From contig DYLQ01000006.1 in the NCBI GenBank assembly GCA_020722015.1, forward strand, positions 1 through 64,000: DNA of 64,000 nt. Reading direction: 5' to 3'. This DNA comes from Thermotoga sp. Lineage in GTDB: Bacteria > Thermotogota > Thermotogae > Mesoaciditogales > Mesoaciditogaceae. The notes below the pieces were generated by a model. That model was not told where the DNA came from, did not search any database, and saw only the letters and a program-made list of their open reading frames with translations. Positions 1 to 64,000 of the stretch are shown here, one piece after another (within the stretch, counting starts at the first letter, position 1; the number at the start of each line of letters is the position of its first letter). Both the position numbers and the translations under genes were made by a program.

Positions 1-2
1 AA

Positions 3-32
3 AAGGGCCCCTTATTAGGGCCCTTATTTTTG
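3..32 (+). terminator. Rho-independent terminator of an upstream gene
   Basis: A perfect 8-bp stem AAGGGCCC/GGGCCCTT with a 7-nt loop is followed by ATTTTTGTTTT. It ends a plus-strand transcript that begins outside the window. Confidence 0.85.
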
Positions 33-43
33 TTTTGATTTTG

Positions 44-120
44 TCGTATGGGATTCCCGATTAGATCGGGAATAACGCATTGGCCTTATCGTATGGGATT
101 CCCGGTCAAGCCGGGAATGA
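44..120. repeat. Tandem pair of REP-like palindromes
   Basis: Two 21-nt palindromes lie head to tail: ATTCCCGATTAGATCGGGAAT (53-73) and ATTCCCGGTCAAGCCGGGAAT (98-118). Each is preceded by the same 16-mer TCGTATGGGATTCCCG (44-59 and 89-104). The second form recurs exactly at 11707-11727 and inverted at 2670-2690, so this is a dispersed intergenic family. Its function is not known from the sequence. Confidence 0.8.
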
Positions 121-170
121 CGGGATGAGAAGATGTGATAAAATGGTACTGTCTTAGGAGAAGTGAGCAT

Positions 171-1454
171 ATGATAGACAGATACACGCCGGAATGCATG
201 AAAAAATTATGGTCCGATGAGGCAAGGTACAAAAGATGGTTAGAAGTCGAGCTTGCCGTCATGGAAGCTTACGAAGCACTTGGCCTTATTCCGAAGGGAT
301 ATTCAAATCAAGCAAGAAAAAATGCGATCTTAGATGCAAAAGCGATTTCTGAGGCCGAATCGCAGGTGGGCCACGATGTCATAGGTTTTTTAAAGGTTGC
401 GACGTCTAAAATGGGAGACGAGGCAAGGTACTTTCATTACGGTCTCACCTCTTCGGATGTTGTGGACACGGCATTTTCCATGGCAATCGTTGAATCTGCA
501 AACTGCATAATTTCTAAGATGCATGATCTCATGAAATCAACTTTCGATCTTGCACAAAGATACAAACACACACCCGTGATCGGAAGAACTCACGGTATTC
601 ATGCCGAACCGACGACCTTTGGCCTTAAAGTTTTGAATTGGTACGACGGCATATCAATGGGAGAAGAAAGATTGGCGACAGAGGCAAAAAGGATCGGTGT
701 TGGAAAAATTTCCGGGGCTGTGGGTAATTATGCCAATGTTCCACCGGAAGTTGAAAAGCTTGTTTGTGAAAAACTTCATCTTGTGCCAGCAAGGATATCG
801 ACGCAGATTCTTCCGAGAGCACTTCATGCGGGATACATGTCATCGCTTGCCATAATCGCAAGTGAGTTTGAGAGGATAGCAACGGAGATAAGAAACCTTC
901 AGAGAACGGAGATAAGAGAGGTACAGGAACCATTTTCGAAGACTCAAAGAGGGTCGAGTGCCATGCCACACAAGAAAAACCCTGTGAATTGCGAGCGTAT
1001 AGTCGGCCTTTCAAGGGTGATAAGAGGATACGCGCTTTCTGCAATGGAAGATATCTCGCTGTGGCATGAAAGGGACATTTCCCATTCGTCTGTCGAACGT
1101 GTTATCTTTCCGGACGCAACGTCTCTTGTTTATTTCATGGCCGATCAACTTGATAAGATGATAAAAGGTCTTGTCGTAGATGAAGATAGAATGAGGGCAA
1201 ATATATACATGACGAATGGGCTTGTATTTTCCGAGAGGGTCTTGCTTAAACTCATAGAAAACGGCATGAGTCGAGAAGAGGCATACCTTATAGTTCAAAA
1301 GGCTTCCATGGAAGTTTGGAACAACGAGGCTTCGAGTTTGAAAGAAGCTCTTAAAGCGTACGTCGGGGATATGAATTTAGACGATGCTTTTGATCTTTCT
1401 TACTATTTTAAGCATGTAGATGATATCTTCAAAAGATTTGAATGGAGGAATTGA
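171..1454 (+). CDS. purB: Adenylosuccinate lyase
   Basis: This 427-aa enzyme cleaves SAICAR and adenylosuccinate, releasing fumarate in purine synthesis. It carries the fumarase/aspartase-superfamily signature GSSAMPHKKNP in its middle part and the TSSDVVDTA segment that lines the active site; the length is normal. The ORF is open further upstream, but AGGAG followed by ATG at 171 gives MIDRYTPECM, the usual purB N-terminus, so I use that start. The stop is one base before the purA start. The order purB-purA makes a two-step AMP unit with coupled translation. Confidence 0.95.
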   Translation: MIDRYTPECMKKLWSDEARYKRWLEVELAVMEAYEALGLIPKGYSNQARKNAILDAKAISEAESQVGHDVIGFLKVATSKMGDEARYFHYGLTSSDVVDTAFSMAIVESANCIISKMHDLMKSTFDLAQRYKHTPVIGRTHGIHAEPTTFGLKVLNWYDGISMGEERLATEAKRIGVGKISGAVGNYANVPPEVEKLVCEKLHLVPARISTQILPRALHAGYMSSLAIIASEFERIATEIRNLQRTEIREVQEPFSKTQRGSSAMPHKKNPVNCERIVGLSRVIRGYALSAMEDISLWHERDISHSSVERVIFPDATSLVYFMADQLDKMIKGLVVDEDRMRANIYMTNGLVFSERVLLKLIENGMSREEAYLIVQKASMEVWNNEASSLKEALKAYVGDMNLDDAFDLSYYFKHVDDIFKRFEWRN

Positions 1455-1455
1455 T

Positions 1456-2616
1456 ATGAATTCAATAGTGATAGGATTGCAATGGGGAGATGAAGGAAAG
1501 GGAAAGATCGTTCAAAAACTTTCAAGATCGCACGACTGGATCGTGAGATTCTCCAGCGGTCCAAATGCTGGCCATACGGTTTATCACGGAGATACAAAAA
1601 TGGTTCATCATTTGCTTCCGTCCGGAACCGAAAAAAACTTTCTTTTCATAGGGCGAGGCACCCTTGTTGATCTTGAGACTTTGAATTCCGAAATAAACGA
1701 AATTTCGAAGATATACCCCGATATCAAAGAAAGGTTGTTTATATCCCCTTATTGTAGGGTGATAACGCCTATCGAAAAATGGCAAGACGGTGCCATCGAG
1801 CGGATGAAAGGTAAAAAATCCGTTGGTACAACGGGACGCGGAATTGGACCGACGGTCTCGAACGATGCGAACAGAATCGGGATTCGTCTATTCGATCTTT
1901 TCGATGAAGAACATCTGAAAGAAAAGGTTGCATTGCTTGCCAAAATGTCTGATTTCGATGGTAAATCCGTTTCGGATGCGCTTTTGGAGCAATTTAAAAA
2001 GATCAAAGACAGAATTTCCGAGGTAAATGTCAAAGGTAGCGTTTTGTTTGAAGGAACACAAGGTATAATGCTTGATCCCATGTACGGCACATATCCTTAC
2101 GTGACATCAACACCGACGATACCTTCATTTGCATTTTACGGTTCGGGTTTGAAATCGGAAAATCATGAAGTTTGGGGTGTTTTCAAGGCTTACGCTACGC
2201 GCGTCGGAGCTGGCCCATTTCCGACAGAGGTTTTCGGAGAGGCAGGCGATGCACTCAGAAAAAGGGGATCGGAATTCGGTGCGACAACGGGAAGACCAAG
2301 AAGGTGCGGTTGGATAGATCTTCCACAACTTGAATACGCATCAGATGTCTCGGACGTAGATCACCTTGTCATGACAAAAGCCGATGTTTTGAACGGTCTT
2401 GAAAAGGTTGGCGTATGCACCGCCTACGATAAAGAAATCACTCCGTACGATCTCGAAAATGTGAAACCGACGATCGAGTACGTAAAGGGATGGAAAGATT
2501 TAGAAAGTTCTGAATTTTCTGACTTTGTTTCGATCGTAGAACGTCATCTCGGACGACGTGTCGATTATATATCCTATGGCCCTTCGGAAGGAGAAATCTT
2601 CCAAAGAAAAGGGTAG
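1456..2616 (+). CDS. purA: Adenylosuccinate synthetase
   Basis: This enzyme makes adenylosuccinate from IMP, aspartate and GTP, the step before PurB in AMP synthesis. The N-terminal GLQWGDEGKGK loop, GTTGRGIGP and GATTGRPRRCGW near the C-terminus are all PurA hallmarks. At 386 aa it is shorter than the roughly 430-aa enterobacterial protein, as in some thermophiles. The ATG at 1456 is preceded by GGAGG inside the end of purB; the longer ORF in the track (from 1420) would run into purB and lacks a ribosome site. The stop is followed by 256 bases without a gene. Confidence 0.95.
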   Translation: MNSIVIGLQWGDEGKGKIVQKLSRSHDWIVRFSSGPNAGHTVYHGDTKMVHHLLPSGTEKNFLFIGRGTLVDLETLNSEINEISKIYPDIKERLFISPYCRVITPIEKWQDGAIERMKGKKSVGTTGRGIGPTVSNDANRIGIRLFDLFDEEHLKEKVALLAKMSDFDGKSVSDALLEQFKKIKDRISEVNVKGSVLFEGTQGIMLDPMYGTYPYVTSTPTIPSFAFYGSGLKSENHEVWGVFKAYATRVGAGPFPTEVFGEAGDALRKRGSEFGATTGRPRRCGWIDLPQLEYASDVSDVDHLVMTKADVLNGLEKVGVCTAYDKEITPYDLENVKPTIEYVKGWKDLESSEFSDFVSIVERHLGRRVDYISYGPSEGEIFQRKG

Positions 2617-2872
2617 GCGATCCTCTTTTTGGGCATGTGGCTTGTGGCAAGTGGCGGGTAGCGTGGGTCATTCCCGGCTTGACCGGGAATCTTATTCAAT
2701 AAAAACAATGCGATTCACGACGAACTTGAGGATAGTGGGGAACGATCGTTATCATTCGGCTATTCTAATGTATAAGTGTAACTGATGGTTTATGAATTAT
2801 GGTGAAAAAATTCACAAATAAAACAAAAACACTTAACCATTAAATTGTAAAATTCAATTGGAGGTGGAAAAT
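2617..2872. other. Intergenic region with one REP-like palindrome
   Basis: There is no gene here. It holds one inverted copy of the REP-like palindrome at 2670-2690 (ATTCCCGGCTTGACCGGGAAT) and an AT-rich leader before the OsmC gene. The short purA-proximal hairpin (AAAAGG/CCTCTTTT) is too weak to call a terminator. Confidence 0.6.
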
Positions 2873-3310
2873 ATGCCAGATATGAAATTTTCCGTAACGG
2901 GAAAGTGTGAAAATCCCACGAAGTTGATCGTCAATTCAGGTAAGTTCACCATCACAATCGATGAGCCGCAGAATATCGGCGGTACAGATCAAGGACCAAG
3001 TCCAGTTGAATACGTTCTCGCTGCTTTAGGTGGTTGTTTAAACGTTATCGGTCATCTTGTGGCAAAGGAAATGGGAATGGAACTTAATGGTCTTGAGATG
3101 ACGATAGAAGGAGATTTAAATCCTTCCAAATTCATGGGTCAACCCACGAAAGACAGAACAGGATACAAAGAAATAAGGGTAAATCTCAAACCTGTTACGA
3201 ATGCCGATAAAGCAACCATTGATAAGTGGCTTAAAACCGTCGAAGACAGATGCCCGGTCAGCGACAACCTCAGAAATCCGACGCCTGTCAAGATATCCGC
3301 TTCGAAATGA
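2873..3310 (+). CDS. OsmC/YhfA-family peroxiredoxin-like protein
   Basis: This 145-aa protein belongs to the OsmC superfamily, whose members reduce organic peroxides or are of unknown redox role. GPSPVEYVLAALGGCLNV is the conserved helix with the first catalytic cysteine, and EDRCPVSDNL near the C-terminus carries the second. Both cysteines are present, so activity is plausible. The ATG at 2873 has GGAGGT upstream at the right distance; the track's TTG start at 2858 would lie on top of that site. It is monocistronic, with a terminator directly after it. Confidence 0.85.
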   Translation: MPDMKFSVTGKCENPTKLIVNSGKFTITIDEPQNIGGTDQGPSPVEYVLAALGGCLNVIGHLVAKEMGMELNGLEMTIEGDLNPSKFMGQPTKDRTGYKEIRVNLKPVTNADKATIDKWLKTVEDRCPVSDNLRNPTPVKISASK

Positions 3311-3321
3311 TGTAAAAGGCA

Positions 3322-3350
3322 AAAACCGCCTTCGGGCGGTTTTGCTTTTT
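3322..3350 (+). terminator. Rho-independent terminator after the OsmC gene
   Basis: AAAACCGCC-TTCG-GGCGGTTTT forms a stable UUCG tetraloop hairpin, followed by TTGCTTTTT-type T-rich sequence. Confidence 0.92.
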
Positions 3351-3451
3351 ATGATCCACATCCTTAATGATTTGTTCAAAGACGGTATAAGTGAAAGACA
3401 AATCGTGTCTGTATACTTGAATAAAGCGATCCATATAAGGTAGGTGTATTT

Positions 3452-3619
3452 ATGAAATTCAAGAATGTCGTTAACAATCCAAGAATCCTATCTCAATTTG
3501 ATCTTTTAAAGATGCTTCGTCTTAAAGATGACCAAGCAAAAGTTGAATTCATGAAACGTTCTCTTGAAGGCTGTTCTGATCAGAAGATGGATCAAAAAAA
3601 TGGACAATCCTCTGATTGA
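3452..3619 (+). CDS. Small ORF overlapping an ABC ATPase gene
   Basis: This 55-codon ORF is too short for the ORF track. It starts MKFKNVVNNPRILS at an ATG with AAGGTAGGTG upstream, and it is rich in charged residues with no membrane segment. Its last 20 nt overlap the start of the downstream ATPase, whose own start has no strong ribosome site, so the two may be translationally coupled. I do not recognise a family. The good ribosome site and the overlap favour a real gene, but a leader peptide is possible. Confidence 0.55.
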   Translation: MKFKNVVNNPRILSQFDLLKMLRLKDDQAKVEFMKRSLEGCSDQKMDQKNGQSSD

Positions 3620-4307
3620 GTTCAAGAACTTTTCTCTTAAGATCGATAGGAATGCTTTACTTGAAGACATTTCTTTGAAGGTCGAAGAAAAAAGCGTCGT
3701 GCTCATTTACGGCCCAAGAGGTTCGGGAAAGTCTGCACTGCTCAGAAGTATTGTGCATTTGAATGAAGAACTTTTTGATTCGCTTGATTTTAAAGGTGAT
3801 ATTTTTTTTCACGGTCGAAGTATAATTGATGCAGATAGAAAATTCTTAAGGCGTAAGATAGCCTACGTTGATACCTCGTTTATAGAAAGTTTATCCTCTT
3901 TAACCGTTAACCAGATAATAACCCTCGTTAAGGGAAGGAATGTGGATTTATATTCGGATGAGATGATAGGTTTACTGAAGCAACTTGGAGTTATAAACCT
4001 TTTGAAAGAAGGCATGCACACCTACGTTGAGGATCTCCATGGAAATACCAGGGTGCTATTTTTGCTTATGATGGCAATTTTAAGAGAACCTGAAGTCATA
4101 GCCCTTGATTGCATCGTGGATCATCTTGATGATGAGGCAACTTTAAATGTTCAAGATGTCGTGCTTTCTTTAAAACAAAAGTATACTCTCATTTTGGCCA
4201 CAAGAAAGATGCCCAATTTTTTGCCGATATCTGATAAAATTATCATGATGAAAAATGGTAAGATAGAATTCGAAGGCACAAAAAAAGAAATGGTGTTCAA
4301 TTTTTGA
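3600..4307 (+). CDS. Degenerate PstB-like ABC ATPase (probable pseudo-ATPase)
   Basis: This 235-aa protein has the length and layout of a PstB-type ABC nucleotide-binding subunit. Walker A is intact (GPRGSGKS, about residue 36). The other catalytic motifs are lost: the LSGGQ signature reads LHGNT, the Walker B glutamate position reads ALDCIVDHLD with Cys instead of Glu, and the switch histidine region reads LATRKM. It probably binds a nucleotide but should hydrolyse it poorly. No permease or binding-protein gene is adjacent; the only partner is the overlapping 55-codon ORF. The reading frame is intact over full length, so it is a maintained gene, not a decaying one. The start at ATG 3600 is the most likely; TTG 3564 is possible. 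Confidence 0.75.
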   Translation: MDNPLIEFKNFSLKIDRNALLEDISLKVEEKSVVLIYGPRGSGKSALLRSIVHLNEELFDSLDFKGDIFFHGRSIIDADRKFLRRKIAYVDTSFIESLSSLTVNQIITLVKGRNVDLYSDEMIGLLKQLGVINLLKEGMHTYVEDLHGNTRVLFLLMMAILREPEVIALDCIVDHLDDEATLNVQDVVLSLKQKYTLILATRKMPNFLPISDKIIMMKNGKIEFEGTKKEMVFNF

Positions 4308-4376
4308 CCTTTCTGAGTAAGAACCCTCCCACTTCAAGTGGCGGGAGTATGTCACTTAATCTAAAAGAGGTTAACG

Positions 4377-5579
4377 GTGAAGTTCCATATCTACACCCTT
4401 GGATGTAAATTCAATCAATATGAAAGCGCAAAAATATCCGAATTGCTCGAAAATGCCGGATATGAAAGAGCTGATCTTGAAGATGCAGATGTCGTGATAG
4501 TCAACAGTTGCGCTGTGACATCTGAGGCTAAGCGTCAATCTTTGCAGGCGGCAAGGCATTTTAAAAGAAATTCCAAAGCAAAAATAGTGTTTACAGGTTG
4601 CGCCGTTCATGACGGAGAGGTCCCGAATTTTGATCTTGTCTTGGGGAATGGGGAGAAGATGAAAATTCTTGAATATCTGGACAAAATGGGCAAGATAGAA
4701 GCTCCCGCTTATTTTCTCGATGATACGATGGATTATTCAATTTCAAGAAATCCGGATAGGACTCGTGGCTTTTTAAGCATTGAGAATGGGTGTAATTGGT
4801 CATGCACATATTGCGCCGTTCCACACTTCAGGGGCACAAAGATACGTTCAAAATCCATCAAAACGGCAATCGATGAAGCATGTCATATGGTAAATTCGGG
4901 AATAAAAGAAATAGTCGTAAGTGGAATAAACGTTGCACTTTACGACGATAATGGGTTAAAATTAAAAGATTTACTTTACGCTATGTCGCAAATAGACGGT
5001 AATTTCAGAATAAGGCTTAGTTCGATAGATCCTCTCAGTGCTATGGAACTTGAAGATGTATTTTCAAACAACTCAAAGCTTTGTCATCATCTTCACATAT
5101 CTCTTCAAAGCGGATCCGATGTTGTACTCAAGGAAATGGGAAGAAATTACACCTCTGACGATGTGATCAAAACCGTTGAAAAGTTCAGAGCGATAGATCC
5201 TCTTTTTGCCTTCTCCGTGGATGTCATATCCGGATTTCCAACGGAAAAGGACGAAGATTTCGATAAGACGATCGAACTGCTTTCAACTATAAATGTGATG
5301 AGAATACATGCATTTCCATTTTCACCGAAAAATGGGACAAAAGCATCCAAAATGAAAAACGGCGTTGATGATTTCACCAAGAAGATGAGGGTAAAATCGT
5401 TGAAATTACTTTCAAACAGTCTCGAGAAGCATTTTAGAGAAAAATTAAGTGGATCCAACCAAAGAATTCTTGTTGAGAACATCAAAGACGGACTTCGGGA
5501 AGGATTCAGCGATTACTATCTCAAGTACAGTTTAAAGTGTAATGCCGATGTCGGAGATTTCATCCAAATTAACGTTTGA
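4377..5579 (+). CDS. mtaB: tRNA t6A37 methylthiotransferase MtaB
   Basis: This radical SAM enzyme converts t6A37 to ms2t6A37 in ANN-decoding tRNAs. The N-terminal UPF0004 domain has three cluster cysteines (LGCKFNQYES, VNSCAVTSEA, FTGCAV). The radical SAM motif CNWSCTYC follows at about residue 142, and the C-terminal part resembles a TRAM RNA-binding segment. The CKFNQYES and NSCAVTSEA forms point to MtaB rather than MiaB. It starts at a GTG with AAAAGAGG upstream. At 400 aa it is slightly short for the family. The aminotransferase gene follows after 12 nt. Confidence 0.9.
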   Translation: MKFHIYTLGCKFNQYESAKISELLENAGYERADLEDADVVIVNSCAVTSEAKRQSLQAARHFKRNSKAKIVFTGCAVHDGEVPNFDLVLGNGEKMKILEYLDKMGKIEAPAYFLDDTMDYSISRNPDRTRGFLSIENGCNWSCTYCAVPHFRGTKIRSKSIKTAIDEACHMVNSGIKEIVVSGINVALYDDNGLKLKDLLYAMSQIDGNFRIRLSSIDPLSAMELEDVFSNNSKLCHHLHISLQSGSDVVLKEMGRNYTSDDVIKTVEKFRAIDPLFAFSVDVISGFPTEKDEDFDKTIELLSTINVMRIHAFPFSPKNGTKASKMKNGVDDFTKKMRVKSLKLLSNSLEKHFREKLSGSNQRILVENIKDGLREGFSDYYLKYSLKCNADVGDFIQINV

Positions 5580-5591
5580 GGGGGTGTACGT

Positions 5592-6419
5592 GTGAGGATA
5601 TACTTCAATTCATGGCACGATGAAGAAGTGCAAATAAGTGCTGTAGATCGTGGCTTTATGTACGGAGAGGGAGTTTACGAAAGTTTAAGGACCTATAACG
5701 GTTTACTTTTTGCGCCTCAAAAACATTTCAATCGTTTTAAAAGGTCTTCTCAGATTTTGGGAATACCTTTCAAAATGGATTTTGAAGAGTTCAAATCTAT
5801 TCTGCTTTGTGGAATTGAAGGCATGAAAGAAGATTGTACAATCCGAGTCGTCCTTACCAACGGTGATGGTAAAAAGCCTGCTTTTCTTGTCTATGTCATG
5901 GAATTACAGGCTCCATCTTCAGACCTTTACACTTACGGAGTTAGTATTGGCATATCAAAGTTAAGGAAACCCGATGAATCTGCCATTCCTGCTGCCCTTA
6001 AAACCACCTCTCATGCCAATTTGATGATGGCAAGACGGGGAAAAGAAAATTTCTACGAAGTGTTGATGTTAAACAGTCGCGGATATGTCGCAGAAGGACT
6101 TATGAGTAACGTGTTTTTGGTTGAAAACAACACGCTTGTAACATCCTCAATAGATACCGGTATATTGGATGGAATAACAAGAGAAGTCGTGATAGATCTC
6201 GCAAAGTCACTTGAGATAAGAGTTGACGAAAGGCTTGTGGATATCGATGAACTTTTCAACTGCTCCGAATGCTTTTTGACGAGAACAAGCGCTGGCATAA
6301 TACCCGTTAGAAAAATAGAAAGTCGCTACGTTTTTGAGGATGAACCGGGAGGCATTACCCAACTGCTTATCGAAAATTTCAGACCTTACATATTTCAAAG
6401 ATCGGATTTATGGCAATGA
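5592..6419 (+). CDS. Class IV (fold-type IV) PLP aminotransferase
   Basis: This 275-aa protein belongs to the branched-chain aminotransferase / D-amino acid transaminase / 4-amino-4-deoxychorismate lyase group. RGFMYGEGVYESLRTYNG near the N-terminus, the LKTTSHANLMMAR segment with the PLP lysine, EGLMSNVFLVENN, and GILDGITRE are the expected motifs in order. Sequence alone does not fix the substrate. PabC-type lyase and branched-chain aminotransferase are both possible; the gene context does not help. It starts at a GTG after GGGGGTG and probably shares a transcript with mtaB. Confidence 0.8.
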   Translation: MRIYFNSWHDEEVQISAVDRGFMYGEGVYESLRTYNGLLFAPQKHFNRFKRSSQILGIPFKMDFEEFKSILLCGIEGMKEDCTIRVVLTNGDGKKPAFLVYVMELQAPSSDLYTYGVSIGISKLRKPDESAIPAALKTTSHANLMMARRGKENFYEVLMLNSRGYVAEGLMSNVFLVENNTLVTSSIDTGILDGITREVVIDLAKSLEIRVDERLVDIDELFNCSECFLTRTSAGIIPVRKIESRYVFEDEPGGITQLLIENFRPYIFQRSDLWQ

Positions 6420-6552
6420 GTATAACCAAAAATGCCAAATTAACCTTGAAAACAGTCATTAGAGGCATTTAGAGGCTTTTATTATATCTTTGCTTTTGCT
6501 ATTTCATTTTTCCTTCGATTTGTGTCATAATACATAAAAGTAGGTGATTTTT

Positions 6553-7425
6553 TTGAAGAGCATGACGGGATACGCAAAAATAAGTAAAAACATAAATGAC
6601 GTTTTCTACACGGTGGAGATAAAGGGAGTCAATCACAAATACCTTAACATTTCGTTTTTTCTTCCATACCTTTTTTCTTCCTTTGAAGCCAGGTCTCTTC
6701 CAACAGTTCAATCGGAGATCAAAAGAGGAAGTATTTCCATAAAAACAGACATAAGAGGAAATTTTGAGTCTGATCTTATCGTTCCCGATCTCGAACTTGC
6801 AAAATCGTACTTCAGAGCATTCAAAGAAATAGAAAGAGAAATAGGCGTGGAATTGAGACTTGATCTTGGACAATTGCTTGAGATAAAAGATATCTTCAAG
6901 ATGTCTCTTGATATCCAGACAGAAGAGAAAATATGGGAAGGGTTTCGAACGGTTTTAGTTGAAACTATAGCAGCTTACAACAAAAGCAGGGAAACTGAGG
7001 GAGAAAAATTAAAGGCATATCTTGAAGATAAAATAGCCAGTCTTGATGAAATAATGAAGCAGATGAGCGCTTACGAATCCCAAAACAGAGAAAAGTATAA
7101 AGAGATGCTCCTTCAGAGTTTAAAAGATAATTTTTCAGAAATACAAATGGATCCTCAAAGGATTGAACAAGAAGTCATCATGACAATTCAAAGAGCCGAT
7201 ATAGGTGAGGAGATATCTAGGGTTTTTGCCCATATATCTCGAACTCGTGATTTGATGAAATCAAGCGAAGATGTTGGAAGCGAAATGGATTTCATCTTTC
7301 AGGAAATAAGCAGAGAAATCAACACACTTTCGGCAAAATCTAAGATCCCTGAGGTTTTAAATCTCGTTGTGGAGTCAAAAACCATTGTCAAGAAATTAAG
7401 GGAACAGATTCAAAATATCGAATAA
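6553..7425 (+). CDS. yicC: YicC/YloC-family endoribonuclease
   Basis: This 290-aa protein starts [10 protein letters not shown], the hallmark YicC N-terminus, and ends with the conserved DUF1732 region ([22 protein letters not shown] and [19 protein letters not shown]). E. coli YicC has been described as an endoribonuclease. I choose the TTG at 6553 because AGGTGA lies five bases upstream and because it gives the canonical N-terminus; the track start at GTG 6544 lies within that site. The gene opens the conserved cluster yicC-remA-gmk-rpoZ-coaBC. Confidence 0.9.
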
Positions 7426-7445
7426 GGAGTTTGAAGGGAGGAAGT

Positions 7446-7751
7446 ATGTACGGGCTTATAAACATTGGGTTTGGAAATGTTGTGATAGGAGATAGGATTA
7501 TAGTGATAGTTAATCCTGAATCAGCGCCTCTGAAACGCCTTAAGGACGGGGCAAAAGATGATGGTAAGCTCATAGATGCAACGTACGGCAGAAGGACGAG
7601 ATCTATTCTCATAACAGACAGCAACCATGTCATATTGAGCGCTATACAACCGGAAACCATATCTGAGAGATTCCAATCTTCATTCCAGGAAATGAGAGAA
7701 GTCATGGAGCAAAATTCCGAGAACAGGACGAAAAGCAAAGCAAAACCATGA
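7446..7751 (+). CDS. remA: RemA (DUF370) family DNA-binding regulator
   Basis: In Bacillus, RemA is an oligomeric DNA-binding activator of biofilm matrix genes. This 101-aa homologue has the typical core [25 protein letters not shown] and [25 protein letters not shown]. The tail after residue 75 is charged and longer than in the 85-90-aa family members. Its role here is unknown, because the family is also common in bacteria without that matrix. The ATG at 7446 follows GGGAGGAAG. It overlaps gmk by 4 nt (ATGA). Confidence 0.88.
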
Positions 7752-8374
7752 GAGGAATACTTTTCGTGATGAGCGGCCCTTCAGGGGCTGGTAAAACCAC
7801 AATAGTTAAAGCCGTTATGTCTGAATTAGAGGGAATAGAATTTTCAGTGTCTTACACTACAAGACCAAAAAGAGAAGATGAAGTTGATGGTGTTGATTAC
7901 TTCTTTGTAGATGAAAAAACTTTTAAATCTTTGATCAAAAAAGGAGAATTTCTTGAATGGGCCGAGGTTCACGGTCATCTTTACGGGACATCCATGAATT
8001 TTGTGGAATCGCGTCTGAATGATGGCATTAACATGCTTTTGGATGTCGATGTCAAGGGTGCATTGAACATCAAAAAGATTTTCAAAGACGATGTTTTCAT
8101 ATTCGTGGCTCCACCATCATTCAAAGAGTTAAAGGATAGGCTGATAAAACGTCATACAGAGGATCCAAACAACTTTGAAAAAAGAATAGAAGATGCCAAA
8201 TTCGAACTTTCTCAGATATCGAAATTCGATTATCTCATAGTCAATAGGGATATTTCTACGGCCGTAAAGCAAATTGAGTCCATAATAATCTCTGAGCAGT
8301 TAAGGGTTTCAAGGTTAGCAGAATTCGTCGGAAAGTATAATTTTTACAAATCAAAGGACGGTGCAGATCTGTGA
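7748..8374 (+). CDS. gmk: Guanylate kinase
   Basis: Gmk phosphorylates GMP to GDP. The P-loop GPSGAGKTT lies at residues 10-18. The GMP-binding segment [22 protein letters not shown] and [16 protein letters not shown] match the family closely, and 208 aa is the normal length. The start overlaps the remA stop and the stop overlaps the rpoZ start, so all three are coupled. Confidence 0.96.
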
Positions 8375-8610
8375 AAGACAAACTTTATGAAATTTTGATG
8401 AACAAATATGGTAACAAATATGCTATAACCATGGCTGTGGCAAAAAGGGCAGAAGCACTTAACGAACTTTCAAAGCCAATGGTGAAAACGGAAGATTCGA
8501 ATCTCGTGACGATCTCGCTTGAAGAAATGAAAGAAGGATATGTTGAGATAAAGAACGCTGAAATGTTAAAAATGCTTGTTGCAAACGTCAAATTGGCCAA
8601 GAAAAAATGA
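8371..8610 (+). CDS. rpoZ: RNA polymerase omega subunit
   Basis: This 79-aa protein follows gmk, the usual place for rpoZ. It shows the omega pattern NKYAITMAVAKRAEALNE with basic and alanine-rich residues in the helix that contacts beta-prime. Omega helps fold and assemble RNA polymerase. It starts at a GTG inside the end of gmk and overlaps coaBC by 4 nt. Confidence 0.9.
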   Translation: MKDKLYEILMNKYGNKYAITMAVAKRAEALNELSKPMVKTEDSNLVTISLEEMKEGYVEIKNAEMLKMLVANVKLAKKK

Positions 8611-9791
8611 AAGTGCTTTTGGCAGTTACAGGTGGAATAGCAGCCTATAAGGCTGTGGAACTTATCAGCATGATGAGAAAGAGGAAAGACGAGGTCAAAG
8701 TCTTGATGACAGAAAGCGCGATGAAATTCGTCTCACCGCTGACTTTTTCTGCTGTTGGCAATGCTGAAGTTTACACGGATGAATTTGAATACAGAGGTTT
8801 GATATCCCATACAGGCCTGTCCTCGTGGGCTGAGATCATGGTAATAGCACCTGCAACGGCAAACACGATGGCCAAAATTGCAAACGGTATGGCGGACAAC
8901 GTGGTTGTTGCGAGTGCGCTTGCTTTCGAAGGACCGAAGATGCTTGTGCCATCGATGAACGTGAGGATGTACGAAAATCAGGTTACGCAGGACAATCTTC
9001 GAAAATTATCCAACTACGGTTGGACGATAGTCGAGCCGGAGAGCGGCCATCTTGCAGATGGAGAAGTTGGAAAGGGAAGATATCCCGATAATGCGAAGAT
9101 CATCTTTGAAATGGAAAATCTCATCACAAAAAAAGACATGGACGGTCTAAATGTGCTTGTCACGGCAGGACCGACAAGAGAAGCAATAGATCCTGTGAGA
9201 TATATCTCGAACAGATCTTCTGGAAAGATGGGCTATGAGATAGCCGAAATGGCCGCTCTCAGAGGTGCAAAAGTGGATCTCATCTCAGGGCCTGTGAACA
9301 TGCCCACTCCTTTTAAAGTCAAAAAACATGATGTTGAAAGTGTTCGGGAAATGGCAGAAAAGGCACTTGATCTTTTAGAAAATGCGGATGTGATTGTAAT
9401 GACCGCCGCGGTTTCGGATTACAAACCTGAAAAGCCATCGGATCAGAAGATAAAGAAAATAGGCGATGAATTGAATCTTAAACTCATCAAAACAACCGAC
9501 ATACTTCTTGAAATTTCCAAGAGAAAAAGACCAGATCAATTTGTGGTTGGATTTGCGGCAGAAACTCAAAATCTCGTTGAAAATGCCAAACACAAATTCG
9601 AATCTAAATCTCTTGACATGATAGTCGCAAATGACGTTTCGAGAAAAGACATAGGTTTTGAGTCCGATTACGATGAGGTTTTCATCATTTCAAAAGCATC
9701 CGAGCCCGTTCATATCGAAAGAATGACCAAAAGAGAAATCGCAAATGCGTTGCTTGACATGATTGTAACACAAAGGAGCAGAAAATTTTAA
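8607..9791 (+). CDS. coaBC: Bifunctional CoaBC, CoA synthesis
   Basis: CoaBC joins cysteine to 4'-phosphopantothenate (CoaB) and decarboxylates the product with FMN (CoaC). The N-terminal flavoprotein half has TGGIAAYKAVELI, IAPATANTMAKIANG and the substrate motif PSMNVRMYENQ. The C-terminal half starts at LNVLVTAGPTREAIDPVRYISNRSSGKMG and contains MTAAVSDYKP. In the flexible flap where E. coli Dfp has its conserved active-site cysteine (ACGD context), this protein reads HLADGEVGKGR, with Asp instead of Cys. Some other lineages also lack that cysteine, so this does not argue against function. It is the last gene of the cluster. Confidence 0.93.
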   Translation: MKVLLAVTGGIAAYKAVELISMMRKRKDEVKVLMTESAMKFVSPLTFSAVGNAEVYTDEFEYRGLISHTGLSSWAEIMVIAPATANTMAKIANGMADNVVVASALAFEGPKMLVPSMNVRMYENQVTQDNLRKLSNYGWTIVEPESGHLADGEVGKGRYPDNAKIIFEMENLITKKDMDGLNVLVTAGPTREAIDPVRYISNRSSGKMGYEIAEMAALRGAKVDLISGPVNMPTPFKVKKHDVESVREMAEKALDLLENADVIVMTAAVSDYKPEKPSDQKIKKIGDELNLKLIKTTDILLEISKRKRPDQFVVGFAAETQNLVENAKHKFESKSLDMIVANDVSRKDIGFESDYDEVFIISKASEPVHIERMTKREIANALLDMIVTQRSRKF

Positions 9792-9858
9792 ACGTAAATA
9801 CTCGATACATATGGTATTATATTTATACCCAAGTAGGGTAATTTGGAGGTGGAGTTTG

Positions 9859-10530
9859 ATGGCAGCATTACTTTCAGAAGAGGACAGGAAATATCTTGTC
9901 GATTTATTTGAGAAGGAATTAAAAGGAGAGGTTAAGATACTCTTTTTTGGAAGTAAAAAGAAGGAAGAGTGCGAGTATTGTGAACTCACAGAGCAGATAT
10001 TACAAGAATTGGCCGAAACGAGCAACAAAATAACGATCGAAAATCATGACTTTGATGACGAGGAAGCACTTGCGAAACAATACAACGTCGAAATGGTACC
10101 CGCAATTTTGATGTTGGATGCGAATGGCAAGGATATGAGGATAAGATTTTACGGGATACCATCAGGATACGAATTTTCATCTTTGATAGAAGATGTCATT
10201 GCAACTTCTAAAAACGGCGCCGTTGAACTTTCGAAAGATACGATAGAGAAGCTTCAAGATGTAAAGTCGCCTTTGAAGTTGCAGGTATTCGTGACCCCAA
10301 CATGTCCATATTGCCCAAAGGCAGTTTTGATGGCGCACAAACTTGCCATGCAATCATCTAACATAGTTGGCGAAATGATAGAGGCAAATGAATTTCCAGA
10401 TCTTTCGATGCAATACAACGTTTCTTCAGTTCCGCACATAATAATAAACGATGGTGAAGGCGAGTTTGTGGGAGCATTGCCCGAAGAGGCTTTTGTTGAG
10501 CAAGTAATAAGCGTTGTAAAGGAAGCTTGA
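9859..10530 (+). CDS. pdo: Protein disulfide oxidoreductase (two thioredoxin folds)
   Basis: This 223-aa protein has two thioredoxin folds in tandem, like the PDO/glutaredoxin-like proteins of archaea and Thermotogota. The first carries CEYC (about residue 38), the second CPYC (about residue 150). Cis-proline segments VEMVPAILM and VSSVPHIII follow each. Such proteins form, reduce or isomerise disulfides in the cytosol. The ATG at 9859 has GGAGGTGGAG upstream; the track start at 9811 lies before that site. trxB follows after 7 nt, giving a PDO-thioredoxin-reductase redox pair. Confidence 0.9.
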   Translation: MAALLSEEDRKYLVDLFEKELKGEVKILFFGSKKKEECEYCELTEQILQELAETSNKITIENHDFDDEEALAKQYNVEMVPAILMLDANGKDMRIRFYGIPSGYEFSSLIEDVIATSKNGAVELSKDTIEKLQDVKSPLKLQVFVTPTCPYCPKAVLMAHKLAMQSSNIVGEMIEANEFPDLSMQYNVSSVPHIIINDGEGEFVGALPEEAFVEQVISVVKEA

Positions 10531-10537
10531 TAGACAA

Positions 10538-11482
10538 ATGCCTTTGTTTAATCTTTCAAACGTATCAAAACCTGTTGAGCTTAACTACGACGTCGCGATA
10601 GTAGGTGCCGGGCCTGGAGGCCTTTCGGCTGCCATATACGCCGGTCGGGCAGGACTGAAAACCATTGTCTTCGAAAAAGCCACTGAAGGCGGTCAGATTT
10701 TGCTTACCGATATGATAGAAGATTACCCCGGTTTCACATCGATAAGCGGTAATGCGCTTGCCGATGAATTTCTCTCGCACGCAAAAGCCTTTGGTGCCAA
10801 TTTTGCCAATGAAGAGATCGTCGAAGTTGATCTTGAATCGAATCCTAAAAAGTTAAAAACAGATCTCGGTAATGAGTATACGGCAAAAACAGTCGTGATA
10901 GCCACGGGCAGCAATCCTAAAAAACTTGGCGTGAAAGGTGAAGATGAATTCTTAAACAGGGGCGTTTCATATTGTGCCGTTTGCGATGGAAGTTTCTTTA
11001 AAGGCAAAAGAGTTGTTGTTGTAGGCGGCGGAGACAGCGCGGTAGAAGAAGGACTTTACATGACAAAAATCGCCAACGAAGTTACACTGGTTCACAGAAG
11101 GGACAAATTGAGAGCTCAAAAAATAGCTCAAGATAGGGCTTTCAAATCTAACATGAAGTTCATATGGAACACAGTTGTGACGGAAATAGGCGGTACGAAA
11201 AATGTCGAGTATGTCATTTTGAAAAACGTTCAGACCGGAGAAACGACTAAACATGAGACAGATGGAGTATTCATCTACGTTGGTCTTACGCCAAACGTTG
11301 AAATATTCAAAAAATACATAAAGACAGATGAAAATGGATTCATTTTGGCGGATGATCACATGGAAACAAATGTTAAAGGTGTTTATGCGGTTGGAGACAT
11401 AAGGAAAACGCCTCTTAGGCAAATTGTAACAGCTGCAAGTGATGGTGCGATAGCAGTCATAGATATGACGAAATATTTCTAA
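10538..11482 (+). CDS. trxB: Thioredoxin reductase
   Basis: This NADPH- and FAD-dependent enzyme reduces thioredoxin-fold proteins, here most likely the PDO encoded just upstream. The FAD motif GAGPGGLSAAIYAGRAG, the redox-active CAVC (about residue 147), the second dinucleotide motif VVGGGDSAVEEGLYM and the C-terminal GVYAVGDIR are all in place. The 314-aa length is normal. A strong terminator follows the stop. Confidence 0.95.
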   Translation: MPLFNLSNVSKPVELNYDVAIVGAGPGGLSAAIYAGRAGLKTIVFEKATEGGQILLTDMIEDYPGFTSISGNALADEFLSHAKAFGANFANEEIVEVDLESNPKKLKTDLGNEYTAKTVVIATGSNPKKLGVKGEDEFLNRGVSYCAVCDGSFFKGKRVVVVGGGDSAVEEGLYMTKIANEVTLVHRRDKLRAQKIAQDRAFKSNMKFIWNTVVTEIGGTKNVEYVILKNVQTGETTKHETDGVFIYVGLTPNVEIFKKYIKTDENGFILADDHMETNVKGVYAVGDIRKTPLRQIVTAASDGAIAVIDMTKYF

Positions 11483-11493
11483 AAGATAAAATC

Positions 11494-11519
11494 AAAAGAC
11501 CGCTTTTGCGGTCTTTTTT
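11494..11519 (+). terminator. Rho-independent terminator after trxB
   Basis: AAAAGACCGC-TTTT-GCGGTCTTTT is followed by TTG. It ends the pdo-trxB transcript. Confidence 0.92.
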
Positions 11520-11520
11520 G

Positions 11521-11550
11521 TTGATCTTCATGTATTTAATATGTTATACT
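11521..11550 (+). promoter_or_regulatory. Sigma-A-type promoter of tRNA-Arg
   Basis: TTGATC and TATACT are separated by 18 bp and lie 15 bases before the tRNA 5' end. Confidence 0.6.
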
Positions 11551-11564
11551 TCCGAAGGAAGTTA

Positions 11565-11639
11565 GCCTCTATAGTTCAATGGATAGAACGGTGGATTCCT
11601 AATCCGCAAATGCAGGTTCGATTCCTGCTAGGGGCACCA
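11565..11639 (+). tRNA. tRNA-Arg (anticodon CCT)
   Basis: The acceptor stem GCCTCTA pairs with TAGGGGC, and the anticodon arm GGATT-CCTAATCC shows CCT. The T-loop is GGTTCGATTCC, and the terminal CCA is encoded. It reads AGG codons. Confidence 0.93.
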
Positions 11640-11934
11640 GAGACAGCTTATAGTGCATGGATACGATCTGCCAAGCAGAAAAAAATTGCTGTTTTTATCG
11701 AACGGTATTCCCGGTCAAGCCGGGAATGACCCACGCTTGTCATCCCCGAGTTCATCGGAGACCGCATTGTTTCCATTGGCTTTGAAAAAAGTTTGGTATG
11801 CCAAAGCCCGAATGACATATTGTAGAAAACATAGATTACCCATGAATTTTATAGTAATTTGAAGATAAAACAAGATTGGCATCTTTATTCACCATTTTTG
11901 TCAGAATTTCGCCTATAAAGTCTAAAAATCGACT
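11640..11934. other. Intergenic region with REP-like sequence
   Basis: This 295-base stretch has no convincing gene. It contains an exact REP-like palindrome at 11707-11727 and a degenerate relative just after it (CATCCCCGAGTTCATCGGAGA, about 11740). The rest is AT-rich sequence with no pattern that I can name. The 62- and 69-codon ORFs in the track have no ribosome sites. Confidence 0.6.
11707..11727. repeat. REP-like palindrome
   Basis: ATTCCCGGTCAAGCCGGGAAT is identical to the copy at 98-118 and inverted relative to 2670-2690. It is followed by GAC, as in the first copy. Confidence 0.8.
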
Positions 11935-11981
11935 TTGGTATTTACATCGTAAAGTGATATCCTATTGTGGAAGCGGTTCCA
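11935..11981 (+). promoter_or_regulatory. Promoter and LacI-type operator before lacI
   Basis: A -35 TTGGTA and a -10 TATCCT are separated by 17 bp. TGGAAGCGGTTCCA at 11968-11981 fits the LacI/GalR operator pattern TGNAANCGNTTNCA at every fixed position, and it overlaps the likely transcription start. It should let the regulator repress its own gene and the sugar operon behind it. Confidence 0.75.
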
Positions 11982-11999
11982 TAGAGGAGTGGAATTTAG

Positions 12000-13022
12000 A
12001 TGAAAATTACGATAAACGAAATAGCAAAAATGGCCGGTGTATCTAAATCAACTGTTTCAAGAGCCCTTAATGGTACCGGTTACATCTCTGATGAGAAAAA
12101 ATCGAAGATATTTGAACTCGTCAAAATCCACAATTACGTGCCAGATTCGAAGGCTGTTAATCTTAGCAAGGGAAAGGCGATGACCGTTGGCCTTGTTTTG
12201 CCGTCGGCTGCCGGACCGTTTTACGGTGAGGTTGTTCGCGGATTGGAAGAAGTTTTGAGTGCAAACAAGTATTTCACCATGCTTATGACCTTTGATAATA
12301 CGTCTGTTGAGGAAGTAAGAAAAAGATATATTTCGATGATAGGTTCAAAAAGAGTTGACGGAATGATAATTTTCGATCCAGAAGTGAATGCAGAGATGGT
12401 TGAAAAAGTCATGAGCTTTAAAATACCTGTCGTTTACCTTGGAGAAAGCATTCAAGGCATGGATGTTGATACCATTCTCATCGATAACTTCGATGGTGCT
12501 TACATGATGACCGAACATCTCGTGAAAATTCACAATTACAAAAGAATTGCCTTCATAACTGGACCGGCAAATAGCTTTGACGGTGCTGAAAGATTGCGTG
12601 GATTCAAACATGCACTTGAAATGAACGGATTGTCATTCGATCCAACGTTGGTATTTCGTGGAGATTTCACGAAAGAAAGCGGGAAGAATGCAGCCGAAGT
12701 ATGTCTAAAGAGTGGCGCGAATGCAATCTTTGCGTCTAACGACGAAATGGCTCTCGGAGTTATAGAAGAATTGCAAAGAAAAGGAATAAAGGTTGGTAAA
12801 GACATGGCAGTCGTTGGATTCGATGACGCATTCTGGTCGAGATACATCTTTCCACCTTTGACTACCGTTCATCAGCCGATGCACAGCATAGGGAAAATGG
12901 CGGCTAAAACCATATTGGAAAAGATAGAATCAAACGATGTTGTCAAAACGCCGATGAAAATCGTCTTAAACACAAGATTAATTGTAAGAAATTCTTGTGG
13001 TTGTGGCAGTTTTACAAATTGA
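12000..13022 (+). CDS. LacI-family regulator of the glucan locus
   Basis: This 340-aa repressor has the N-terminal LacI helix-turn-helix and hinge (INEIAKMAGVSKSTVSRALNGTGYIS) and a periplasmic-binding-like ligand domain ending VVGFDDAFWSRYIFPPLTTVHQP. The ATG follows GAGGAG. A perfect LacI-type operator lies in its own leader and the transport and glycosidase genes run on without a gap, so it most likely senses a sugar taken up by this locus. A short Cys-Gly-Cys tail is unusual but of no known meaning. Confidence 0.9.
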   Translation: MKITINEIAKMAGVSKSTVSRALNGTGYISDEKKSKIFELVKIHNYVPDSKAVNLSKGKAMTVGLVLPSAAGPFYGEVVRGLEEVLSANKYFTMLMTFDNTSVEEVRKRYISMIGSKRVDGMIIFDPEVNAEMVEKVMSFKIPVVYLGESIQGMDVDTILIDNFDGAYMMTEHLVKIHNYKRIAFITGPANSFDGAERLRGFKHALEMNGLSFDPTLVFRGDFTKESGKNAAEVCLKSGANAIFASNDEMALGVIEELQRKGIKVGKDMAVVGFDDAFWSRYIFPPLTTVHQPMHSIGKMAAKTILEKIESNDVVKTPMKIVLNTRLIVRNSCGCGSFTN

Positions 13023-13036
13023 AAGGAGGAAGTATC

Positions 13037-14752
13037 ATGAACAAAGTAAGGATTTTCGTTTTTGTAGCAGTACTGATAGGTATAGCAACTCTTGGTTTGG
13101 CAGATGTTTCTTACCCTTATCTTACTCAATACGGTCCTGCAATGATCAATTGGGGTAATAACGTCAAATACGGCGGCACTTTGAACGTCGTGATGCCGTG
13201 GGGGCAATTAACGAACAGTGTTAATCCATTTTTACCAACCTCTCAAACTTTGCAAATGCAAAACATGGTGTATGAAAGTCTTTTTTACGTTAACAATTTG
13301 AACGGTCAACTTACCTCTATGCTTGGCACATCTTACAAATGGTCAAATGACAATCTAACCCTTACCGTTACGACAAGAAAAGGTGTTAAGTGGTCCGATG
13401 GCGTACCATTCACGGCAAATGACGTGGCCTTTACCTTTAATCTTTTAAAGAAGTATCCTGCCCTCGATCTCGCGGCTGTGTGGGCCAAAGACAATTATCT
13501 TCAAAGTGTTCAGGCCAGCGGTGATAACGTGATTTTCACCTTTTCAAGGCCTAATACGCCTCTTTTGTACACCCTGCTTGGTCAACTTATTGTACCGGAA
13601 CATATATGGTCAAAGATAGATGATCCTGCGACATATCCGAATCAAAATCCAATTGGAACGGGTCCATTCTTGCTTAGTTCATTCAATCCAACTACCAATA
13701 CGATAACCTTGGTCAAAAATCCCAATTATTGGATGGAAGGTAGACCATATATAGACAAAATAGTCGTAAGATCCGTTGAATCTAACACGACCGTTATGTT
13801 GGAACTTTTAAAGGGAACGGCAGAATGGAGTTACGTTTACATTCCCGATGTTCAAAAAAGTTGGATAAGCAAAGATCCGTCGGTGAACAAAATATGGTGG
13901 CCGATGAACAGCACGTTGATACTTTATCTTAACACTCGAAAATACCCCTTCAACAATCCAACCTTCAGACAGGCAATTTCAATGGCAATAGACAGAGCAG
14001 CTGCGGAAGAAAAAGCTTATTTCAATGCCGGTAAACCTTCCGATGGTTTAGGACTTTTCCCATCTCAGGAAGCGGAATGGCTCGATCCAACGCTTGTAGA
14101 TCAGGCAAAGGCCCTTGGACAATATAATCCTCAGAAGGCACTGGAATTGCTCGCATCGATAGGATTCAAGAAAAATGCAAGTGGAAATCTTGTTGGCCCT
14201 AACGGAAAGGAACTTCCAACTTACAAATTACCAGTAGTTGCCGGATGGACAGATTACCTTACCATTTCTCAAATCATAGCTCAAAATCTCAAAGAGATCG
14301 GTATAAACGCGATAATAACTCAGGAATCCTTTGGTTCATGGTGGTCAACGATAACAAAGGGAATGTACGACATGGCCTTTGCATGGGCGACTGGCAGTGG
14401 TCCTACACCTTACTTCTACTTCAACCAAGAATTAAATCCAGCCTTTACGGCACCCATCGGACAAACTTCTGCTTCTAACTGGTCAGGGTATACGAATCCT
14501 TTGATAACCTCTGCATTGAATGTATACTCGCAAACGAGCGATCTTAATCTTCAAAAACAAGCAATGTACACAATCGAACGAATCTTCCTTGAAGAAATGC
14601 CATTTGCACCTGTACTTTATGGAACAGAATTCGACGTCTTCAGCGAAAAGAACTTAACTGGATGGCCTTCAACTTCTAATCCTTACGCATCTGGAGCCGG
14701 AATTGGTTCGTCCGAGGGTGAAATGATCGTTTTGAATATACATTTGAAATGA
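13037..14752 (+). CDS. Orphan family 5 solute-binding protein, glucan locus
   Basis: This secreted 571-aa protein begins with a signal peptide (MNKVRIFVFVAVLIGIATLGLA) and has the SBP_bac_5 fold: GGTLNVVMPWG at the mature start, the VKWSDGVPFTANDVAFTFN motif and NPIGTGPF. Family 5 proteins bind peptides or, often in Thermotogota, beta-linked oligosaccharides. No family 5 permeases are nearby, so it must use permeases encoded elsewhere. GAAAGGAGG precedes the ATG at 13037. Its place between lacI and a sugar importer suggests an oligosaccharide ligand. Confidence 0.85.
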   Translation: MNKVRIFVFVAVLIGIATLGLADVSYPYLTQYGPAMINWGNNVKYGGTLNVVMPWGQLTNSVNPFLPTSQTLQMQNMVYESLFYVNNLNGQLTSMLGTSYKWSNDNLTLTVTTRKGVKWSDGVPFTANDVAFTFNLLKKYPALDLAAVWAKDNYLQSVQASGDNVIFTFSRPNTPLLYTLLGQLIVPEHIWSKIDDPATYPNQNPIGTGPFLLSSFNPTTNTITLVKNPNYWMEGRPYIDKIVVRSVESNTTVMLELLKGTAEWSYVYIPDVQKSWISKDPSVNKIWWPMNSTLILYLNTRKYPFNNPTFRQAISMAIDRAAAEEKAYFNAGKPSDGLGLFPSQEAEWLDPTLVDQAKALGQYNPQKALELLASIGFKKNASGNLVGPNGKELPTYKLPVVAGWTDYLTISQIIAQNLKEIGINAIITQESFGSWWSTITKGMYDMAFAWATGSGPTPYFYFNQELNPAFTAPIGQTSASNWSGYTNPLITSALNVYSQTSDLNLQKQAMYTIERIFLEEMPFAPVLYGTEFDVFSEKNLTGWPSTSNPYASGAGIGSSEGEMIVLNIHLK

Positions 14753-14759
14753 GATTTAG

Positions 14760-14776
14760 AAGCGTAATTCACGCTT
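14760..14776. promoter_or_regulatory. Small inverted repeat before the sugar-binding protein gene
   Basis: AAGCGT-AATTC-ACGCTT lies directly upstream of the ribosome site AAGGAGGTG. It may be an RNA hairpin that sets relative expression, or a protein site. Confidence 0.4.
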
Positions 14777-14792
14777 AAGGAGGTGTTTTTTT

Positions 14793-16046
14793 GTGAAAGT
14801 GTTTTTGGTATTTTCAACCGTTTTGTTATTAGTAGTGGGCACGATGCTGGCTGTCACGATTACCGTAGCACCACCGGATGCCCAATCGTTCAATTACTTG
14901 CAAAGCGTGATACCGACCTTTGAAAAGCAAAATCCAAACATCACAGTTCAAGTTGTTACTCAACCGAGTGGTGGCCAGATTGCTGCGCTTGTGGCCGCCG
15001 GAAATGCTCCGAATGTTTTCATAGGTCCTGTTCCGATAAGCTATGTTCAAGACGGCCTTTTGCTTGACTTCACGCAAATGTCAGGATACAATAAATTGGT
15101 ATCGGAGATCACAACGGGTATTTTTCCATACAACGGAGGAGTTTACAACATACCATGGATGGTCACGACACAGGTGATGTTTTACAACAAACATATCTTC
15201 GAACTTGCCGGTCTTAACCCTGATAAACCACCACGAACTTTTGACGAATATCTCTACGATGCGAAGAAGATAAGTGAATTAAAGCCTGGTCCGTACGGAA
15301 AATACTACGGTCAATTCTTCTGGAATGAGGAACTTTCATACGCATGGTACTGGGGCATGCTTGAGCAGATATATTACAATTTCAACAACGCTCAATATCC
15401 TCATCTTCTCGATCAATACGGAATTTCTCTTGATTTCACAAATCCCAACGCTCATTTCGTGGATTTTCTTAAATTCTGTAAAGAAGTTCAGCAATACAGC
15501 TCTTCAGGAATGCAACAGGCTTCTATCTTCGGACGGAATGTGGGAATGTGGTTACAATTCGCCTATGGCTGGACTTTTAACCTTCAAAACTCAACCGGTG
15601 GTCCAATGGTTTACGGAAAAGATTACGGCCTTGCGCCAATTCCGACGGCATCAAATTCGGCAACGGCAATACATTGGTCAACACTTGCTCAAAGGCCTTT
15701 AATAGTCTTCAAATCAACACCGGCCAAAGACGAAGCCGCATGGAAATTCATCCAATTCTTGATGGAACCTCAAAATGAGCTTCAAGCGTGTAAAGAGATA
15801 GGATGGCTTCCTTCGGTAAAAGAGAATGAGAGCAATTCTTTCTTCTCAAAACCAGATCTCAAAGCATACGTAGATCAACTTTCACATGTGGTCGTGACTA
15901 ATCCGTTTGAAACGAACAGCGCCGTTATTCATGCCGTTTTAAATGCCTTCGGTCAATACGTCGTAAGCGGTTCGATTCCAACGGCAGAACAAGCATTTCA
16001 AATCGCGACTCAAAAGGCTCAAGCGGCTCTTGGTTCCGGTTTATAA
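14793..16046 (+). CDS. Family 1 sugar ABC transporter, solute-binding protein
   Basis: This 417-aa secreted protein has a signal peptide (VFLVFSTVLLLVVGTMLA) and a maltose-binding-type fold: ITVAPPDAQ..IPTFEKQNPNITVQVV, GNAPNVFIG and YNIPWMVTTQVMFYNKHIFELAGL. It should capture an oligosaccharide outside the cell membrane and deliver it to the two permeases that follow 5 nt later. It starts at a GTG with AAGGAGGTG upstream. The ligand is unknown; the neighbouring enzymes suggest a beta-gluco-oligosaccharide. Confidence 0.9.
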   Translation: MKVFLVFSTVLLLVVGTMLAVTITVAPPDAQSFNYLQSVIPTFEKQNPNITVQVVTQPSGGQIAALVAAGNAPNVFIGPVPISYVQDGLLLDFTQMSGYNKLVSEITTGIFPYNGGVYNIPWMVTTQVMFYNKHIFELAGLNPDKPPRTFDEYLYDAKKISELKPGPYGKYYGQFFWNEELSYAWYWGMLEQIYYNFNNAQYPHLLDQYGISLDFTNPNAHFVDFLKFCKEVQQYSSSGMQQASIFGRNVGMWLQFAYGWTFNLQNSTGGPMVYGKDYGLAPIPTASNSATAIHWSTLAQRPLIVFKSTPAKDEAAWKFIQFLMEPQNELQACKEIGWLPSVKENESNSFFSKPDLKAYVDQLSHVVVTNPFETNSAVIHAVLNAFGQYVVSGSIPTAEQAFQIATQKAQAALGSGL

Positions 16047-16051
16047 GAATA

Positions 16052-16954
16052 ATGAGAGAATTTTTGAGAACACTTAACAAATCCAAATGGGGCTACATAT
16101 TTGTAGCCCCGTGGATTGTTGGTTTTGCGGTTTTCAGCGTGTATCCTTTATGGCTGGGAATAAAGATGTCTTTTATGAATTACAACCTTGTTGCTCCGCA
16201 AGCAATGAAATTCATAGGTTTTGGAAACTGGATAAACAGTTTAGAAGATATATCATTTTGGAAAAGTCTTTTGAACATACTTTACAACCAAGCTATCTTC
16301 ATAACCTTGACCTTTTTCATCGCGCTTTTGGTCGCTTATTTGCTTTTTAAAATTTCGAACGGGAATAGGTTTTGGAATGCATTTTTCAGGAGCGCTTATT
16401 TTGTTCCAACCATAACATCTGTCGTGGTCGTCATGCTTGTGCTTGGAAATATAACGGCACCTTATGGTCCGATTCAGACTTTACTTGTTAAATGGCACAT
16501 TTTGAGTGTACCTATTGTGTGGAATTTAACGCCAATACTCATAATGCCTGTGATAGCCGTAATAACATCATGGATGTCTTTCGGTATGCAAGCGATAATT
16601 TTGCTTGGAGGACTTGGAACGGTTCCTCCTGAATATACGGAAGCCGCTCGCATAGATGGGGCAAAGGAAAGAACTATCTTTTGGAAAATAATCTTTCCGC
16701 TCTTAAGACCTCAAATAGTCTTCATAATGGTCATGAACGCTATAGGAGGACTTCAAATGTTCACACAAGTTTACGTGAATTTCGGTACTACCGGGGGACC
16801 GGATCAAGCCGGAATGACACCGGTACTTTACATATATGGAGAGGGACTCGGAAAGTTTCAAATGGGGTTTGCATCGGCACTTGGTTTTGTGCTCAGTGGA
16901 ATAATAATAATTGCCACAATCATAACTCTTAAATTGCTTCAGGAAAAAAGCTAG
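16052..16954 (+). CDS. Sugar ABC transporter permease, MalF type
   Basis: This 300-aa inner-membrane protein has about six transmembrane segments. The EAA loop EAARIDGAKERTIFWKIIFPLLRPQ, which docks the ATPase, lies at about residue 200. It pairs with the next permease. No ATPase gene is found in the locus, so a shared MsmX-type ATPase from elsewhere is likely. An extremely stable inverted repeat sits within codons 13-20. Confidence 0.93.
   Translation: MREFLRTLNKSKWGYIFVAPWIVGFAVFSVYPLWLGIKMSFMNYNLVAPQAMKFIGFGNWINSLEDISFWKSLLNILYNQAIFITLTFFIALLVAYLLFKISNGNRFWNAFFRSAYFVPTITSVVVVMLVLGNITAPYGPIQTLLVKWHILSVPIVWNLTPILIMPVIAVITSWMSFGMQAIILLGGLGTVPPEYTEAARIDGAKERTIFWKIIFPLLRPQIVFIMVMNAIGGLQMFTQVYVNFGTTGGPDQAGMTPVLYIYGEGLGKFQMGFASALGFVLSGIIIIATIITLKLLQEKS
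16089..16110 (+). repeat. Strong hairpin inside the permease 5' coding region
   Basis: GGGGCTACA-TATT-TGTAGCCCC is a perfect 9-bp stem with a 4-nt loop, starting 37 nt after the permease start codon. It codes WGYIFVAP. No T-run follows. Confidence 0.85.
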
Positions 16955-16962
16955 GTGATGAA

Positions 16963-17790
16963 ATGTTAAAACAGGAAAGAACAGAACGAAGGCGGGCATA
17001 CATTTTTTTATCAATAGGTCTTGTTTTTACGCTTTATCCGTTTGCGCTGATGATAATGAGTTCATTAATGACACCATCGCAACTTCTGAATAATCCTTCC
17101 ATGATAATTCCAATGCCAATCACGTTGTCTGGATACACTGGTCTTTTCAAGGATCTCAATGTGCTGTTGCTTTTCAAAAATACGTTGATAATAGCTGGAT
17201 CCGTTACGCTGTTGAATCTTTTCTTTGATTCGCTTGCAGCCTTTGCCCTTGCAAAATTGAAATTTCCAGGTAGAAATGCTCTTTTCGGTTTCATGCTTTT
17301 TACGTTGATGATACCGGGTGTCCTCTTTTTCATTCCAGAATATACCATGTTGTACAACTGGGGTTGGGTAAATCATTACAGGGCATTGATAATACCGAGC
17401 TTTGTCCAATTTTACAGCATATTTTTGATGAAACAATTCATGGAACAGATCCCGGACGATGTGATAGAGGCTGCGCGTATAGACGGGGCAAGCGATCCGT
17501 TGATATATGCGAGGATTATCCTTCCGATGAGCATACCGATACTTGCAACGATAGCCATAATGACCTTTATGGGTGCATGGAATGATTTTTTTGGACCTTT
17601 GCTTTACCTCAGAAGCCCGAGTCTTTGGACGGTTCAACTTGGATTACAGATGTTTTCAAGTTCAATCCCAGGACAAAATATCCAAGTTCTATGGGCTGGA
17701 GAAGTGGTCATAACTTTACCGATTCTTATAGTTTTTCTATTCCTTCAAAAGTATTTCATTCAGGCTTTCACAAATGTTTCGTTCAAATAG
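16963..17790 (+). CDS. Sugar ABC transporter permease, MalG type
   Basis: This 275-aa membrane protein is the partner of the MalF-type permease 8 nt upstream. The EAA loop EAARIDGASDPLIYARIILPMSIP is clear, and it ends with a membrane helix and a short tail (FIQAFTNVSFK). The start has GGTGATG upstream. Confidence 0.93.
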   Translation: MLKQERTERRRAYIFLSIGLVFTLYPFALMIMSSLMTPSQLLNNPSMIIPMPITLSGYTGLFKDLNVLLLFKNTLIIAGSVTLLNLFFDSLAAFALAKLKFPGRNALFGFMLFTLMIPGVLFFIPEYTMLYNWGWVNHYRALIIPSFVQFYSIFLMKQFMEQIPDDVIEAARIDGASDPLIYARIILPMSIPILATIAIMTFMGAWNDFFGPLLYLRSPSLWTVQLGLQMFSSSIPGQNIQVLWAGEVVITLPILIVFLFLQKYFIQAFTNVSFK

Positions 17791-17799
17791 GTGAGAGCC

Positions 17800-18330
17800 A
17801 TGAAGAAAAAGGTGATATTGTATTCGGTCGTGGCCATAATCGTTTTGCTGATTTTCTTTGCCGGTTATGTAGCCGCGTGGATAGAGACGGAAAATTTTGC
17901 CAGAGAAAATTTCGGTAAAGCCCAGGAAATGTTGAAAGAAGGTAAGTATCTTCAAGCTTTGAACGGATATCAGGAATTCGATCCGAAGGCTCAAAAGTAC
18001 GTTACTTACGTTGGCTTTTCCCAGATATCGGTTATGTTTAAGGATTCTCCAATCTTCGGTGTACCTAAGATCGTCGATCAATCAAAGCAGGAAGTGATGA
18101 AATTAATCGCGACCATGCCGACGAATGATTTAGAAACATATTTTCAAAGTACGGTGAGAAATAAAAATCCTTATATACTTTACGTGGTTGCAGAACTCAT
18201 CCACAGATATTCAAAATTGGGGCTTTCTTCGCAAGTTGGGATGTACGAGCATATCTTTTCATTACTTGGGGGCAAACCAGATCAAATAGAACGTTATTAC
18301 AACACATTGCATACGGAGGCTGAAAAATGA
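17800..18330 (+). CDS. Unknown membrane-anchored protein of the glucan locus
   Basis: I do not recognise this 176-aa protein. It has one N-terminal membrane helix (VILYSVVAIIVLLIFFAGYVAAW) followed by a mostly helical soluble part with alternating charged residues (ARENFGKAQEMLKEGKYLQALNGYQEF), which looks like a single TPR-type helical repeat. The ATG at 17800 has AGGTGAG upstream, overlapping the permease stop. Its stop overlaps the GH94 start by 4 nt, so it belongs to the operon. Whether the soluble part faces in or out is not clear. Confidence 0.6.
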   Translation: MKKKVILYSVVAIIVLLIFFAGYVAAWIETENFARENFGKAQEMLKEGKYLQALNGYQEFDPKAQKYVTYVGFSQISVMFKDSPIFGVPKIVDQSKQEVMKLIATMPTNDLETYFQSTVRNKNPYILYVVAELIHRYSKLGLSSQVGMYEHIFSLLGGKPDQIERYYNTLHTEAEK

Positions 18331-20657
18331 GTTATTTCAAAACTAAATACGGTTACTTCGAAGAAAATGGCGATTACGTTGTGACAGATCCGCGAACACC
18401 GATGCCATGGGTGAACATCTTGACGAACGGAAAATATGGTGCCGTTTATTCACAAACGGGCAGCGGTTATTCCTTTTTCATAGACGCGTCTCAAAGTCTT
18501 TTGACAAGATGGGTTCAAAATCTCGTTCAAGATGATTACGGAAAATATTTTTACATCCGTGACGATGATACCAATGAAATCTATTCCACTACCTTTCAAC
18601 CTGTTCAACATAAGGGAAAGTACAAGGTTATCTTTTCACCGGGAATGGTGAGATTTGAAAGTGCATTTTCAAAATTCACGGTTAAAATGGAAATCGTGAT
18701 TCCAAAAGAAGACGATGGTGAGCTTATAAGTATGACGATAAAGAATAAGAGTGATAGGCCACTGCATCTTTCCGTATTCTCATATTTCGAGCTCAACATG
18801 AGTACAAATGCGGATTTTCATCGGGAATTTCATAAACTCTTCTTCGAAACGAAATTCGTAAAAACGCATTCCGCAATCTTGAGTAAAAAGCATCTTTGGT
18901 TGAACTGGAACGATTCTTACCCTTACACGCTTGTTCACAGTGCTTCAGAAAAGATCGCCTCGTTCGATACGGATAAAAGAAGTTTTATAGGTATGTACGG
19001 TGATCTTAAAAAGCCTAATGGTGTGATGAACGGCACGTGCGCCATGTCGGAAGGAAAGCATATAGATGGGATAAACGTGCTCCACGTGAAAGTAAATGTG
19101 GATAGCGGAGAAACAAAACGCCTGAGCTTTTTTATGGGAGTTGCAAACGGCGATGAAAAGGCTTTGGCGCTCGCTCAAAAATATACGTTGAAGAATCCTG
19201 ATGAAGTAAAAAACAACGTGAAATCTTATTGGGATAAATTGCTTTCTGCTTTCAGGATAAATGTGCCGGACAAAGACTTGGAATTTCTCGTTAACAAATG
19301 GCTTCCTTACCAGGCAATAGCCGGAAGGCTTATGGCACGCACAGCTTATTACCAAATGGGAGGAGCGTACGGATTCAGAGATCAACTCCAAGACAGTTTA
19401 GCGGCATTATGGATCGATCCGGAGATAACGAAAAATCAAATAAAGCTTCATGCTTCGCATCAAAGACAGAATGGTACAGTTCAGCATTGGTGGCTTCCTC
19501 TTACGAATTTTTATCCTTCCGAAAGATGGTCGGACGATCTTTTGTGGCTTCCGTTTGCCCTTACCGAGTACATATCGCACACCGGAGACAAACATATACT
19601 CTCCGAGGTAGTTCCATTCTTGGATGGAAATGAGGCTACGCTGAAAAGCCATGCCTTCAAGAGCATTCAAAGCGTACTCGATTCTAAATCCGTGAGGGGA
19701 ATTCCTTTGATCTTCAATGGAGACTGGAACGATGGATTGAATGGCCTTGGAAAGGAAGGAAAGGGCGAGAGCTTTTGGGTAAGCGAGTTTTTGTACTACG
19801 TGATCTCAGCCATTCTTAAAGAATTCGATTTGACTTCAGACGAGATCAATTGGCTTAAGTCTGCGGCATCTGAAATTAAAACGGCATTCAATTCTCTTGC
19901 ATGGAACGGTGATTGGTTCGATAGGGCAACTTCTGACGAAGGGGTCGTTCTTGGCGGGAAAAATGACAACAGAGTTTTTTTGAACGCTCAAACGTGGGCC
20001 GTTATATCTGAGATAAGCGATAACGAAAAAACATCAAAAGCGATGGAGGCTGTCAAAAAAAGACTTATAACCGATTATGGGCCGTTGCTTTTCAATCCGC
20101 CATTGACGAAGCCGGATCCGAAGATAGGATATCTCAGCAGGTATTCACCAGGCTCAAGAGAAAACGGTGGTGTTTACACGCATGCCGCGGTATGGACGTT
20201 ATGGGCCGCATGGAAAAAAAGAGATTCAACGCTTTCGGATGAAGTTTACGAGTCCATTTGTCCGATCAACAGATCCTTAAGAGATCCGGACATGTACATG
20301 GCTGAACCTTACGTAACGGCCGGAAACAGCGATGGGCCTCTTTCTCCAAAGAGCGGCAAGGCCGGATGGACTTGGTACTCAGGATCGGCTGGATGGCTTT
20401 ACAGATCTATTATCGAATATTACATCGGGATAAAGCCATCAGAAAACGGCATACTTTTCAAACCTTCCACAAACAAAAAATGGAGAAAAGCTGAATTTCA
20501 TTTGAAGATAAGAGGAGGCGATTATTCCTTAGAACTTTCCAATCCGAATATGAAAGTTCTGACGGAACAAATGAAAATAACCGTTGACGGAAAAGAAATA
20601 AGCGGAAATGTCATTCCCTATCTTAAAGGAAATCATGAAGTGAGGATAAGGTATTGA
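18327..20657 (+). CDS. GH94 glycoside phosphorylase
   Basis: GH94 enzymes phosphorolyse beta-glucosides, releasing alpha-glucose 1-phosphate. This 776-aa cytosolic protein starts with the N-terminal beta-sandwich (GKYGAVYSQTGSGYSFF). The (alpha/alpha)6 barrel contains GFRDQLQDSLAAL, TVQHWWLP and WSDDLLWLP, then GDWNDGLNGLG, which carries the catalytic acid Asp, and GWTWYSGSAGWLYR near the end. There is no signal peptide, so it acts on imported sugars. The length suits cellobiose-, laminaribiose- or cellobionate-type phosphorylases; known 1,2-beta-oligoglucan phosphorylases are longer. The exact linkage is therefore open. Confidence 0.9.
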   Translation: MSYFKTKYGYFEENGDYVVTDPRTPMPWVNILTNGKYGAVYSQTGSGYSFFIDASQSLLTRWVQNLVQDDYGKYFYIRDDDTNEIYSTTFQPVQHKGKYKVIFSPGMVRFESAFSKFTVKMEIVIPKEDDGELISMTIKNKSDRPLHLSVFSYFELNMSTNADFHREFHKLFFETKFVKTHSAILSKKHLWLNWNDSYPYTLVHSASEKIASFDTDKRSFIGMYGDLKKPNGVMNGTCAMSEGKHIDGINVLHVKVNVDSGETKRLSFFMGVANGDEKALALAQKYTLKNPDEVKNNVKSYWDKLLSAFRINVPDKDLEFLVNKWLPYQAIAGRLMARTAYYQMGGAYGFRDQLQDSLAALWIDPEITKNQIKLHASHQRQNGTVQHWWLPLTNFYPSERWSDDLLWLPFALTEYISHTGDKHILSEVVPFLDGNEATLKSHAFKSIQSVLDSKSVRGIPLIFNGDWNDGLNGLGKEGKGESFWVSEFLYYVISAILKEFDLTSDEINWLKSAASEIKTAFNSLAWNGDWFDRATSDEGVVLGGKNDNRVFLNAQTWAVISEISDNEKTSKAMEAVKKRLITDYGPLLFNPPLTKPDPKIGYLSRYSPGSRENGGVYTHAAVWTLWAAWKKRDSTLSDEVYESICPINRSLRDPDMYMAEPYVTAGNSDGPLSPKSGKAGWTWYSGSAGWLYRSIIEYYIGIKPSENGILFKPSTNKKWRKAEFHLKIRGGDYSLELSNPNMKVLTEQMKITVDGKEISGNVIPYLKGNHEVRIRY

Positions 20658-20686
20658 ACCACATTTCAAATAAAGGAGGAAAAGAA

Positions 20687-21271
20687 ATGAAAAAAGTAAG
20701 TTTGGTTTTTGCAATTGGACTTTTGTTGACAGTCGGCATGCTCTTCGCATCGGTGAGTTTCAACTACTACGTTATTGAGCCCTTCTCGAGCCCGTTCGGG
20801 CACTTCGGTTTAGGTCCATGGACAGGTGGTACTTCTTTGGCAACAGATGCAAGTGCACAGATAGTACCAAGCAATCTTTTCGGCAACAAATGGGATATTT
20901 ACTTCAACGTTGAAAAGGATGGTTCCTACAACGGAACGTATGTTTACTTCGGAAATCCTAATCTAAATCAAACCTTCGACGCCTCTTCTTACGCTTATTA
21001 CGCATTTTTCGCGAAAAGCGATTCTGCCACGCCTATGACATTTAAAGTTGAACTGAAGAGTCCCAACAACGGTGCAGAATATTTCTACGTGCATGGCATA
21101 GGGAAATATTGGACTTTTGTACAAATACCTTTCAAAGATTTCACCAAATATTCATGGTCCAATTTAACAGATTTTTCAAAGCTTACGCAAGGTACCTTTG
21201 TCTTTGAACATAACTTGGATGTCATCAACACGGGCCATTTGTACGTTGCAAATATAGGATTTATGAAGTAA
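20687..21271 (+). CDS. Secreted stand-alone carbohydrate-binding-like module
   Basis: This 194-aa protein is a signal peptide (VSLVFAIGLLLTVGMLFA) plus one beta-rich module. The module matches the C-terminal part of the next gene almost end to end: both share ELKSPNNG.EYFYV, F.KFTKYSW and a closing YVA/GNIGF-type strand. It resembles galactose-binding-like carbohydrate modules (CBM11/CBM family folds). With no catalytic domain it may hold substrate at the cell surface or present it to the importer. GGAGG precedes the ATG at 20687. Confidence 0.75.
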   Translation: MKKVSLVFAIGLLLTVGMLFASVSFNYYVIEPFSSPFGHFGLGPWTGGTSLATDASAQIVPSNLFGNKWDIYFNVEKDGSYNGTYVYFGNPNLNQTFDASSYAYYAFFAKSDSATPMTFKVELKSPNNGAEYFYVHGIGKYWTFVQIPFKDFTKYSWSNLTDFSKLTQGTFVFEHNLDVINTGHLYVANIGFMK

Positions 21272-21279
21272 AAGAGATA

Positions 21280-21305
21280 AAACCGCCGTCATAAGACGGC
21301 GGTTT
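21280..21305 (+). promoter_or_regulatory. Intergenic hairpin before the GH144-like gene
   Basis: AAACCGCCGTC-ATAA-GACGGCGGTTT is a perfect 11-bp stem. It is followed by GTAGGAGG, the ribosome site of the next gene, not by a T-run. It may act as a partial terminator or as a 3' stabiliser for the upstream message. Confidence 0.7.
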
Positions 21306-21320
21306 GTAGGAGGAAAAACT

Positions 21321-23090
21321 ATGAAAAAATTGATGATCCTTTTTGCGGTGGTATTTTTAATAGGAGGCAGCGTTTTGGCACAAACGAATGTGCAGGATAT
21401 ATTGATCAAAAACGAAAGAGACGCATCGTTGTACTTTTGGAACGAAGTCAATCCGGCCAATGGTCTTGTAAGAGATAGAACTACATGGGATTCTCCCTCT
21501 TCAATAGCAGCGGTCGGTTTTGGTTTGACATCTCTTTGTATAGCGGCCGATCACGGATGGCTTCCAAAGGATGCTGTGTACAACAGGATTTTAACGACAC
21601 TTGAATATTTCAAATCACTTCCGAATGAGCACGGATTTTACTATCACTTTCTGAATTTATGGACAGGTCAAAGGTTTAACGGCTCCGAAGTTTCACCGAT
21701 AGACACAACGTTATTCATAGCGGGAGCACTTTTTGCCGGACAATATTTCAAAGGTACAGAGGTCCAAACACTCGCAGATGAGTTGTACGAAAGAATAGAC
21801 TGGCAGTGGATGACAAATAACACGGTGTATATAAACATGGCATGGTACCCGGAAAGGGGATTTTCAGGGTCTTATTGGACAGGATATAGCGAGGCTGCCA
21901 TCATGTATATACTTGCGATCGGCTCTCCGACTTATCCTATTTCACCGCAAGATTGGGGATATTGGATAGCCAGCTGGTCAAAAAACGGTTCGGGAGATCT
22001 TGCGCATTGGGCAACATCGGATGAAAGTCTTTTTACATACCAATATTCTCAGGCATACATAGATTTCAAATATTTGGATTTCAAATATGTGGGGAATCTA
22101 TGGGATAACTCGAAAAAAGCCATAGAATACGATATAAACTTCTGTAATCAAGATGCAAATTATAAAACCTTCAAAGATGGTTTTTGGGGGTTATCGGCAT
22201 GCGATGGTCCAAACGGCTATAGCGCTTACGGCGCGATATTGGGCGGAACGGATGGCACAGTTGCACCTTATGCCATTATAGGTTCACTTCCATTCACTCC
22301 AAACAGATCTAAGGAAGCCGTCCTTAAAATGTGGAATTTAAGGAACGAACTTTACGGTCGATACGGCTTTGTGGATGCCTTTAACCTCGATCAAAATTGG
22401 AGAGATTTTGATTACATAGGAATAGACGTGGGAACTGAGGTTTTAATGACCGAAGATTACTACACCGGCATGGTATGGAAATATTTCATGCAAGTGCCTT
22501 ACGTTCAAAAAGCGATAAGTCTCATTGGTCCAAAACAAATATCCGCTCCCGCTTCTCAAACATCGAATGCACAAGTTTCCACATCAAATTACAAAGTTGT
22601 GGAGAACTTTTCAAGTCCTTACGGAGAATACGGTCTTGGAGTATGGAATGGCGGTACGGCACCGGCGACCTCTATAAATGCAAAGATAATATCCGATCCC
22701 ACTTTTGGTCATGTTTGGCAAATAAATTACAACGTTGAAACGGCAGGCGCTTACAACGGAACGTGGCTTGATCTTGCCAATGCAAATTTGGGACAGACTT
22801 TTAACGCTTCATCTTACTCAAATCTTGTTTTTTACGTAAAAGGCGATTCCGAATCGATGAATTTTAAAATAGAACTGAAAAGCCCCAACAATGGCTCTGA
22901 ATACTTTTACGTTACTGGGGTAACGAAAAATTGGGAAAAGATCGTGATTCCCTTCAAGAATTTCACTAAATACTCTTGGACAGAGCCGGTTGATTTTTCA
23001 AAACTAACGCAGATGACATTCGTTTTTGAAAACAACGTTGATACGGTTAAAAATGGCACAATATATGTCGGTGATATAGGGTTTGAATGA
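21321..23090 (+). CDS. Secreted GH144-like endo-glucanase with C-terminal CBM
   Basis: This 589-aa protein has a signal peptide (LMILFAVVFLIGGSVLA), a catalytic domain of about residues 25-410 and a linker rich in Ser/Ala/Gln, then a module of about 160 residues. The catalytic part fits the glucoamylase-like (IPR019282 type) domain that defines GH144 endo-beta-1,2-glucanases: SPSSIAAVGFGLTSLCIAADHGW, GFYYHFLN, TLFIAGALFAGQYF, GYSEAAIMYILAIGSP, FWGLSACDGPNGYSAYGA and GTVAPYAIIGSLPFTP. I infer beta-1,2-glucan hydrolysis from the family only. The C-terminal module duplicates the stand-alone protein upstream. Confidence 0.75.
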   Translation: MKKLMILFAVVFLIGGSVLAQTNVQDILIKNERDASLYFWNEVNPANGLVRDRTTWDSPSSIAAVGFGLTSLCIAADHGWLPKDAVYNRILTTLEYFKSLPNEHGFYYHFLNLWTGQRFNGSEVSPIDTTLFIAGALFAGQYFKGTEVQTLADELYERIDWQWMTNNTVYINMAWYPERGFSGSYWTGYSEAAIMYILAIGSPTYPISPQDWGYWIASWSKNGSGDLAHWATSDESLFTYQYSQAYIDFKYLDFKYVGNLWDNSKKAIEYDINFCNQDANYKTFKDGFWGLSACDGPNGYSAYGAILGGTDGTVAPYAIIGSLPFTPNRSKEAVLKMWNLRNELYGRYGFVDAFNLDQNWRDFDYIGIDVGTEVLMTEDYYTGMVWKYFMQVPYVQKAISLIGPKQISAPASQTSNAQVSTSNYKVVENFSSPYGEYGLGVWNGGTAPATSINAKIISDPTFGHVWQINYNVETAGAYNGTWLDLANANLGQTFNASSYSNLVFYVKGDSESMNFKIELKSPNNGSEYFYVTGVTKNWEKIVIPFKNFTKYSWTEPVDFSKLTQMTFVFENNVDTVKNGTIYVGDIGFE

Positions 23091-23092
23091 TT

Positions 23093-23130
23093 TATACTGA
23101 ACCAATTTTAAAAGTGAAGTCATTTGACTT
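23093..23130. repeat. Dispersed repeat, copy 1
   Basis: TATACTGAACCAATTTTAAAAG followed by TGAAGTCATTTGACTT lies between two convergent genes and extends into the last codons of the minus-strand gene. It matches the right end of the element at 49.5 kb with two mismatches in 38 nt. The TGAAGTCA/TGACTT arm could terminate the minus-strand transcript. Confidence 0.75.
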
Positions 23131-24757
23131 TAGATGAGATTCTCAATAGAGATTCTATTCTTTCTTTTTCTCTGATTACGTCGCCAGTTTTTGGATTTAC
23201 GACTTCGCATGCTCCGTTTATTATCGCTGTGGATACAAGGCCTCTTCCGATTTTAGAACCAATGAAGTTTGGCGTATCCAAATATCCCATTTTAACGGCA
23301 GCATCGTATGTTCGTGGATCCAAAAACGGGTCTTGACTTTTTGAGAGTTTTTTCATCGCATCCAAAAGATATTCTGCATCTGATTTGAGAATTTTTATCC
23401 TTTCAATTATTTCAGGATCGTTTTGCACATCTGGTAATCCTTTTAAACTCTCTTCTATGACCTTTCTTGCAATTTTGGCGGACTCTATGACATCATCCGC
23501 ATTTGCCGCATGATCTGCTTCTGTGAACGCAACAACATGGACTATTTGCGGTTTTATCACCATAGATTCGACTGTTGAAAAAGCGAGCTGTCCTTTCGCT
23601 TCATCAAGATCGGCCGGAAAAGCCATAAGGCCAGCTCTCACTTCTGTTATGACGTTGAAATCTTTCGAGACCAAAGAGTTTATCATTTCTTTTGTTGCCA
23701 ACATCTTCGATATATCCATTTTAGGGCTCAAACCTGAAGGTGTGTTGAACATGTATTGAGCGATGTAATTTTTGACGCCAAGTTTTTTTGCAATGTAAGC
23801 CGCGAGATAACCCATCGTGACGAAGATCACATCATGCGCGTTTCTTAGTCCCCATTGGTGCGGTTCATTTATCTCAACGGGTATCCCACGTTGGGCATGC
23901 CATTTTATCGCTTCCATATTCTCTTTTACCGCTTCTATGAATTTTCTGTCGCTTCTCCCGTCTAACTCGTTGTACCACGAGAGAGGTACGGCCGCCCATG
24001 CGTTGTTTATGGTTTTCTGAAGTAATTCGGCCATTTCAATCAAATGACTTGTGCCTGAATAAGCTCTCATCAAAGGGTAATTCCCCATTCTTGTTGCCGC
24101 ATACAGCATTTCAAAATCTTTTTCACTTCTTATGGGAACGCCCCCTGCACCGTCCAAAGATTTATTCATCTTATCTGGTTCAAAAAAGAATTGCTGTGTA
24201 TTTTGATCCGGAGCAAGAGAAATCACATCCACTGTTTGAGAATCGGATATCTTTTCTATTCCTTTGATTGTTTCGTCCAATGAAGAAAGACCGAAGTGGT
24301 GCCTTATAAGAGGATATGGATCGGCTTCCTTTATCCTGCTTATCAGATCTTGAGCGGGTATTTGGAAGGTATGCTTTTCATCTGTCCCCTTTAAATATTT
24401 GATCACCTCCCTTTGCCCTTCGGTCGAAAACACCTTATCGAAAAATTTAAACTCCATTGCCACTTTGGCAACAGCAGGTGTTCCTCCAAAGATGAATTTC
24501 CTATTTTCAAGCCCATATTGCGGAATTTTTTCTTCAACCTTTTTGAAAATTTCTCTTGCCACCGAAGGGGTGAGACGATAACTTATGGCTATGATGTCTG
24601 CTTTTGTTTCAACTGCGGCACCAAGTAATCTGTCTATCGGCGTGGCAGGTCCTAAAAAGATCGTTTCATATCCGAGACTTTTTGCAATACCCAAAAAAGA
24701 AAGTATGCCTGCAACATGCACGCAATTTTCAACTGCTCCACCGACTATCTTCATCAT
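23120..24757 (-). CDS. Fused cobalamin-binding and glutamate-mutase-like protein
   Basis: This 545-aa protein starts with a B12-binding Rossmann domain (residues 1 to about 130): GGAVENCVHVAGILSFLGIAKSLGYETIFLGP keeps the cobalt-ligand His14 and Gly17 of the DxHxxG motif, with Cys in place of Asp. The remaining 400 residues read like the TIM barrel of glutamate mutase subunit E (AYSGTSHLIEMAELL, VPLSWYNELDGRSDR, VEINEPHQWGLRNAHD, LGVKNYIAQYMFNTPSGL). This would be a fused S-E carbon-skeleton mutase. The substrate is unknown. It is the last gene of a three-gene operon and overlaps its neighbour by 4 nt. Confidence 0.7.
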   Translation of the reverse strand: MMKIVGGAVENCVHVAGILSFLGIAKSLGYETIFLGPATPIDRLLGAAVETKADIIAISYRLTPSVAREIFKKVEEKIPQYGLENRKFIFGGTPAVAKVAMEFKFFDKVFSTEGQREVIKYLKGTDEKHTFQIPAQDLISRIKEADPYPLIRHHFGLSSLDETIKGIEKISDSQTVDVISLAPDQNTQQFFFEPDKMNKSLDGAGGVPIRSEKDFEMLYAATRMGNYPLMRAYSGTSHLIEMAELLQKTINNAWAAVPLSWYNELDGRSDRKFIEAVKENMEAIKWHAQRGIPVEINEPHQWGLRNAHDVIFVTMGYLAAYIAKKLGVKNYIAQYMFNTPSGLSPKMDISKMLATKEMINSLVSKDFNVITEVRAGLMAFPADLDEAKGQLAFSTVESMVIKPQIVHVVAFTEADHAANADDVIESAKIARKVIEESLKGLPDVQNDPEIIERIKILKSDAEYLLDAMKKLSKSQDPFLDPRTYDAAVKMGYLDTPNFIGSKIGRGLVSTAIINGACEVVNPKTGDVIREKERIESLLRISSKVK

Positions 24758-25842
24758 TGATCCCCGTTTAAGACATAATCGATTATCTGCTTAACATCCA
24801 TACTTGCTATCCCCATGTCGTTGAGATCTCTGCCCAAGGAGAGCACGTCTATATTCAGCACATGGCTTATGAGATTCGTTAAATTCTCAATTATAGGCAA
24901 TCCGATTCCGCATTTTCTTGCAAGATGAACAAACGGTACAAGACCATTTAGGGTATCTTCAACTATGTATCTGTGCTGCAGCGTATCCGGCCCGAGTATC
25001 TTATGATACGCATGCGTATTTTGCAACAATTCGTAAAGATCGTCTCCTACCGATCCGTAAGTATCCGAAAGCCATATCGTAAGAGGTTTTAGTCTTATTT
25101 TAAAACATTTACCGAGTGTTATTCTTTCAAGATCAAGTTTTTCCAAAAAATTAGCGATAGACGGTGTTATACCTTCGATGTAATGAGCATAGGTAAGACC
25201 ATTTTCTATTCGACCTATGTTAAAAAGTGTTGGGGCCGGGTGAAGCACGGCTCCGTAATTACTTAAAGAAGTGTAAAGTACATTCGGATAGGTTTCGATT
25301 TGTGGGAAAATGTCTTTCAACACTTGAAAAATCTTTCTTGCATTTATGGCAGGTAAGGTCGCAAAATGAACGCCTTTTTTTATTCCATAATAATGTACTG
25401 TGGAACCGGTGGCGGATGTGCGTGTTGTAAAGATAGAACTTTCAAATTCTCCGATTGTTGTTTTAAGATCAGGTCTGTTTTCTTTCAAAACTTTTTTGAA
25501 GATCAATGCTCCTCCGGTTCTTCCGGGATGAAGCAAAATAACTTGATCATTTGTTAAAATTTCTGACAATCTTTTTGCTATTTCCATGTGAGCCGTCGTG
25601 GTCGTTGAAACGATTACGAAGTTTGCACTCTCAACTGCTTCATTTAAATTCGTGGTCATAAGATCGATATTTTGAGAACTTTCTATCTCATCCGAGAGTC
25701 TCATCGGATGTTTTCTTAGGTACTTGAAACGCCACTCGGATCTATCGTAAAGTTTTACAGCAAAACCCTTGAATTTCAAATATCCGGCCATAGCTTGACC
25801 GGTATTTCCGGCACCTAAAACCGCAAATGTCATGTTATCCAT
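24754..25842 (-). CDS. Opine/octopine-dehydrogenase-family reductase
   Basis: This 362-aa protein has an N-terminal NAD(P)-binding fold (AVLGAGNTGQAMAGYLKFKG) and the C-terminal opine-dehydrogenase domain with the catalytic motif NYGAVLHPAPTLFNIGRIE. Family members reduce the imine formed between an amino acid and a 2-oxo acid. I use ATG 25842, because AGAGG lies six bases upstream; the track start TTG 25848 touches that site. It starts 2 nt after the ATP-grasp stop. The direction of the reaction and the substrates are open. Confidence 0.8.
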   Translation of the reverse strand: MDNMTFAVLGAGNTGQAMAGYLKFKGFAVKLYDRSEWRFKYLRKHPMRLSDEIESSQNIDLMTTNLNEAVESANFVIVSTTTTAHMEIAKRLSEILTNDQVILLHPGRTGGALIFKKVLKENRPDLKTTIGEFESSIFTTRTSATGSTVHYYGIKKGVHFATLPAINARKIFQVLKDIFPQIETYPNVLYTSLSNYGAVLHPAPTLFNIGRIENGLTYAHYIEGITPSIANFLEKLDLERITLGKCFKIRLKPLTIWLSDTYGSVGDDLYELLQNTHAYHKILGPDTLQHRYIVEDTLNGLVPFVHLARKCGIGLPIIENLTNLISHVLNIDVLSLGRDLNDMGIASMDVKQIIDYVLNGDQ

Positions 25843-25844
25843 GA

Positions 25845-26774
25845 TCAACCTCTTTTCTCATGAAAAGCCCTTTTCACGATGGTTCTGATAAGCCACTCGT
25901 AGTCTTCATTTAAAGGTTTAACCATCTTAGGAAGATCACTTGTCAAAGGATCGAGACCTGGCATCGAGTTTATTTCAATCACATATGGTATTCCGTCTAC
26001 TATTCTCATATCCATTCTTAGATAGTCTCTTGCTTTGACGATCTCGAAAGATTTAATGGCCGTTTTGCGGATACGCTCTCTTACCTTTTCCGTGAAAGTC
26101 GATGGGCATTTGTAAATAGTCTGCTCGGCGAACTTTTCTTTCACTCTTTGGCTGTAATACCTTTCTATGCCTTCTGGAAGATTCGAAAAATCTATCTCCA
26201 ATTCCGGTAAAACGATCAGGTCACTTCCAAAACCGACGACGCCCACCGTAACTTCGGGACCGTCTAAAAATTCTTCGACGAGAATCGGTTCACCCAACTT
26301 TTCGAATTTGTCGATTGAACGTTTTTTAATTTCTTCGATGTCATAACACAAACTCTTTTCATCTATTCCTATGCCGGATCCTTCAGCAACGGGTTTTATA
26401 ATCGCCGGAACAGGCAATTTGCCGGTGAATTTCTTACCATCGAATAAAACTCCATTCGGAGTTTTTATTCCATAAGCTTTAAGGATATTTTTTGTCGTGA
26501 ACTTGTCCAAACACACGTAATGCGTGTATGGAGAAGAACCTATGTGCTCATGTCCCGTTAATTGTGCGACAGCAGCCACATTCCCTTGTAAAAAGTCATT
26601 TCTCTTACCTATTGAAAGATTAAAAATAACGTCATCATTCATCAACGAATCGGTGAGCTTTTCAACTGATACGATCTTTGTTTCCGCATATTTACGCAAT
26701 ACATCATCGACAGCTTGGACTGCGCGTGCTCTTTGAATATCCGTAATCGAATCTTTTACTATTAGTACCCTCAT
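25845..26774 (-). CDS. D-Ala-D-Ala-ligase-like ATP-grasp enzyme
   Basis: This 309-aa protein is an ATP-grasp ligase of the Ddl type. HIGSSPYTHYVCLDKFTTKNILKAYGI, PAIIKPVAEGSGIGI, ILVEEFLDGPEVTVGV and the metal-binding YLRMDMRIVDGIPYVIEINSMPGLDP are all present. Ddl enzymes join two amino acids with ATP. The location away from cell-wall genes, in an operon with an opine dehydrogenase and a B12 enzyme, argues against peptidoglycan synthesis. It is the first gene of the operon and has GAGGTG before its ATG. Confidence 0.85.
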   Translation of the reverse strand: MRVLIVKDSITDIQRARAVQAVDDVLRKYAETKIVSVEKLTDSLMNDDVIFNLSIGKRNDFLQGNVAAVAQLTGHEHIGSSPYTHYVCLDKFTTKNILKAYGIKTPNGVLFDGKKFTGKLPVPAIIKPVAEGSGIGIDEKSLCYDIEEIKKRSIDKFEKLGEPILVEEFLDGPEVTVGVVGFGSDLIVLPELEIDFSNLPEGIERYYSQRVKEKFAEQTIYKCPSTFTEKVRERIRKTAIKSFEIVKARDYLRMDMRIVDGIPYVIEINSMPGLDPLTSDLPKMVKPLNEDYEWLIRTIVKRAFHEKRG

Positions 26775-26792
26775 TTTAACACCTCAGACATC

Positions 26793-26844
26793 ATTATATA
26801 ACATTATTTCCAAAAAGATCAAGCGCTTCGTATTCAATACGAAG
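26793..26844 (-). promoter_or_regulatory. Promoter with adjoining palindrome, cobalamin/opine operon
   Basis: On the minus strand TTGATC and TATAAT are separated by 18 bp and lie just upstream of the ATP-grasp gene. Directly upstream of the -35 is a perfect palindrome CTTCGTATT-C-AATACGAAG (26826-26844). The position fits an activator or repressor site. It could also be the terminator hairpin of the small ORF upstream. Confidence 0.65.
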
Positions 26845-26887
26845 TCCTACTGTGATCGTATTATTTTTCTGTTCGACATGACAATTG

Positions 26888-27022
26888 TCATTCTTTTTGT
26901 ATTGCCTGGAACGTGTGAATTCTATTTCCATCTTCTGACAATACTTTGCAAAGTGTGCAATTATAACCTTTACCCAATTCTCTTATTAGCTCTTTTCTTA
27001 CTGCCATATTGAATTTTTTCAT
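26888..27022 (-). CDS. Small 44-aa ORF of unknown function
   Basis: This ORF is too short for the track. It starts MKKFNMAVRKELIRELGKGYNC and has two cysteines as CTLC. GGAGG lies at a good distance before the ATG. It could be a short regulatory protein or a relic of a longer gene. The start codon lies in the 3' arm of a 12-bp inverted repeat. The palindrome at 26826-26844 lies between it and the operon downstream. Confidence 0.4.
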   Translation of the reverse strand: MKKFNMAVRKELIRELGKGYNCTLCKVLSEDGNRIHTFQAIQKE

Positions 27023-27065
27023 CTTCTTAGACCTCCATTTAATCGTTAATTCAGTCTAAGAAGAT
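27021..27065 (-). promoter_or_regulatory. 12-bp inverted repeat covering a start codon
   Basis: ATCTTCTTAGAC and GTCTAAGAAGAT are perfect complements separated by 21 nt. On the minus-strand message the ribosome site lies at the loop edge and the ATG of the small ORF begins inside the 3' arm, so the folded RNA should block initiation. Confidence 0.6.
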
Positions 27066-27104
27066 TTTATTTCATGTACATTTATTTTGATTCAATTCGA
27101 CATG

Positions 27105-27134
27105 TTGACAAAAGAGTCATCATTGTAGTAAAAT
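27105..27134 (+). promoter_or_regulatory. Promoter of tRNA-Asn
   Basis: TTGACA and TAAAAT with an 18-bp spacer lie 13 bases before the tRNA. Confidence 0.7.
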
Positions 27135-27146
27135 CTTTTTGTACCT

Positions 27147-27222
27147 TCCACCATAGCTCAATCGGTAGAGCATCCGGCTGTTAACCGGAGGGTTGTAGGT
27201 TCGAGTCCTACTGGTGGAGCCA
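27147..27222 (+). tRNA. tRNA-Asn (anticodon GTT)
   Basis: The acceptor TCCACCA pairs with TGGTGGA. The anticodon arm CCGGCTGTTAACCGG shows GTT, and the T-loop GGTTCGAGTCC and an encoded CCA are present. Confidence 0.95.
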
Positions 27223-27232
27223 AGGAAATTTC

Positions 27233-27262
27233 AAAAAGTCCTGTTTAAGCAGGACTTTTTTT
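27233..27262 (+). terminator. Rho-independent terminator after tRNA-Asn
   Basis: AAAAAGTCCTG-TTTAAG-CAGGACTTTTTTT. Confidence 0.92.
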
Positions 27263-27281
27263 GATAGCAAGGGTGATCTGA

Positions 27282-29231
27282 TTGAAAACAATAGGCATTG
27301 TTTCGATGAAAAATGAATTAGCAGAATTGTTAGAACGCGAGCTGAGTTTTTTTCTCAAAGACAAGGCCAATTTTGTGCGTTATATTGTCAAAAATGAAAA
27401 GGTCTTTATAGACGAAGCAGATGTGATCCTTTTGTCCGGAGAATTTGTGGCGAAATACGTTGTCATGCCACAGAAAGAAAAGATTCCCATTCTAAGTCCG
27501 CGGCGTACTCTGACCATGGATGGATGGGAAAAATTGAAATCTCTTAGAGGCGATCTTCCAATGTTGTTGGTCAACGATTCAAAAGAATCTGCGGAAGAAG
27601 TCGTATTGCTCACAGAGGAATTAGGGCTTGACCTCGATTTACATATTTACTATCCAGGTTGTGAATCATTTCCGCATCTTGAAACTGCTATAACTCCAGG
27701 AGAGGCAAGATACGTGCCGAAATTCGTCAAAAATGTAATCGACATTCATGATCGCATTTTCGATCCTTCCGTTATACTCGAATTGCTTTTCAGACTCAAT
27801 TTGTTCGAATGGGAAGATCTTCATAAAATCATTGAATATTCCAAAACCGTTAAATCCGCTCAGCCGGGGTTGCAAAAATTTTTGCTGGATATGGCAACCG
27901 TAAGGCTTGATCTGGAAACCGTACTTTCCATGACAGAACAGGCTGTAATTGCTTATTCCAAAGAAGATGGCAAAATCCTGGTTTTTAATTATTTGGCCGA
28001 AAAATATCTGAATAAAATCGGTATCGGAGAAGAAATACGTCCAGTCTTCCAAAAAATGGGGCTTAAGCACGTAAACAGAGAACTTTACAACGAAATAGTT
28101 GAGATAGATGGTTCTGAGATGATTGTAAATTTGAAAGAAGTGCCGGGCGGTACGGTGATGATTTCTTTTTATCCCGTAGATCTTTACAGAGACGTTGAAA
28201 GAAAGCATGCGTTTAAGATCAAAAGAGCGGGAATGGTTGCAAAAATGGACTTTAACGCCATAGTTGGCGGCGATAAGATTCAAGACGTCGTTAAACTTGC
28301 GAAGAAGATGGCCATTTCAGATATGCCGATCTTACTTGAAGGAGAAAGCGGCACAGGTAAAGAAGTTTTTGCGCAGGCAATTCATAATTATTCAAAAAGA
28401 TCGGATGGCCCTTTTGTACCGATTAACTGTGCCGCTTTATCGGAAGAACTACTTGAAAGCGAATTGTTCGGTTACGAAGAAGGCGCTTTTACAGGGGCGA
28501 AAAAAGGCGGGAAATCTGGTTTACTCGAAATAGCAAATAACGGAACGATATTTTTGGATGAAATATCTGAAATACCGTTTGAATTGCAGTCAAAGTTGTT
28601 GAGAGTTTTGCAAGAGAAAGAAATCATAAAAGTAGGCGGTACGAATATCATACCTGTAAATGTCCGAATCATATCGGCGACAAACGTGAATTTGTTTGAA
28701 ATGATGGAAATCGGGAAATTCAGAATGGATTTGTTTTACAGAATATCTACCTTTCAATTGCATATTCCCCCTTTAAGAGAAAGAATCGACGATTTGGATG
28801 TGCTTTTAAGATATTTCGCGTCTAAAAAAGGGTACAGCATTCATTTCGATCCGAATCTTGTCTTTTTGCTTAAAAAACATTCATGGCCAGGCAACGTAAG
28901 AGAAGTTGAAAATTTCGTCGATTATACTGGAAACCTTTTTTCGGGCATGATAGGTATAAGTGAAATGCCACCGTATTTATCTAAAAAAGTATTTGAAGAA
29001 AAAGATGTTTTAAATCATTCAGAAATAGAAGTGCTTCAATTTCTGCAGAAAAATAAAAATTCCGGCAGAGACAAGATAGCAAAAATGTGTCATATGAAAG
29101 AGAATGAAGTAAGGAAAATTCTGTCGCATCTCAAGGCATTGGGATACATATCTGTGAGTGTTGGCAGAATAGGTGCGAATGTTTCAAAATTGGGTTACCA
29201 ATTTTTAAGCAACATAGATAAGAATAGTTAA
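27282..29231 (+). CDS. Sigma-54-dependent transcriptional activator
   Basis: This 649-aa activator has an unusual N-terminal sensor (about 1-200) that I cannot place with certainty, and a PAS-like segment at about 200-310. The AAA+ domain has GESGTGKE (Walker A), ESELFGYEEGAFTGAKKGG with the sigma-54-contacting GAFTGA loop, and TIFLDEI (Walker B). The C-terminus is not a Fis-type helix but a winged-helix-like domain (SGRDKIAKMCHMKENEVRKILSHLKALGYI). It starts at a TTG after AGGGTGAT. Directly downstream is a perfect -24/-12 promoter for a peptide-degradation operon, which it most likely controls. Confidence 0.9.
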   Translation: MKTIGIVSMKNELAELLERELSFFLKDKANFVRYIVKNEKVFIDEADVILLSGEFVAKYVVMPQKEKIPILSPRRTLTMDGWEKLKSLRGDLPMLLVNDSKESAEEVVLLTEELGLDLDLHIYYPGCESFPHLETAITPGEARYVPKFVKNVIDIHDRIFDPSVILELLFRLNLFEWEDLHKIIEYSKTVKSAQPGLQKFLLDMATVRLDLETVLSMTEQAVIAYSKEDGKILVFNYLAEKYLNKIGIGEEIRPVFQKMGLKHVNRELYNEIVEIDGSEMIVNLKEVPGGTVMISFYPVDLYRDVERKHAFKIKRAGMVAKMDFNAIVGGDKIQDVVKLAKKMAISDMPILLEGESGTGKEVFAQAIHNYSKRSDGPFVPINCAALSEELLESELFGYEEGAFTGAKKGGKSGLLEIANNGTIFLDEISEIPFELQSKLLRVLQEKEIIKVGGTNIIPVNVRIISATNVNLFEMMEIGKFRMDLFYRISTFQLHIPPLRERIDDLDVLLRYFASKKGYSIHFDPNLVFLLKKHSWPGNVREVENFVDYTGNLFSGMIGISEMPPYLSKKVFEEKDVLNHSEIEVLQFLQKNKNSGRDKIAKMCHMKENEVRKILSHLKALGYISVSVGRIGANVSKLGYQFLSNIDKNS

Positions 29232-29301
29232 CGTTCAGCTCTTTCACACAGATCCAGTTTATCTACCTATTTCGTAATTCAAATTCAATTTTAAATTCGA
29301 T

Positions 29302-29342
29302 TTTCATTTAAAATGCAATGATTTTTACCGTTTCAAATGAAA
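29302..29342 (+). promoter_or_regulatory. Possible upstream activator sites
   Basis: TTTCATTT (29302-29309) and AAATGAAA (29335-29342) form an inverted pair, and CATTTAAAATG (29305-29315) is itself palindromic. They lie immediately upstream of the -24 element, and sigma-54 activators usually bind farther up, so this is tentative. Confidence 0.3.
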
Positions 29343-29350
29343 TGATAATC

Positions 29351-29366
29351 TGGCACATTCATTGCT
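29351..29366 (+). promoter_or_regulatory. Sigma-54 (-24/-12) promoter of the iadA operon
   Basis: TGGCAC-N5-TTGCT matches the sigma-54 consensus TGGCAC-N5-TTGCW at every fixed position. It lies 24 bases before the iadA start codon and 120 bases after the activator gene. Confidence 0.88.
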
Positions 29367-29390
29367 TACTTTGTAAGTGAGGTGATGATC

Positions 29391-30512
29391 ATGATATCAA
29401 TTAAAGAAGTTGAATTATACGATCCCGCTTACAAAGGCAAAATGGATATTTTGATCGCCAATGGATATATTGAAGAAATATCTCAAAGGGGGAAATTCGA
29501 TTTCGCCCAAGAGATTAAATTGAAAAATGTGATAGCGATTCCTGGATTCATAGACGGTCATGTTCACGTGATCGGCGGCGGAGGAGAAGGGGGATTTACG
29601 TCAAGAATCAATGAGATTCAAACTTCAAAACTTTTGAATTGTGGCATTACCTCGGTAATTGGATTACTTGGGACCGATTCAATGACAAAACCTTTAATCT
29701 CTCTTTTTGCAAAAACGAAGGCATTGCAAGCAGAAGGCATGAACGCTTACATGATGACCGGATCTTATCAATATCCGGTTCAAACGATAACAGATTCTAT
29801 TGAGAGAGATATAATATTGATCGATCCGATCATAGGAGTCGGAGAACTTGCGATCTCGGATCACAGATCAAGCTCTATAACCGTTGATGAACTCAGAAAG
29901 GTCGCCCAAAAATGCCGTGTTGCTTCGATGATTTCATCAAAGTCCGGAAAGATCATCGTGCATGTCGGAAGTTCGAAAAAAATGTTATCACCTTTGATGG
30001 AAGCAGTTTCAGATGACGAAATAAAAATAGAATCTTTTCTTCCGACGCATGTCAACAGAAACAAAGATCTTTTACGTAATGCTTTGGAATGGATCAAGAT
30101 GGGCGGTTTTGTCGACATCACAGCTGAAGACACCTCGAAAGAAGCCATTAGCGTTGAGGAATCGATCGATTATCTTACCTCAAATGGGGCCGAATTGGAT
30201 CATATCCTTGTAAGCAGCGATTCTCAGGGAAGCATTCCGACCTTTGACAAAGACGGTAATTTTGTCTCAATGAAAGTTTCTGATTGCGCTGTCATGTTCA
30301 AAGCTTTCAGGGCATGTGTGAGAAAGGGAATGAAGATTGAGAATGCCTTAAAGCCTTTCACGGTAAACGTTTCTCGGTTCTTCAAACTCGACAACGCAGG
30401 AACGATCGAAAAATCCAAACGCGCAGACATGATCTTTGTCGATAGGGATACATTTGAAATCGATTCGATTATGATTAAGGGTAGTTTTTTGAATAAATCT
30501 TCAAAATTTTAA
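29391..30512 (+). CDS. iadA: Isoaspartyl (beta-aspartyl) dipeptidase
   Basis: IadA hydrolyses beta-aspartyl dipeptides that come from damaged proteins or cell-wall-like peptides. It is an amidohydrolase. This 373-aa protein has PGFIDGHVHVIGGGGEGG with metal ligands His57 and His59, IIVHVGSSKKML, FLPTHVNRNKDLL and ILVSSDSQGS. The bridging-ligand segment reads GVGELAISDHRS, with Glu where I recall a carbamylated lysine in the E. coli enzyme. The ATG at 29391 has GAGGTG six bases upstream; the track start at 29382 falls in that site. It is the first gene behind the sigma-54 promoter. Confidence 0.88.
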   Translation: MISIKEVELYDPAYKGKMDILIANGYIEEISQRGKFDFAQEIKLKNVIAIPGFIDGHVHVIGGGGEGGFTSRINEIQTSKLLNCGITSVIGLLGTDSMTKPLISLFAKTKALQAEGMNAYMMTGSYQYPVQTITDSIERDIILIDPIIGVGELAISDHRSSSITVDELRKVAQKCRVASMISSKSGKIIVHVGSSKKMLSPLMEAVSDDEIKIESFLPTHVNRNKDLLRNALEWIKMGGFVDITAEDTSKEAISVEESIDYLTSNGAELDHILVSSDSQGSIPTFDKDGNFVSMKVSDCAVMFKAFRACVRKGMKIENALKPFTVNVSRFFKLDNAGTIEKSKRADMIFVDRDTFEIDSIMIKGSFLNKSSKF

Positions 30513-30530
30513 AAACAAGGGGGTTAGTCT

Positions 30531-32414
30531 ATGAAGAAAGTTTTTGTGATTTTTTTGGCTGTATTGTTTAGCATCGGTATCGTTGCAATAAGTCAAGGCG
30601 TCGTCAATCCTGATACCTTTGTCTACGAACAACCGGGACCTTTTTGGAGTTTGGATCCTGCTTTTGAGTACGATTTCACCTCAAGTGAGGTGGTAATGCA
30701 ACTTTACGATCAGTTGATTCAATATGACGGAACGTCAACTGTAAATCTTTCTCCTATGTTGTCAACAAATGTTCCTTCTCTCAAAGATGGCACTATATTG
30801 GATAACGGAACAACTTATGTTTTCCACATAAGACCTGACGTACTCTTTCACAACGGAGACAAACTGACTCCTCAGGATGTCGTATATTCACTTGAAAGAA
30901 CGATAATACTCGATGTTGTGAGTGGCCCTGCGTGGTTACTTACTGGACCTTTGTTTCCACAAATCGATGGTCAGTACGTAACATCGATAGTTCAAGTCGT
31001 GGCACAGCAACTTGGACTACAAAATCCTTTAAGTTACACGAGTTTTGATTCTCTCGGCATTTTTGCGACCGGAACCAATCGATTGCTGAATGATAAATAC
31101 AAGCAAGCACTCATAAATGCATTTAACATTCTCAACAAAGATTTCGAGGTGAAGGGTAACGATCTGATAATTCATCTGCCGCAGCCATATGCACCATTTC
31201 TTTATATACTCGCAGGTCCTGTTTCTAACTGGGCCGCTGTTTTGGATCAAAAATGGTGTGCTGAACATAACGCATGGGACGGAGCTGCCGATGATTGGTG
31301 GCAATATCATAATCCTACCGTTGGTGACGATCCTCTCTACGATATAGAAAATGGAACCGGCCCTTACATGATAAAGTACATAACACCCGGGCAAGAAGTA
31401 TTTTTCCAAAGATTTGACAATTATTGGGCCGGACCGGCAAAGATAAAATATGCCGTTATAAAATACGTAAATGAATTCACAACGAGTTTACTCGATTTGC
31501 AACGTGGGCAGGCAGACGCGATACGAGTTCCGGTCCAAAACCTTTCTCAGGTTCAAAATAATCCTGATATAACCGTTCTAACAGGTTTCCCGATGTTGCT
31601 TGTTGATTTGATGCCTTTCCAGTGGAATATAACCACTCCGAATAAATTCATAGGTTCAGGTAAACTCGACGGGAACGGCATACCGCCCGATTTTTTCTCT
31701 AATTTAGATGTTAGAAAAGCTTTTGAATATCTTTTCCCGTATCAACAGTACATAGAACAGGTATGGAACGGTCAAGCCTTACAGCCTAACAGTGCCATAA
31801 TAAAAGGTCTTCTCGGATACGATCCCAATTTACCGAAATATCATCAGGATCTTGCGAAAGCGACTGAATATTTCAAAAAAGCATATGATGGGAAATTGTG
31901 GGATGTTGGTTTTAAATTCACCGTAATTTACGGGGCCGGTAACGCAACAAGGCAACTTGCACTTCAAACTTTGAGTACATATGCAAGACAGATCAACCCG
32001 AAATTCCAGATAAGCGCTATCGGAGAGATAAATTCTTCTTTCAGCGCAGATTTAATTGCGGGCAAACTTCCGATAACGTCTGTTTCGTGGGGAGCAGATT
32101 ACCCGGATCCTTACGATTTTGCATTCGCATGTTATTCGTCTAACGGATTTTACGCTTCGTTTTTGGGACAAAATTTCGTGAATTTTGCCAAACAAAATCT
32201 TGACTCTCTTGTCGATAAACTCGTCACTACTTTGAATCCAAATGAAAGAGCCAAAATAGCACAGGAACTTTCAAAGTTGGATTACGAAAATGCGCTTTAC
32301 ATCTGGCCGGATCAGCCGGAAGCTTATTGGGTTGCGCGTAGCTGGGTAAAGGGTTGGTACTACAACGCAGAGATTGCCCAATTTGGTCCTTACTTCTACA
32401 TGCTTTCAAAATGA
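30531..32414 (+). CDS. Family 5 solute-binding protein (peptide type)
   Basis: This 627-aa secreted protein has a signal peptide (VFVIFLAVLFSIGIVAIS) and the SBP_bac_5 pattern: LDPAFEYDFTSSEVVMQLYDQLIQYDG, DVLFHNGDKLTPQDVVYSLERTI and NGTGPYMIKYITPGQEVFFQRFDNYWAG. It lies between two peptidase genes under sigma-54 control, so it probably binds peptides. No permease or ATPase genes follow. The ribosome site is AAGGGGG. Confidence 0.88.
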   Translation: MKKVFVIFLAVLFSIGIVAISQGVVNPDTFVYEQPGPFWSLDPAFEYDFTSSEVVMQLYDQLIQYDGTSTVNLSPMLSTNVPSLKDGTILDNGTTYVFHIRPDVLFHNGDKLTPQDVVYSLERTIILDVVSGPAWLLTGPLFPQIDGQYVTSIVQVVAQQLGLQNPLSYTSFDSLGIFATGTNRLLNDKYKQALINAFNILNKDFEVKGNDLIIHLPQPYAPFLYILAGPVSNWAAVLDQKWCAEHNAWDGAADDWWQYHNPTVGDDPLYDIENGTGPYMIKYITPGQEVFFQRFDNYWAGPAKIKYAVIKYVNEFTTSLLDLQRGQADAIRVPVQNLSQVQNNPDITVLTGFPMLLVDLMPFQWNITTPNKFIGSGKLDGNGIPPDFFSNLDVRKAFEYLFPYQQYIEQVWNGQALQPNSAIIKGLLGYDPNLPKYHQDLAKATEYFKKAYDGKLWDVGFKFTVIYGAGNATRQLALQTLSTYARQINPKFQISAIGEINSSFSADLIAGKLPITSVSWGADYPDPYDFAFACYSSNGFYASFLGQNFVNFAKQNLDSLVDKLVTTLNPNERAKIAQELSKLDYENALYIWPDQPEAYWVARSWVKGWYYNAEIAQFGPYFYMLSK

Positions 32415-32420
32415 ATTAAT

Positions 32421-32440
32421 GGCCCTGCTCCTGCAGGGCC
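32421..32440 (+). promoter_or_regulatory. Intergenic hairpin between binding-protein gene and dppA
   Basis: GGCCCTGC-TCCT-GCAGGGCC is followed by ATATTATACGAGGAGG, without a T-run. It may lower dppA expression relative to the binding protein or stabilise the upstream message. Confidence 0.65.
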
Positions 32441-32460
32441 ATATTATACGAGGAGGAATT

Positions 32461-33312
32461 ATGAAAATCTACATTTCAACGGATATGGAAGGCTTACCAG
32501 GAATAAATTCGTGGCATCAGGTAAGCGATAAAGATCCAAGATTTTTGAATAAATATCTTGAGGAAACTCTTCGATGGGTTGTGGACGGAATAAAAGCGTC
32601 AAATCAAAATTCCGATGTAGATCAAATACTTGTGTGTGATTCTCACGCACTCGGTGAAAATGTCTCTTACGATTTCACCGAATACGATGACAGACTCTAT
32701 CTTGTGAGAGGAGGGTTAAGAGATTATTACATGATGGCTGGACTGGATTCTTCTTTCTCTACTGTTTTTTTCGTCGGCTATCATGCCGGAGTCGGGGCAA
32801 TGCACGGAATCATGGATCACACGTATTCGTCAGCATCCGTGCATACGATGAAAATAAATGGCATTAGAATGAACGAAACTCTGATAAATGCCGCATTTGC
32901 AGGCGATCTTGGAATACCTGTCTCTTGTGTGATCGGGGATCACGCGCTTGTCGATGAATTAAAAGATGCACTTAAAGACACGGTCTTAATAGAGACCAAA
33001 ACGGGATTAAGCAGATTTGCCGCTATCATGAAGCCCAAAAATGTCGTTAAGCAGGAAGTAATCGCAGGCGTAAAGGCAGCTCTTGACAAAACGTACAAAA
33101 AATCAATTAAACCATATAAATTCGAATCGCCTTACGAACTCGAAATAGAATTCAATTCAACCGAAATGGCAGATGAATCCATGCTTATACCGGGTCTTGA
33201 AAGAATAGATGGCAGAACTGTGAAGTACAATTGCAATGCTTATCCGGTTTTGATGAAAACGATGCTTGCCGTCGTCTATACCGCAAGAGTTGGAACGGAT
33301 ATGGGAAAATAA
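32461..33312 (+). CDS. dppA: D-aminopeptidase, M55 family (DppA)
   Basis: DppA releases N-terminal D-amino acids such as D-Ala from short peptides. This 283-aa protein keeps all zinc ligands of the B. subtilis enzyme at matching positions: Asp8 and Glu10 (STDMEG), His62 (DSHALGEN), His108 (GYHAG) and Glu139 (RMNETLINA). The ATG at 32461 follows GAGGAGG; the longer ORF in the track overlaps the upstream gene. With iadA and the binding protein it forms a unit for unusual (isoaspartyl and D-amino acid) peptides. Confidence 0.93.
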   Translation: MKIYISTDMEGLPGINSWHQVSDKDPRFLNKYLEETLRWVVDGIKASNQNSDVDQILVCDSHALGENVSYDFTEYDDRLYLVRGGLRDYYMMAGLDSSFSTVFFVGYHAGVGAMHGIMDHTYSSASVHTMKINGIRMNETLINAAFAGDLGIPVSCVIGDHALVDELKDALKDTVLIETKTGLSRFAAIMKPKNVVKQEVIAGVKAALDKTYKKSIKPYKFESPYELEIEFNSTEMADESMLIPGLERIDGRTVKYNCNAYPVLMKTMLAVVYTARVGTDMGK

Positions 33313-33335
33313 AAAAGCGCCGATCGGCGCTTTTT
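33312..33335. terminator. Bidirectional terminator between dppA and spoVS
   Basis: AAAAAGCGCC-GATC-GGCGCTTTTT is symmetrical, with A and T runs, and lies between the converging genes. Confidence 0.93.
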
Positions 33336-33337
33336 GA

Positions 33338-33601
33338 TCACTTTCGTGGTTCAACGACAAACTTTATGGCTGTTCTCATCTCTCCGTCGATTTCTATATC
33401 GACAAAGGATGGAATACAAACGAGATCCGTTCCACTTGGGGCGACGTACCCTCTTGCTATTGCCACCGCTTTTACAGCCTGATTGACAGCCCCAGCCCCG
33501 ATGGATTGTATTTCAGCCTTGCCGTTTTCTCTAAGTACTCCAGCAAGTGCACCTGCTACTGCCGTTGGTTTCGATTTCGAAGAAACTTTCAGAGCTTCCA
33601 T
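33338..33601 (-). CDS. spoVS: Stage V sporulation protein S family
   Basis: This 87-aa protein is a full-length SpoVS: MEALKVSSKSKPTAVAGALAGVLRENGKAEIQSIGAGAVNQAVKAVAIARGYVAPSG. The family is an Alba-like fold, probably nucleic-acid-binding. It is common outside spore-formers, including Thermotogota. AAGGAGGC precedes the ATG at 33601; the longer track ORF is not needed. It is monocistronic with its own sigma-A promoter. Confidence 0.93.
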   Translation of the reverse strand: MEALKVSSKSKPTAVAGALAGVLRENGKAEIQSIGAGAVNQAVKAVAIARGYVAPSGTDLVCIPSFVDIEIDGEMRTAIKFVVEPRK

Positions 33602-33644
33602 AATTTCTGCCTCCTTGGCGTTTGTTAGAGAAACGATCAAGATA

Positions 33645-33673
33645 ATTATACACATTCAAAATGCTAAAGTCAA
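33645..33673 (-). promoter_or_regulatory. Promoter of spoVS
   Basis: On the minus strand TTGACT and TATAAT are separated by 17 bp. Confidence 0.8.
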
Positions 33674-33685
33674 TATATGTTAACA

Positions 33686-33715
33686 TTGATCTATTTGATC
33701 TTTTCATGGTATAAT
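33686..33715 (+). promoter_or_regulatory. Promoter of tRNA-Pro/tRNA-Leu
   Basis: TTGATC and TATAAT are separated by 18 bp, with TG one base before the -10 (extended -10). Confidence 0.75.
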
Positions 33716-33723
33716 TTTTGTGA

Positions 33724-33796
33724 CAGGGCGTAGTTCAGATGGAAGAACGCCAGGTTCGGGACTTGGAGGTCGCTGGTTCAAATCCAGTCGCCCTGA
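33724..33796 (+). tRNA. tRNA-Pro (anticodon CGG), no encoded CCA
   Basis: The acceptor CAGGGCG pairs with CGCCCTG, the D-arm is GTTC/GAAC, the anticodon loop TTCGGGA shows CGG, and the T-arm is GCTGG/CCAGT. All arms add up to a normal 73 nt. The next bases are CAGA, so CCA must be added after transcription, unlike the other tRNAs here. Confidence 0.92.
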
Positions 33797-33843
33797 CAGA
33801 GGACTTGACATGGTTTCATTTCTTTGATATCATAATGTGGATT

Positions 33844-33930
33844 GCCGAGGTGGTGGAACTGGCAGACACGCATGCTTGAGGGGCATGTGGGCATATGCTC
33901 GTGCGGGTTCAAGTCCCGCCCTCGGCACCA
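33844..33930 (+). tRNA. tRNA-Leu (anticodon GAG)
   Basis: This is a class II tRNA with a long variable arm. The acceptor GCCGAGG pairs with CCTCGGC, the anticodon arm CATGCTTGAGGGGCATG shows GAG, and CCA is encoded. Confidence 0.94.
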
Positions 33931-33935
33931 GATGA

Positions 33936-33958
33936 GAGTCGCGTTAGCGACTCATTTT
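33936..33958 (+). terminator. Rho-independent terminator after tRNA-Leu
   Basis: GAGTCGC-GTTA-GCGACTC is followed by ATTTTT. Confidence 0.9.
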
Positions 33959-33976
33959 TGTATTAAGGAGAGAAAA

Positions 33977-34606
33977 ATGGCTGAAATCATGTCTTCCAAA
34001 GATCCACAAACTCTTCAAATTGCCAGTGAGATCCTCAAAAATGGTGGCGTTATAGTCTTCCCAACGGAAACTGTTTATGGCGTTGGTGCGCTTTTGGACG
34101 ATGAAAGTGCCATAAAACGAATATATGAAATAAAGGGAAGGAATTTTGATAAGCCCTTACTCATACATATATCAAAGATGGCTTACGTTTTAGATCTTTC
34201 AAGGTACATTTCGGACAAGGTATCGGATCTCATGAAAACTTTTTGGCCAGGCCCTTTATCGATAATTTTGGAAGCATCATGCGCCGTTCCAAGATCGGCC
34301 ATTGCCTATGGTTACACGGTTGGTTTCAGAATGCCATCCAACAAATTTTTCAGAGATTTATCTGCTTTGGTCGGGCCTATAGCGGCGACAAGCGCCAATC
34401 TTTCGGGCAAAAAAGATCCTCTGGCATGTGAAGAAGCATACGATTATCTCAAAGATTCGGTAGATCTTTACGTAGATGATGGCCCGGTTGAGAGAGGATC
34501 CCCTTCTACAGTTATAGATATGACGTTAAATCCTCCGAAAATTTTGAGGGTAGGGGCAATCGGTGTTGATGAGATAGAAAAGATCATAGGCAAAGTTAAT
34601 TCATAA
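33977..34606 (+). CDS. tsaC: Threonylcarbamoyl-AMP synthase, TsaC type
   Basis: This enzyme makes threonylcarbamoyl-AMP for the t6A37 modification of tRNA. The YrdC core is complete: VFPTETVYGVGALLDDE, IYEIKGRNFDKPLLIHI, FWPGPLSIIL, VGFRMPSN, SANLSG and GSPSTVID. At 209 aa it lacks the extra C-terminal domain of Sua5. The ATG at 33977 has AAGGAGAG upstream; the track ORF begins inside tRNA-Leu. MtaB at 4.4 kb uses t6A as its substrate, so the two enzymes act in one pathway. Confidence 0.92.
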   Translation: MAEIMSSKDPQTLQIASEILKNGGVIVFPTETVYGVGALLDDESAIKRIYEIKGRNFDKPLLIHISKMAYVLDLSRYISDKVSDLMKTFWPGPLSIILEASCAVPRSAIAYGYTVGFRMPSNKFFRDLSALVGPIAATSANLSGKKDPLACEEAYDYLKDSVDLYVDDGPVERGSPSTVIDMTLNPPKILRVGAIGVDEIEKIIGKVNS

Positions 34607-34615
34607 GGAGATAAA

Positions 34616-35428
34616 ATGGAATCTTTTGAGATAACTTTGAACGGCAGAAAGACAGATGCTTTTAGATGGCCGACAAAGAATCCGAAAGCGGTCGTCGTGA
34701 TCGTCCACGGACTTGGTGAGCACGTTTCGAGGTACGACGTGATATCGAAAGAATTCAACGATGCGGGTCTTGAAATGATAGGATTCGATCAAAGAGGACA
34801 TGGCAAAAATCCGGTCGTAAAAGGTTATGTAGCACATTTCGAGGACTTTCTGAAGGACATAGATGATTTCATAAAGATGCAAAAGACGGATCTTCCGATT
34901 TTCATGCTCGGACACAGCCTCGGTGGTTTAATTGCCGCAAGGTACAACGAAGAATTTCAAGGGCGTCTAAAAGGTACTGTACTTTCAAGCGGTGCTTTTT
35001 CCATTGATAACGTTTCAGGCGTACTCGTTTTGATGGCCAAGATTTTTTCAACTTTAAAACCCACTTTGGCTTTCAACAACGGAATAGATCCAAAGACCGT
35101 CTCGAGAAGTGAAGTGGTAATTTCAGATTACACAAAGGATCCTCTTGTCCATGACAGGATAACGGCAAGACTTTCATCCGAATTGTTTAAAAATGTAAAG
35201 GTGGTCTTTAAAAAGGCATCTGCTTTCACAACACCTGTGCTTATGACTGCCGGATCACAGGATAAAATCGTTCCATTCGAAGGAACGAAGAAATTGTTCT
35301 CCGCCATCGCTTCGAAGGACAAGGAGATTAAAATTTTCGACGGCGCATACCATGAAATCTTTTGCGATCCGCAATATGCCTCCGAATTTCGAAGCACGAT
35401 CATTGACTGGATTTTAAAGCGGATCTGA
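34616..35428 (+). CDS. Alpha/beta hydrolase, monoacylglycerol-lipase-like
   Basis: This 270-aa cytosolic protein has the layout of bacterial monoglyceride lipases (Hydrolase_4 family): VHGLGEHVSRYD with the oxyanion HG, the nucleophile elbow GHSLGG (Ser about 101), MTAGSQDKIVPFEGT with the acidic residue and GAYHEIFCD with the catalytic His. The real substrate could be any small ester. It starts 9 nt after tsaC with AAGGAG upstream. Its last 29 bases overlap the end of the convergent subtilase gene. Confidence 0.8.
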   Translation: MESFEITLNGRKTDAFRWPTKNPKAVVVIVHGLGEHVSRYDVISKEFNDAGLEMIGFDQRGHGKNPVVKGYVAHFEDFLKDIDDFIKMQKTDLPIFMLGHSLGGLIAARYNEEFQGRLKGTVLSSGAFSIDNVSGVLVLMAKIFSTLKPTLAFNNGIDPKTVSRSEVVISDYTKDPLVHDRITARLSSELFKNVKVVFKKASAFTTPVLMTAGSQDKIVPFEGTKKLFSAIASKDKEIKIFDGAYHEIFCDPQYASEFRSTIIDWILKRI

Positions 35429-38171
35429 GCGCTTCATAATGTGCCTTTACGGCACTCTGAATGAAAGTATGAAGTGCCTCAAGAGATGTACCGTATAAAG
35501 ATGGCGGTGTGCTAACTTCTGGACTTACCTGTATGCCCACATTGCAAGTTTGGTTGGCATTTACACTCAAAGTTAAAGGTGTCGATTGAGTACCGTGATA
35601 TCCATAGTATCCGTAAAAGTCTCCCTGATCTATCTTTCCATCTCCATTAAAATCTTGCCATGCGTATATCTGATAATTCCCAACGGGAACCGTCATGGAA
35701 AAACTTCCATTCGCAGAAACTTGGGTTTGGGCAACAATCGCAGTACCGTCAGAAGTCTGTGCCCATACGATCATAGGTTCCCATCCTCCGTTGTAAGTCA
35801 CGGCATTGTAAGCGTTGACAAGGCCGTATCCGAAAGTTGATTGAGACCCTATGTTTGTGGCCGTGTTTTCGAGTATACTCGTTATATTTGAAACTCCGGT
35901 TATTCCTCTTCCTATCATAAGTGCCGCTATGGCGGAGACCTGAGGCGCTGCGAATGATGTGCCCTGACCATAACCATAACCATTTGTATTCGTGGAAGTG
36001 GAGTAAGTCGTGCTGAAGACGCCGTTTGGATCGTTTTGAGAATACATCTGCCCTCCTGGCGCACACAAAACGTTTGAATAATAGTTAGAGTAATACGCAA
36101 GTGTGTAAGATGATCCCGAAGGCGCTACCGATGCAACCGGAATTACAGTTGGGAATGCGGCCGGATATTCCAAAGAATTACTTGAATCATTGCCCGCCGC
36201 TGCAACCACAACGACGTTGTTGTTGTACGCATATTGGCATGCAAGTTGCTCGGTTTGAGAGTAATCCACACCGCCAAGACTTAAGTTTATCACCTTTGCA
36301 CCATGCTCGACGGCATAAATTATGCCTTCGCTTACGTAATAAGTTGATCCGGAACCGCTTGAATCGAGTACGACGATGGGCATTATTTTCGTAGAAAAGC
36401 TGCTTCCCCAATTTATTCCCGCAATTCCTATTCCGTTGTTAGTATCCGCATCTATTATGCCTGTAACGAATGTCCCATGTCCGAAATCATCCATCGTGTT
36501 GGTCGTGTTATTGACGAAATTATAACCCGGTACGAGTATATTTTGGAGATCCGGATGTGTCGATGAAACTCCGGTATCAACAACGGCAACTATGACTGTA
36601 TTCGCGCCGGTCGCTACACTCCATGCCTGCGGCGCTTCGATATCCTGAAGGTACCACTGGTTTGAGTAGTAAGGATCGTTGACAGAGACGGATAAAGCGT
36701 GAACGATGTAATTTGGCTCGGCATAAGCGACATTGGAAAGAGATTTGAAGTACGATATCGCATTTTCGACAGATGTTGAAACGGTGATCAAAGAAGCGTT
36801 GACTTCGTAATTGGGAGTTTGAATGCTGCTGAGTATTTGGTATTTGAATGGCGAAGGATATATCGATAGCATTTTCGGTGTTATGCCGCTTTTGAATCCG
36901 ACAACTACCTGATTTGGTACGTAATCCGGGCCTGTGTATTTTTGTATCTGCCAGTTTGCGTTTGCAGTCGGTACAATGGAAGCCGAAGAGACAAATGCAC
37001 TTTGACCCGTGTAAACGTTAACCGAACCGGTTATGGTTCCGTATTGCTGTACTATCGGTTGTGTCGTAATGGCTATTTGATTTGAATATCCCGATTCCCC
37101 AGATGGGTTGTACGCCGTGACTTCGTAATAATATGTCGTGGAGGGAGAAAGATTTGTATCTGTGTAAGAAGTAACATTTACAGAAGCAATATTGGAGAAA
37201 TTTACGCCATTTGTAGATCTGTAAACATTGTATCCAGATGCAAAAGGAGATGTTGACCATGAAAATGACGCAGAATTATACGTTACGGAAGTTTGATAAA
37301 GATTTGACGGTGCGGACGGAATAGGTTCATTTTTTGTCGTAAAACTCCATAAAGGACTTTTTGTTGATAAGTAGCCGTTGTCTGCGACAACGTACCAGTA
37401 ATAGGTTGTGGAATAATTTAGATTTGAAATCGTGTATTGAGATGCCGATAGATTTGAAATATAAAGTGGCGGGTTATCTGATGTCCCAAAGTATAGAGAA
37501 TATGTCAGCGGCAAGTTGTTCGGATCCGATCCGTACCAACTTATCGTTACGTCTGTGGATACACCGGTACCTCCGTTCAAGGGATTGAGAAGTGAGATGG
37601 AAGGAGGCACAATTTGGGCATAGATTGCCGTTGCCTGCGTTGGAAGGGTTAAAAATTGTGTTAGAGGATTGCCTGGGATCACCTGTCCATTCACCATCCA
37701 ATATTTAAAAATGTAATTAGGTATATTAGGGGCACTGATCTGCACCTGAGATCCCGAAAGGTAGAATCCATTTTGAGAAACAGGCGTTGCCGATGGTAAA
37801 ACGCCTTCGTTAGATCCAAGAACGAATTTGTAGTAAGTCGAGGTTGTGAACGAATAGCTTTGAGCAGATGTTAAATTTATCTGCCGTGGATTTTGAGTAG
37901 ATCCATCCGACCATGAAGAAAACATGTACAGTGTATTTGAAATACCAGCGTAATTACCGATCGTCGCATATGTGGGCATTATCTCAATCGTGTGCGGACC
38001 ATAAGAAAGATTAGTCGACACAGGTGTAATGTAGGAAGAATTATCGATGAGTACGTTAATGCCTTGTGGAGACGAATTCAGCGTGAATTGAAGTTTAATT
38101 AAAAAACAAGATGACAAAAGCAGCGTGACTAAAAAGAGCGCTATAATTAGCAACAAAATATTTCTTTTCAT
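35400..38171 (-). CDS. Secreted subtilisin-family (S8) lipoprotein protease
   Basis: This 923-aa protein starts with a lipoprotein signal (LFLVTLLLSSC). About 170 residues of beta repeats come next, then two fibronectin type III-like domains (190-280 and 283-370) and a propeptide-like segment with YVPNQVVVGFKSG. The S8 catalytic domain (about 490-790) has the triad VVDTGVSSTHPDL, GHGTFVTGI and GTSFAAPQ. A C-terminal domain with a calcium-loop-like DFNGDGKIDQGD follows. It should be anchored outside the cell membrane and degrade proteins. Its start overlaps the radical SAM gene by 4 nt. Confidence 0.92.
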   Translation of the reverse strand: MKRNILLLIIALFLVTLLLSSCFLIKLQFTLNSSPQGINVLIDNSSYITPVSTNLSYGPHTIEIMPTYATIGNYAGISNTLYMFSSWSDGSTQNPRQINLTSAQSYSFTTSTYYKFVLGSNEGVLPSATPVSQNGFYLSGSQVQISAPNIPNYIFKYWMVNGQVIPGNPLTQFLTLPTQATAIYAQIVPPSISLLNPLNGGTGVSTDVTISWYGSDPNNLPLTYSLYFGTSDNPPLYISNLSASQYTISNLNYSTTYYWYVVADNGYLSTKSPLWSFTTKNEPIPSAPSNLYQTSVTYNSASFSWSTSPFASGYNVYRSTNGVNFSNIASVNVTSYTDTNLSPSTTYYYEVTAYNPSGESGYSNQIAITTQPIVQQYGTITGSVNVYTGQSAFVSSASIVPTANANWQIQKYTGPDYVPNQVVVGFKSGITPKMLSIYPSPFKYQILSSIQTPNYEVNASLITVSTSVENAISYFKSLSNVAYAEPNYIVHALSVSVNDPYYSNQWYLQDIEAPQAWSVATGANTVIVAVVDTGVSSTHPDLQNILVPGYNFVNNTTNTMDDFGHGTFVTGIIDADTNNGIGIAGINWGSSFSTKIMPIVVLDSSGSGSTYYVSEGIIYAVEHGAKVINLSLGGVDYSQTEQLACQYAYNNNVVVVAAAGNDSSNSLEYPAAFPTVIPVASVAPSGSSYTLAYYSNYYSNVLCAPGGQMYSQNDPNGVFSTTYSTSTNTNGYGYGQGTSFAAPQVSAIAALMIGRGITGVSNITSILENTATNIGSQSTFGYGLVNAYNAVTYNGGWEPMIVWAQTSDGTAIVAQTQVSANGSFSMTVPVGNYQIYAWQDFNGDGKIDQGDFYGYYGYHGTQSTPLTLSVNANQTCNVGIQVSPEVSTPPSLYGTSLEALHTFIQSAVKAHYEALRSALKSSQ

Positions 38172-39685
38172 ATCTCAGATAATCTTTTCTTTATTCCGGA
38201 TTTGGAAAGCTTTTCTGCTACTTTTCTGAAATGATATCCGTATATTGCAAATGAAACTGCTTTGGAAAACACTTTGGGTTTTTTGAATAAACTCCATGTC
38301 AGGATCTTCCAATATTCCTTTCTTTCTTTACCAAAGATTCCAAGCAAAAAGATTGATTTTAAAAATGCACCTATTTCTGAAGCACTGAGCTTTGGCTTTG
38401 GAAGATTCGGTACTTTGTAAACTGAAAGAAATTCCTTAAGCCTTTTGTAATAATTTTGGGGGTTGTAAAGTAGACCAACCAAATTTTTATAACCATTTAC
38501 AAGTGCTTTGGAATCCATCTTTGGGATTATGTTTGTCATGGCATCGACGTTGTCTCCCGTCATTTCTCCAAGCAATCTGTTTTCATCTCTGAGTTTTTCG
38601 TAAAGTTGGCTTCCGCGCGGAGCATTTAACAACCCGACCATGGCCGTAACAACGCCGTTGTTTTGTATGAAATCGAATTGCCTTTTGAATATCGTCGGCA
38701 TATCGCTGTCAAAACCGACTATAAATCCACCTTGGACTTCGAATCCAAAAGATTGAATTTTTCGAATGGATTTCTCAAGATCGTGCTTTATGTTTTGATA
38801 TTTATTTGCTTCCTTTAAACTTTCCAGATCTGGAGTTTCTATCCCCACGAAGACCCTATCGAACCCTGATTTAGACATGAGTTCCATGAGCTCATCATCA
38901 TCGGAAAAATCTATCGATACTTCGGTGTAAAAGGTAAACGGATATCTGTGTGCTTTCTGCCACTCTATAAGTGCCGGTAAAATGTCACGTTTCAATTTTG
39001 CTTTGTTACCGATGAAATTATCATCAACAAAGAAAATTGATTTGCGCCATCCCGCATCGTATAAAGATTGCACCTCATCTATTATCTGTTTTGCGGTCTT
39101 TTGACGTGGGACTCTACCACTAAGAGCGCCTATATCGCAAAATTCGCAGTTGTATGGACACCCTCTTGAGTATTGAATGCTCATAGAAGCGTACCACTTA
39201 AGATTCAACAAATCCCATTTTGGTACGGGTACTTTTGCAATATCACAAAAATCCGTCTTGACGTAATATCTCTTGATTTTTTTGTTTTCCATGTCTTTTA
39301 CGAGATCATCCATGACGTCTTCACCCTCTCCAAGTACGAAATAATCAACGGTATCATGGAATGTATCGGGTTCCATGGTAAAAAGTGGTCCGCCTGCGAC
39401 AACAGGTATACCAAAATCATTACACTTTTTTATGACCTCTTTTGAAGATTCTCTCTGAACCGTCATGGCGCTTATGAAAACGTAATCTGCGCTTTTTATA
39501 TCTTCGTCTTTCAATTGTTCGCAATTCATGTCAACGAGTTTTACATCCCACGTTTTTGGCAAATATGCCGCGATCGTCAAAAGGCCCAACGGAGGCAATG
39601 AGGCTCTTTTGGATACAAACTTAAGAGCATATTTGAAACTCCAAAATGTGTTTGGATAACTCGGATAAACCATCAAAATTTTCAA
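38168..39685 (-). CDS. B12-binding-type radical SAM protein (DUF4070-like)
   Basis: This 505-aa protein has an N-terminal cobalamin-binding-like Rossmann domain (MVYPSYPNTFW, SLPPLGLLTIAAYLP, FISAMTVQRESSKEVIKKC). A radical SAM barrel with CPYNCEFC follows at about residue 180, and a C-terminal helical region resembles DUF4070. Relatives act in hopanoid, bacteriochlorophyll and other lipid or cofactor methylations and rearrangements, but no substrate can be assigned. It starts at a TTG with GAGGCGG upstream and is co-transcribed with the secreted subtilase, an odd pairing. Confidence 0.82.
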   Translation of the reverse strand: MKILMVYPSYPNTFWSFKYALKFVSKRASLPPLGLLTIAAYLPKTWDVKLVDMNCEQLKDEDIKSADYVFISAMTVQRESSKEVIKKCNDFGIPVVAGGPLFTMEPDTFHDTVDYFVLGEGEDVMDDLVKDMENKKIKRYYVKTDFCDIAKVPVPKWDLLNLKWYASMSIQYSRGCPYNCEFCDIGALSGRVPRQKTAKQIIDEVQSLYDAGWRKSIFFVDDNFIGNKAKLKRDILPALIEWQKAHRYPFTFYTEVSIDFSDDDELMELMSKSGFDRVFVGIETPDLESLKEANKYQNIKHDLEKSIRKIQSFGFEVQGGFIVGFDSDMPTIFKRQFDFIQNNGVVTAMVGLLNAPRGSQLYEKLRDENRLLGEMTGDNVDAMTNIIPKMDSKALVNGYKNLVGLLYNPQNYYKRLKEFLSVYKVPNLPKPKLSASEIGAFLKSIFLLGIFGKERKEYWKILTWSLFKKPKVFSKAVSFAIYGYHFRKVAEKLSKSGIKKRLSEI

Positions 39686-39747
39686 GCAAACCGCCTCTTT
39701 TGAAATAAAGAAAATTTTTAAAACAACTTTCTCAACGACTTTGAATT

Positions 39748-39756
39748 ATTATACCA
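39748..39756 (-). promoter_or_regulatory. Extended -10 promoter of the radical SAM-subtilase operon
   Basis: On the minus strand TGGTATAAT provides an extended -10. No good -35 is present. It lies 60 bases before the TTG start. Confidence 0.6.
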
Positions 39757-39821
39757 CATATGCTTAGACTGTAATTTGCAAATTTTGTTTCAAGAATTAA
39801 ATTATTTGCCATTTGCCGTGA

Positions 39822-39867
39822 ACTGTTTTAAACAGTGCTTGACTTTAAATAACTTGTATGATAAAAT
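39822..39867 (+). promoter_or_regulatory. tRNA operon promoter with adjacent palindrome
   Basis: TTGACT and TAAAAT are separated by 17 bp (39839-39867). A perfect palindrome ACTGTTT-T-AAACAGT (39822-39836) lies two bases before the -35, a typical place for an activator site. Confidence 0.65.
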
Positions 39868-39901
39868 TTCTTTGTCTTTGAAAGAAGAAAGTTTGAAAGA
39901 A

Positions 39902-39977
39902 GACCTGTTAGCTCAGCTGGTAGAGCACTTGACTTTTAATCAAGGGGTCGCGGGTCCGAATCCCGCACGGGTCACCA
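39902..39977 (+). tRNA. tRNA-Lys (anticodon TTT)
   Basis: The acceptor GACCTGT pairs with ACGGGTC, the anticodon arm CTTGACTTTTAATCAAG shows TTT, and CCA is encoded. It is the first of four tRNAs on one transcript. Confidence 0.95.
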
Positions 39978-39984
39978 GTGGTTG

Positions 39985-40069
39985 GCGAGGGTGGCGGAAT
40001 TGGCAGACGCGCTGGACTTAGGATCCAGTGGGTAAAACCGTGTGGGTTCAAGTCCCACCTCTCGCACCA
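39985..40069 (+). tRNA. tRNA-Leu (anticodon TAG)
   Basis: The acceptor GCGAGGG pairs with CTCTCGC, the anticodon loop CTTAGGA shows TAG, and a long variable arm and an encoded CCA are present. Confidence 0.95.
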
Positions 40070-40079
40070 ATCGATTTGT

Positions 40080-40154
40080 GCGGGAATAGCTCAGTGGTAG
40101 AGCGCCTGCTTGCCAAGCAGAAGGTCGCGGGTTCAATCCCCGTTTCCCGCTCCA
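40080..40154 (+). tRNA. tRNA-Gly (anticodon GCC)
   Basis: The acceptor GCGGGAA pairs with TTCCCGC, the anticodon arm CTGCTTGCCAAGCAG shows GCC, and CCA is encoded. Confidence 0.95.
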
Positions 40155-40161
40155 TAGAGTG

Positions 40162-40238
40162 GCAGGTGTAGCTTCAATCGGTAGAGCGCCGCCTTGGTAA
40201 GGCGGAGGTCATGGGTTCAAGTCCCATCACCTGCTCCA
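40162..40238 (+). tRNA. tRNA-Thr (anticodon GGT)
   Basis: The acceptor GCAGGTG pairs with CACCTGC, the anticodon arm CCGCCTTGGTAAGGCGG shows GGT, and CCA is encoded. Confidence 0.95.
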
Positions 40239-40245
40239 TTGACTC

Positions 40246-40270
40246 AAGGGCTAAATGCCCTTTTATTTTT
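40246..40270 (+). terminator. Rho-independent terminator after the tRNA cluster
   Basis: AAGGGC-TAAAT-GCCCTT is followed by TTATTTTT. Confidence 0.88.
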
Positions 40271-40295
40271 TCATATATTTGTGATAAAATTATCT

Positions 40296-40648
40296 GGGGG
40301 CGAAATGGTTTCGACGGGATATGTGTTTTGCGAGAAGCGAGCCAGGGGTGCCTACCTCCCTGTGAAAAAGGTTCGAATGATAATAAACGTCAATCCTGAA
40401 TACGCACTCGCTGCTTAATAGTTAAGTAGCCGTCCTTGTATCTTTTGCCCGGAGAGATACATAAGGGCGTCAGAATTCCGGACTACACGAATGAAGATGT
40501 TCCCGTTCGTTCGTGGAAATAAAGGGAACTTGGTTGGATGTCCCGTGCCTAATGCGGGATATTCGATGACGATAAACATAGGCTGCGCTCGGAGAAGCTT
40601 GCACGGCAGGTATTTCGGACGTGGGTTCGATTCCCATCGCCTCCACCA
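40296..40648 (+). ncRNA. ssrA: tmRNA
   Basis: This RNA rescues stalled ribosomes and tags the product for proteolysis. The 5' end GGGGGCGAAATGGTTTCGACGGG and the 3' end GTGGGTTCGATTCCCATCGCCTCCACCA form the tRNA-like domain (GGGGGCG pairs with CGCCTCC), and CCA is encoded. The tag frame reads AAC GTC AAT CCT GAA TAC GCA CTC GCT GCT TAA, giving a tag that ends NVNPEYALAA, with a typical hydrophobic ALAA terminus. Hairpins in the middle part fit pseudoknots. At 353 nt it is a one-piece tmRNA. Confidence 0.97.
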
Positions 40649-40673
40649 GTTTTCAAAAGGTGGAGATGATTCT

Positions 40674-41570
40674 TTGACAGACAAAGTAGATGAAACTATT
40701 TCAAAAGAAAATCCCACTTTAGATCAAATTCGAACGGTGAAAAAATCTATGTCTGGCGCCATTTCGGATTCAGTTTTGAAGGTTTCAAAACTGGCGATTA
40801 AAGATGGTTTCCAAGTTTACGAGGCGATTATAAATTTGGTAAAAGATGTCGCTATGAAATCTGCCAGAATTTATATGGTTTTCAAAAGAATAGAAGAAGA
40901 TGGAAACCAGATAATATTTTCTGAACCGTCTGTCGTGGATATAGAAAAGGAAAATTTCGATAAGACGGTTAAATTATTTATCATAACAAAAAAATCTACC
41001 TCTGAAATCGAGAGTACGATATCAAATATTTCGGAAATTGAAAGTGTATCTGTAGAAAAATTTACCGCCGAAGGTTATCAAACGGAAATCCCCGCGGTTG
41101 CCTCAATTTTACCTCCAAATTCTCCTGTTATCAAAGTGCTTTTGGTGAAAATAGGCGATCAAACTTACGCTATTGCCATTTCAAATATAGAAAGATTGAT
41201 TTCTCTTGATTCACAAAATGTAAAAACTATCGAGAAGATCGAAATTGCATCTGTTGAGGAAGAGATCATCCCTCTTTTGGACATGAGAGATTATTTTGGA
41301 AATGTTAAAATTTCAAACGCAAGGCAGAATGCTGTGATTGTAGAACATGAATCTGTGAAATGCGGACTCGTCGTTGATGATTTCATAAAAAAGGATGAAG
41401 TGACCGTAAAAACTCTTGGAAAAATCTTCAAAAACGCAAAAGAATTCTGTGGCGGAGCAATTCTCCAAGATGATTCAATCGCATTGATGATGGATATTCC
41501 ATATCTTGTTGAAAAATTCTCTCAGGTTTTAAAGATAAATGTGAACATAGGACAACAACATGACATTTAA
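40674..41570 (+). CDS. Kinase-less CheA-like protein (P2 plus P5 only)
   Basis: This 298-aa protein aligns by eye with two separate parts of Thermotoga maritima CheA. Residues 40-130 (KSARIYMVFKRIEEDGN..PSVVDIEKENFDKTVKLFIIT) match the CheY-binding P2 domain, and residues 155-295 (VIKVLLVKIGDQTYAIAISNIERL..CGLVVDDFIKKDEVTVKTLGKIF..GGAILQDDSIALMMDI) match the CheW-like P5 domain. P1 with the phospho-histidine, the P3 dimerisation helices and the P4 kinase are missing, so it cannot be a histidine kinase. The TTG at 40674 follows GGTGGAG; the track ORF starts inside tmRNA. It overlaps cheW by 11 nt. Confidence 0.85.
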   Translation: MTDKVDETISKENPTLDQIRTVKKSMSGAISDSVLKVSKLAIKDGFQVYEAIINLVKDVAMKSARIYMVFKRIEEDGNQIIFSEPSVVDIEKENFDKTVKLFIITKKSTSEIESTISNISEIESVSVEKFTAEGYQTEIPAVASILPPNSPVIKVLLVKIGDQTYAIAISNIERLISLDSQNVKTIEKIEIASVEEEIIPLLDMRDYFGNVKISNARQNAVIVEHESVKCGLVVDDFIKKDEVTVKTLGKIFKNAKEFCGGAILQDDSIALMMDIPYLVEKFSQVLKINVNIGQQHDI

Positions 41571-42018
41571 GATAACTCATGAACCGTTTGATGTTCTGAC
41601 TTTTAAATTGGGTGAAAAGGAATACGCCATAGATGTCGGGATAACGGAGATGATCCTTGGAAAATGTAAGATCTTCAAAGTTCCGAATTCTCCCGATTTT
41701 CTCAAGGGCATCGTTAATTTAAGAGGAGAAATAATCCCCGTTTTTGATTTAAAAAGCATGATCAATTTAGAAGATAGGGAAAATTCTTGTTCAAATGTCA
41801 TAATTGTGAAGATTGATGCGGATAAGACGGGATTTCTTGTCGATGAAGTTACAGAGATCATGTCGATACGATCTGAATTTACAACGATGAAGATCGTTAG
41901 TGCTAATTACATCAAAGGTGCTATAATAAAGCAAAACAGGTTGATTTCATTTCTTGATCTCCAAGACTTGCTTGTGGGGAAAATGAGTGCTTTTGAGCTG
42001 GGAGGAAAAGTTGGGTAA
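41560..42018 (+). CDS. cheW: Chemotaxis coupling protein CheW
   Basis: CheW links chemoreceptors to CheA. This 152-aa protein is one CheW domain: FDVLTFKLGEKEYAIDVGITEMIL, VPNSPDFLKGIVNLRGEIIPVFDLKSM (the conserved NLRG..IPV..L motif), and TGFLVDEVTEI. It starts within the end of the CheA-like gene, and cheY begins within its own end. Confidence 0.93.
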   Translation: MTFKITHEPFDVLTFKLGEKEYAIDVGITEMILGKCKIFKVPNSPDFLKGIVNLRGEIIPVFDLKSMINLEDRENSCSNVIIVKIDADKTGFLVDEVTEIMSIRSEFTTMKIVSANYIKGAIIKQNRLISFLDLQDLLVGKMSAFELGGKVG

Positions 42019-42388
42019 AAAAGTTTTAGTTGTTGACGATGCCGCTTTTATGAGGATGCTGTTAAAAGATATGATAACAAAGGCTGGTTACGAAATTGTG
42101 GGCGAGGCTGCAAATGGTAAAGAGGCAATTGAAAAATACAAGGAATTGAATCCGGACATTGTAGCCATGGATATGATAATGCCGGAAATGAACGGTATAG
42201 AAGCCACAAAAGAAATAATGAGATTAGATCCAAACGCAAAGATAATCGTTTGCAGTGCCATGGGCCAACAAATGATGGTTATCGAAGCAATGCAAGCGGG
42301 AGCCAAAGACTTCATAGTCAAACCTTTTCGACAAGATAAGGTAATTGAAGTTTTATCTAAGGTTGTTAACACTCCCACACTTAAATAA
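42011..42388 (+). CDS. cheY: Response regulator CheY
   Basis: CheY carries the phosphorylation signal to the flagellar switch. This 125-aa single receiver domain has the acidic pair VVDDAAF, the phospho-acceptor in IVAMDMIMPEMNG, IIVCSAMGQ and the lysine in FIVKPF. The TTG at 42011 has GGAGG seven bases upstream and gives the standard length. The terminator overlaps its last codons. Confidence 0.95.
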   Translation: MGKKVLVVDDAAFMRMLLKDMITKAGYEIVGEAANGKEAIEKYKELNPDIVAMDMIMPEMNGIEATKEIMRLDPNAKIIVCSAMGQQMMVIEAMQAGAKDFIVKPFRQDKVIEVLSKVVNTPTLK

Positions 42389-42400
42389 AAGTGTGGGTTT
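42374..42400 (+). terminator. Rho-independent terminator overlapping the cheY stop
   Basis: CCCACACTT-AAATAA-AAGTGTGGG is followed by TTTG. The stem includes the last two codons and the stop of cheY. Confidence 0.82.
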
Positions 42401-42466
42401 GTAAATTATCGTTGATTAGACCTATTAGTTTTATCGATGAAATCATAATTTGAATTCAAATAAGAG

Positions 42467-43951
42467 GTGGTTTTTATAGTAACCAGTAAGACTTCTGTAA
42501 AACGCATTGTTGTGAGCAAAGATGAATTAGATGGCTTGAAAATAGCTTTACTTGAAGATGAACAACTCGTTGAAATTTATTTTGAAGAAGCTGATGAAGA
42601 ATCTTTGACAAGCAGTATATACTTGGGGAAAATTGAAAATATCGTTCCAAATCTTCAGGCTGCCTTTGTTAACATCGGAGAAAACAGAAATGCCTTTCTG
42701 AGAGAAAAAGATCTCTGCCTTTCTAAACCGAGAAATGGCAATACTTTAAAGGTAGAGATGCTTAAACCAAAGCAGAAAATACTCGTTCAAGTTAAAAAAG
42801 ATGCAATAGGTTTAAAGGGGCCGCAGGTAACTTCGTATATAAGCATAGCGGGAAGATATCTTGTTTTTATGCCGCACGTTGCAAATATAGGGGTTTCGAA
42901 AAAAATTGTGGATCAATCTGAAAGAAAAAGGCTTTACGACATAGCAAAGTCTATTTTCAAAGGGTATGGACTTGTCGTTAGAACAGCGGCCGAAGGTGTA
43001 GATGCACAAAAGATCGCGGAAGAACTTCAATTGTTGAAAAAAAGATGGGAAGATATACAAAGGAAATTCAAGAGAGCAAGAAAACCTCAGGTTATATATG
43101 AGGATTCCGGGTTGCTGGATTATATTTTTAGGGAGAAGATCGACGATACAGTTGATGAGATAATCGTTGATGATGAGCAACTTCGAGATAAACTTCATGA
43201 GACAGCGAATTCTTTGAATTTGAATTCACAACCTATGATACATTTTATCAACACGGATGCATTCAAAGAATTGAACATAGAAAAGCAAATTATCGATGCT
43301 CTTTCAAGGACTGTTAAATTACCAAGCGGCGGTGTGCTGTATTTTGATCCTACTGAGGCTTTGCTTGTGATAGATGTAAATACAGGGTCGAATACTTCCG
43401 GAGTCGATTCTGAAGATTTGATTTTGAAGACCAACATAGAAAGCGCAAGGGAAATTCCCAGACAACTGAGGTTAAGAAATGAAAGCGGCGTTATAATCAT
43501 AGATTTTATAGACATGAAAAGCGAATCAGAACGTCAGTTGATAATTCATGTGCTTGAGGAAGAATTGAAAAAAGATAAAGCGAAAACTTCTGTGGGAGGG
43601 TTCACAAAACTTGGCCTTCTCGAGATGACAAGAAAGAGAACATCTCCCCCCTTAAGAGATTTTTACAAGACCAAGTGTCCCGTTTGCCTCGGAGAAGGCA
43701 ATATAATATCACCTAACAGGCTGATGAAAGAGATCATCAAAGAACTCCAGTTGACAAACTACAAAGACATAGGAGAAGTTGAAGTTCATCTTCATCCTAT
43801 TTTAAAAGCCTATCTTGAAGACGATATTATAAAATCGATTGAGAAAGTTTCTAACGTTAAAATCAGGATGATCTTTGACGGTCAACAAAGTAACAGGTAC
43901 GATATAAAGTATAAAAAGAGAAAGCAGAAAAATTTGGGAGGTGCGAATTGA
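42467..43951 (+). CDS. rng: Ribonuclease E/G family protein
   Basis: RNase E/G cuts single-stranded RNA during rRNA maturation and mRNA decay. This protein of about 494 aa has an S1-like domain near the N-terminus (SSIYLGKIENIVPNLQAAFVNIG). The DNase I-like catalytic part includes LLVIDVNTGSN and IIIDFIDMKSESERQ, and the zinc link CPVCLGEG follows. It is RNase G-sized, lacking the E. coli RNase E tail. The start is unsure: the GTG at 42467 lies within the ribosome-site-like AGAGGTGG, whereas ATA at 42476 would have ideal spacing. GH57 overlaps by 4 nt. Confidence 0.9.
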   Translation: MVFIVTSKTSVKRIVVSKDELDGLKIALLEDEQLVEIYFEEADEESLTSSIYLGKIENIVPNLQAAFVNIGENRNAFLREKDLCLSKPRNGNTLKVEMLKPKQKILVQVKKDAIGLKGPQVTSYISIAGRYLVFMPHVANIGVSKKIVDQSERKRLYDIAKSIFKGYGLVVRTAAEGVDAQKIAEELQLLKKRWEDIQRKFKRARKPQVIYEDSGLLDYIFREKIDDTVDEIIVDDEQLRDKLHETANSLNLNSQPMIHFINTDAFKELNIEKQIIDALSRTVKLPSGGVLYFDPTEALLVIDVNTGSNTSGVDSEDLILKTNIESAREIPRQLRLRNESGVIIIDFIDMKSESERQLIIHVLEEELKKDKAKTSVGGFTKLGLLEMTRKRTSPPLRDFYKTKCPVCLGEGNIISPNRLMKEIIKELQLTNYKDIGEVEVHLHPILKAYLEDDIIKSIEKVSNVKIRMIFDGQQSNRYDIKYKKRKQKNLGGAN

Positions 43952-46014
43952 ACAAAGTTAATTTTTTGTTTGGAATTCATAATCATCAGCCAGTCGGAAA
44001 TTTTGGATTTGTAGTCGAAAATGCTTATGAAAAATCTTACAAACCTTTCATAGAAACTCTTGAAAAACATTCAAAAGTGAAAATGGCCATACATTTCTCT
44101 GGTTGGCTTTTGGATGAATTGGCCAAAAGGTATCCGGATTACATAAAAAGCATAAGAAAACTTGTTGAAAAAGGGCAACTTGAGCTATTCACGGGGGGAT
44201 TTTATGAACCGATAATTCCGGTGATACCCGAAGAAGACAGTGTCAACCAGATAAAAAAGTTATCAAAAAGAATAGAAGAACTCTTCGGAGTGCATCCTCG
44301 CGGTATGTGGCTTGCAGAGAGAGTTTGGGAACCTCAAATATCCAAAGCGCTTAAAATGGCAGGCGTTGAATACGTCGTTGTGGATGATTCGCATTTCAAA
44401 AATGCCGGCCATTACGAAGATGAGCTGACGGGGTATTACGTGACCGAAGAAGCAGGATACACACTCAAAGTTTTTCCGATATCCAAGAAATTAAGATATC
44501 TTATACCCTTTGAGAACGTTAACGACACGATTTCATTTTTGCAATCAATGGCCACGAAGGATGGAGAAAATGCGCTTGTCATGTTTGATGACGGTGAAAA
44601 GTTCGGTGTTTGGCCTGGAACGTACGAACAGGTTTACACGAAAGCATGGCTTGAAGACTTTTTCTCGGCGCTTGAGGCAAATTCCGAATGGCTTAACATG
44701 ATCTCATTTTCAGAATATGTGGATAAATACAATGCCATCGGAAGAACATATCTTCCGATTTCATCTTACAGCGAAATGATGGAATGGGCTTTACCGACAA
44801 GAGCGCGAGCCGATTTCGAATCTTTAATCGAAACTTTGAAAAAAGATGGGACTTTCGAGTCCATGGAAATGTTTTTAAAGGGTGGGATATGGCGAACTTT
44901 TCTTTCAAAATATACTGAATCCAACCTTATGCACAAGAAAATGCTTTACATTCACGACCTTATTCAAAAAGAAAATATAAACGATCAAAAAATCCTCGAT
45001 GAATACTGGAAGGGTCAATGTAACGATTCTTACTGGCATGGAGTTTTTGGAGGGCTTTATTTGCCCCATCTGAGAGCTGCGGTTTATGAACATCTTATAA
45101 AGGCCGAAATGATGATCGATCCGGCAGAGAGAGCAAAAATAGAGCAGTTTGATTACGATAAAGATGGCCTTGATGAGATCATCCTTAAAAACAAAAAAAT
45201 GGAAATCGTTGTGGATCCTGATTATGGTGCCAGAGTGCTTGAGATCGATCTGAGAGACAAAGCATATAACGTGGTGAACTCCCTTACAAGGAGATATGAA
45301 GTTTACCATGAATTGATTTCGAAAGCCATAACCAATGAGCAGCTTGAAAAACTTGGAAAGGCAAAGACCATTCACGATGTTGTGCTTACAAAAGAGGAAG
45401 GACTTCAGAAATATCTCCATACCGACTGGTACGAGCGTTTTTCCTTTATGGACCATTTTTTTGGAGATAACGCAACGTTGGAAGCATATGCGTCGTCTAT
45501 TTATCCAGAACAAGGAGACTTTGTCAATCAACCGTACGATACGATCGGAAAATCCAAATTCATGCGTCATGGCCATGTATGGGTAGGATCTGATTGGCTT
45601 CCGATAGATCTGGAAAAAGAATTCGTCTTGAAATCAAACATACTTGAAGTGTCATACAAGATCAAAAACTCATCGGACAGAAAGGTATCGCTTTGGTTTG
45701 GATCCGAAATGACTTTCAACTTGATGTCCGGCGACAGTGACGATAGGTATTTCGATTGGGGAGAAAAGCATAATGCCTCCTACGTTGGAACTTTTGAGGC
45801 TAAAAATGTGAGTATAGTAACCGAATATGAAAAGGTTCACATAAACGTTGAAACGGATGAATCCGTTAAATACTGGATGTATCCCATATACACAATTTCT
45901 TATTCTGAAGGTGGATTCGAGAAAGTGTATCAGGGAACGTCTTTAACACCGATGTGGAAATTGAGCCTTTTGCCTGATGAGGAGACAATTTTGAAATTAA
46001 GGATAAAGGTTTAA
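43948..46014 (+). CDS. GH57 4-alpha-glucanotransferase/amylase
   Basis: This 688-aa cytosolic protein has the GH57 motifs in order: HNHQPVGNF, WLLDEL, GGFYEPIIPVIP, GMWLAERVWEP with nucleophile Glu124, and ALVMFDDGEKFG with acid Asp214. Position and length agree with Thermococcus litoralis 4-alpha-glucanotransferase (Glu123, Asp214), with the C-terminal beta-sandwich of about 280 residues. It should rearrange alpha-1,4-glucans. Start at TTG after GGGAGGTGCG. It has no signal peptide and is unrelated by context to the beta-glucan locus. Confidence 0.9.
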   Translation: MNKVNFLFGIHNHQPVGNFGFVVENAYEKSYKPFIETLEKHSKVKMAIHFSGWLLDELAKRYPDYIKSIRKLVEKGQLELFTGGFYEPIIPVIPEEDSVNQIKKLSKRIEELFGVHPRGMWLAERVWEPQISKALKMAGVEYVVVDDSHFKNAGHYEDELTGYYVTEEAGYTLKVFPISKKLRYLIPFENVNDTISFLQSMATKDGENALVMFDDGEKFGVWPGTYEQVYTKAWLEDFFSALEANSEWLNMISFSEYVDKYNAIGRTYLPISSYSEMMEWALPTRARADFESLIETLKKDGTFESMEMFLKGGIWRTFLSKYTESNLMHKKMLYIHDLIQKENINDQKILDEYWKGQCNDSYWHGVFGGLYLPHLRAAVYEHLIKAEMMIDPAERAKIEQFDYDKDGLDEIILKNKKMEIVVDPDYGARVLEIDLRDKAYNVVNSLTRRYEVYHELISKAITNEQLEKLGKAKTIHDVVLTKEEGLQKYLHTDWYERFSFMDHFFGDNATLEAYASSIYPEQGDFVNQPYDTIGKSKFMRHGHVWVGSDWLPIDLEKEFVLKSNILEVSYKIKNSSDRKVSLWFGSEMTFNLMSGDSDDRYFDWGEKHNASYVGTFEAKNVSIVTEYEKVHINVETDESVKYWMYPIYTISYSEGGFEKVYQGTSLTPMWKLSLLPDEETILKLRIKV

Positions 46015-46029
46015 AAAGGAGTGATTTGA

Positions 46030-48639
46030 TTGAAAAAGTTGGGATGGCTTTTGGGTTTGTTTTTTATTCCTATGATCGTCTTCGGGGCGATGAATCCTTT
46101 TTTGCCAATCTATTCAAATCCATATTCATCTTATGAAGTCATCTCAACTTCTTACCTAAATGTTGTTTACCAACCGGGATGCGAATATGCCGTAAACGAA
46201 TTTCTCAAATACGCAGATACGGTTTACACGGAGATGACGAATTTTTACGGAATACAGCCTTCATCAAAACTGGCGGTTGTTTTTGAAAATGACACAGATG
46301 TCGTGAATTCCGTTACTGATCCCGTTGATAACGTGATCTTCATCTTTTTGAATTCTTCATCTGATCGATATTTTTCGCCAAGCGTAAGCCCATGGGTGAA
46401 ATTCGTCTTCACACATGAACTCACGCACATATTGCTTACCCAAAAGGGCGGTCTCGATGTTTTGAGGACTTACGGTACGCCGATATCCACGATCTTCAAT
46501 GGTTTGGTAATACCGGCTTATTTTCAAGAAGGACTTGCAGAGTACATGGAGACCATTTTTAACAACAACAGGGGCAGATTGAACGATCCCATGTTTGAAA
46601 TGTACCTGAGAGAATATGTACTTTCCGGAAGGTTTAACGGTCTTGGAGGTTCGATAAATTACGGAAGTGATGGGTGGGATCCGGCAGGAGCGCCTTACCT
46701 TATAGGCGGAAGTTTTATAAGATACATTGCCCAGACTTACGGTGCCACATCCCTTCAAAACGTGGTTTCAAATTTTTCCAAAGATCCAAATGGCGGTATA
46801 CCTTCGGCGATCTCTAAGACGCTGAAAAAGAATTTTTCAGATATAATTTCCGGATGGATATCAAGTGAAAAGCAAAATGTCAACAACGCAGTTGCAAAGA
46901 TCGGTACAGTTGTTGAGGGCATTCAATTAACTCACTCCGGCAGATGGACAGGTCTTGTAAATGGAAACGGTAACGGAAAACTTTACTATTATTCTGAAAG
47001 TTCTTCTTCGATTCCATCTATCATGGTCATGAACACGCTTGACATGAGCAGTAAGAATTTCTCCGATGTCGGCGGATTTGTTTACGATAACGGATATGTC
47101 CAATCTTTGTCAGTTTCTCCAAATGGAAATGAAGTGGCTTTCACGAGAATAGTGCCTGAAGATGGAGGTAATTTCGATTACGATCGCCTTTTCGTTGCGA
47201 ATTCTGACGGCAATATCTCGGACACATCGATTGACGGCGTTTTAATGACCACATGGCTTTCAAATGACGATATCGCGTTCGTTGATGAAAATGGAGGCTT
47301 GTATTCCATAAAGATTTTGAATTACAAAAATGGTTTGATAAATACAGTTCTCAGTCCCACTTACATGGTTATAACATCTATAACTGCTTTTGATGGTAAG
47401 ATATACTTTTCTGCTTCATACAACGGGAAAGAAGAGATATACGAAATAGATGCCGGTAATGTTTACAAAATGATATCTGGAAATTATCTCATGCGTGATC
47501 TTGCCTTTTCACAGAACGGAAATTACCTCGTTTTCTCATCTGCACAGCCAGATAAAGATGGAATCTTCAATCTTTACGCTTTGAATTTTCAAAACGGACA
47601 GTTCTACAAGATAACGAACGTTATCGGCGGCGCATTCGCACCTCAAATTGTGGGAAATAGATTGTTTTACGCTGGTTACACGACAAACGGTTATAATCTT
47701 TTTGTGATAGATGGATGGCAAGATAAGCTCAGCCCTATCAACGGGATTTTCACTTTTGAAAAGGTTCAGGTCGAACCATCGGTTAATCTCATGAGCATTG
47801 CCTCGAGCATTCAAAAAATCTCCAAGCCATACAAAGACGATCTCAAAACCTTAGGCTTCGGAATGATTCCGACTCTTACGTTGAATGGCACCTCTCTTGT
47901 TTACTCGATGGGAGGTTTTGCACTTTTAAGAGATGTTCTCGGACAAAATACCATGTATGCAGTCGGAAATATCTCTTCTTGTGCAACTTACGATTATCTA
48001 AGCGTCGGTTTTGCACATTACGGTAAGATCTCCCTTCAAGCAGGATTTTCTCTTTCTCCAAGCAGTTTTTCTTTTTCTTCCAACCTTGGATTACCTTTGA
48101 CTGGCTTGATCTTCAACAAAGATTTTCTGTTTTATCCATCTGTTTCATACACCGTCTCGGCAACACAATCTTTGTCAAGCACCGTAAAGATGTCTGGCGC
48201 TTTCTATTGGGCACCTTCATCCGTTTCCGGTAATCCTGCGGCTGTGCTTCCGCTTTACCTTAACTTTGGGGTTGGATTTTCAGGGCAAACTTTAAGTCCG
48301 ATCGGATATACGGTTCAAACAGAAACATCTTTTCCGTTTATCGGAAATGTCGTCAATCTTGGCTTCACGGCATCGAACACGGATCTTTTGATTTCACAAT
48401 CAATGGCTTTTCAAAGATTGTACGTGAATCTTTACGATGAAACCGGTACTGCCGGTCTGAGATATGTTGATTTTTCACAATTTGCATCGTACGATCTTTC
48501 GAATGGGACACCTTGTGCGGGGTTAAGCGCAACGCTTGGAATTGATTCCATTTTCAATCAAACAATTCCTTTGGAAATATACGGTTATTACAATTTTAAG
48601 GCAAACCAATTCAATTACGGTGTGAATCTTGGAATGTAA
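46030..48639 (+). CDS. Secreted metallopeptidase/beta-propeller/beta-barrel fusion
   Basis: This 869-aa protein has a signal peptide (GWLLGLFFIPMIVFGA). The peptidase domain (about 30-290) carries HELTH (129-133) and EGLAEYME (from 167), a gluzincin-type zinc site as in peptidase_MA. The middle (about 300-600) repeats segments such as SVSPNGNEVAFTR and AFSQNGNYLVFSSAQPDKDG, typical of TolB/WD40-like propellers. The last 240 residues alternate polar and hydrophobic residues in many short strands with Gly and aromatic turns (KISLQAGFSLSPSSFSFSS..YGYYNFKANQFNYGVNLGM), like an outer-membrane barrel. It would be a protease held in the toga. Start at TTG after AAGGAGTG. Confidence 0.8.
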   Translation: MKKLGWLLGLFFIPMIVFGAMNPFLPIYSNPYSSYEVISTSYLNVVYQPGCEYAVNEFLKYADTVYTEMTNFYGIQPSSKLAVVFENDTDVVNSVTDPVDNVIFIFLNSSSDRYFSPSVSPWVKFVFTHELTHILLTQKGGLDVLRTYGTPISTIFNGLVIPAYFQEGLAEYMETIFNNNRGRLNDPMFEMYLREYVLSGRFNGLGGSINYGSDGWDPAGAPYLIGGSFIRYIAQTYGATSLQNVVSNFSKDPNGGIPSAISKTLKKNFSDIISGWISSEKQNVNNAVAKIGTVVEGIQLTHSGRWTGLVNGNGNGKLYYYSESSSSIPSIMVMNTLDMSSKNFSDVGGFVYDNGYVQSLSVSPNGNEVAFTRIVPEDGGNFDYDRLFVANSDGNISDTSIDGVLMTTWLSNDDIAFVDENGGLYSIKILNYKNGLINTVLSPTYMVITSITAFDGKIYFSASYNGKEEIYEIDAGNVYKMISGNYLMRDLAFSQNGNYLVFSSAQPDKDGIFNLYALNFQNGQFYKITNVIGGAFAPQIVGNRLFYAGYTTNGYNLFVIDGWQDKLSPINGIFTFEKVQVEPSVNLMSIASSIQKISKPYKDDLKTLGFGMIPTLTLNGTSLVYSMGGFALLRDVLGQNTMYAVGNISSCATYDYLSVGFAHYGKISLQAGFSLSPSSFSFSSNLGLPLTGLIFNKDFLFYPSVSYTVSATQSLSSTVKMSGAFYWAPSSVSGNPAAVLPLYLNFGVGFSGQTLSPIGYTVQTETSFPFIGNVVNLGFTASNTDLLISQSMAFQRLYVNLYDETGTAGLRYVDFSQFASYDLSNGTPCAGLSATLGIDSIFNQTIPLEIYGYYNFKANQFNYGVNLGM

Positions 48640-48650
48640 GGAGACATAAC

Positions 48651-49502
48651 TTGAAAGCCACAAAGGAATGTTTTGCCTGTGTCTTGGCACAGGCAGAAAG
48701 AAATCTTGCCGAATGGGATAAAGATGATAAGTTAAAGTTCGAAATCATGAGATTAGCCTCGCGCTCTCTTGAAATGGCAGAATACGGTATGAAGCCGATA
48801 GAACTTTCGAAACTCACAAATGATGCCGTAAAAATTAACACGGGAGTTGAGGATCTTTACAAAGAAAGAAAATCGATTTTGAACCAAAAGGCAAAGGAGG
48901 TTTTGCCTGAAATAAAAGATTACGCGAATTATTCCGAGAATCCACTGAAAACCTTTGCCATTGCTGCTATTCTTGGTAATCATCTGGATTTTGGCGTGAA
49001 AGATGTAGAAATTGACTCTGAATTTGTAAGTCTCATAAAATCAAAGTCACTTGCCATTGATGATTTTGATTTGTTCACGGAAAAACTTGCAAAGGCAAAG
49101 CATTTACTCTACATCCTCGACAACACGGGAGAAGTCGTTTTTGACAAGGCTTTTATCGAAGAAATCAAGAAAAGATATGCTCTGAATGTCAAAGTTGCGG
49201 TTAGGAGCGCTCCAATAATAAACGACGTTACACGTAAAGAAGCTATTGAGGTTGGATTTGCGCCTGAGGAGATAATCGAATCCGGAAGTGAAATGGCCGG
49301 AATGACACTTGAAGTTGCAACAAAAGAATTTTTAAACTTTTGGGATAATTCTGATCTGATTGTGGCAAAAGGCCAGGGAAATTTTGAAGGTCTCGATGAG
49401 ATAAAAGACGAAAGGCTTTTTTTCCTGCTTGAATCTAAATGCCCTGTGATATCAAAAATTCTCGGGGTTAACCTTGGAGATATAGTTTTAAAACAAGCTT
49501 GA
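48651..49502 (+). CDS. DUF89/ARMT1-like protein
   Basis: This 283-aa protein is a DUF89-family member, related to metal-dependent damage-control phosphatases. It begins with CFACVLAQAERN, the CxxC type of the prokaryotic subfamily. It has the metal-binding LLYILDNTGEVVFDKAFIEE, then VRSAPIINDVTRKEAIEVGF and DLIVAKGQGNFEGL, in the family order. The natural substrate is unknown. The start is TTG 11 nt after the barrel-protease gene with AAGGAGA upstream. Confidence 0.85.
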   Translation: MKATKECFACVLAQAERNLAEWDKDDKLKFEIMRLASRSLEMAEYGMKPIELSKLTNDAVKINTGVEDLYKERKSILNQKAKEVLPEIKDYANYSENPLKTFAIAAILGNHLDFGVKDVEIDSEFVSLIKSKSLAIDDFDLFTEKLAKAKHLLYILDNTGEVVFDKAFIEEIKKRYALNVKVAVRSAPIINDVTRKEAIEVGFAPEEIIESGSEMAGMTLEVATKEFLNFWDNSDLIVAKGQGNFEGLDEIKDERLFFLLESKCPVISKILGVNLGDIVLKQA

Positions 49503-49506
49503 AAAT

Positions 49507-49658
49507 TATACTAAATCTTTTTCAAAACCAACGTATAAATTTAAATTTGACGGAGAGCAAATTGCCTTGCAGGTGGCCTCCGCAGCGAAGCGAGGACCAG
49601 ACACCGAAAGGTAATTGCTGAAGTCAAATGACTTCACTTTTAAAGTTGGTTTAGTATA
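49507..49658. repeat. MITE-like structured element (dispersed repeat copy 2)
   Basis: The ends are inverted repeats, TATACTAAA at 49507-49515 and TTTAGTATA at 49650-49658. The right arm (from 49620) is GAAGTCAAATGACTTCACTTTTAAAG and matches copy 1 at 23.1 kb. The centre folds further: GGCCTC..GCGAGG inside and GCAAATTGCC/GGTAATTGC outside. It has no ORF, and it fills the gap between the DUF89 gene and lacI. Confidence 0.65.
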
Positions 49659-49707
49659 CCAATTAAAAATTAAAACAAAGAAATTTTTCCAATCCCCGTA
49701 TGCCAAC

Positions 49708-49753
49708 TTGCGTATAATTTAATGGTGTGATATAATAGAGCAAACGATTGCTC
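49708..49753 (+). promoter_or_regulatory. Promoter and operator of the second lacI
   Basis: TTGCGT and TATAAT have a 17-bp spacer. GAGCAAACGATTGCTC (49738-49753) is an inverted repeat with the central CG of LacI-type sites and abuts the -10, a position for repression. Confidence 0.72.
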
Positions 49754-49768
49754 AAGGGGTAAATAAAT

Positions 49769-50752
49769 ATGACGACGATGCGCAATATAGCAAAAATGTC
49801 TGGCGTATCCGTCTCGACAGTATCGAGGGTTCTAAGCGGTAAAGGTAGAGTCAGCGAAGCAAAAAGAGCCGAGATACTGAAAATCATCAAAGATCTTCAT
49901 TACATTCCCGATTATCATGCAAAATGCATGGTCAAGGGTGGGATCATAAGCGTCGGTCTCGTTGTACCGGATATAAGGAATCCGTTTTTTTCCGAACTTA
50001 CAAAAGGCATAGAACTCGAATTGGGAAACCGTGCCTTACTTATTCTCATGGATTCATTCAGAAATGACGAAAGAGAAAAAACGCTTTCTTTTGCTCTCAG
50101 AGACAACGGTGCTAAGGGAATAATTTTTGGTAATTCACACGTTGATGACGATTTCGTTTTAGAAATTTCGAAATTCATTCCAATAGTCGTTTTCGATAAA
50201 GAATACGATCTACCCAATGTAGGAACGATAGTACTTGACAATTTTTACGGCTCCTACATAGCGACAAAACATTTGGTTGAAAATGGTTGCTCTCACATTT
50301 TACATTTCGGTGGTTTCTCAGATCTTGATGTTTCGATCCAAAGAAAGTTAGGGTATGAAAAGGCCATGAAAGCATTCAATCTTATCCCTCACACCATCCT
50401 CACAGGTTACGATGAAAAAGCAGGCTATGAAAAAGCGAAAGATGTGTTTTCAACTGAAAAGTACGATGGCGTTTTTTGTGTTAACGATCTCGTTGCCATA
50501 GGAGCGATGAAGGCTTTGAAAGAAATGGGATTTTCGATTCCTCAAGAGGTGAAGGTAGTCGGTTTTGACGATATAGATTTGTGTGAGGTACTTGTTCCGC
50601 CTTTAACTTCCGTTCATCAACCGGTGGAAGAAATGGGTAAAGCGGCGGTGAAAGTGTTATTTGCAATGATGGAGAAGAAAGATGCGCAGAAAAAATATCT
50701 TTTTTCTCCATCGCTTGTAATAAGGGAATCGAGTTTAAAAAAAGAGAGGTGA
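49769..50752 (+). CDS. LacI-family regulator of the aldo-keto reductase run
   Basis: This 327-aa repressor has the LacI helix-turn-helix (MRNIAKMSGVSVSTVSRVLSGKGRVSEAKR) and the usual ligand domain ending VVGFDDIDLCEVLVPPLTSVHQPVEEMG. AAGGGG precedes the ATG. An operator-like palindrome lies in its leader, so it is probably autoregulated. The aldo-keto reductase genes follow after 6 nt and run on without a gap, which makes it their likely controller. The ligand is unknown. Confidence 0.9.
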   Translation: MTTMRNIAKMSGVSVSTVSRVLSGKGRVSEAKRAEILKIIKDLHYIPDYHAKCMVKGGIISVGLVVPDIRNPFFSELTKGIELELGNRALLILMDSFRNDEREKTLSFALRDNGAKGIIFGNSHVDDDFVLEISKFIPIVVFDKEYDLPNVGTIVLDNFYGSYIATKHLVENGCSHILHFGGFSDLDVSIQRKLGYEKAMKAFNLIPHTILTGYDEKAGYEKAKDVFSTEKYDGVFCVNDLVAIGAMKALKEMGFSIPQEVKVVGFDDIDLCEVLVPPLTSVHQPVEEMGKAAVKVLFAMMEKKDAQKKYLFSPSLVIRESSLKKER

Positions 50753-50758
50753 TGCGGT

Positions 50759-51871
50759 ATGGAAAAAAGAAAATTGGGTAAAACTGGAATGGAAGTGTCA
50801 ATTCTTGGACTTGGCGGATTCCACATGCTCGAAATTTCGAAAGACCTCGTTTCAAAACTCATGGACATTTACATTGAAAATGGTGGAAATTACGTTGAAA
50901 CCGCTGCCGAATACGGTGATGGAGAATCAGAGCAAAAGATGGCTTATGCCCTTAAAGGCAGAAGAAATAGAGTAGTACTTACAAGTAAATGCCACGCAAG
51001 GGATTTTGATGGTGCAAAACACTTTGTCGAAAGAACTCTTAAGAATCTTAAGACGGATCATCTTGACATCTTGTTTCTCCATCACGTTACGAGTCAAAAG
51101 GACGTCGATTCGCTTTTGTCAAGACCATCGGCCCTTGATTACGTGCTTGAGGCAAAAAAGCAAGGCCTTGTAAGGGCAATAGGGGTATCATTTCATGGTT
51201 TGCCGGATTATGCCCTTAAGTTGTTAAAAGCTCAGGATCTCGATCTTGTCATGACACAATTCAACTATTACGATAGATTCAATTTTCCGTCTACTTTTGA
51301 TGTTTTGCTGCCTTACGCAAGATCTAAAAACATGGGCGTTGTCGGTATGAAAGCCTTTGCCGATGGATATCTTTACAGATCTGCGGAAGACGCTCTTAGA
51401 TATGCACTTACTCAAGATATAGATATCATGGTCGCTGGCACTAATTCTGAAGAGATGCTTAAAACAGATATATCCATAGCAAACAACTTCAAACCAATGA
51501 CACAAAAATCCATGGATAATTTGTATTACCGAGCACCGGAGCTTGGCAATTACGTGTGCAGACTTTGCAACAAATGTTTACCATGTCCGGAAAATATAGA
51601 TATTCCAACGATATTCAAGTATGAAGGCTGGTACGATAGACAAATGAGAGATTACAAACCTCACGATGCTCCTGATTATGCTTTGCGTGAAAGACTTGCC
51701 TTCTGGTTTGGAAATCAAAATGAGGCAAAGGAAGCGTACAAGAAGCTCGACAAGACTTACAAAGACTGCACGAATTGTGGAATATGCGAAGAAAGATGTC
51801 CATATGATCTGCCAATCGCGGAAAAATTAAAATTGGTCGATTTTAAACTCGGAAACGGTGAGATCTTTTAA
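50759..51871 (+). CDS. Aldo-keto reductase with C-terminal 4Fe-4S domain (1)
   Basis: This 370-aa protein joins an aldo-keto reductase barrel (KLGKTGMEVSILGLGG, catalytic Tyr in TAAEYGDGESE, LTSKCH, LFLHHV) to a C-terminal region with the clusters CRLCNKCLPCPENIDIP and CTNCGICEERCPYDLP. Two 4Fe-4S-type sites suggest that electrons come from or go to ferredoxin or NADPH. I cannot name the substrate. It is the first enzyme gene after lacI and has AGAGGTG upstream of its start. Confidence 0.87.
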   Translation: MEKRKLGKTGMEVSILGLGGFHMLEISKDLVSKLMDIYIENGGNYVETAAEYGDGESEQKMAYALKGRRNRVVLTSKCHARDFDGAKHFVERTLKNLKTDHLDILFLHHVTSQKDVDSLLSRPSALDYVLEAKKQGLVRAIGVSFHGLPDYALKLLKAQDLDLVMTQFNYYDRFNFPSTFDVLLPYARSKNMGVVGMKAFADGYLYRSAEDALRYALTQDIDIMVAGTNSEEMLKTDISIANNFKPMTQKSMDNLYYRAPELGNYVCRLCNKCLPCPENIDIPTIFKYEGWYDRQMRDYKPHDAPDYALRERLAFWFGNQNEAKEAYKKLDKTYKDCTNCGICEERCPYDLPIAEKLKLVDFKLGNGEIF

Positions 51872-51882
51872 GGAGGTGTTTT

Positions 51883-52875
51883 ATGAACTATAAAAATCTC
51901 GGTAAAACAGGACTTAAGGTATCGGAACTTTGCCTCGGAACGATGAATTTCGGAAATCCCACGGATGAAAAAACTGCTGTTCAAATCGTAGATAAGTTCG
52001 TAAACGAAGGAGGTAATTTCATAGATACGGCCAACGTTTACAATCACGGCACGTCCGAAGAAATTGTCGGTAAAGCTCTTAAAGGCAGAAGAGATTCAAT
52101 TGTGCTTGCCACAAAAGTACATGGAAAAATGGGACAAGGACCTAACGATGGTGGAAATGGGAAAAAGCACATACTCAAAGAGGTCGAAAACAGCCTTAGA
52201 AGGCTTCAAACGGATTACATAGATCTCTACTGGATTCACAGACCGGATCCGTCTGTGCCGATAGAAGAGACTTTGGAAGCTCTTGATTACCTTGTGCAAA
52301 AAGGTTACGTACGCTTTGTCGGAACTTCAACCTTTCCAGCCTGGCAAATAGTCGAGGCGCTTTGGATCAGCGACAAGAAAAACCTCGTTAAATTTTGTGC
52401 AGAGCAGCCTCCTTACAGCATAATAGAAAGGCAGATCGAAAACAGGGTACTTCCGATGTGCGAACATTTCGGCCTTGGAGTCGTTTCATGGAGTCCTTTG
52501 GCCGGAGGATGGCTTGCGGGAAGGTACAAAAGGGGAAAATCTGCCCCCACCGATAGCAGAGCGGCAAAACATCCAGAATGGAAAGACATGATAATTGAAG
52601 CTAAAAGTGCCGAACAACGTTTTGACATCGTAGAAGAGATAGAAAATTTTGCCGTAAAGTTGAACACTTCGATGGCCTCTCTTTCTCTTGCGTGGGTTAT
52701 GTCTAATCCCGTCATAACGGCACCGATAATAGGGCCGAAAACGATGGAACATTTGAACGACTACCTTAAGGCAATTGATTTAAAAGTACCCGAAGAATTC
52801 AAAAGAAGAATAGACGAGCTTATTCCACCGGGAACTTCCTTGTGGCAAAGCGAGAACACGTCTTTTGTGATATGA
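51883..52875 (+). CDS. Aldo-keto reductase (2)
   Basis: This 330-aa NADPH-dependent aldo-keto reductase lacks iron-sulfur sites. NLGKTGLKVSELCLGTMNFG, DTANVYNHGTSEEIVGKAL, LATKVHGKMGQGPNDGG and DLYWIHRPDPSVPIEETLEAL are typical of the YajO/YghZ-like group. The gene follows the first reductase after 11 nt with AAGGAGGTG upstream. Sequence similarity to gene (3) is high in the RPDPSVP region, so these are likely old duplicates. Confidence 0.9.
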   Translation: MNYKNLGKTGLKVSELCLGTMNFGNPTDEKTAVQIVDKFVNEGGNFIDTANVYNHGTSEEIVGKALKGRRDSIVLATKVHGKMGQGPNDGGNGKKHILKEVENSLRRLQTDYIDLYWIHRPDPSVPIEETLEALDYLVQKGYVRFVGTSTFPAWQIVEALWISDKKNLVKFCAEQPPYSIIERQIENRVLPMCEHFGLGVVSWSPLAGGWLAGRYKRGKSAPTDSRAAKHPEWKDMIIEAKSAEQRFDIVEEIENFAVKLNTSMASLSLAWVMSNPVITAPIIGPKTMEHLNDYLKAIDLKVPEEFKRRIDELIPPGTSLWQSENTSFVI

Positions 52876-52889
52876 AAGGAGTGATTAAC

Positions 52890-53855
52890 ATGGAATACAG
52901 AAAAGTGGGAAAATGGGGATTGAAAATAAGCGAACTCGGATTCGGCACATGGCTTACGTTCGGACCGCAACTTGACGTTGATGCGTCCAAAAAGATAATA
53001 AGAGACGCATTTAAGGAAGGTATAAATTTCTTCGATACGGCAGAGGCATATCAAGGCGGAATGGCAGAATACATATTAAGCCAAGCATTAAAGGAGTTCA
53101 AAAGAGAAGATCTTGTCGTATCGACGAAGATCTTCTGGGGTGGTCCCGGCCCGAATGATTTAGGCTTATCGAGGAAGCATTTGATAGAAGGGACACAAAA
53201 TTCTTTGAAGAGGCTTGAAATGGAGTATGTTGATCTTGTTTACTGTCACAGGCCGGATCCGTCTGTACCGATGGAAGAAACGGTGCTTGCGATGGATTAC
53301 ATCGTAAGAAGCGGAATGGCACTTTACTGGGGAACATCTGAATGGAGTGCTGAAGAATTGGAAGAGGCACATAAAGTGTGTAAGGAATGGAAATGCATCG
53401 AGCCGATAGTCGAGCAACCACAATACAACATGCTTAAAAGGGACAAAGTTGAACGCGAATATTTGCCGATATACGAAAAATACGGTATGGGATTGACGAT
53501 ATGGAGCCCTTTGAATTCGGGAATACTGACAGGGAAGTACAACAACGGCATTCCCGCCGGAAGCAGGTTTGATGTCTTCAAGGATAACGGTGGAATTAAA
53601 GGAAATGTAGACGAGGCTGGCGGACTTAACGAAAAAACACTTGAGAAGGTGAAAAAGTTGACGAAGATATCCGAGAGCCTCGGAGTTAAGATGTCACAAC
53701 TCGCAATTGCATGGGTGCTGAAAAATTCACATGTAAGCAGTGCGATATTGGGTGTAAGCAGAATCGAGCAACTTCACGAGAATTTGGAAGCAATCAAGGT
53801 CAAAGACAAACTTACACCGGATGTTATGAGAGAAATAGATACTATCTTAAGATGA
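52890..53855 (+). CDS. Aldo-keto reductase (3), KCNAB-like
   Basis: This 321-aa protein resembles the bacterial relatives of the voltage-gated potassium channel beta subunit: KVGKWGLKISELGFGTWLTFG, NFFDTAEAYQGGMAEYI, VSTKIFWGG, YCHRPDPSVPMEETV and WGTSEWSAEELEEA. No channel gene is nearby, so it should be a cytosolic reductase. The ATG at 52890 has AAAGGAG upstream; the longer track ORF overlaps the previous gene. Confidence 0.9.
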   Translation: MEYRKVGKWGLKISELGFGTWLTFGPQLDVDASKKIIRDAFKEGINFFDTAEAYQGGMAEYILSQALKEFKREDLVVSTKIFWGGPGPNDLGLSRKHLIEGTQNSLKRLEMEYVDLVYCHRPDPSVPMEETVLAMDYIVRSGMALYWGTSEWSAEELEEAHKVCKEWKCIEPIVEQPQYNMLKRDKVEREYLPIYEKYGMGLTIWSPLNSGILTGKYNNGIPAGSRFDVFKDNGGIKGNVDEAGGLNEKTLEKVKKLTKISESLGVKMSQLAIAWVLKNSHVSSAILGVSRIEQLHENLEAIKVKDKLTPDVMREIDTILR

Positions 53856-53862
53856 AGGTAAA

Positions 53863-54879
53863 ATGACGAAAAAAGGTCTTCCGAGAAAAAATCTAATCGC
53901 TTTGTTCACAGTTCTTGGAATTTTCAACATCGTGACATGGGGCTTCATGTTCAGAATTAACATCTTCGATCCGGCATTACTCGGCATAGGCGCACTCGCA
54001 TATTTCTTCGGGTTGCGCCATGCTTTTGATGCAGATCACATAGCCGCGATAGATAATGTCACGAGGAAATTGAGACAGGAGGATAAAAAGCCCGTTGGGG
54101 TTGGCTTCTTCTTTTCGCTCGGTCATTCCACAGTCGTCATATTGCTTTCCTTGGCGCTTGTATTTGCCGTAAGAGACGTAAAAGGTCAGATGGGATTTTT
54201 GCAACAATGGGGAGGTCTATTCGGCACCGTTGTATCGGCAAGCTTTCTTACGATCATAGGCCTTATGAATTACGTGATTTTCAGACGACTCAGACACATC
54301 TTCGTCGAAAACAAGGTAAAATCGCAAAGTTCAGCGGATGTGAACAAGGGAATAGAAGAGTTGCTCAACAAACGCGGTTTTTTCTCGAACATTTTCAAAT
54401 TTCTATTTAAGCATATAGATAAAAGTTGGAAGATGTACCTGATTGGTTTTCTCTTCGGGCTCGGCTTTGACACCGCAACCGAAGTGGCAATCCTCGGGAT
54501 CTCCGCGACGATGGCCCAAAACGGAAAAATGCCGATATGGGAGATAATGATCTTTCCCTTGCTCTTCACAGCGGGAATGAGCCTTATGGATTCTTTGGAC
54601 GGAGTTGCGATGTTGAAGGCCTACGATTGGGCTATGGTAGATGGAATGAGAAAACTCTTCTTCAACATGACCATTACCGGAATGTCAGTACTTGTCGCAC
54701 TTGTCATAGGAATTGTGGAATGGATCCAAGTTATGAGTTTAGAGTTGAAGCTGACGGGTGCTTTTTGGAGTGGCATTGAAAATCTTGATTTCGGAATGTT
54801 AGGCATATTCATAGTCATATTGATGATCTCAACATGGATTATTGCCTACGTGTATTACAAAAAAGTCTTTGAAGCATAG
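53863..54879 (+). CDS. Nickel/cobalt transporter, NiCoT family
   Basis: This 338-aa inner-membrane permease has about eight membrane segments and the family signature RHAFDADHIAAIDNVTRK in the second helix, plus LGHSTVV and LGFDTATEVAILG. NiCoT proteins take up Ni2+ or Co2+ at high affinity; sequence alone does not tell which. It lies between reductase genes (7 and 9 nt spacing). Three cobalamin-type proteins in this window make cobalt a reasonable guess. Confidence 0.93.
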   Translation: MTKKGLPRKNLIALFTVLGIFNIVTWGFMFRINIFDPALLGIGALAYFFGLRHAFDADHIAAIDNVTRKLRQEDKKPVGVGFFFSLGHSTVVILLSLALVFAVRDVKGQMGFLQQWGGLFGTVVSASFLTIIGLMNYVIFRRLRHIFVENKVKSQSSADVNKGIEELLNKRGFFSNIFKFLFKHIDKSWKMYLIGFLFGLGFDTATEVAILGISATMAQNGKMPIWEIMIFPLLFTAGMSLMDSLDGVAMLKAYDWAMVDGMRKLFFNMTITGMSVLVALVIGIVEWIQVMSLELKLTGAFWSGIENLDFGMLGIFIVILMISTWIIAYVYYKKVFEA

Positions 54880-54888
54880 GAGGTAAAG

Positions 54889-56022
54889 ATGCTTTACAGA
54901 AAATTTGGTCGGAAGGATATAAAAGTTTCAGAACTTGGTTTTGGTTGCATGAGGTTACCTGTATTGAATGATGATTACGGGCAGATAAACGAGAATGAAT
55001 CGATCAAGATGGTAAGGTATGCGATAGATAACGGTGTGAATTACGTAGACACGGCATATCCTTATCATAAGGGTATGAGCGAATTGCTCGTCGGAAAGGC
55101 TTTGAAAGACGGATACAGAGAAAAAGTTTATCTTGCAACGAAATCCCCAGTGTGGCTTATGAACGAAAGAAAGGATTTCGATAAATATCTCGCTGAACAA
55201 CTTGAAAAACTTCAAACGGATCACATAGACATGTATTTACTGCATGCCCTTGGAAAAGACAGATGGCAGAAGATAAAAACTCTTGGTGTTTTTGACTTCA
55301 TAGAAAAGGCAAAAGCAGACGGTAGGATAAGGAACATAGGGTTTTCTTTTCACGATGAGTTCAAAGTTTTCAAGGACATAGTCGATAGTTACAATTGGGA
55401 CTTTTGCCAGATACAATTTAACTATTTGGACGAGCATTTTCAAGCAGGCCTCGGAGGTTTGAAATATGCCTCGAGCAAAGGTATGGCAGTGATCGTCATG
55501 GAACCAATAAAGGGTGGCAAATTGGCTGGCAAATTGCCAAAGGAGGCCGTTGAAATTCTCAAAGATGCCAATCCTAAAATAACGCCTGCAGAATGGGCAT
55601 TAAGATGGGTTTGGAATCATCCGGAAGTGTCACTCTTGCTAAGCGGCATGAGCAACATGGATCAGGTAGTTGAAAATGTAAGAGTTGCAAATATCAAGCC
55701 AAACTCTTTAACATCAGACGAAATGAATTCCATAAAAGAGGTAAAACATGTCTTTGAGCAAAGGCTAAAGGTCGATTGCACGGCTTGCAATTATTGCATG
55801 CCATGTCCGAACGGAGTTCATATTCCCGATGTTTTCAGACTTTACAACGATGCATCCCTTTTCGATGAATTCGATAATTCAAAAAGAGAATACAAAAATT
55901 TCATTTCGGGAAAATTTGACGCATCTCAATGTATAGAATGCGGAGATTGCGAAAAAGTGTGCCCACAGCATCTTCCGATAAGAAGACTTTTAAAAGAGGC
56001 TGATTCGGCCTTGAGGGAATAA
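54889..56022 (+). CDS. Aldo-keto reductase with C-terminal 4Fe-4S domain (4)
   Basis: This 377-aa protein has the same plan as gene (1): the reductase barrel (KFGRKDIKVSELGFGCMRLP, VDTAYPYHKGMSE, LATKSPVW, DMYLLHALG) followed by CTACNYCMPCPNGVHIP and CIECGDCEKVCPQHLP. The barrel is closer to the Fe-S aldo-keto reductase group of anaerobes than to genes (2) and (3). AGGAGGT precedes the ATG. The radical SAM gene begins 3 nt after its stop. Confidence 0.88.
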   Translation: MLYRKFGRKDIKVSELGFGCMRLPVLNDDYGQINENESIKMVRYAIDNGVNYVDTAYPYHKGMSELLVGKALKDGYREKVYLATKSPVWLMNERKDFDKYLAEQLEKLQTDHIDMYLLHALGKDRWQKIKTLGVFDFIEKAKADGRIRNIGFSFHDEFKVFKDIVDSYNWDFCQIQFNYLDEHFQAGLGGLKYASSKGMAVIVMEPIKGGKLAGKLPKEAVEILKDANPKITPAEWALRWVWNHPEVSLLLSGMSNMDQVVENVRVANIKPNSLTSDEMNSIKEVKHVFEQRLKVDCTACNYCMPCPNGVHIPDVFRLYNDASLFDEFDNSKREYKNFISGKFDASQCIECGDCEKVCPQHLPIRRLLKEADSALRE

Positions 56023-56025
56023 TTC

Positions 56026-57654
56026 ATGAAAGTTCTTATTATCGACGGGTACGTTGATGAACCTGCACACTTTGGTGTGCCACCTTATATTTCCGCTTAT
56101 CCGCGATACATAGCCGGTCTTGTCAATATGACCGACCATGATTTTTTTTACGACACGATAGACGGCGTAAGACAGCATGGCTTGGAAGACGCTGATATGC
56201 TGATCGTCATAGGCGGCGTTACCGTTCCGGGAAACTATGTCGGGGGCATACCGATGACAACGGAAGAAGCCAAAGAGATATCGAAAAAATTCTTTGGATC
56301 CCGAAAGATGATAATAGGTTCCATGGCACAATACGAGGTTAAGAGATCGGGTGGGGTTGTTGCAAATTTGAAAGCATTTGAAGGATACGATTTCGCGCTG
56401 TGGAACGATTACGAACGAAAACTTTACGAAATTCTCACGGGGAAAGCATGGAATAAAGGCAGATATTCTCTCGTTAAAATCGCCTCCATCGAAGGCGCTT
56501 CGATTGTCAAACAACATCCAAATTTTCCTGATTTGATGTGTGAAATAGAACTTGGAATGGGTTGCGAGAAAGAAATAAAGTGCTCATTCTGCACCGAATC
56601 AATATGGGGCAAAGCAATTTCAAGACCCATTGACGATGTGATAGAAGAAATCAGTGCGCTTTACAAATCCGGATGCAGGCATTTCAGACTCGGAAGGATC
56701 TCGAATATATTTGCCTACATGGGTGATAAATATCCCGATCCAAATGCGATAAACGCACTCTACACCGGTATAAGATCCATTGCACCGGATCTGATAACGC
56801 TTCATACCGATAATGCCAACCCCGGATATATCTATTCTCATATGAAGGAATCTGAGAAAATAGTCAGCATTATATCCGCTTACAACACGCCCGGCGATGT
56901 GTTGTCTATGGGCATAGAATCTTTCGATCCCAAAGTTATATCGATGAACAATTTGAAGATCGGAAAAGATCAAGCCTTTGACGTTATAAAGATGGTAAAT
57001 GATGTTGGTGGAAGTCGTGTGGAAGGAATACCCAAGTTGCTTCCAGGTATAAATCTTTTATATGGCCTTGTCGGAGAGACAAAAGAAACTTATAGAATAA
57101 ACTTCGAAGCTTTGATGAAAATTTTTAATGCCAATTTGATGGTCAGACGTGTTAATATAAGAAAGGTTATGGTCTTTCCGCAAACGCCACTTTTTGAGAA
57201 ATTAAATGGAAAGGCTCTGAAAATTGATGAATTCATGTACAAACACCATAAATTCATCGTAAGAAAGGAATTCGATCATGAGATGTTGAAAAGAGTTTTC
57301 CCATCGGGAAGTATTTTCAGAGATGTCATAATCGAGTATCACGACGGAAAGATTTCTTACGGGAGAAAAATGGGAACTTACGCAATGCTTATCGGCATAC
57401 CCAAAATTTTAGACCTTAGATCTCACGTGGATTGCGTTGTAGTTGATCACGGTCAAAGATCCCTTACGGCACTTCCAATTCCTTTAAAAATAAACATCGA
57501 AGGGTATGACGTGTTAAAATGGATTCCGTGTATCGGAGACAGGGCGTCGGTTGTGATATTGAAAAGACCGTTTGATTCGATGCAAGATTTTGTACGAAAG
57601 ACAAATTTGAAATTTCCGGACTGGATGAGTGGGATGGTGAGATTTGAAAGATAA
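56026..57654 (+). CDS. Radical SAM protein with CX5CX2C motif
   Basis: This 542-aa protein has a B12-binding-like N-terminal Rossmann domain (MKVLIIDGYVDEPAHFGVPPYISAYPRYIAG, DMLIVIGGVTVPGNYVGG). The radical SAM barrel has its cluster cysteines spaced C-x5-C-x2-C (GCEKEIKCSFC) instead of CX3CX2C, and the C-terminus ends FPDWMSGMVRFER. This resembles an archaeal-type B12/radical SAM family (MJ_0865-like), from memory. The reaction is unknown. It closes the reductase series and overlaps dxr by 11 nt. Confidence 0.8.
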   Translation: MKVLIIDGYVDEPAHFGVPPYISAYPRYIAGLVNMTDHDFFYDTIDGVRQHGLEDADMLIVIGGVTVPGNYVGGIPMTTEEAKEISKKFFGSRKMIIGSMAQYEVKRSGGVVANLKAFEGYDFALWNDYERKLYEILTGKAWNKGRYSLVKIASIEGASIVKQHPNFPDLMCEIELGMGCEKEIKCSFCTESIWGKAISRPIDDVIEEISALYKSGCRHFRLGRISNIFAYMGDKYPDPNAINALYTGIRSIAPDLITLHTDNANPGYIYSHMKESEKIVSIISAYNTPGDVLSMGIESFDPKVISMNNLKIGKDQAFDVIKMVNDVGGSRVEGIPKLLPGINLLYGLVGETKETYRINFEALMKIFNANLMVRRVNIRKVMVFPQTPLFEKLNGKALKIDEFMYKHHKFIVRKEFDHEMLKRVFPSGSIFRDVIIEYHDGKISYGRKMGTYAMLIGIPKILDLRSHVDCVVVDHGQRSLTALPIPLKINIEGYDVLKWIPCIGDRASVVILKRPFDSMQDFVRKTNLKFPDWMSGMVRFER

Positions 57655-58753
57655 AAGAGTCGTAATTCTTGGTGCAACAGGCACGATAGGACGTATGTCA
57701 GTTAATGTTTTAACGAGACTTGATCAATTCGAAGTCGTTGGCCTTGCCGCAGGTAAAGATGTCAAAACGCTGCTTGAAATCAAATCCAAATTTCCGCTTG
57801 CCAAGACGGCACTGACCAATATTTCGTCTGAAGATGTTGGCTTTTGTGGCCAAGATGCCGTTGAAAATTTACTTTCATCGACTGATCCTGATATCGTTAT
57901 CGTTGGTGTTTCTGGATTCATCGGCTTAAAATACGCATTACTGTCCGCAAAATATTCGAAAAGGCTTTGCCTTGCAAACAAAGAATCGGTGGTGACGGGC
58001 GGGAAATTTTTCATCGATTCTGTCAAAGCAAGTGGTTGTGAGATAATACCGGTTGACAGTGAACATAATGCTATATTTCAGTTGATGAAATCAGAAAAAT
58101 CTGAAATATCTTTTGTGTATTTGACAGCGTCCGGAGGAGCCATAAGGGATATTCCAACAGACGATCTCAAAGATGTAACACCGGATAGGGTCTTAAAGCA
58201 TCCTGTCTGGAATATGGGTGCTCGTATAACGATAGACTCTTCCACCATGTTCAACAAGGGTCTTGAAGTTATGGAGGCTCATTTTCTTTTCAATTTGGAT
58301 CCAAAGAAAATTCGTGTTTTAATTCATCCACAGGGGAAAATTCATGGTATGATTTATTTAAAAGATAACACCGTCAAGGCTTTGATGTCGAATGCTGATA
58401 TGCGCATTCCCATAACTTATGCGCTTTGCTATCCAGAAAGAACGGCACTTTTCGAAGAATTCGATCCAGCCGGCACTTTTAGCCTTTTTGAACCAGACCC
58501 TAAAAGGTATCCGGCTCTTGATCTTGCTTACAGATGTTTGAAATTAGGAGATGGATCGAGAATAGCGTACAACGCAGCAGATGAAGTGGCAGTCCAGGCT
58601 TTTCTTGAAGGTAAAATAAGGTTCACACAAATATACGATATCGTGGAAAAAGTTATAGAAAAAGGATGGCCCAAAGATGTGAAAGATTACGATTCAATAG
58701 AACAGGTGGATAGAGAGGGGAGAATCATTGCCATGGAGATGTTAGACAGATGA
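57644..58753 (+). CDS. dxr: 1-deoxy-D-xylulose 5-phosphate reductoisomerase
   Basis: Dxr makes MEP from DXP with NADPH in isoprenoid synthesis. This 369-aa protein has GATGTIGRMSVNVL, LANKESVVTGG, PVDSEHNAIFQ (metal site), LTASGGAIRD and MGARITIDSSTMFNKGLEVMEAHFLF. The TTG start lies inside the end of the radical SAM gene and no promoter is seen between them. rseP overlaps by 4 nt, a common dxr-rseP order. Confidence 0.95.
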   Translation: MKDKRVVILGATGTIGRMSVNVLTRLDQFEVVGLAAGKDVKTLLEIKSKFPLAKTALTNISSEDVGFCGQDAVENLLSSTDPDIVIVGVSGFIGLKYALLSAKYSKRLCLANKESVVTGGKFFIDSVKASGCEIIPVDSEHNAIFQLMKSEKSEISFVYLTASGGAIRDIPTDDLKDVTPDRVLKHPVWNMGARITIDSSTMFNKGLEVMEAHFLFNLDPKKIRVLIHPQGKIHGMIYLKDNTVKALMSNADMRIPITYALCYPERTALFEEFDPAGTFSLFEPDPKRYPALDLAYRCLKLGDGSRIAYNAADEVAVQAFLEGKIRFTQIYDIVEKVIEKGWPKDVKDYDSIEQVDREGRIIAMEMLDR

Positions 58754-60243
58754 TCTTGAGTATAATATACTTCATCATCATTTTAATAGGAATAGTACTT
58801 GTTCACGAATTCGGACATTTCATCTTTGCTAAACTTTTCAAAGTCTACGTTCTTGAGTTTGCCTTTGGTTTTGGCCCTAAACTTTTTTCTTTTAAGGGGA
58901 AAGAAACGGAATACCGATTCAATGCCATACCTCTCGGAGGGTACGTGAGAATGGCAGGAGAGGATCCGAATGTCGAAAATATAAATGGGGTACCAAAGGA
59001 AAGAATGCTTTATTCAAATGCGGCTTGGAAACGTTTGATAATAGTCGCAGCAGGCCCAATTTTCAGCATTCTGGCAGCTTACGTTCTGATGATCTTCGTC
59101 TCAATCATCTGGGGATTCCCACAGGCACTTGTAGATTGGGTCGTACCCGATTCTCCAGCAGCCGTTGCCGGTTTGCAACCGGGAGACAGAATAATATCCG
59201 TCAATGGTAACGTCATATTAAATCCGAATGAAACTGTAACGTTCATAAAAGGTCAGAAAGCAGTCAACGTTGTCTACATCAAAAATGGTAAAAGATACAA
59301 AACGTCAATGGTACCTCAAGAATTAGGCCCTCAATATTTCATGGTACTTAATGGAAATGTTTCGACCAATACGACTTTGAAAAAAGTTGGCACAATTCCA
59401 TTCAATCCCCAGAATCAAATGATAAATGGATCACTTCTTACGTTCTCAAATGGCGCAACTGCTGTGCTTGTTAACTATCAATCGATACAAAAATCAAAAC
59501 TTGTGGGGATCTACATGCAGTCGATGTCAAATGAAATAGCCGCGGTAAATCAATCTGTAAAGCTAAAACCGGGAGATAAGATTTTATCAATAGATGGGAT
59601 AAGCGCAAATGGGTCTTTGAATTTACAAAATGCCATAGAAGTTGGTGAATACGCGACAGGAACAGGCAGTTTTGCGATTCTCAATGGTGATAAGGTGATC
59701 AACGTTTACAAATATGAAGCGCCTTCAAATGGCGTCAGCATCCTTTACGAAAGGAATGGGAAAATAGAGTCTTTGGTTTTAACGCACGATGAATTCAACA
59801 CTTTTATAAATTCTCTCGAACTTTTCCCATCTTACAGTAACTGGTACCCAGGTCCGATTGATGCAATTGGGTATGGCATCGTTTACACGAATAGGATCTT
59901 CACGAGCATGATAACATTCCTTGGAGGACTTTTCACCGTCAAAAACCCGTTAAACCAATTTACAGGTCCCGTTGGACTTGTCAAAATCGTCGGTCAGGCA
60001 TCTGCTCAGGGTCTTCAAACTATACTTACACTCATAGCCTTGATAACTTTAAACCTTGGGATAATAAATCTAATACCTTTTCCTGCTCTTGACGGAAGTC
60101 ATATCGTTTTTTCACTCATAGAAATTATAACGAGAAAAAGGGTTAACCCACAGATCATAGGCTACCTTAGCATGATAGGTTTTATCATACTTATGGGCTT
60201 TTTCTTTTACATAACATATCTTGATCTGGTAAGATTTTACTGA
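58750..60243 (+). CDS. rseP: Site-2 membrane protease RseP
   Basis: This zinc protease cuts membrane proteins such as anti-sigma factors or signal peptide remnants. The 497-aa protein has HEFGHF (His19, Glu20, His23) in the first membrane helix, two PDZ-like domains (PDSPAAVAGLQPGDRIISVNG and LKPGDKILSIDG), and LIPFPALDGSHI with the third ligand near the end. It is the last gene of the run that began with lacI. No terminator is seen after it. Confidence 0.93.
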   Translation: MILSIIYFIIILIGIVLVHEFGHFIFAKLFKVYVLEFAFGFGPKLFSFKGKETEYRFNAIPLGGYVRMAGEDPNVENINGVPKERMLYSNAAWKRLIIVAAGPIFSILAAYVLMIFVSIIWGFPQALVDWVVPDSPAAVAGLQPGDRIISVNGNVILNPNETVTFIKGQKAVNVVYIKNGKRYKTSMVPQELGPQYFMVLNGNVSTNTTLKKVGTIPFNPQNQMINGSLLTFSNGATAVLVNYQSIQKSKLVGIYMQSMSNEIAAVNQSVKLKPGDKILSIDGISANGSLNLQNAIEVGEYATGTGSFAILNGDKVINVYKYEAPSNGVSILYERNGKIESLVLTHDEFNTFINSLELFPSYSNWYPGPIDAIGYGIVYTNRIFTSMITFLGGLFTVKNPLNQFTGPVGLVKIVGQASAQGLQTILTLIALITLNLGIINLIPFPALDGSHIVFSLIEIITRKRVNPQIIGYLSMIGFIILMGFFFYITYLDLVRFY

Positions 60244-60254
60244 CTAAATTTCAT

Positions 60255-60371
60255 TAAATCTTTTTCAAAGTTTTCATTTCCGATTCGATCATGAGTCCCT
60301 TTATTCCATCACTTTATCATGAGATATTTTTAATGTTATACTAAATTAACTTTAAAAAGTCATTTTTGACG
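60255..60371. repeat. Dispersed repeat, copy 3, and shared 15-mer
   Basis: TATACTAAATTAACTTTAAAAAGTC followed by ATTTTTGACG (60337-60371) resembles the repeats at 23.1 and 49.6 kb. TAAATCTTTTTCAAA at 60255-60269 is identical to 49512-49526. Its last bases supply the -35 of the next promoter. Confidence 0.55.
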
Positions 60372-60393
60372 TGATGTAAGCCCTTTATATCAT
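60366..60393 (+). promoter_or_regulatory. Possible promoter of the molybdenum hydroxylase genes
   Basis: TTGACG and TATCAT are separated by 16 bp, and the -35 lies within the repeat copy. It precedes the FAD subunit gene by 52 bases. Confidence 0.45.
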
Positions 60394-60445
60394 CTACAAG
60401 AAATCGTTCTTTGTCAAATTCATTAGAAAGAGGGGAGGAAAGATC

Positions 60446-61249
60446 TTGCTCAACGTTAAAGCATATCTTAAACCGGATACCGTTCAATCTGCTTACGAGA
60501 TGGGACAAATACCAGGTTCTCTTTACGTAAGCGGTGGACTTATGGTTGCACAGCTGAAAATTTCAAATGTTGAAAGAATTGTCGATTTGAAAAGTGTCGG
60601 ATTAACTCATATCGAAGATCACAGCGATGTGTTCAAAATCGGTGCCAATGTTAAAATATCCGATCTGATTTCAAATCCATATCTTGCAAATTTAAATGGC
60701 GATCTACTTAAAAACTCGATCAAAGAAATAGGAAGCACTCAAATAAGAAATATGGCAACTTTGGGCGGGTCAATAGCCTTTAAACTCGGATGGTCTGATA
60801 TCATAACGATCTTCATGATATTAGACTCCAACCTTGAGATCTACGATGGAGAATTCTCTAAAATTTCTCTGCAAGAATATGTAAAAAAAAGCCCAAAGGG
60901 TGTGATAATCACCGAAATAGAAGTACCAAAATCAGGAGGGATAGCCGTTTTTGAAAAATTTGCGAAATCCAACTTCGATATAGCAACGCTTAATTTGGGA
61001 CTCAAGGTTGTCTTGGATGGACAGATCGTTAAAGATGCATGTGTTGTAGTTGGTTCAAGGCCAATGGTTTCACAAAGAATAAAAGAAGTCGAGGAATTTT
61101 TGATTGGGAAGCAATTGAATGGCATTACCAAGGATGCATGTGATCTGATGGAACGCGTTGTCCAAGTTGGATCAGACATAAGGGCAAGTGCAGAATACAG
61201 AAAAGCACTTTCGAGATTTTTGCTTGATAAAGCTCTGAGGAGGGTCTAA
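60446..61249 (+). CDS. Molybdenum hydroxylase FAD subunit (XdhB/CutM type)
   Basis: This 267-aa subunit carries FAD and passes electrons in xanthine-dehydrogenase-family enzymes. LYVSGGLMVAQLKISNVERIVDLKSVG corresponds to the first FAD-binding loop, although it deviates from the common AGGTDL form. GSTQIRNMATLGGSIAF is the second motif, and the C-terminal CO-dehydrogenase flavoprotein domain ends ASAEYRKALSRFLLDKALRR. Start at TTG after GGGGAGGAAAG. The Fe-S subunit gene follows after 2 nt. Confidence 0.88.
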   Translation: MLNVKAYLKPDTVQSAYEMGQIPGSLYVSGGLMVAQLKISNVERIVDLKSVGLTHIEDHSDVFKIGANVKISDLISNPYLANLNGDLLKNSIKEIGSTQIRNMATLGGSIAFKLGWSDIITIFMILDSNLEIYDGEFSKISLQEYVKKSPKGVIITEIEVPKSGGIAVFEKFAKSNFDIATLNLGLKVVLDGQIVKDACVVVGSRPMVSQRIKEVEEFLIGKQLNGITKDACDLMERVVQVGSDIRASAEYRKALSRFLLDKALRRV

Positions 61250-61251
61250 CC

Positions 61252-61716
61252 ATGAAAGTGACTATAAAAATCAACGGTAAAGTACAATCCGTAGAGATAG
61301 AGCCCGGAGAAATGCTTTTAGAAACACTTAGAAGACTCGGCTACAAGGGTGTAAAACATGCATGCTCTACCGCGAGTTGCGGAGCTTGTTCTGTTCAGAT
61401 CGATGGTAAACCCGTTTTGTCTTGCACAACCTTTACCGCTGCCGTCGATGGTCATGAGGTAATGACGATAGAGGGATTTTCCGACGAAAATTCGCTCTCG
61501 GATATTCAGAAGGCTCTTATAGAAGAAGGAGGCTCGCAATGCGGTTTTTGCATTCCTGGACTTGTTGTTACATCTGAAGCCCTTTTGAGAGAAAATCCTA
61601 ATCCAACACGGCAAGAGGTTATAGATTATCTTAAAGGAAATCTTTGCAGATGCACAGGTTATGAAAGTCAAACTCTCGCAATTCTTAAAGTTGCGAAAGA
61701 GAGGCAATCGAAATGA
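61252..61716 (+). CDS. Molybdenum hydroxylase 2Fe-2S subunit
   Basis: This 154-aa subunit holds two 2Fe-2S clusters. The plant-ferredoxin-type site is CSTASCGACSVQIDGKPVLSC, and the second, helical site is QCGFCIPG with CRCTG. Electrons pass from the molybdenum centre through these to FAD. It overlaps the large subunit by 4 nt. Complete and of normal length. Confidence 0.95.
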   Translation: MKVTIKINGKVQSVEIEPGEMLLETLRRLGYKGVKHACSTASCGACSVQIDGKPVLSCTTFTAAVDGHEVMTIEGFSDENSLSDIQKALIEEGGSQCGFCIPGLVVTSEALLRENPNPTRQEVIDYLKGNLCRCTGYESQTLAILKVAKERQSK

Positions 61717-64000
61717 AAACTCTTATTCAGGAGAAATTGAATGTTGTTAATACCTCGATTGAAAAGGTAGATGGCAAAGCTCTTGTGAGAGGTAAACCTG
61801 TTTTCACAGATGATTTTGATCTTCCGAACACTTTAACGGTGAAGATCCTTAGAAGTCCTCATGCCCATGCAATCATAAAATCAATAGACACATCTAAAGC
61901 CATGATAGAAGGTGTTGCGTGCATTCTCACTTACAAAGATGTGCCTCATGTCATTTACACGCGGGCTGGACAGGGATATCCTGAACCTTCTCCTTACGAT
62001 ACATTTGTACTCGACAGGAAGGTCAGGTATGTCGGCGACGGAGTTGCGATAATCGCTGCCGAAAACCAAAGTATCGCAGAGAAAGCCATGAAACTCATAA
62101 AAGTTGATTACGAAATCTTACCTTCGATTCTCGATTATGAACACGCTATGGACAAAGATGCGCCGATAATTCACGATGAGTTAGAAATATCCGGTGCATA
62201 CGATCCCAAGCGCAACATAGCGGCGCATTATGAAATGGAGATAGGAAATGTTGAAGAAGAATTAAAAAAATGCGATTACGTTGTTGATGAAACTTATCAC
62301 ACGCCGAATCAATCTCATGCCATGATGGAACCTCACGGAGCCATTTCTTATTTTGATCCCAACGGAAGGTTGACGGTGATATCATCAACTCAAGTGCCAT
62401 TTCATGCAAGAAGAATAATCAAGCGTATCTTCGGGGTCAATTGCCGCGTCATAAAACCTCGCATAGGCGGAGGGTTTGGCGGAAAACAAGCACTTCACGT
62501 TGAACCTTACGTTGTCGCAGTTACCCTCAAAACCGGAAAACCCGCAAAATGCATATATTCAAGAGAAGAAACGATGACAGCATCCAACACGCGTCACGCG
62601 ATGAGATTTAGGGCAAGGGCCGGTGCCATGAAAGATGGAACGCTTGTTGCACTTGAATTGTGGGGGTTATCCAACACCGGCGCTTACGGAGAGCATGCAT
62701 TAACGGTCTTTATGGTTGGAGGATCAAAGACCCTTCCACTTTACAACAAAGTCAAAGCCGTTAAATTTGGAGGAGACGTTGTTTATTCCAACACGGAGCC
62801 AGCGGGTGCCTTCAGAGGATACGGCGCTCCTCAGGGTATGTTTCCCATCGATTCAATTCTTGATGAACTTGCGTATAAAATCGGAATGGATCCCATTGAG
62901 TTTAAATTGAAAAATTCGATCCGAGAAGGAGAGACATCGCCCATCTTCAAGATAATGGGAGAAGGGCGTGAAGGTGTGGATCAGATCATAAACAGTTGTA
63001 AGATCGAAGAATGTGCCGTCAACGGAGCCAAGAAATTTGGATGGTACGAAAAAAGAAAGAGACCGAGGATAGATCCTGAAAGGCAGATAGCTCATGGTTA
63101 CGGTGTTGCCTTTGCCATGCAGGGATCATCCATTCCAGCAATAGACATGGGCGGTGCCACGATAAAAATGAACGATGACGGTACCTTCAATTTGCTTGTC
63201 GGTGCCACAGATCTGGGAACGGGAAGTGATACGATCCTTGCTCAGATAGCCGCCGAAGTGCTTCACACAAAGGTTGAAAAGATAATCGTTTATTCTTCGG
63301 ATACAGATATGACTCCTTTTGACAAAGGTGCTTATGCATCCTCCACAACTTATGTTTCCGGAAATGCGGTCAAAAAAGCGGCCGAGAGGATGAAAGTCGA
63401 AATACTCAAGGCGGCATCGGAGATCATGAATAAACCTACTCACACTTTAGAACTCGATGAAGATAGCGTTGTTTCAGAAGACGGGGATACGTTGAGCTTT
63501 GGCGATCTACAGACAAAGCTTTTTTACACGTTCAATCAGCGTCAACTTGAAGTCACAGAATCTTTTGTGAGTGAAGTCGCTCCACCGCCTTATCTCGTTT
63601 CATTTGCGGAAGTGGAGATCGATTTGGGAAGCGGGAAAGTAAGAGTTGTTGACTTTTTGAACTACGTCGATTGTGGCGTTCCCATAAATCCGGTGCTTGC
63701 CAAAGGCCAAGTTGAAGGTGCATCGGCGCAGGGAATAGGAATGGCACTTTTTGAAGATCACATGATGGATAAAAACGGAAGACTCATCACAGACGATTTT
63801 TTCAACTACAAAATACCTGCAAGAGGAGACATTGGTAGCATAAAGGTAAGATTTGCGAGAAGTTATGAACCAACAGGACCATTTGGTGCCAAAAGCGTCT
63901 CGGAAATAGGACTTGATACACCGGGTCCAGCCATAGCAAATGCAATCTTTGATGCTGTTGGAATCAGAATGAGAAAACTTCCCATAAAATCCGAGGATCT
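61713..64000 (+). CDS. Molybdenum hydroxylase large subunit (partial, 3' cut)
   Basis: This gene is missing from the ORF track because its stop lies beyond the window. About 762 codons are present, starting MKTLIQEKLN at an ATG within the end of the Fe-S gene. It has the molybdopterin-binding GGGFGGKQALHVEPYV, STQVPFHARRI, PAGAFRGYGAPQ and, near the end, GAKSVSEIGLDTPGP with the catalytic Glu. This is the substrate-binding subunit of a xanthine-dehydrogenase-type enzyme. Purine, nicotinate or aldehyde substrates are all possible. Confidence 0.92.
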   Translation, partial: MKTLIQEKLNVVNTSIEKVDGKALVRGKPVFTDDFDLPNTLTVKILRSPHAHAIIKSIDTSKAMIEGVACILTYKDVPHVIYTRAGQGYPEPSPYDTFVLDRKVRYVGDGVAIIAAENQSIAEKAMKLIKVDYEILPSILDYEHAMDKDAPIIHDELEISGAYDPKRNIAAHYEMEIGNVEEELKKCDYVVDETYHTPNQSHAMMEPHGAISYFDPNGRLTVISSTQVPFHARRIIKRIFGVNCRVIKPRIGGGFGGKQALHVEPYVVAVTLKTGKPAKCIYSREETMTASNTRHAMRFRARAGAMKDGTLVALELWGLSNTGAYGEHALTVFMVGGSKTLPLYNKVKAVKFGGDVVYSNTEPAGAFRGYGAPQGMFPIDSILDELAYKIGMDPIEFKLKNSIREGETSPIFKIMGEGREGVDQIINSCKIEECAVNGAKKFGWYEKRKRPRIDPERQIAHGYGVAFAMQGSSIPAIDMGGATIKMNDDGTFNLLVGATDLGTGSDTILAQIAAEVLHTKVEKIIVYSSDTDMTPFDKGAYASSTTYVSGNAVKKAAERMKVEILKAASEIMNKPTHTLELDEDSVVSEDGDTLSFGDLQTKLFYTFNQRQLEVTESFVSEVAPPPYLVSFAEVEIDLGSGKVRVVDFLNYVDCGVPINPVLAKGQVEGASAQGIGMALFEDHMMDKNGRLITDDFFNYKIPARGDIGSIKVRFARSYEPTGPFGAKSVSEIGLDTPGPAIANAIFDAVGIRMRKLPIKSED

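Follow-up and report, generated by a model that had tools for sequence, protein, structure and literature searches.

A mutase-like protein with a B12 domain, an opine-type dehydrogenase and a Ddl-like ligase encoded together in Thermotogota

A predicted B12-dependent family and its operon in the window

Few carbon-skeleton reactions of adenosylcobalamin-dependent mutases are known. The closest described system is a B12-dependent protein family of unassigned function, predicted by Zhang, Rodionov, Gelfand and Gladyshev in 2009 (BMC Genomics 10:78, PMC2667541). Their account of the family places it in 11 bacteria, Thermotogae among them, gives it an N-terminal B12-binding domain and describes it as "always adjacent" to an octopine/nopaline dehydrogenase (PF02317), with a D-Ala:D-Ala ligase and an asparagine synthase nearby in several organisms.

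We analyzed a stretch of 64,000 nucleotides from a Thermotoga sp. genome (henceforth referred to as the window) that encodes a mutase-like protein (MUT), an opine-type dehydrogenase (ODH) and a Ddl-like ligase (LIG). The initial annotation had regarded this three-gene set as undescribed. That claim is not supported, as the family and its neighbors had already been predicted, without a function, in the account of Zhang et al. (PMC2667541). The N-terminal B12 domain, the PF02317 neighbor and the nearby Ddl or asparagine synthase are shared, and the operon in the window appears to be another member of this known, uncharacterized B12 family. No published substrate or product of the set was found in a search of the open-access literature. 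Whereas the 2009 account of the family covers 11 bacteria and gives no fold or function, we report it from 65 Thermotogota genomes, and describe a C-terminal barrel of the glutamate mutase E (GlmE) type, subfamilies in polysaccharide clusters of Bacteroidota and an AsnB-like partner with a dead glutaminase. The extra subfamilies, the ligase swaps, the capsule context and the active-site exclusions appear to be additions to what was known in 2009.

The three genes form coupled reading frames on the minus strand, located as originally annotated:

LIG, 25845..26774, minus strand: Ddl-like ATP-grasp carboxylate-amine ligase, 309 aa
ODH, 24754..25848, minus strand: opine-type (N-carboxyalkyl amino acid) dehydrogenase, 364 aa
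MUT, 23120..24757, minus strand: predicted adenosylcobalamin-dependent mutase, 545 aa, single chain
MUT residues 1-125, 24383..24757, minus strand: Rossmann-like B12-binding domain with the invariant His14
MUT residues 138-500, 23258..24346, minus strand: mutase-type TIM barrel

With the TTG start of ODH, the LIG/ODH and ODH/MUT junctions are each a 4-nt overlap. If ODH instead starts at an ATG two codons downstream, LIG and ODH are separated by the 2-nt gap that was first reported. For all three proteins, the matches to known families agree with the enzyme classes first assigned. A sigma-54 regulator is encoded upstream of the operon, with a tRNA gene in between.

Co-occurrence of the genes and exchange of the ligase

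Of 103 Thermotogota genomes, 65 have both MUT and ODH and none has one without the other, and the two genes adjoin each other in all 65. Co-occurrence in one and the same set of genomes is far beyond chance. The clustering that the initial annotation proposed to look for in other genomes is conserved, most strictly for MUT and ODH. The divergence of MUT, ODH and LIG is correlated (Spearman 0.85-0.88), for which shared ancestry accounts in part.

The ligase is less tightly linked. Among the 65 MUT/ODH genomes, LIG is adjacent in 38 and located elsewhere in 16, and a LIG-family gene at E<=1e-90 was not found in the other 11. The unlinked copies that were fetched are mostly nested among the linked ones, and at the same threshold LIG occurs in two of the 38 genomes that lack MUT. 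One further MUT/ODH genome has a LIG paralogue only. Together with the 11 genomes without LIG, it suggests that the ligase may be non-essential or that another enzyme may take its place. The identity of the ligase varies by lineage and comprises Ddl-like enzymes, asparagine-synthetase-like enzymes without the glutaminase cysteine and other ATP-grasp enzymes. A gene for a Cys-less AsnB-like protein adjoins ODH-MUT at loci L054 (twice), L080, L081, L094 and L095. ATP-grasp enzymes with an L-amino-acid-ligase C-domain or a PylC-like N-domain are found at L096, L107 and L109, in polysaccharide clusters, which is also where the set is located in the Bacteroidota relatives.

Searches of plasmids returned no matches for MUT and only distant opine dehydrogenases for ODH. 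Some proteins of about 560-590 aa in Thermotogota match PF06368 and were considered as a second MUT copy; this was rejected, as the one that was read (L077) resembles methylmalonyl-CoA mutase.

A module for synthesis or for breakdown

We consider it probable, with moderate confidence, that the three genes work as a conserved module for synthesis, whose product is an amino acid that has been rearranged, N-carboxyalkylated and joined via an amide bond. Sequences and models show the enzyme classes, the fold, the key residues, the co-occurrence and the exchange of the ligase; the direction of synthesis, the order of the steps, the substrates and the product are what we infer here. With His14 as the ligand of the cobalt, adenosylcobalamin would provide MUT with a 5'-deoxyadenosyl radical for rearranging the carbon skeleton of an amino acid or a derivative, presumably in the manner of glutamate mutase but with another substrate. 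From the amine and a 2-oxo acid ODH would form an imine, and NAD(P)H would serve to reduce this to a secondary amine, which is opine chemistry as in N-(1-D-carboxyethyl)norvaline dehydrogenase (CENDH). LIG may then join an ATP-activated carboxylate to an amine to form an amide, a step that in other lineages could fall to the AsnB-like enzyme without the glutaminase cysteine or to another ATP-grasp enzyme.

The same enzymes could serve catabolism or salvage, with an opine or N-alkyl amino acid being imported and split oxidatively by ODH, MUT rearranging the amino acid released and LIG in an accessory role. Opine dehydrogenases are reversible, and an operon for peptide scavenging (isoaspartyl dipeptidase, solute-binding protein and D-aminopeptidase) lies 0.5-6.5 kb upstream in the window. 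However, that operon is on the opposite strand to LIG/ODH/MUT, on the other side of the tRNA gene, and is not conserved as their neighbor. No conserved linked lyase, thiolase or transporter was seen around the operon at the loci read, where the neighboring genes in Thermotogota are variable and no pathway emerges. The initial annotation had left it undecided whether the enzymes "make or break" an unusual amino acid. Making is favored over breaking because an ATP-consuming amide ligase suits synthesis and because homologues are located in polysaccharide clusters. We regard a catabolic role as unlikely.

The family that would catalyze the first step of the proposed biosynthesis is widespread, in about two thirds of the Thermotogota genomes searched, and has been predicted since 2009. 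With a dehydrogenase that stays constant and amide ligases that are exchanged, the chemistry is narrowed to an extent that allows direct assays to be designed, and the homologues in polysaccharide clusters offer a second way to the product, through structure analysis.

Comparison with known enzymes and with the pyrrolysine route

In a domain search, the N-terminal part of MUT matched the B12-binding domain PF02310 (1e-8, residues 3-98) and the C-terminal part matched PF06368, the glutamate mutase E family (1e-6, residues 314-512). The AlphaFold model (pLDDT 91.6) has glutamate mutase E as its first Foldseek match (1e-18; 6h9e_B/1cb7_B). This bears out the annotated fusion of a B12 domain carrying His14 with a GlmE-like barrel, for which the structure prediction of the C-terminal part had been named in advance as the refuting test; it gave a mutase-type TIM barrel. 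His14 and Gly17 are invariant in 35 sequences, and the barrel contains many invariant residues, e.g., R152, D184, Q188, R231, Y233, R268, R305, R374 and E413. The family motif is (D/C)xHxxG, with the Asp kept in about half of the members and the His invariant; in the window protein His14 lies within C-V-H-V-A-G, a variant of the usual DxHxxG. We note that Cys replaces this Asp in part of the family, the window protein included, an observation that was counted against the biosynthetic module.

MUT resembles glutamate (methylaspartate) mutase GlmES in the fold of both barrel and B12 domain. The nearest fold and the PF06368 match could be taken to indicate a single-chain glutamate mutase that converts glutamate to 3-methylaspartate. 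Unlike GlmES, MUT is one chain with its B12 domain at the N-terminus. In a low-identity sequence alignment, His, Gln and Tyr of MUT stand opposite the arginine claw of Escherichia coli O157 GlmE (R66, R100 and R149), and K326 is likewise lost, leaving a single Glu (E330, E413 of MUT). The curated equivalog model TIGR01503 scores 18.2 bits on MUT vs. a cut-off of 390.1, and no 3-methylaspartate ammonia-lyase adjoins MUT at the loci read. Given the absent claw and the score far under the cut-off, we rejected MUT as a glutamate mutase proper, and consider this reading very unlikely. A TIGR01503 search of the phylum of genome G103 gave no matches, and its controls were equally silent.

Still less probable, and likewise rejected, is an aminomutase of the lysine/ornithine type, dependent on both PLP and B12. 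OraE and KamE match the B12 domain of MUT well, and by fold OraE and KamD rank directly behind glutamate mutase (ornithine 4,5-aminomutase, 1e-11; lysine 5,6-aminomutase, 2e-11). However, the barrel is nearer to glutamate mutase E, the B12-domain loop with the PLP lysine is deleted in the MUT family in alignments with OraE and KamE, and no ornithine or lysine fermentation genes lie alongside MUT. Least plausible of all is a B12 domain in a methyltransferase or sensory role rather than in a radical mutase: corrinoid methyltransferase proteins also resemble this domain, but the barrel matches mutases best, with methyltransferases far behind.

ODH carries VLHPAPTLFNIGRIE, the opine motif that the initial annotation had recognized, and matches PF02317 (Octopine_DH; 5e-39, 134 bits vs. 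a gathering score of 30). Its nearest relative is CENDH (1bg6), similar over its full length (1e-70 over 349 residues). The catalytic residues His202 and Asp297 of CENDH correspond to H203 and D298, invariant in 25 homologues. In contrast, the position of Asn198 is Gly in ODH, so its specificity or even its reaction may differ.

LIG shares with Ddl the fold and the ATP/metal residues. It matches PF07478, the D-Ala-D-Ala ligase C-terminal domain (1e-23), and the best Foldseek matches of its model (pLDDT 90.8) are Ddl structures (E=1e-23). R253, D255 and N269 of the catalytic region are invariant and E267 nearly so. Unlike Ddl, it lacks the N-terminal GGxSxER motif, whose glutamate binds the first D-Ala and which both the window family and genome G018 carry in their true Ddls, and has the family-specific LEIDFSxLPxGxExxYSxxVK. 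A role as the cell-wall Ddl was rejected, since a separate Ddl is encoded elsewhere in five of five genomes (at G000:C122 in that of the window), in line with the initial description of a Ddl-like enzyme encoded away from cell-wall genes.

In the pyrrolysine route, the mutase PylB makes a methyl-branched amino acid, the ATP-grasp enzyme PylC forms an amide and the NAD-dependent dehydrogenase PylD finishes the product. PylB is a radical SAM enzyme without B12 and PylD is not opine-type. Unlike for pyrrolysine, there is no evidence for translational use of the operon's product. The likeness lies in the mutase-ligase-dehydrogenase logic and is an analogy, not homology of the set, although one partner ATP-grasp enzyme (L096) weakly matches PylC-like_N. 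By this analogy, we tentatively suggest that the operon might be a cobalamin-dependent counterpart of the pyrrolysine logic, in which a mutase of new specificity would make a C-branched amino acid that is N-carboxyalkylated and amide-linked into an undescribed natural product, possibly free in Thermotogota and a polysaccharide decoration in Bacteroidota.

Operon layout and conservation

The initial annotation described three coupled minus-strand genes and assigned them to a B12 mutase, an opine dehydrogenase and a Ddl-like ligase, and the Pfam matches agree with all three classes:

23120-24757, minus strand: MUT, predicted adenosylcobalamin-dependent mutase, 545 aa (B12-binding domain and MutE-type match)
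24754-25848, minus strand: ODH, opine-type dehydrogenase, 364 aa (Octopine_DH; coordinates with a TTG start)
25845-26774, minus strand: LIG, ATP-grasp carboxylate-amine ligase resembling D-Ala-D-Ala ligase (Ddl), 309 aa (D-Ala-D-Ala ligase C-terminal domain)
27147-27219, plus strand: tRNA gene, between the operon and a divergent sigma-54 regulator (27282)

Both junctions are 4-nt overlaps when ODH starts at TTG; the 2-nt gap first noted arises with the ODH ATG two codons later. Because the tRNA gene intervenes, the operon and the regulator are not one transcript. The regulator (AAA domain nearest PrdR), an isoaspartyl dipeptidase, a family-5 solute-binding protein and an M55 D-aminopeptidase (27282-33312, plus strand) look like a unit scavenging isoaspartyl and D-amino-acid peptides. 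The second protein of the window with a B12-binding domain (38168-39685, minus strand), radical-SAM-like by sequence, is encoded by a gene overlapping the start of that for a subtilisin-like secreted protease with fibronectin-type repeats (35400-38171). Two mechanical ORFs (33842-34606 and 40491-41570, plus strand) have N-terminal parts (e.g. MPRWWNWQTRMLEGHVGICSCGFKSRPRHQ) resembling translated tRNA genes, so their true starts are probably more downstream.

Of 103 Thermotogota genomes, the same 65 carry both MUT (counting family-level matches) and ODH, without exception, and the two genes lie side by side or within one short cluster; genome G097 differs in having a contig end between them. 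Two other genomes (G005 and G052) appear in the MUT tally via the B12 domain only and are outside the 65. By hand counts from the match tables (E ≤ 1e-90), LIG is adjacent in 38 of the 65, elsewhere in 16 and absent from 11; among the 38 genomes that lack MUT, 2 have it. Linked and unlinked copies are intermixed in a tree of the fetched LIGs, so most unlinked copies look like relocated orthologues. Two copies, L117 and L125, fall outside in this tree as paralogues, and the one in genome G036 (L117) should thus not be counted as a LIG orthologue. Gene order varies: the window family has LIG-ODH-MUT, L075 has ODH-LIG-MUT, and most other cases have ODH-MUT-LIG. The three proteins show correlated pairwise divergences (Spearman 0.85-0.88), a pattern expected from co-inheritance but from shared ancestry as well. 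In the f10 group of genomes, unlinked LIG orthologues (L112, L113, L114, L119, L122) are encoded in one operon together with a dihydropyrimidinase/D-hydantoinase-like amidohydrolase, joined in some cases by an adenylylsulfate-kinase-like protein; these neighbours may give another hint at what LIG makes.

Zhang et al. 2009 (PMC2667541) predicted, from 11 bacteria with Thermotogae among them, a B12-dependent family that was new at the time. Its genes are described as “always adjacent” to octopine/nopaline dehydrogenase, and D-Ala:D-Ala ligase and asparagine synthase as lying in the vicinity. The authors assigned a possible barrel to the N-terminal part, whereas in our MUT model the B12 domain is N-terminal and the barrel C-terminal; we equate the two families because every described feature agrees. 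Although the initial annotation knew of no described pathway with these three enzymes together, their gene association had been reported there without a function. We found no function for the set in the open-access literature; one may have been published since in subscription journals. The operon is real, conserved and biochemically interesting, and its gene association was already known. Beyond that association, our analysis supplies a fold, excludes two obvious functions, and adds the ligase exchange and the relatives in polysaccharide clusters.

Predicted folds and disfavoured functions

An AlphaFold model of MUT built from 35 family members (mean pLDDT 91.6) matched glutamate mutase E (GlmE) best in a Foldseek search of the PDB (6h9e_B and 1cb7_B, E about 1e-18), as anticipated from the B12 domain and GlmE-like barrel read initially. 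Ornithine 4,5-aminomutase and lysine 5,6-aminomutase followed at about 1e-11, and then acyl-CoA mutases. The N-terminal domain is B12-binding with invariant His14 and Gly17; its (D/C)xHxxG motif begins with Cys in the window protein, and about half of the relatives have Asp there.

As to glutamate mutase proper, E330 of E. coli O157 GlmE (ECs_0762) aligns with the invariant E413 of MUT, and R66, R100 and R149, the arginine claw, align with His, Gln and Tyr. The missing claw argues against this function; residue-level claims from this alignment are tentative, because it has low identity and is not structure-based. An aminomutase of the type of OraE (ornithine 4,5-aminomutase) and KamE (lysine 5,6-aminomutase) is unlikely, since in profile alignments with these two proteins MUT lacks the loop that holds their PLP lysine.

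The LIG model (pLDDT 90.8) has the Ddl fold (1e-23 to Ddl, Foldseek) and LIG keeps the ATP and metal residues. The GGxSxER motif of Ddl is absent, and all five genomes tested, including that of the window, encode elsewhere exactly one further, better Ddl match (G000:C122 in the window's genome). These observations argue against the cell-wall Ddl and identify LIG as a paralogue predicted to act on another substrate.

ODH matched N-(1-D-carboxyethyl)-L-norvaline dehydrogenase (CENDH; 1bg6) over its full length at 1e-70, and no other solved structure. The equivalents of the catalytic residues His202 and Asp297 of CENDH are invariant across 25 homologues; Gly occupies the position of Asn198.

Ligase exchange and polysaccharide-cluster relatives

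An asparagine-synthetase-like gene stands beside ODH-MUT in L054 (twice), L080, L081, L094 and L095. In these partners the catalytic Cys2 of asparagine synthetase (AsnB) is replaced by Ser or Ala and the glutaminase domain is shortened; the ATP-binding SGGLDSS and GEGxDE motifs are kept (GES in one member). They cannot use glutamine normally, and, like beta-lactam synthetase and lasso-peptide cyclases, they should couple a carboxylate with an amine. L054 (G024:C1:168000-187900) holds two tandem copies of a block that combines genes of the threonine pathway (L054_9 homoserine dehydrogenase-aspartokinase, threonine synthase, homoserine kinase) with the AsnB-like gene, ODH and MUT; in one copy the locus end cuts the first gene.

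The mutase is also present in 4 of 297 genomes of the phylum of the Chlorobiota genome G103 and in 5 of 251 genomes of the family of G335. Longer forms, M2 (about 625 aa) and M3 (612-638 aa), sit with PF02317 dehydrogenases among genes read from sequence, rather than by profile search, as glycosyltransferase, sugar-nucleotide and DegT-like (L096, L106, L107, L109). ATP-grasp enzymes adjoin them; some of these end in an L-amino-acid-ligase domain (PF18603), and the N-terminal part of one is a weak PylC-like match. In one polysaccharide cluster (L106:6661-8818), a tandem pair of opine-type dehydrogenase genes precedes the M2 mutase. Alanopine and N-epsilon-(1-carboxyethyl)lysine are opine residues known as polysaccharide decorations (PMC10609480), which makes a similar use of a MUT/ODH-type product in such clusters plausible.

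Proposed pathway

Two parts of the set stay constant, the B12 mutase and the opine-type dehydrogenase. The third is exchanged in identity but not in chemistry, which is ATP-dependent amide formation. This is most simply read as a biosynthetic route, with its order and all substrates inferred, in which MUT would rearrange the carbon skeleton of a substrate, ODH would carry out a reductive N-alkylation, and LIG or its substitute would form an amide with another amine, be it an amino acid, an amino sugar or the same molecule. Pyrrolysine biosynthesis runs through successive steps by a mutase, an ATP-grasp ligase and a dehydrogenase; the logic of the present set would be alike, although its mutase is of a different class.

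Follow-up and report, generated by a model that had tools for sequence, protein, structure and literature searches.

What is left for a CheA protein to do once its kinase has gone? This question is raised by one gene in the stretch of DNA analysed here (the window, 64,000 nucleotides), which comes from a 1.93-Mb draft genome in 166 contigs, 96% complete (G000 below). We have compared it with its sister genome, the MAG FK4.bin83 (G001), which is also a draft about 96% complete, and with Athalassotoga saccharophila NAS-01 (G002) and the MAG ARK-11 (G003), which share the same genus placement. The locus reads as follows.

40296..40648, plus strand: tmRNA gene (ssrA), called by ARAGORN; ends 25 nt short of the P2-P5 start codon
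40656..40667, plus strand: Shine-Dalgarno-like AAAGGTGGAGAT, picked out by comparison of the window, G001, G002 and G003; putative function
40674..41570, plus strand: kinase-less CheA P2-P5 gene, 298 aa, TTG start, stop included; ortholog in G001
40815..41057, plus strand: P2 (CheY-docking) domain, residues 48-128; Pfam PF07194, E=3e-21; Foldseek match 1u0s_A
41136..41513, plus strand: P5 (CheW-like) domain, residues 155-280; Pfam PF01584, E=3e-21; Foldseek match to the P5 of 4jpb_A
41560..42018, plus strand: cheW, 152 aa, overlapping the 3' end of the P2-P5 gene; a fragment in G001
42011..42388, plus strand: cheY, 125 aa, overlapping cheW; best start TTG at 42011, after GGGAGG at 42000-42005

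The frame at 40674-41570 is intact, and Pfam, AlphaFold and Foldseek agree with the sequence-only reading in which its product keeps P2 and P5 and lacks P1, P3 and P4. Pfam recognises P2 and the CheW-like P5 in the 298-residue protein and nothing else, with no match in it to Hpt, H-kinase_dim or HATPase_c; the CheA of A. saccharophila, by contrast, does match H-kinase_dim (P3). AlphaFold predicts two domains with confidence (mean pLDDT about 93 and 88), joined by a linker that is disordered at 134-149. The first is matched by Foldseek to the P2 of Thermotoga maritima CheA (1u0s_A, a structure solved in complex with CheY; TM 0.96, target-normalised, 0.9 Å), so that P2 is indeed present in the structure prediction, and the second to T. 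maritima CheA P5 (4jpb_A; TM 0.90, 1.3 Å), CheA P5 also providing the best PDB sequence matches of this domain. The protein is not a standalone CheW, having an N-terminal P2 domain as well, nor is it CheV, as had been rightly anticipated, since the 298 residues contain no match to the Response_reg (receiver) domain. No remains of P1, P3 or P4 were found at the locus, where the gap between tmRNA and TTG is 25 nt and that between P2 and P5 about 20 residues. An architecture of P2 and P5 alone is thereby confirmed as real, and its proposed coupling to cheW and cheY is borne out by the position of both genes, downstream and overlapping.

Where did such a gene come from? At the orthologous locus A. 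saccharophila carries a full CheA of 662 aa, and both it and ARK-11 have the order (tRNAs)-tmRNA-cheA-cheW-cheY-fliO-like-fliP-rng-amylase. The window has this same order with P2-P5 in the place of cheA and with fliO/fliP missing, and FK4.bin83 has the order of the window, minus an intact cheW, with the same P2-P5 architecture at the same locus (57% identity to the window protein). Conserved gene order, together with alignment to the full CheA, shows that the P2-P5 gene is the ancestral Thermotogae cheA trimmed in place, with P1 and P3-P4 deleted. Because the two genomes share this form while their congener has the full set, P1, P3-P4 and fliO-like/fliP were probably lost before the two lineages split. 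The adjacency of tmRNA and cheA is common to FK4.bin83, A. saccharophila and ARK-11 too, and in genomes of the genus Athalassotoga the cheA start codon follows the tmRNA by about 25-30 nt. No terminator-like site was seen between the tmRNA and the cheA or P2-P5 start (the 40296-40676 region) and, given this and the short gap, the che operon is probably cotranscribed with the tmRNA. In other genera of the family, the tmRNA is not adjacent to cheA. The start region itself has an unusual pedigree: AAAGGTGGAGAT aligns with the K-G-G-D codons of the P1-P2 linker in A. saccharophila CheA, and the new TTG start sits at the site of a Pro codon in that old linker. In both the window and FK4.bin83, to judge from the alignment, the former K-G-G-D codons now appear to act as a ribosome-binding site.

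The search for P2 and P5 proteins without a HATPase domain that the sequence-only reading had proposed found the short kinase-less frame in just these two genomes among the 103 searched from the class Thermotogae, 79 of which have P2. Short cheA frames in G073 and G024 were considered as further cases and rejected, each being a complete cheA split by a frame break. These single breaks in two draft genomes (G073, G024; L125, L126) are probably sequencing or assembly errors. In G006, cheA is truncated by the end of a contig. Outside the Thermotogae, a pattern-based scan of genome contigs gave no further proteins of P2 and P5 only.

What else has changed in genomes that carry this gene? A. saccharophila and ARK-11 each have a full CheA, FlhA, FliM/FliN, CheC, CheR and six MCP-signal matches. 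In the window genome and FK4.bin83, Hpt domains, FlhA, FliM/FliN, CheC and CheR all went undetected, as did canonical chemoreceptors, since no MCP passed the Pfam cut-off; nothing of a flagellum or of a partner CheA was therefore found in them, and their lineage appears to have lost flagella. Gene absences from drafts are never proof, and here the same whole set is missing from two drafts about 96% complete. It had been suggested that the protein might pair with a kinase encoded elsewhere. This finds no favour in the data, for no full CheA was found elsewhere in the draft: the window genome has CheW domains in two places only (the P2-P5 protein and cheW), its 12 HATPase_c matches are taken for ordinary sensor kinases, GyrB, MutL and further ATPases that are not CheA, and no protein turned up that joins a CheW domain to a kinase. 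The survivors are P2-P5, CheY and one syntenic MCP with a rewritten tip, to which the window genome alone adds CheW. As the output of CheY, the flagellum was rejected (FlhA and FliM/FliN are undetected in both genomes), and so were type IV pili, whose PilB/PilT-type ATPases occur equally in the flagellated congeners and show no link to CheY. PilB- and PilT-type ATPases are encoded on G000:C88 and G001:C22 (L117, L120, L123, L124), and type IV pili may be what these flagellum-less organisms have left by way of a surface appendage.

CheY keeps its acidic pair, phosphorylated Asp, Ser and Lys, while the stretch that reads VTMDITMP in nearly all of the Thermotogae CheYs listed has become VAMDMIMP in the window and VAIDTIMP in FK4.bin83. 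Common to the two are T to A at D-2 and T to I at D+2 (in receiver domains, the D+2 residue affects phosphorylation chemistry); in the last helix, QxxR has become RQDK. In FK4.bin83, cheW is a pseudogene, given that a match to about 24 C-terminal CheW codons is all that is left in the spacer between P2-P5 and cheY (tblastn within the spacer, E=1e-10), and both P2-P5 and cheY are intact there despite this. The coordinates of this remnant and of the last MCP in each genome are as follows.

L046:11320-11450: cheW pseudogene in G001, tblastn match to the CheW C-terminus
L091:6854-9154 (G000:C156): last MCP of G000, below the Pfam cut-off
L092:7481-9820 (G001:C59): last MCP of G001

The retained MCP is the ortholog of one A. 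saccharophila MCP, and follows dtd-like and relA/spoT-like genes in the same order. Its hairpin tip, DQAKILALNIAIRSSKEKS--DQYAFLES in the window genome and RQAKILALNVAIKSAKSGS--DEYAFLES in FK4.bin83, has been rewritten in both relative to their relatives, with a common two-residue deletion at the turn and with loss of the Glu and the Arg that contact CheW and CheA in the E. coli serine receptor. In addition, both have lost the part of the first methylation helix that is otherwise conserved, which fits with the loss of CheR.

Are these genes maintained, or are they simply slow to disappear? We estimated omega by codon maximum likelihood, with a script of our own, on the G000 and G001 tips of the four-genome tree ((G000,G001),(G002,G003)). 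Each tip has a length of about 0.4 neutral substitutions per nucleotide site (t per codon / 3) and is therefore unsaturated; the internal branch is saturated and was left out of inference. Tip omega was 0.19 for P2 (omega=1 rejected, p=6e-7), 0.43 for P5 (p=1.5e-3) and 0.057 for CheY (p=5e-17), while the retained MCP gave 0.26 overall (p=3e-33), with its sensor part also under purifying selection. Among the neighbours, rng gave 0.054 and the amylase 0.084, which places the constraint on CheY close to that on a housekeeping gene. Moreover, a neutral frame of 298 codons would be expected to collect about 10 stops per lineage, and to stay intact with a probability of about 3e-5 to 5e-5. P2, P5, CheY and the MCP have thus been under purifying selection, and have not been drifting, since the two genomes split, and P2-P5 is a maintained protein rather than a pseudogene. 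In the A. saccharophila and ARK-11 tips, P2 and P5 have an omega of about 0.03; relative to these congeners, the window and FK4.bin83 domains are more relaxed and evolve faster, and part of this signal could be slow decay.

The two domains have not fared equally. With conserved columns defined on 23 Thermotogae CheAs, and interface retention judged by column conservation alone, P2 keeps 15 of 16 columns per genome with none lost in both, whereas P5 retains 27 of its 44 per genome, and 13 losses are common to the two (Fisher p=0.013). Identity between the window genome and FK4.bin83 is 76% for P2, 80% for CheY and 51% for P5, whose alignment is gap-free. Taken together, retention and identity mean that the CheY-docking part has been kept and the array-coupling part changed. 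With conserved docking residues lost from both the MCP tip and P5, the two proteins may no longer touch each other directly.

The best reading, to which we give about an even chance, is that P2-P5 is a repurposed, kinase-free CheY-docking adaptor, the remnant of an ancestral cheA cut down at flagellum loss. P2 is a known CheY-docking domain, that of E. coli CheA having a Kd for CheY of about 0.5 µM (PMC5705603). The trimming of cheA would have accompanied the loss of the flagellum in a sublineage of Athalassotoga, and it is this context, flagellum loss with erosion of the ancestral cheA in place, that goes beyond the sequence-only reading. By homology and by its conservation, P2 would still bind CheY, and P5 might link the complex to the altered MCP or some other partner, either by itself or, in the window genome, together with CheW. 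Docking and release, rather than phosphotransfer from CheA, would then govern CheY, possibly tuned by phosphorylation of CheY from a non-CheA source such as acetyl phosphate or another histidine kinase. Of the roles previously proposed, that of a phosphate sink is improbable for a protein that retains no domain able to be phosphorylated. The best fit is a protein that holds CheY but does not phosphorylate it, P2 and CheY being the best-conserved parts. The receptor arrays at which CheY was supposed to be held are the weaker half of that proposal, as the altered tip of the only MCP left, the conserved residues lost from P5 and the loss of cheW in FK4.bin83 make a canonical array unlikely. Counting against the adaptor are the docking residues lost from P5 and the MCP tip, that cheW loss, the disappearance of FliM/FliN and CheC, and the faster evolution of P2 and P5; the P2-P5 form is, moreover, carried by two genomes only, both of them draft MAGs about 96% complete. 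We would entertain, as a less probable and more ambitious possibility, a receptor-to-CheY pathway free of CheA kinase, in which the altered MCP controls the docking and release of CheY by P2-P5, binding itself is the signal, perhaps gated by acetyl-phosphate-driven phosphorylation of CheY, and the output is non-flagellar.

Could the whole matter be an artefact? The window does come from a draft MAG in 166 contigs, in which a frameshift or assembly error might have split a normal cheA, yet the second MAG has the same form in the same gene order, and the missing domains turn up neither at the locus nor anywhere else in the genome, with no leftover kinase domain; G073 and G024, by contrast, are what split but complete cheA genes look like. 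This refutes the artefact, to which we give practically no credence. We also think it very improbable that P2-P5 hands CheY to a histidine kinase other than CheA, or has as its partner a CheA kinase that the draft assembly failed to capture. Such partnerships would make sense of the phosphorylation site and catalytic residues that CheY has kept, and several ordinary sensor kinases are available in the genome, but we found no link between P2-P5 and any of them, and a missing CheA would require two assemblies about 96% complete to have missed the same genes, when neither has an Hpt and the window genome has no third CheW-domain gene.

Another idea is that of a decaying relic, a frame that survives through slow loss and a strong constitutive tmRNA promoter and has no current selected role. 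It is favoured by how much of the system has already gone (flagellum, CheA kinase, CheR, CheC, most MCPs and, in FK4.bin83, all but a fragment of cheW), and by the relaxed constraint on P2 and especially P5 relative to the congeners. It is partly refuted by the rejection of omega=1 for P2, P5, CheY and the MCP on the post-split tips, and is hard to square with the stops expected under neutrality or with a CheY as constrained as rng; the cheW fragment, meanwhile, makes plain that a gene no longer needed at this locus does erode. On balance, we find a relic improbable. Nor do we favour, while according it a small chance, a free cytosolic buffer or regulator in which P2 holds CheY, P5 merely provides a folded scaffold or a surface for dimerisation, and the altered MCP acts in some other pathway. 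Such a buffer would suit P2 and CheY as the best-conserved pair, the loss of array consensus from P5 and the MCP tip, and a cheW that is dispensable in FK4.bin83. It would leave unexplained why P5 is free of indels between the genomes and still under purifying selection, and why both genomes keep this MCP beside P2-P5 and CheY, all other MCPs having been lost.

How does the proposed adaptor compare with what is already known? ParP uses ParC to anchor arrays at the pole, and is not known to contain a P2 domain. Like P2-P5, it is kinase-less, and its C-terminus joins chemoreceptor core units (PMC5706961). CheV is another kinase-less adaptor, with a CheW-like domain tied to CheY-type signalling (PMC12691637); it carries its own receiver, whereas P2-P5 carries a receiver-docking domain and CheY is separate. 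Rhodobacter sphaeroides CheA3 likewise has no P3 and no working P4 and has kept P5 (PMC3591291; PMC10782961), but it retains P1 and partners with the kinase CheA4, while in the window genome neither an Hpt nor a partner CheA was found. The Thermotogae CheA of the T. maritima type, as in the A. saccharophila ortholog, shares the orthologous locus, P2 and P5, and the cheA-cheW-cheY order; in comparison, P2-P5 lacks P1, P3 and P4, and with them the phosphorylation site, the dimer domain and the ATPase. A limited search of the open-access literature found no description of a kinase-less protein of P2 and P5 only. In a survey of 13,673 CheA sequences, P1, P3, P4 and P5 were present in all and P2 in fewer than half (PMC10782961); since this survey treats the kinase as part of the definition of CheA, kinase-less remnants could be missed. 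Here the pattern is reversed, with P1, P3 and P4 removed and the supposedly optional CheY-docking domain kept.

A. saccharophila with its full CheA, the window genome with P2-P5 and CheW, and FK4.bin83 with P2-P5 and no CheW form a natural series, which makes the idea directly testable. The retention of P2-P5, CheY and an altered receptor suggests that a kinase-free receptor-to-CheY adaptor has outlived swimming in these two hot-spring-type bacteria. If the remnant works, then the docking of CheY serves a purpose in its own right, with no need of phosphotransfer by CheA, and signalling through chemoreceptors can persist after kinase and flagellum have gone.
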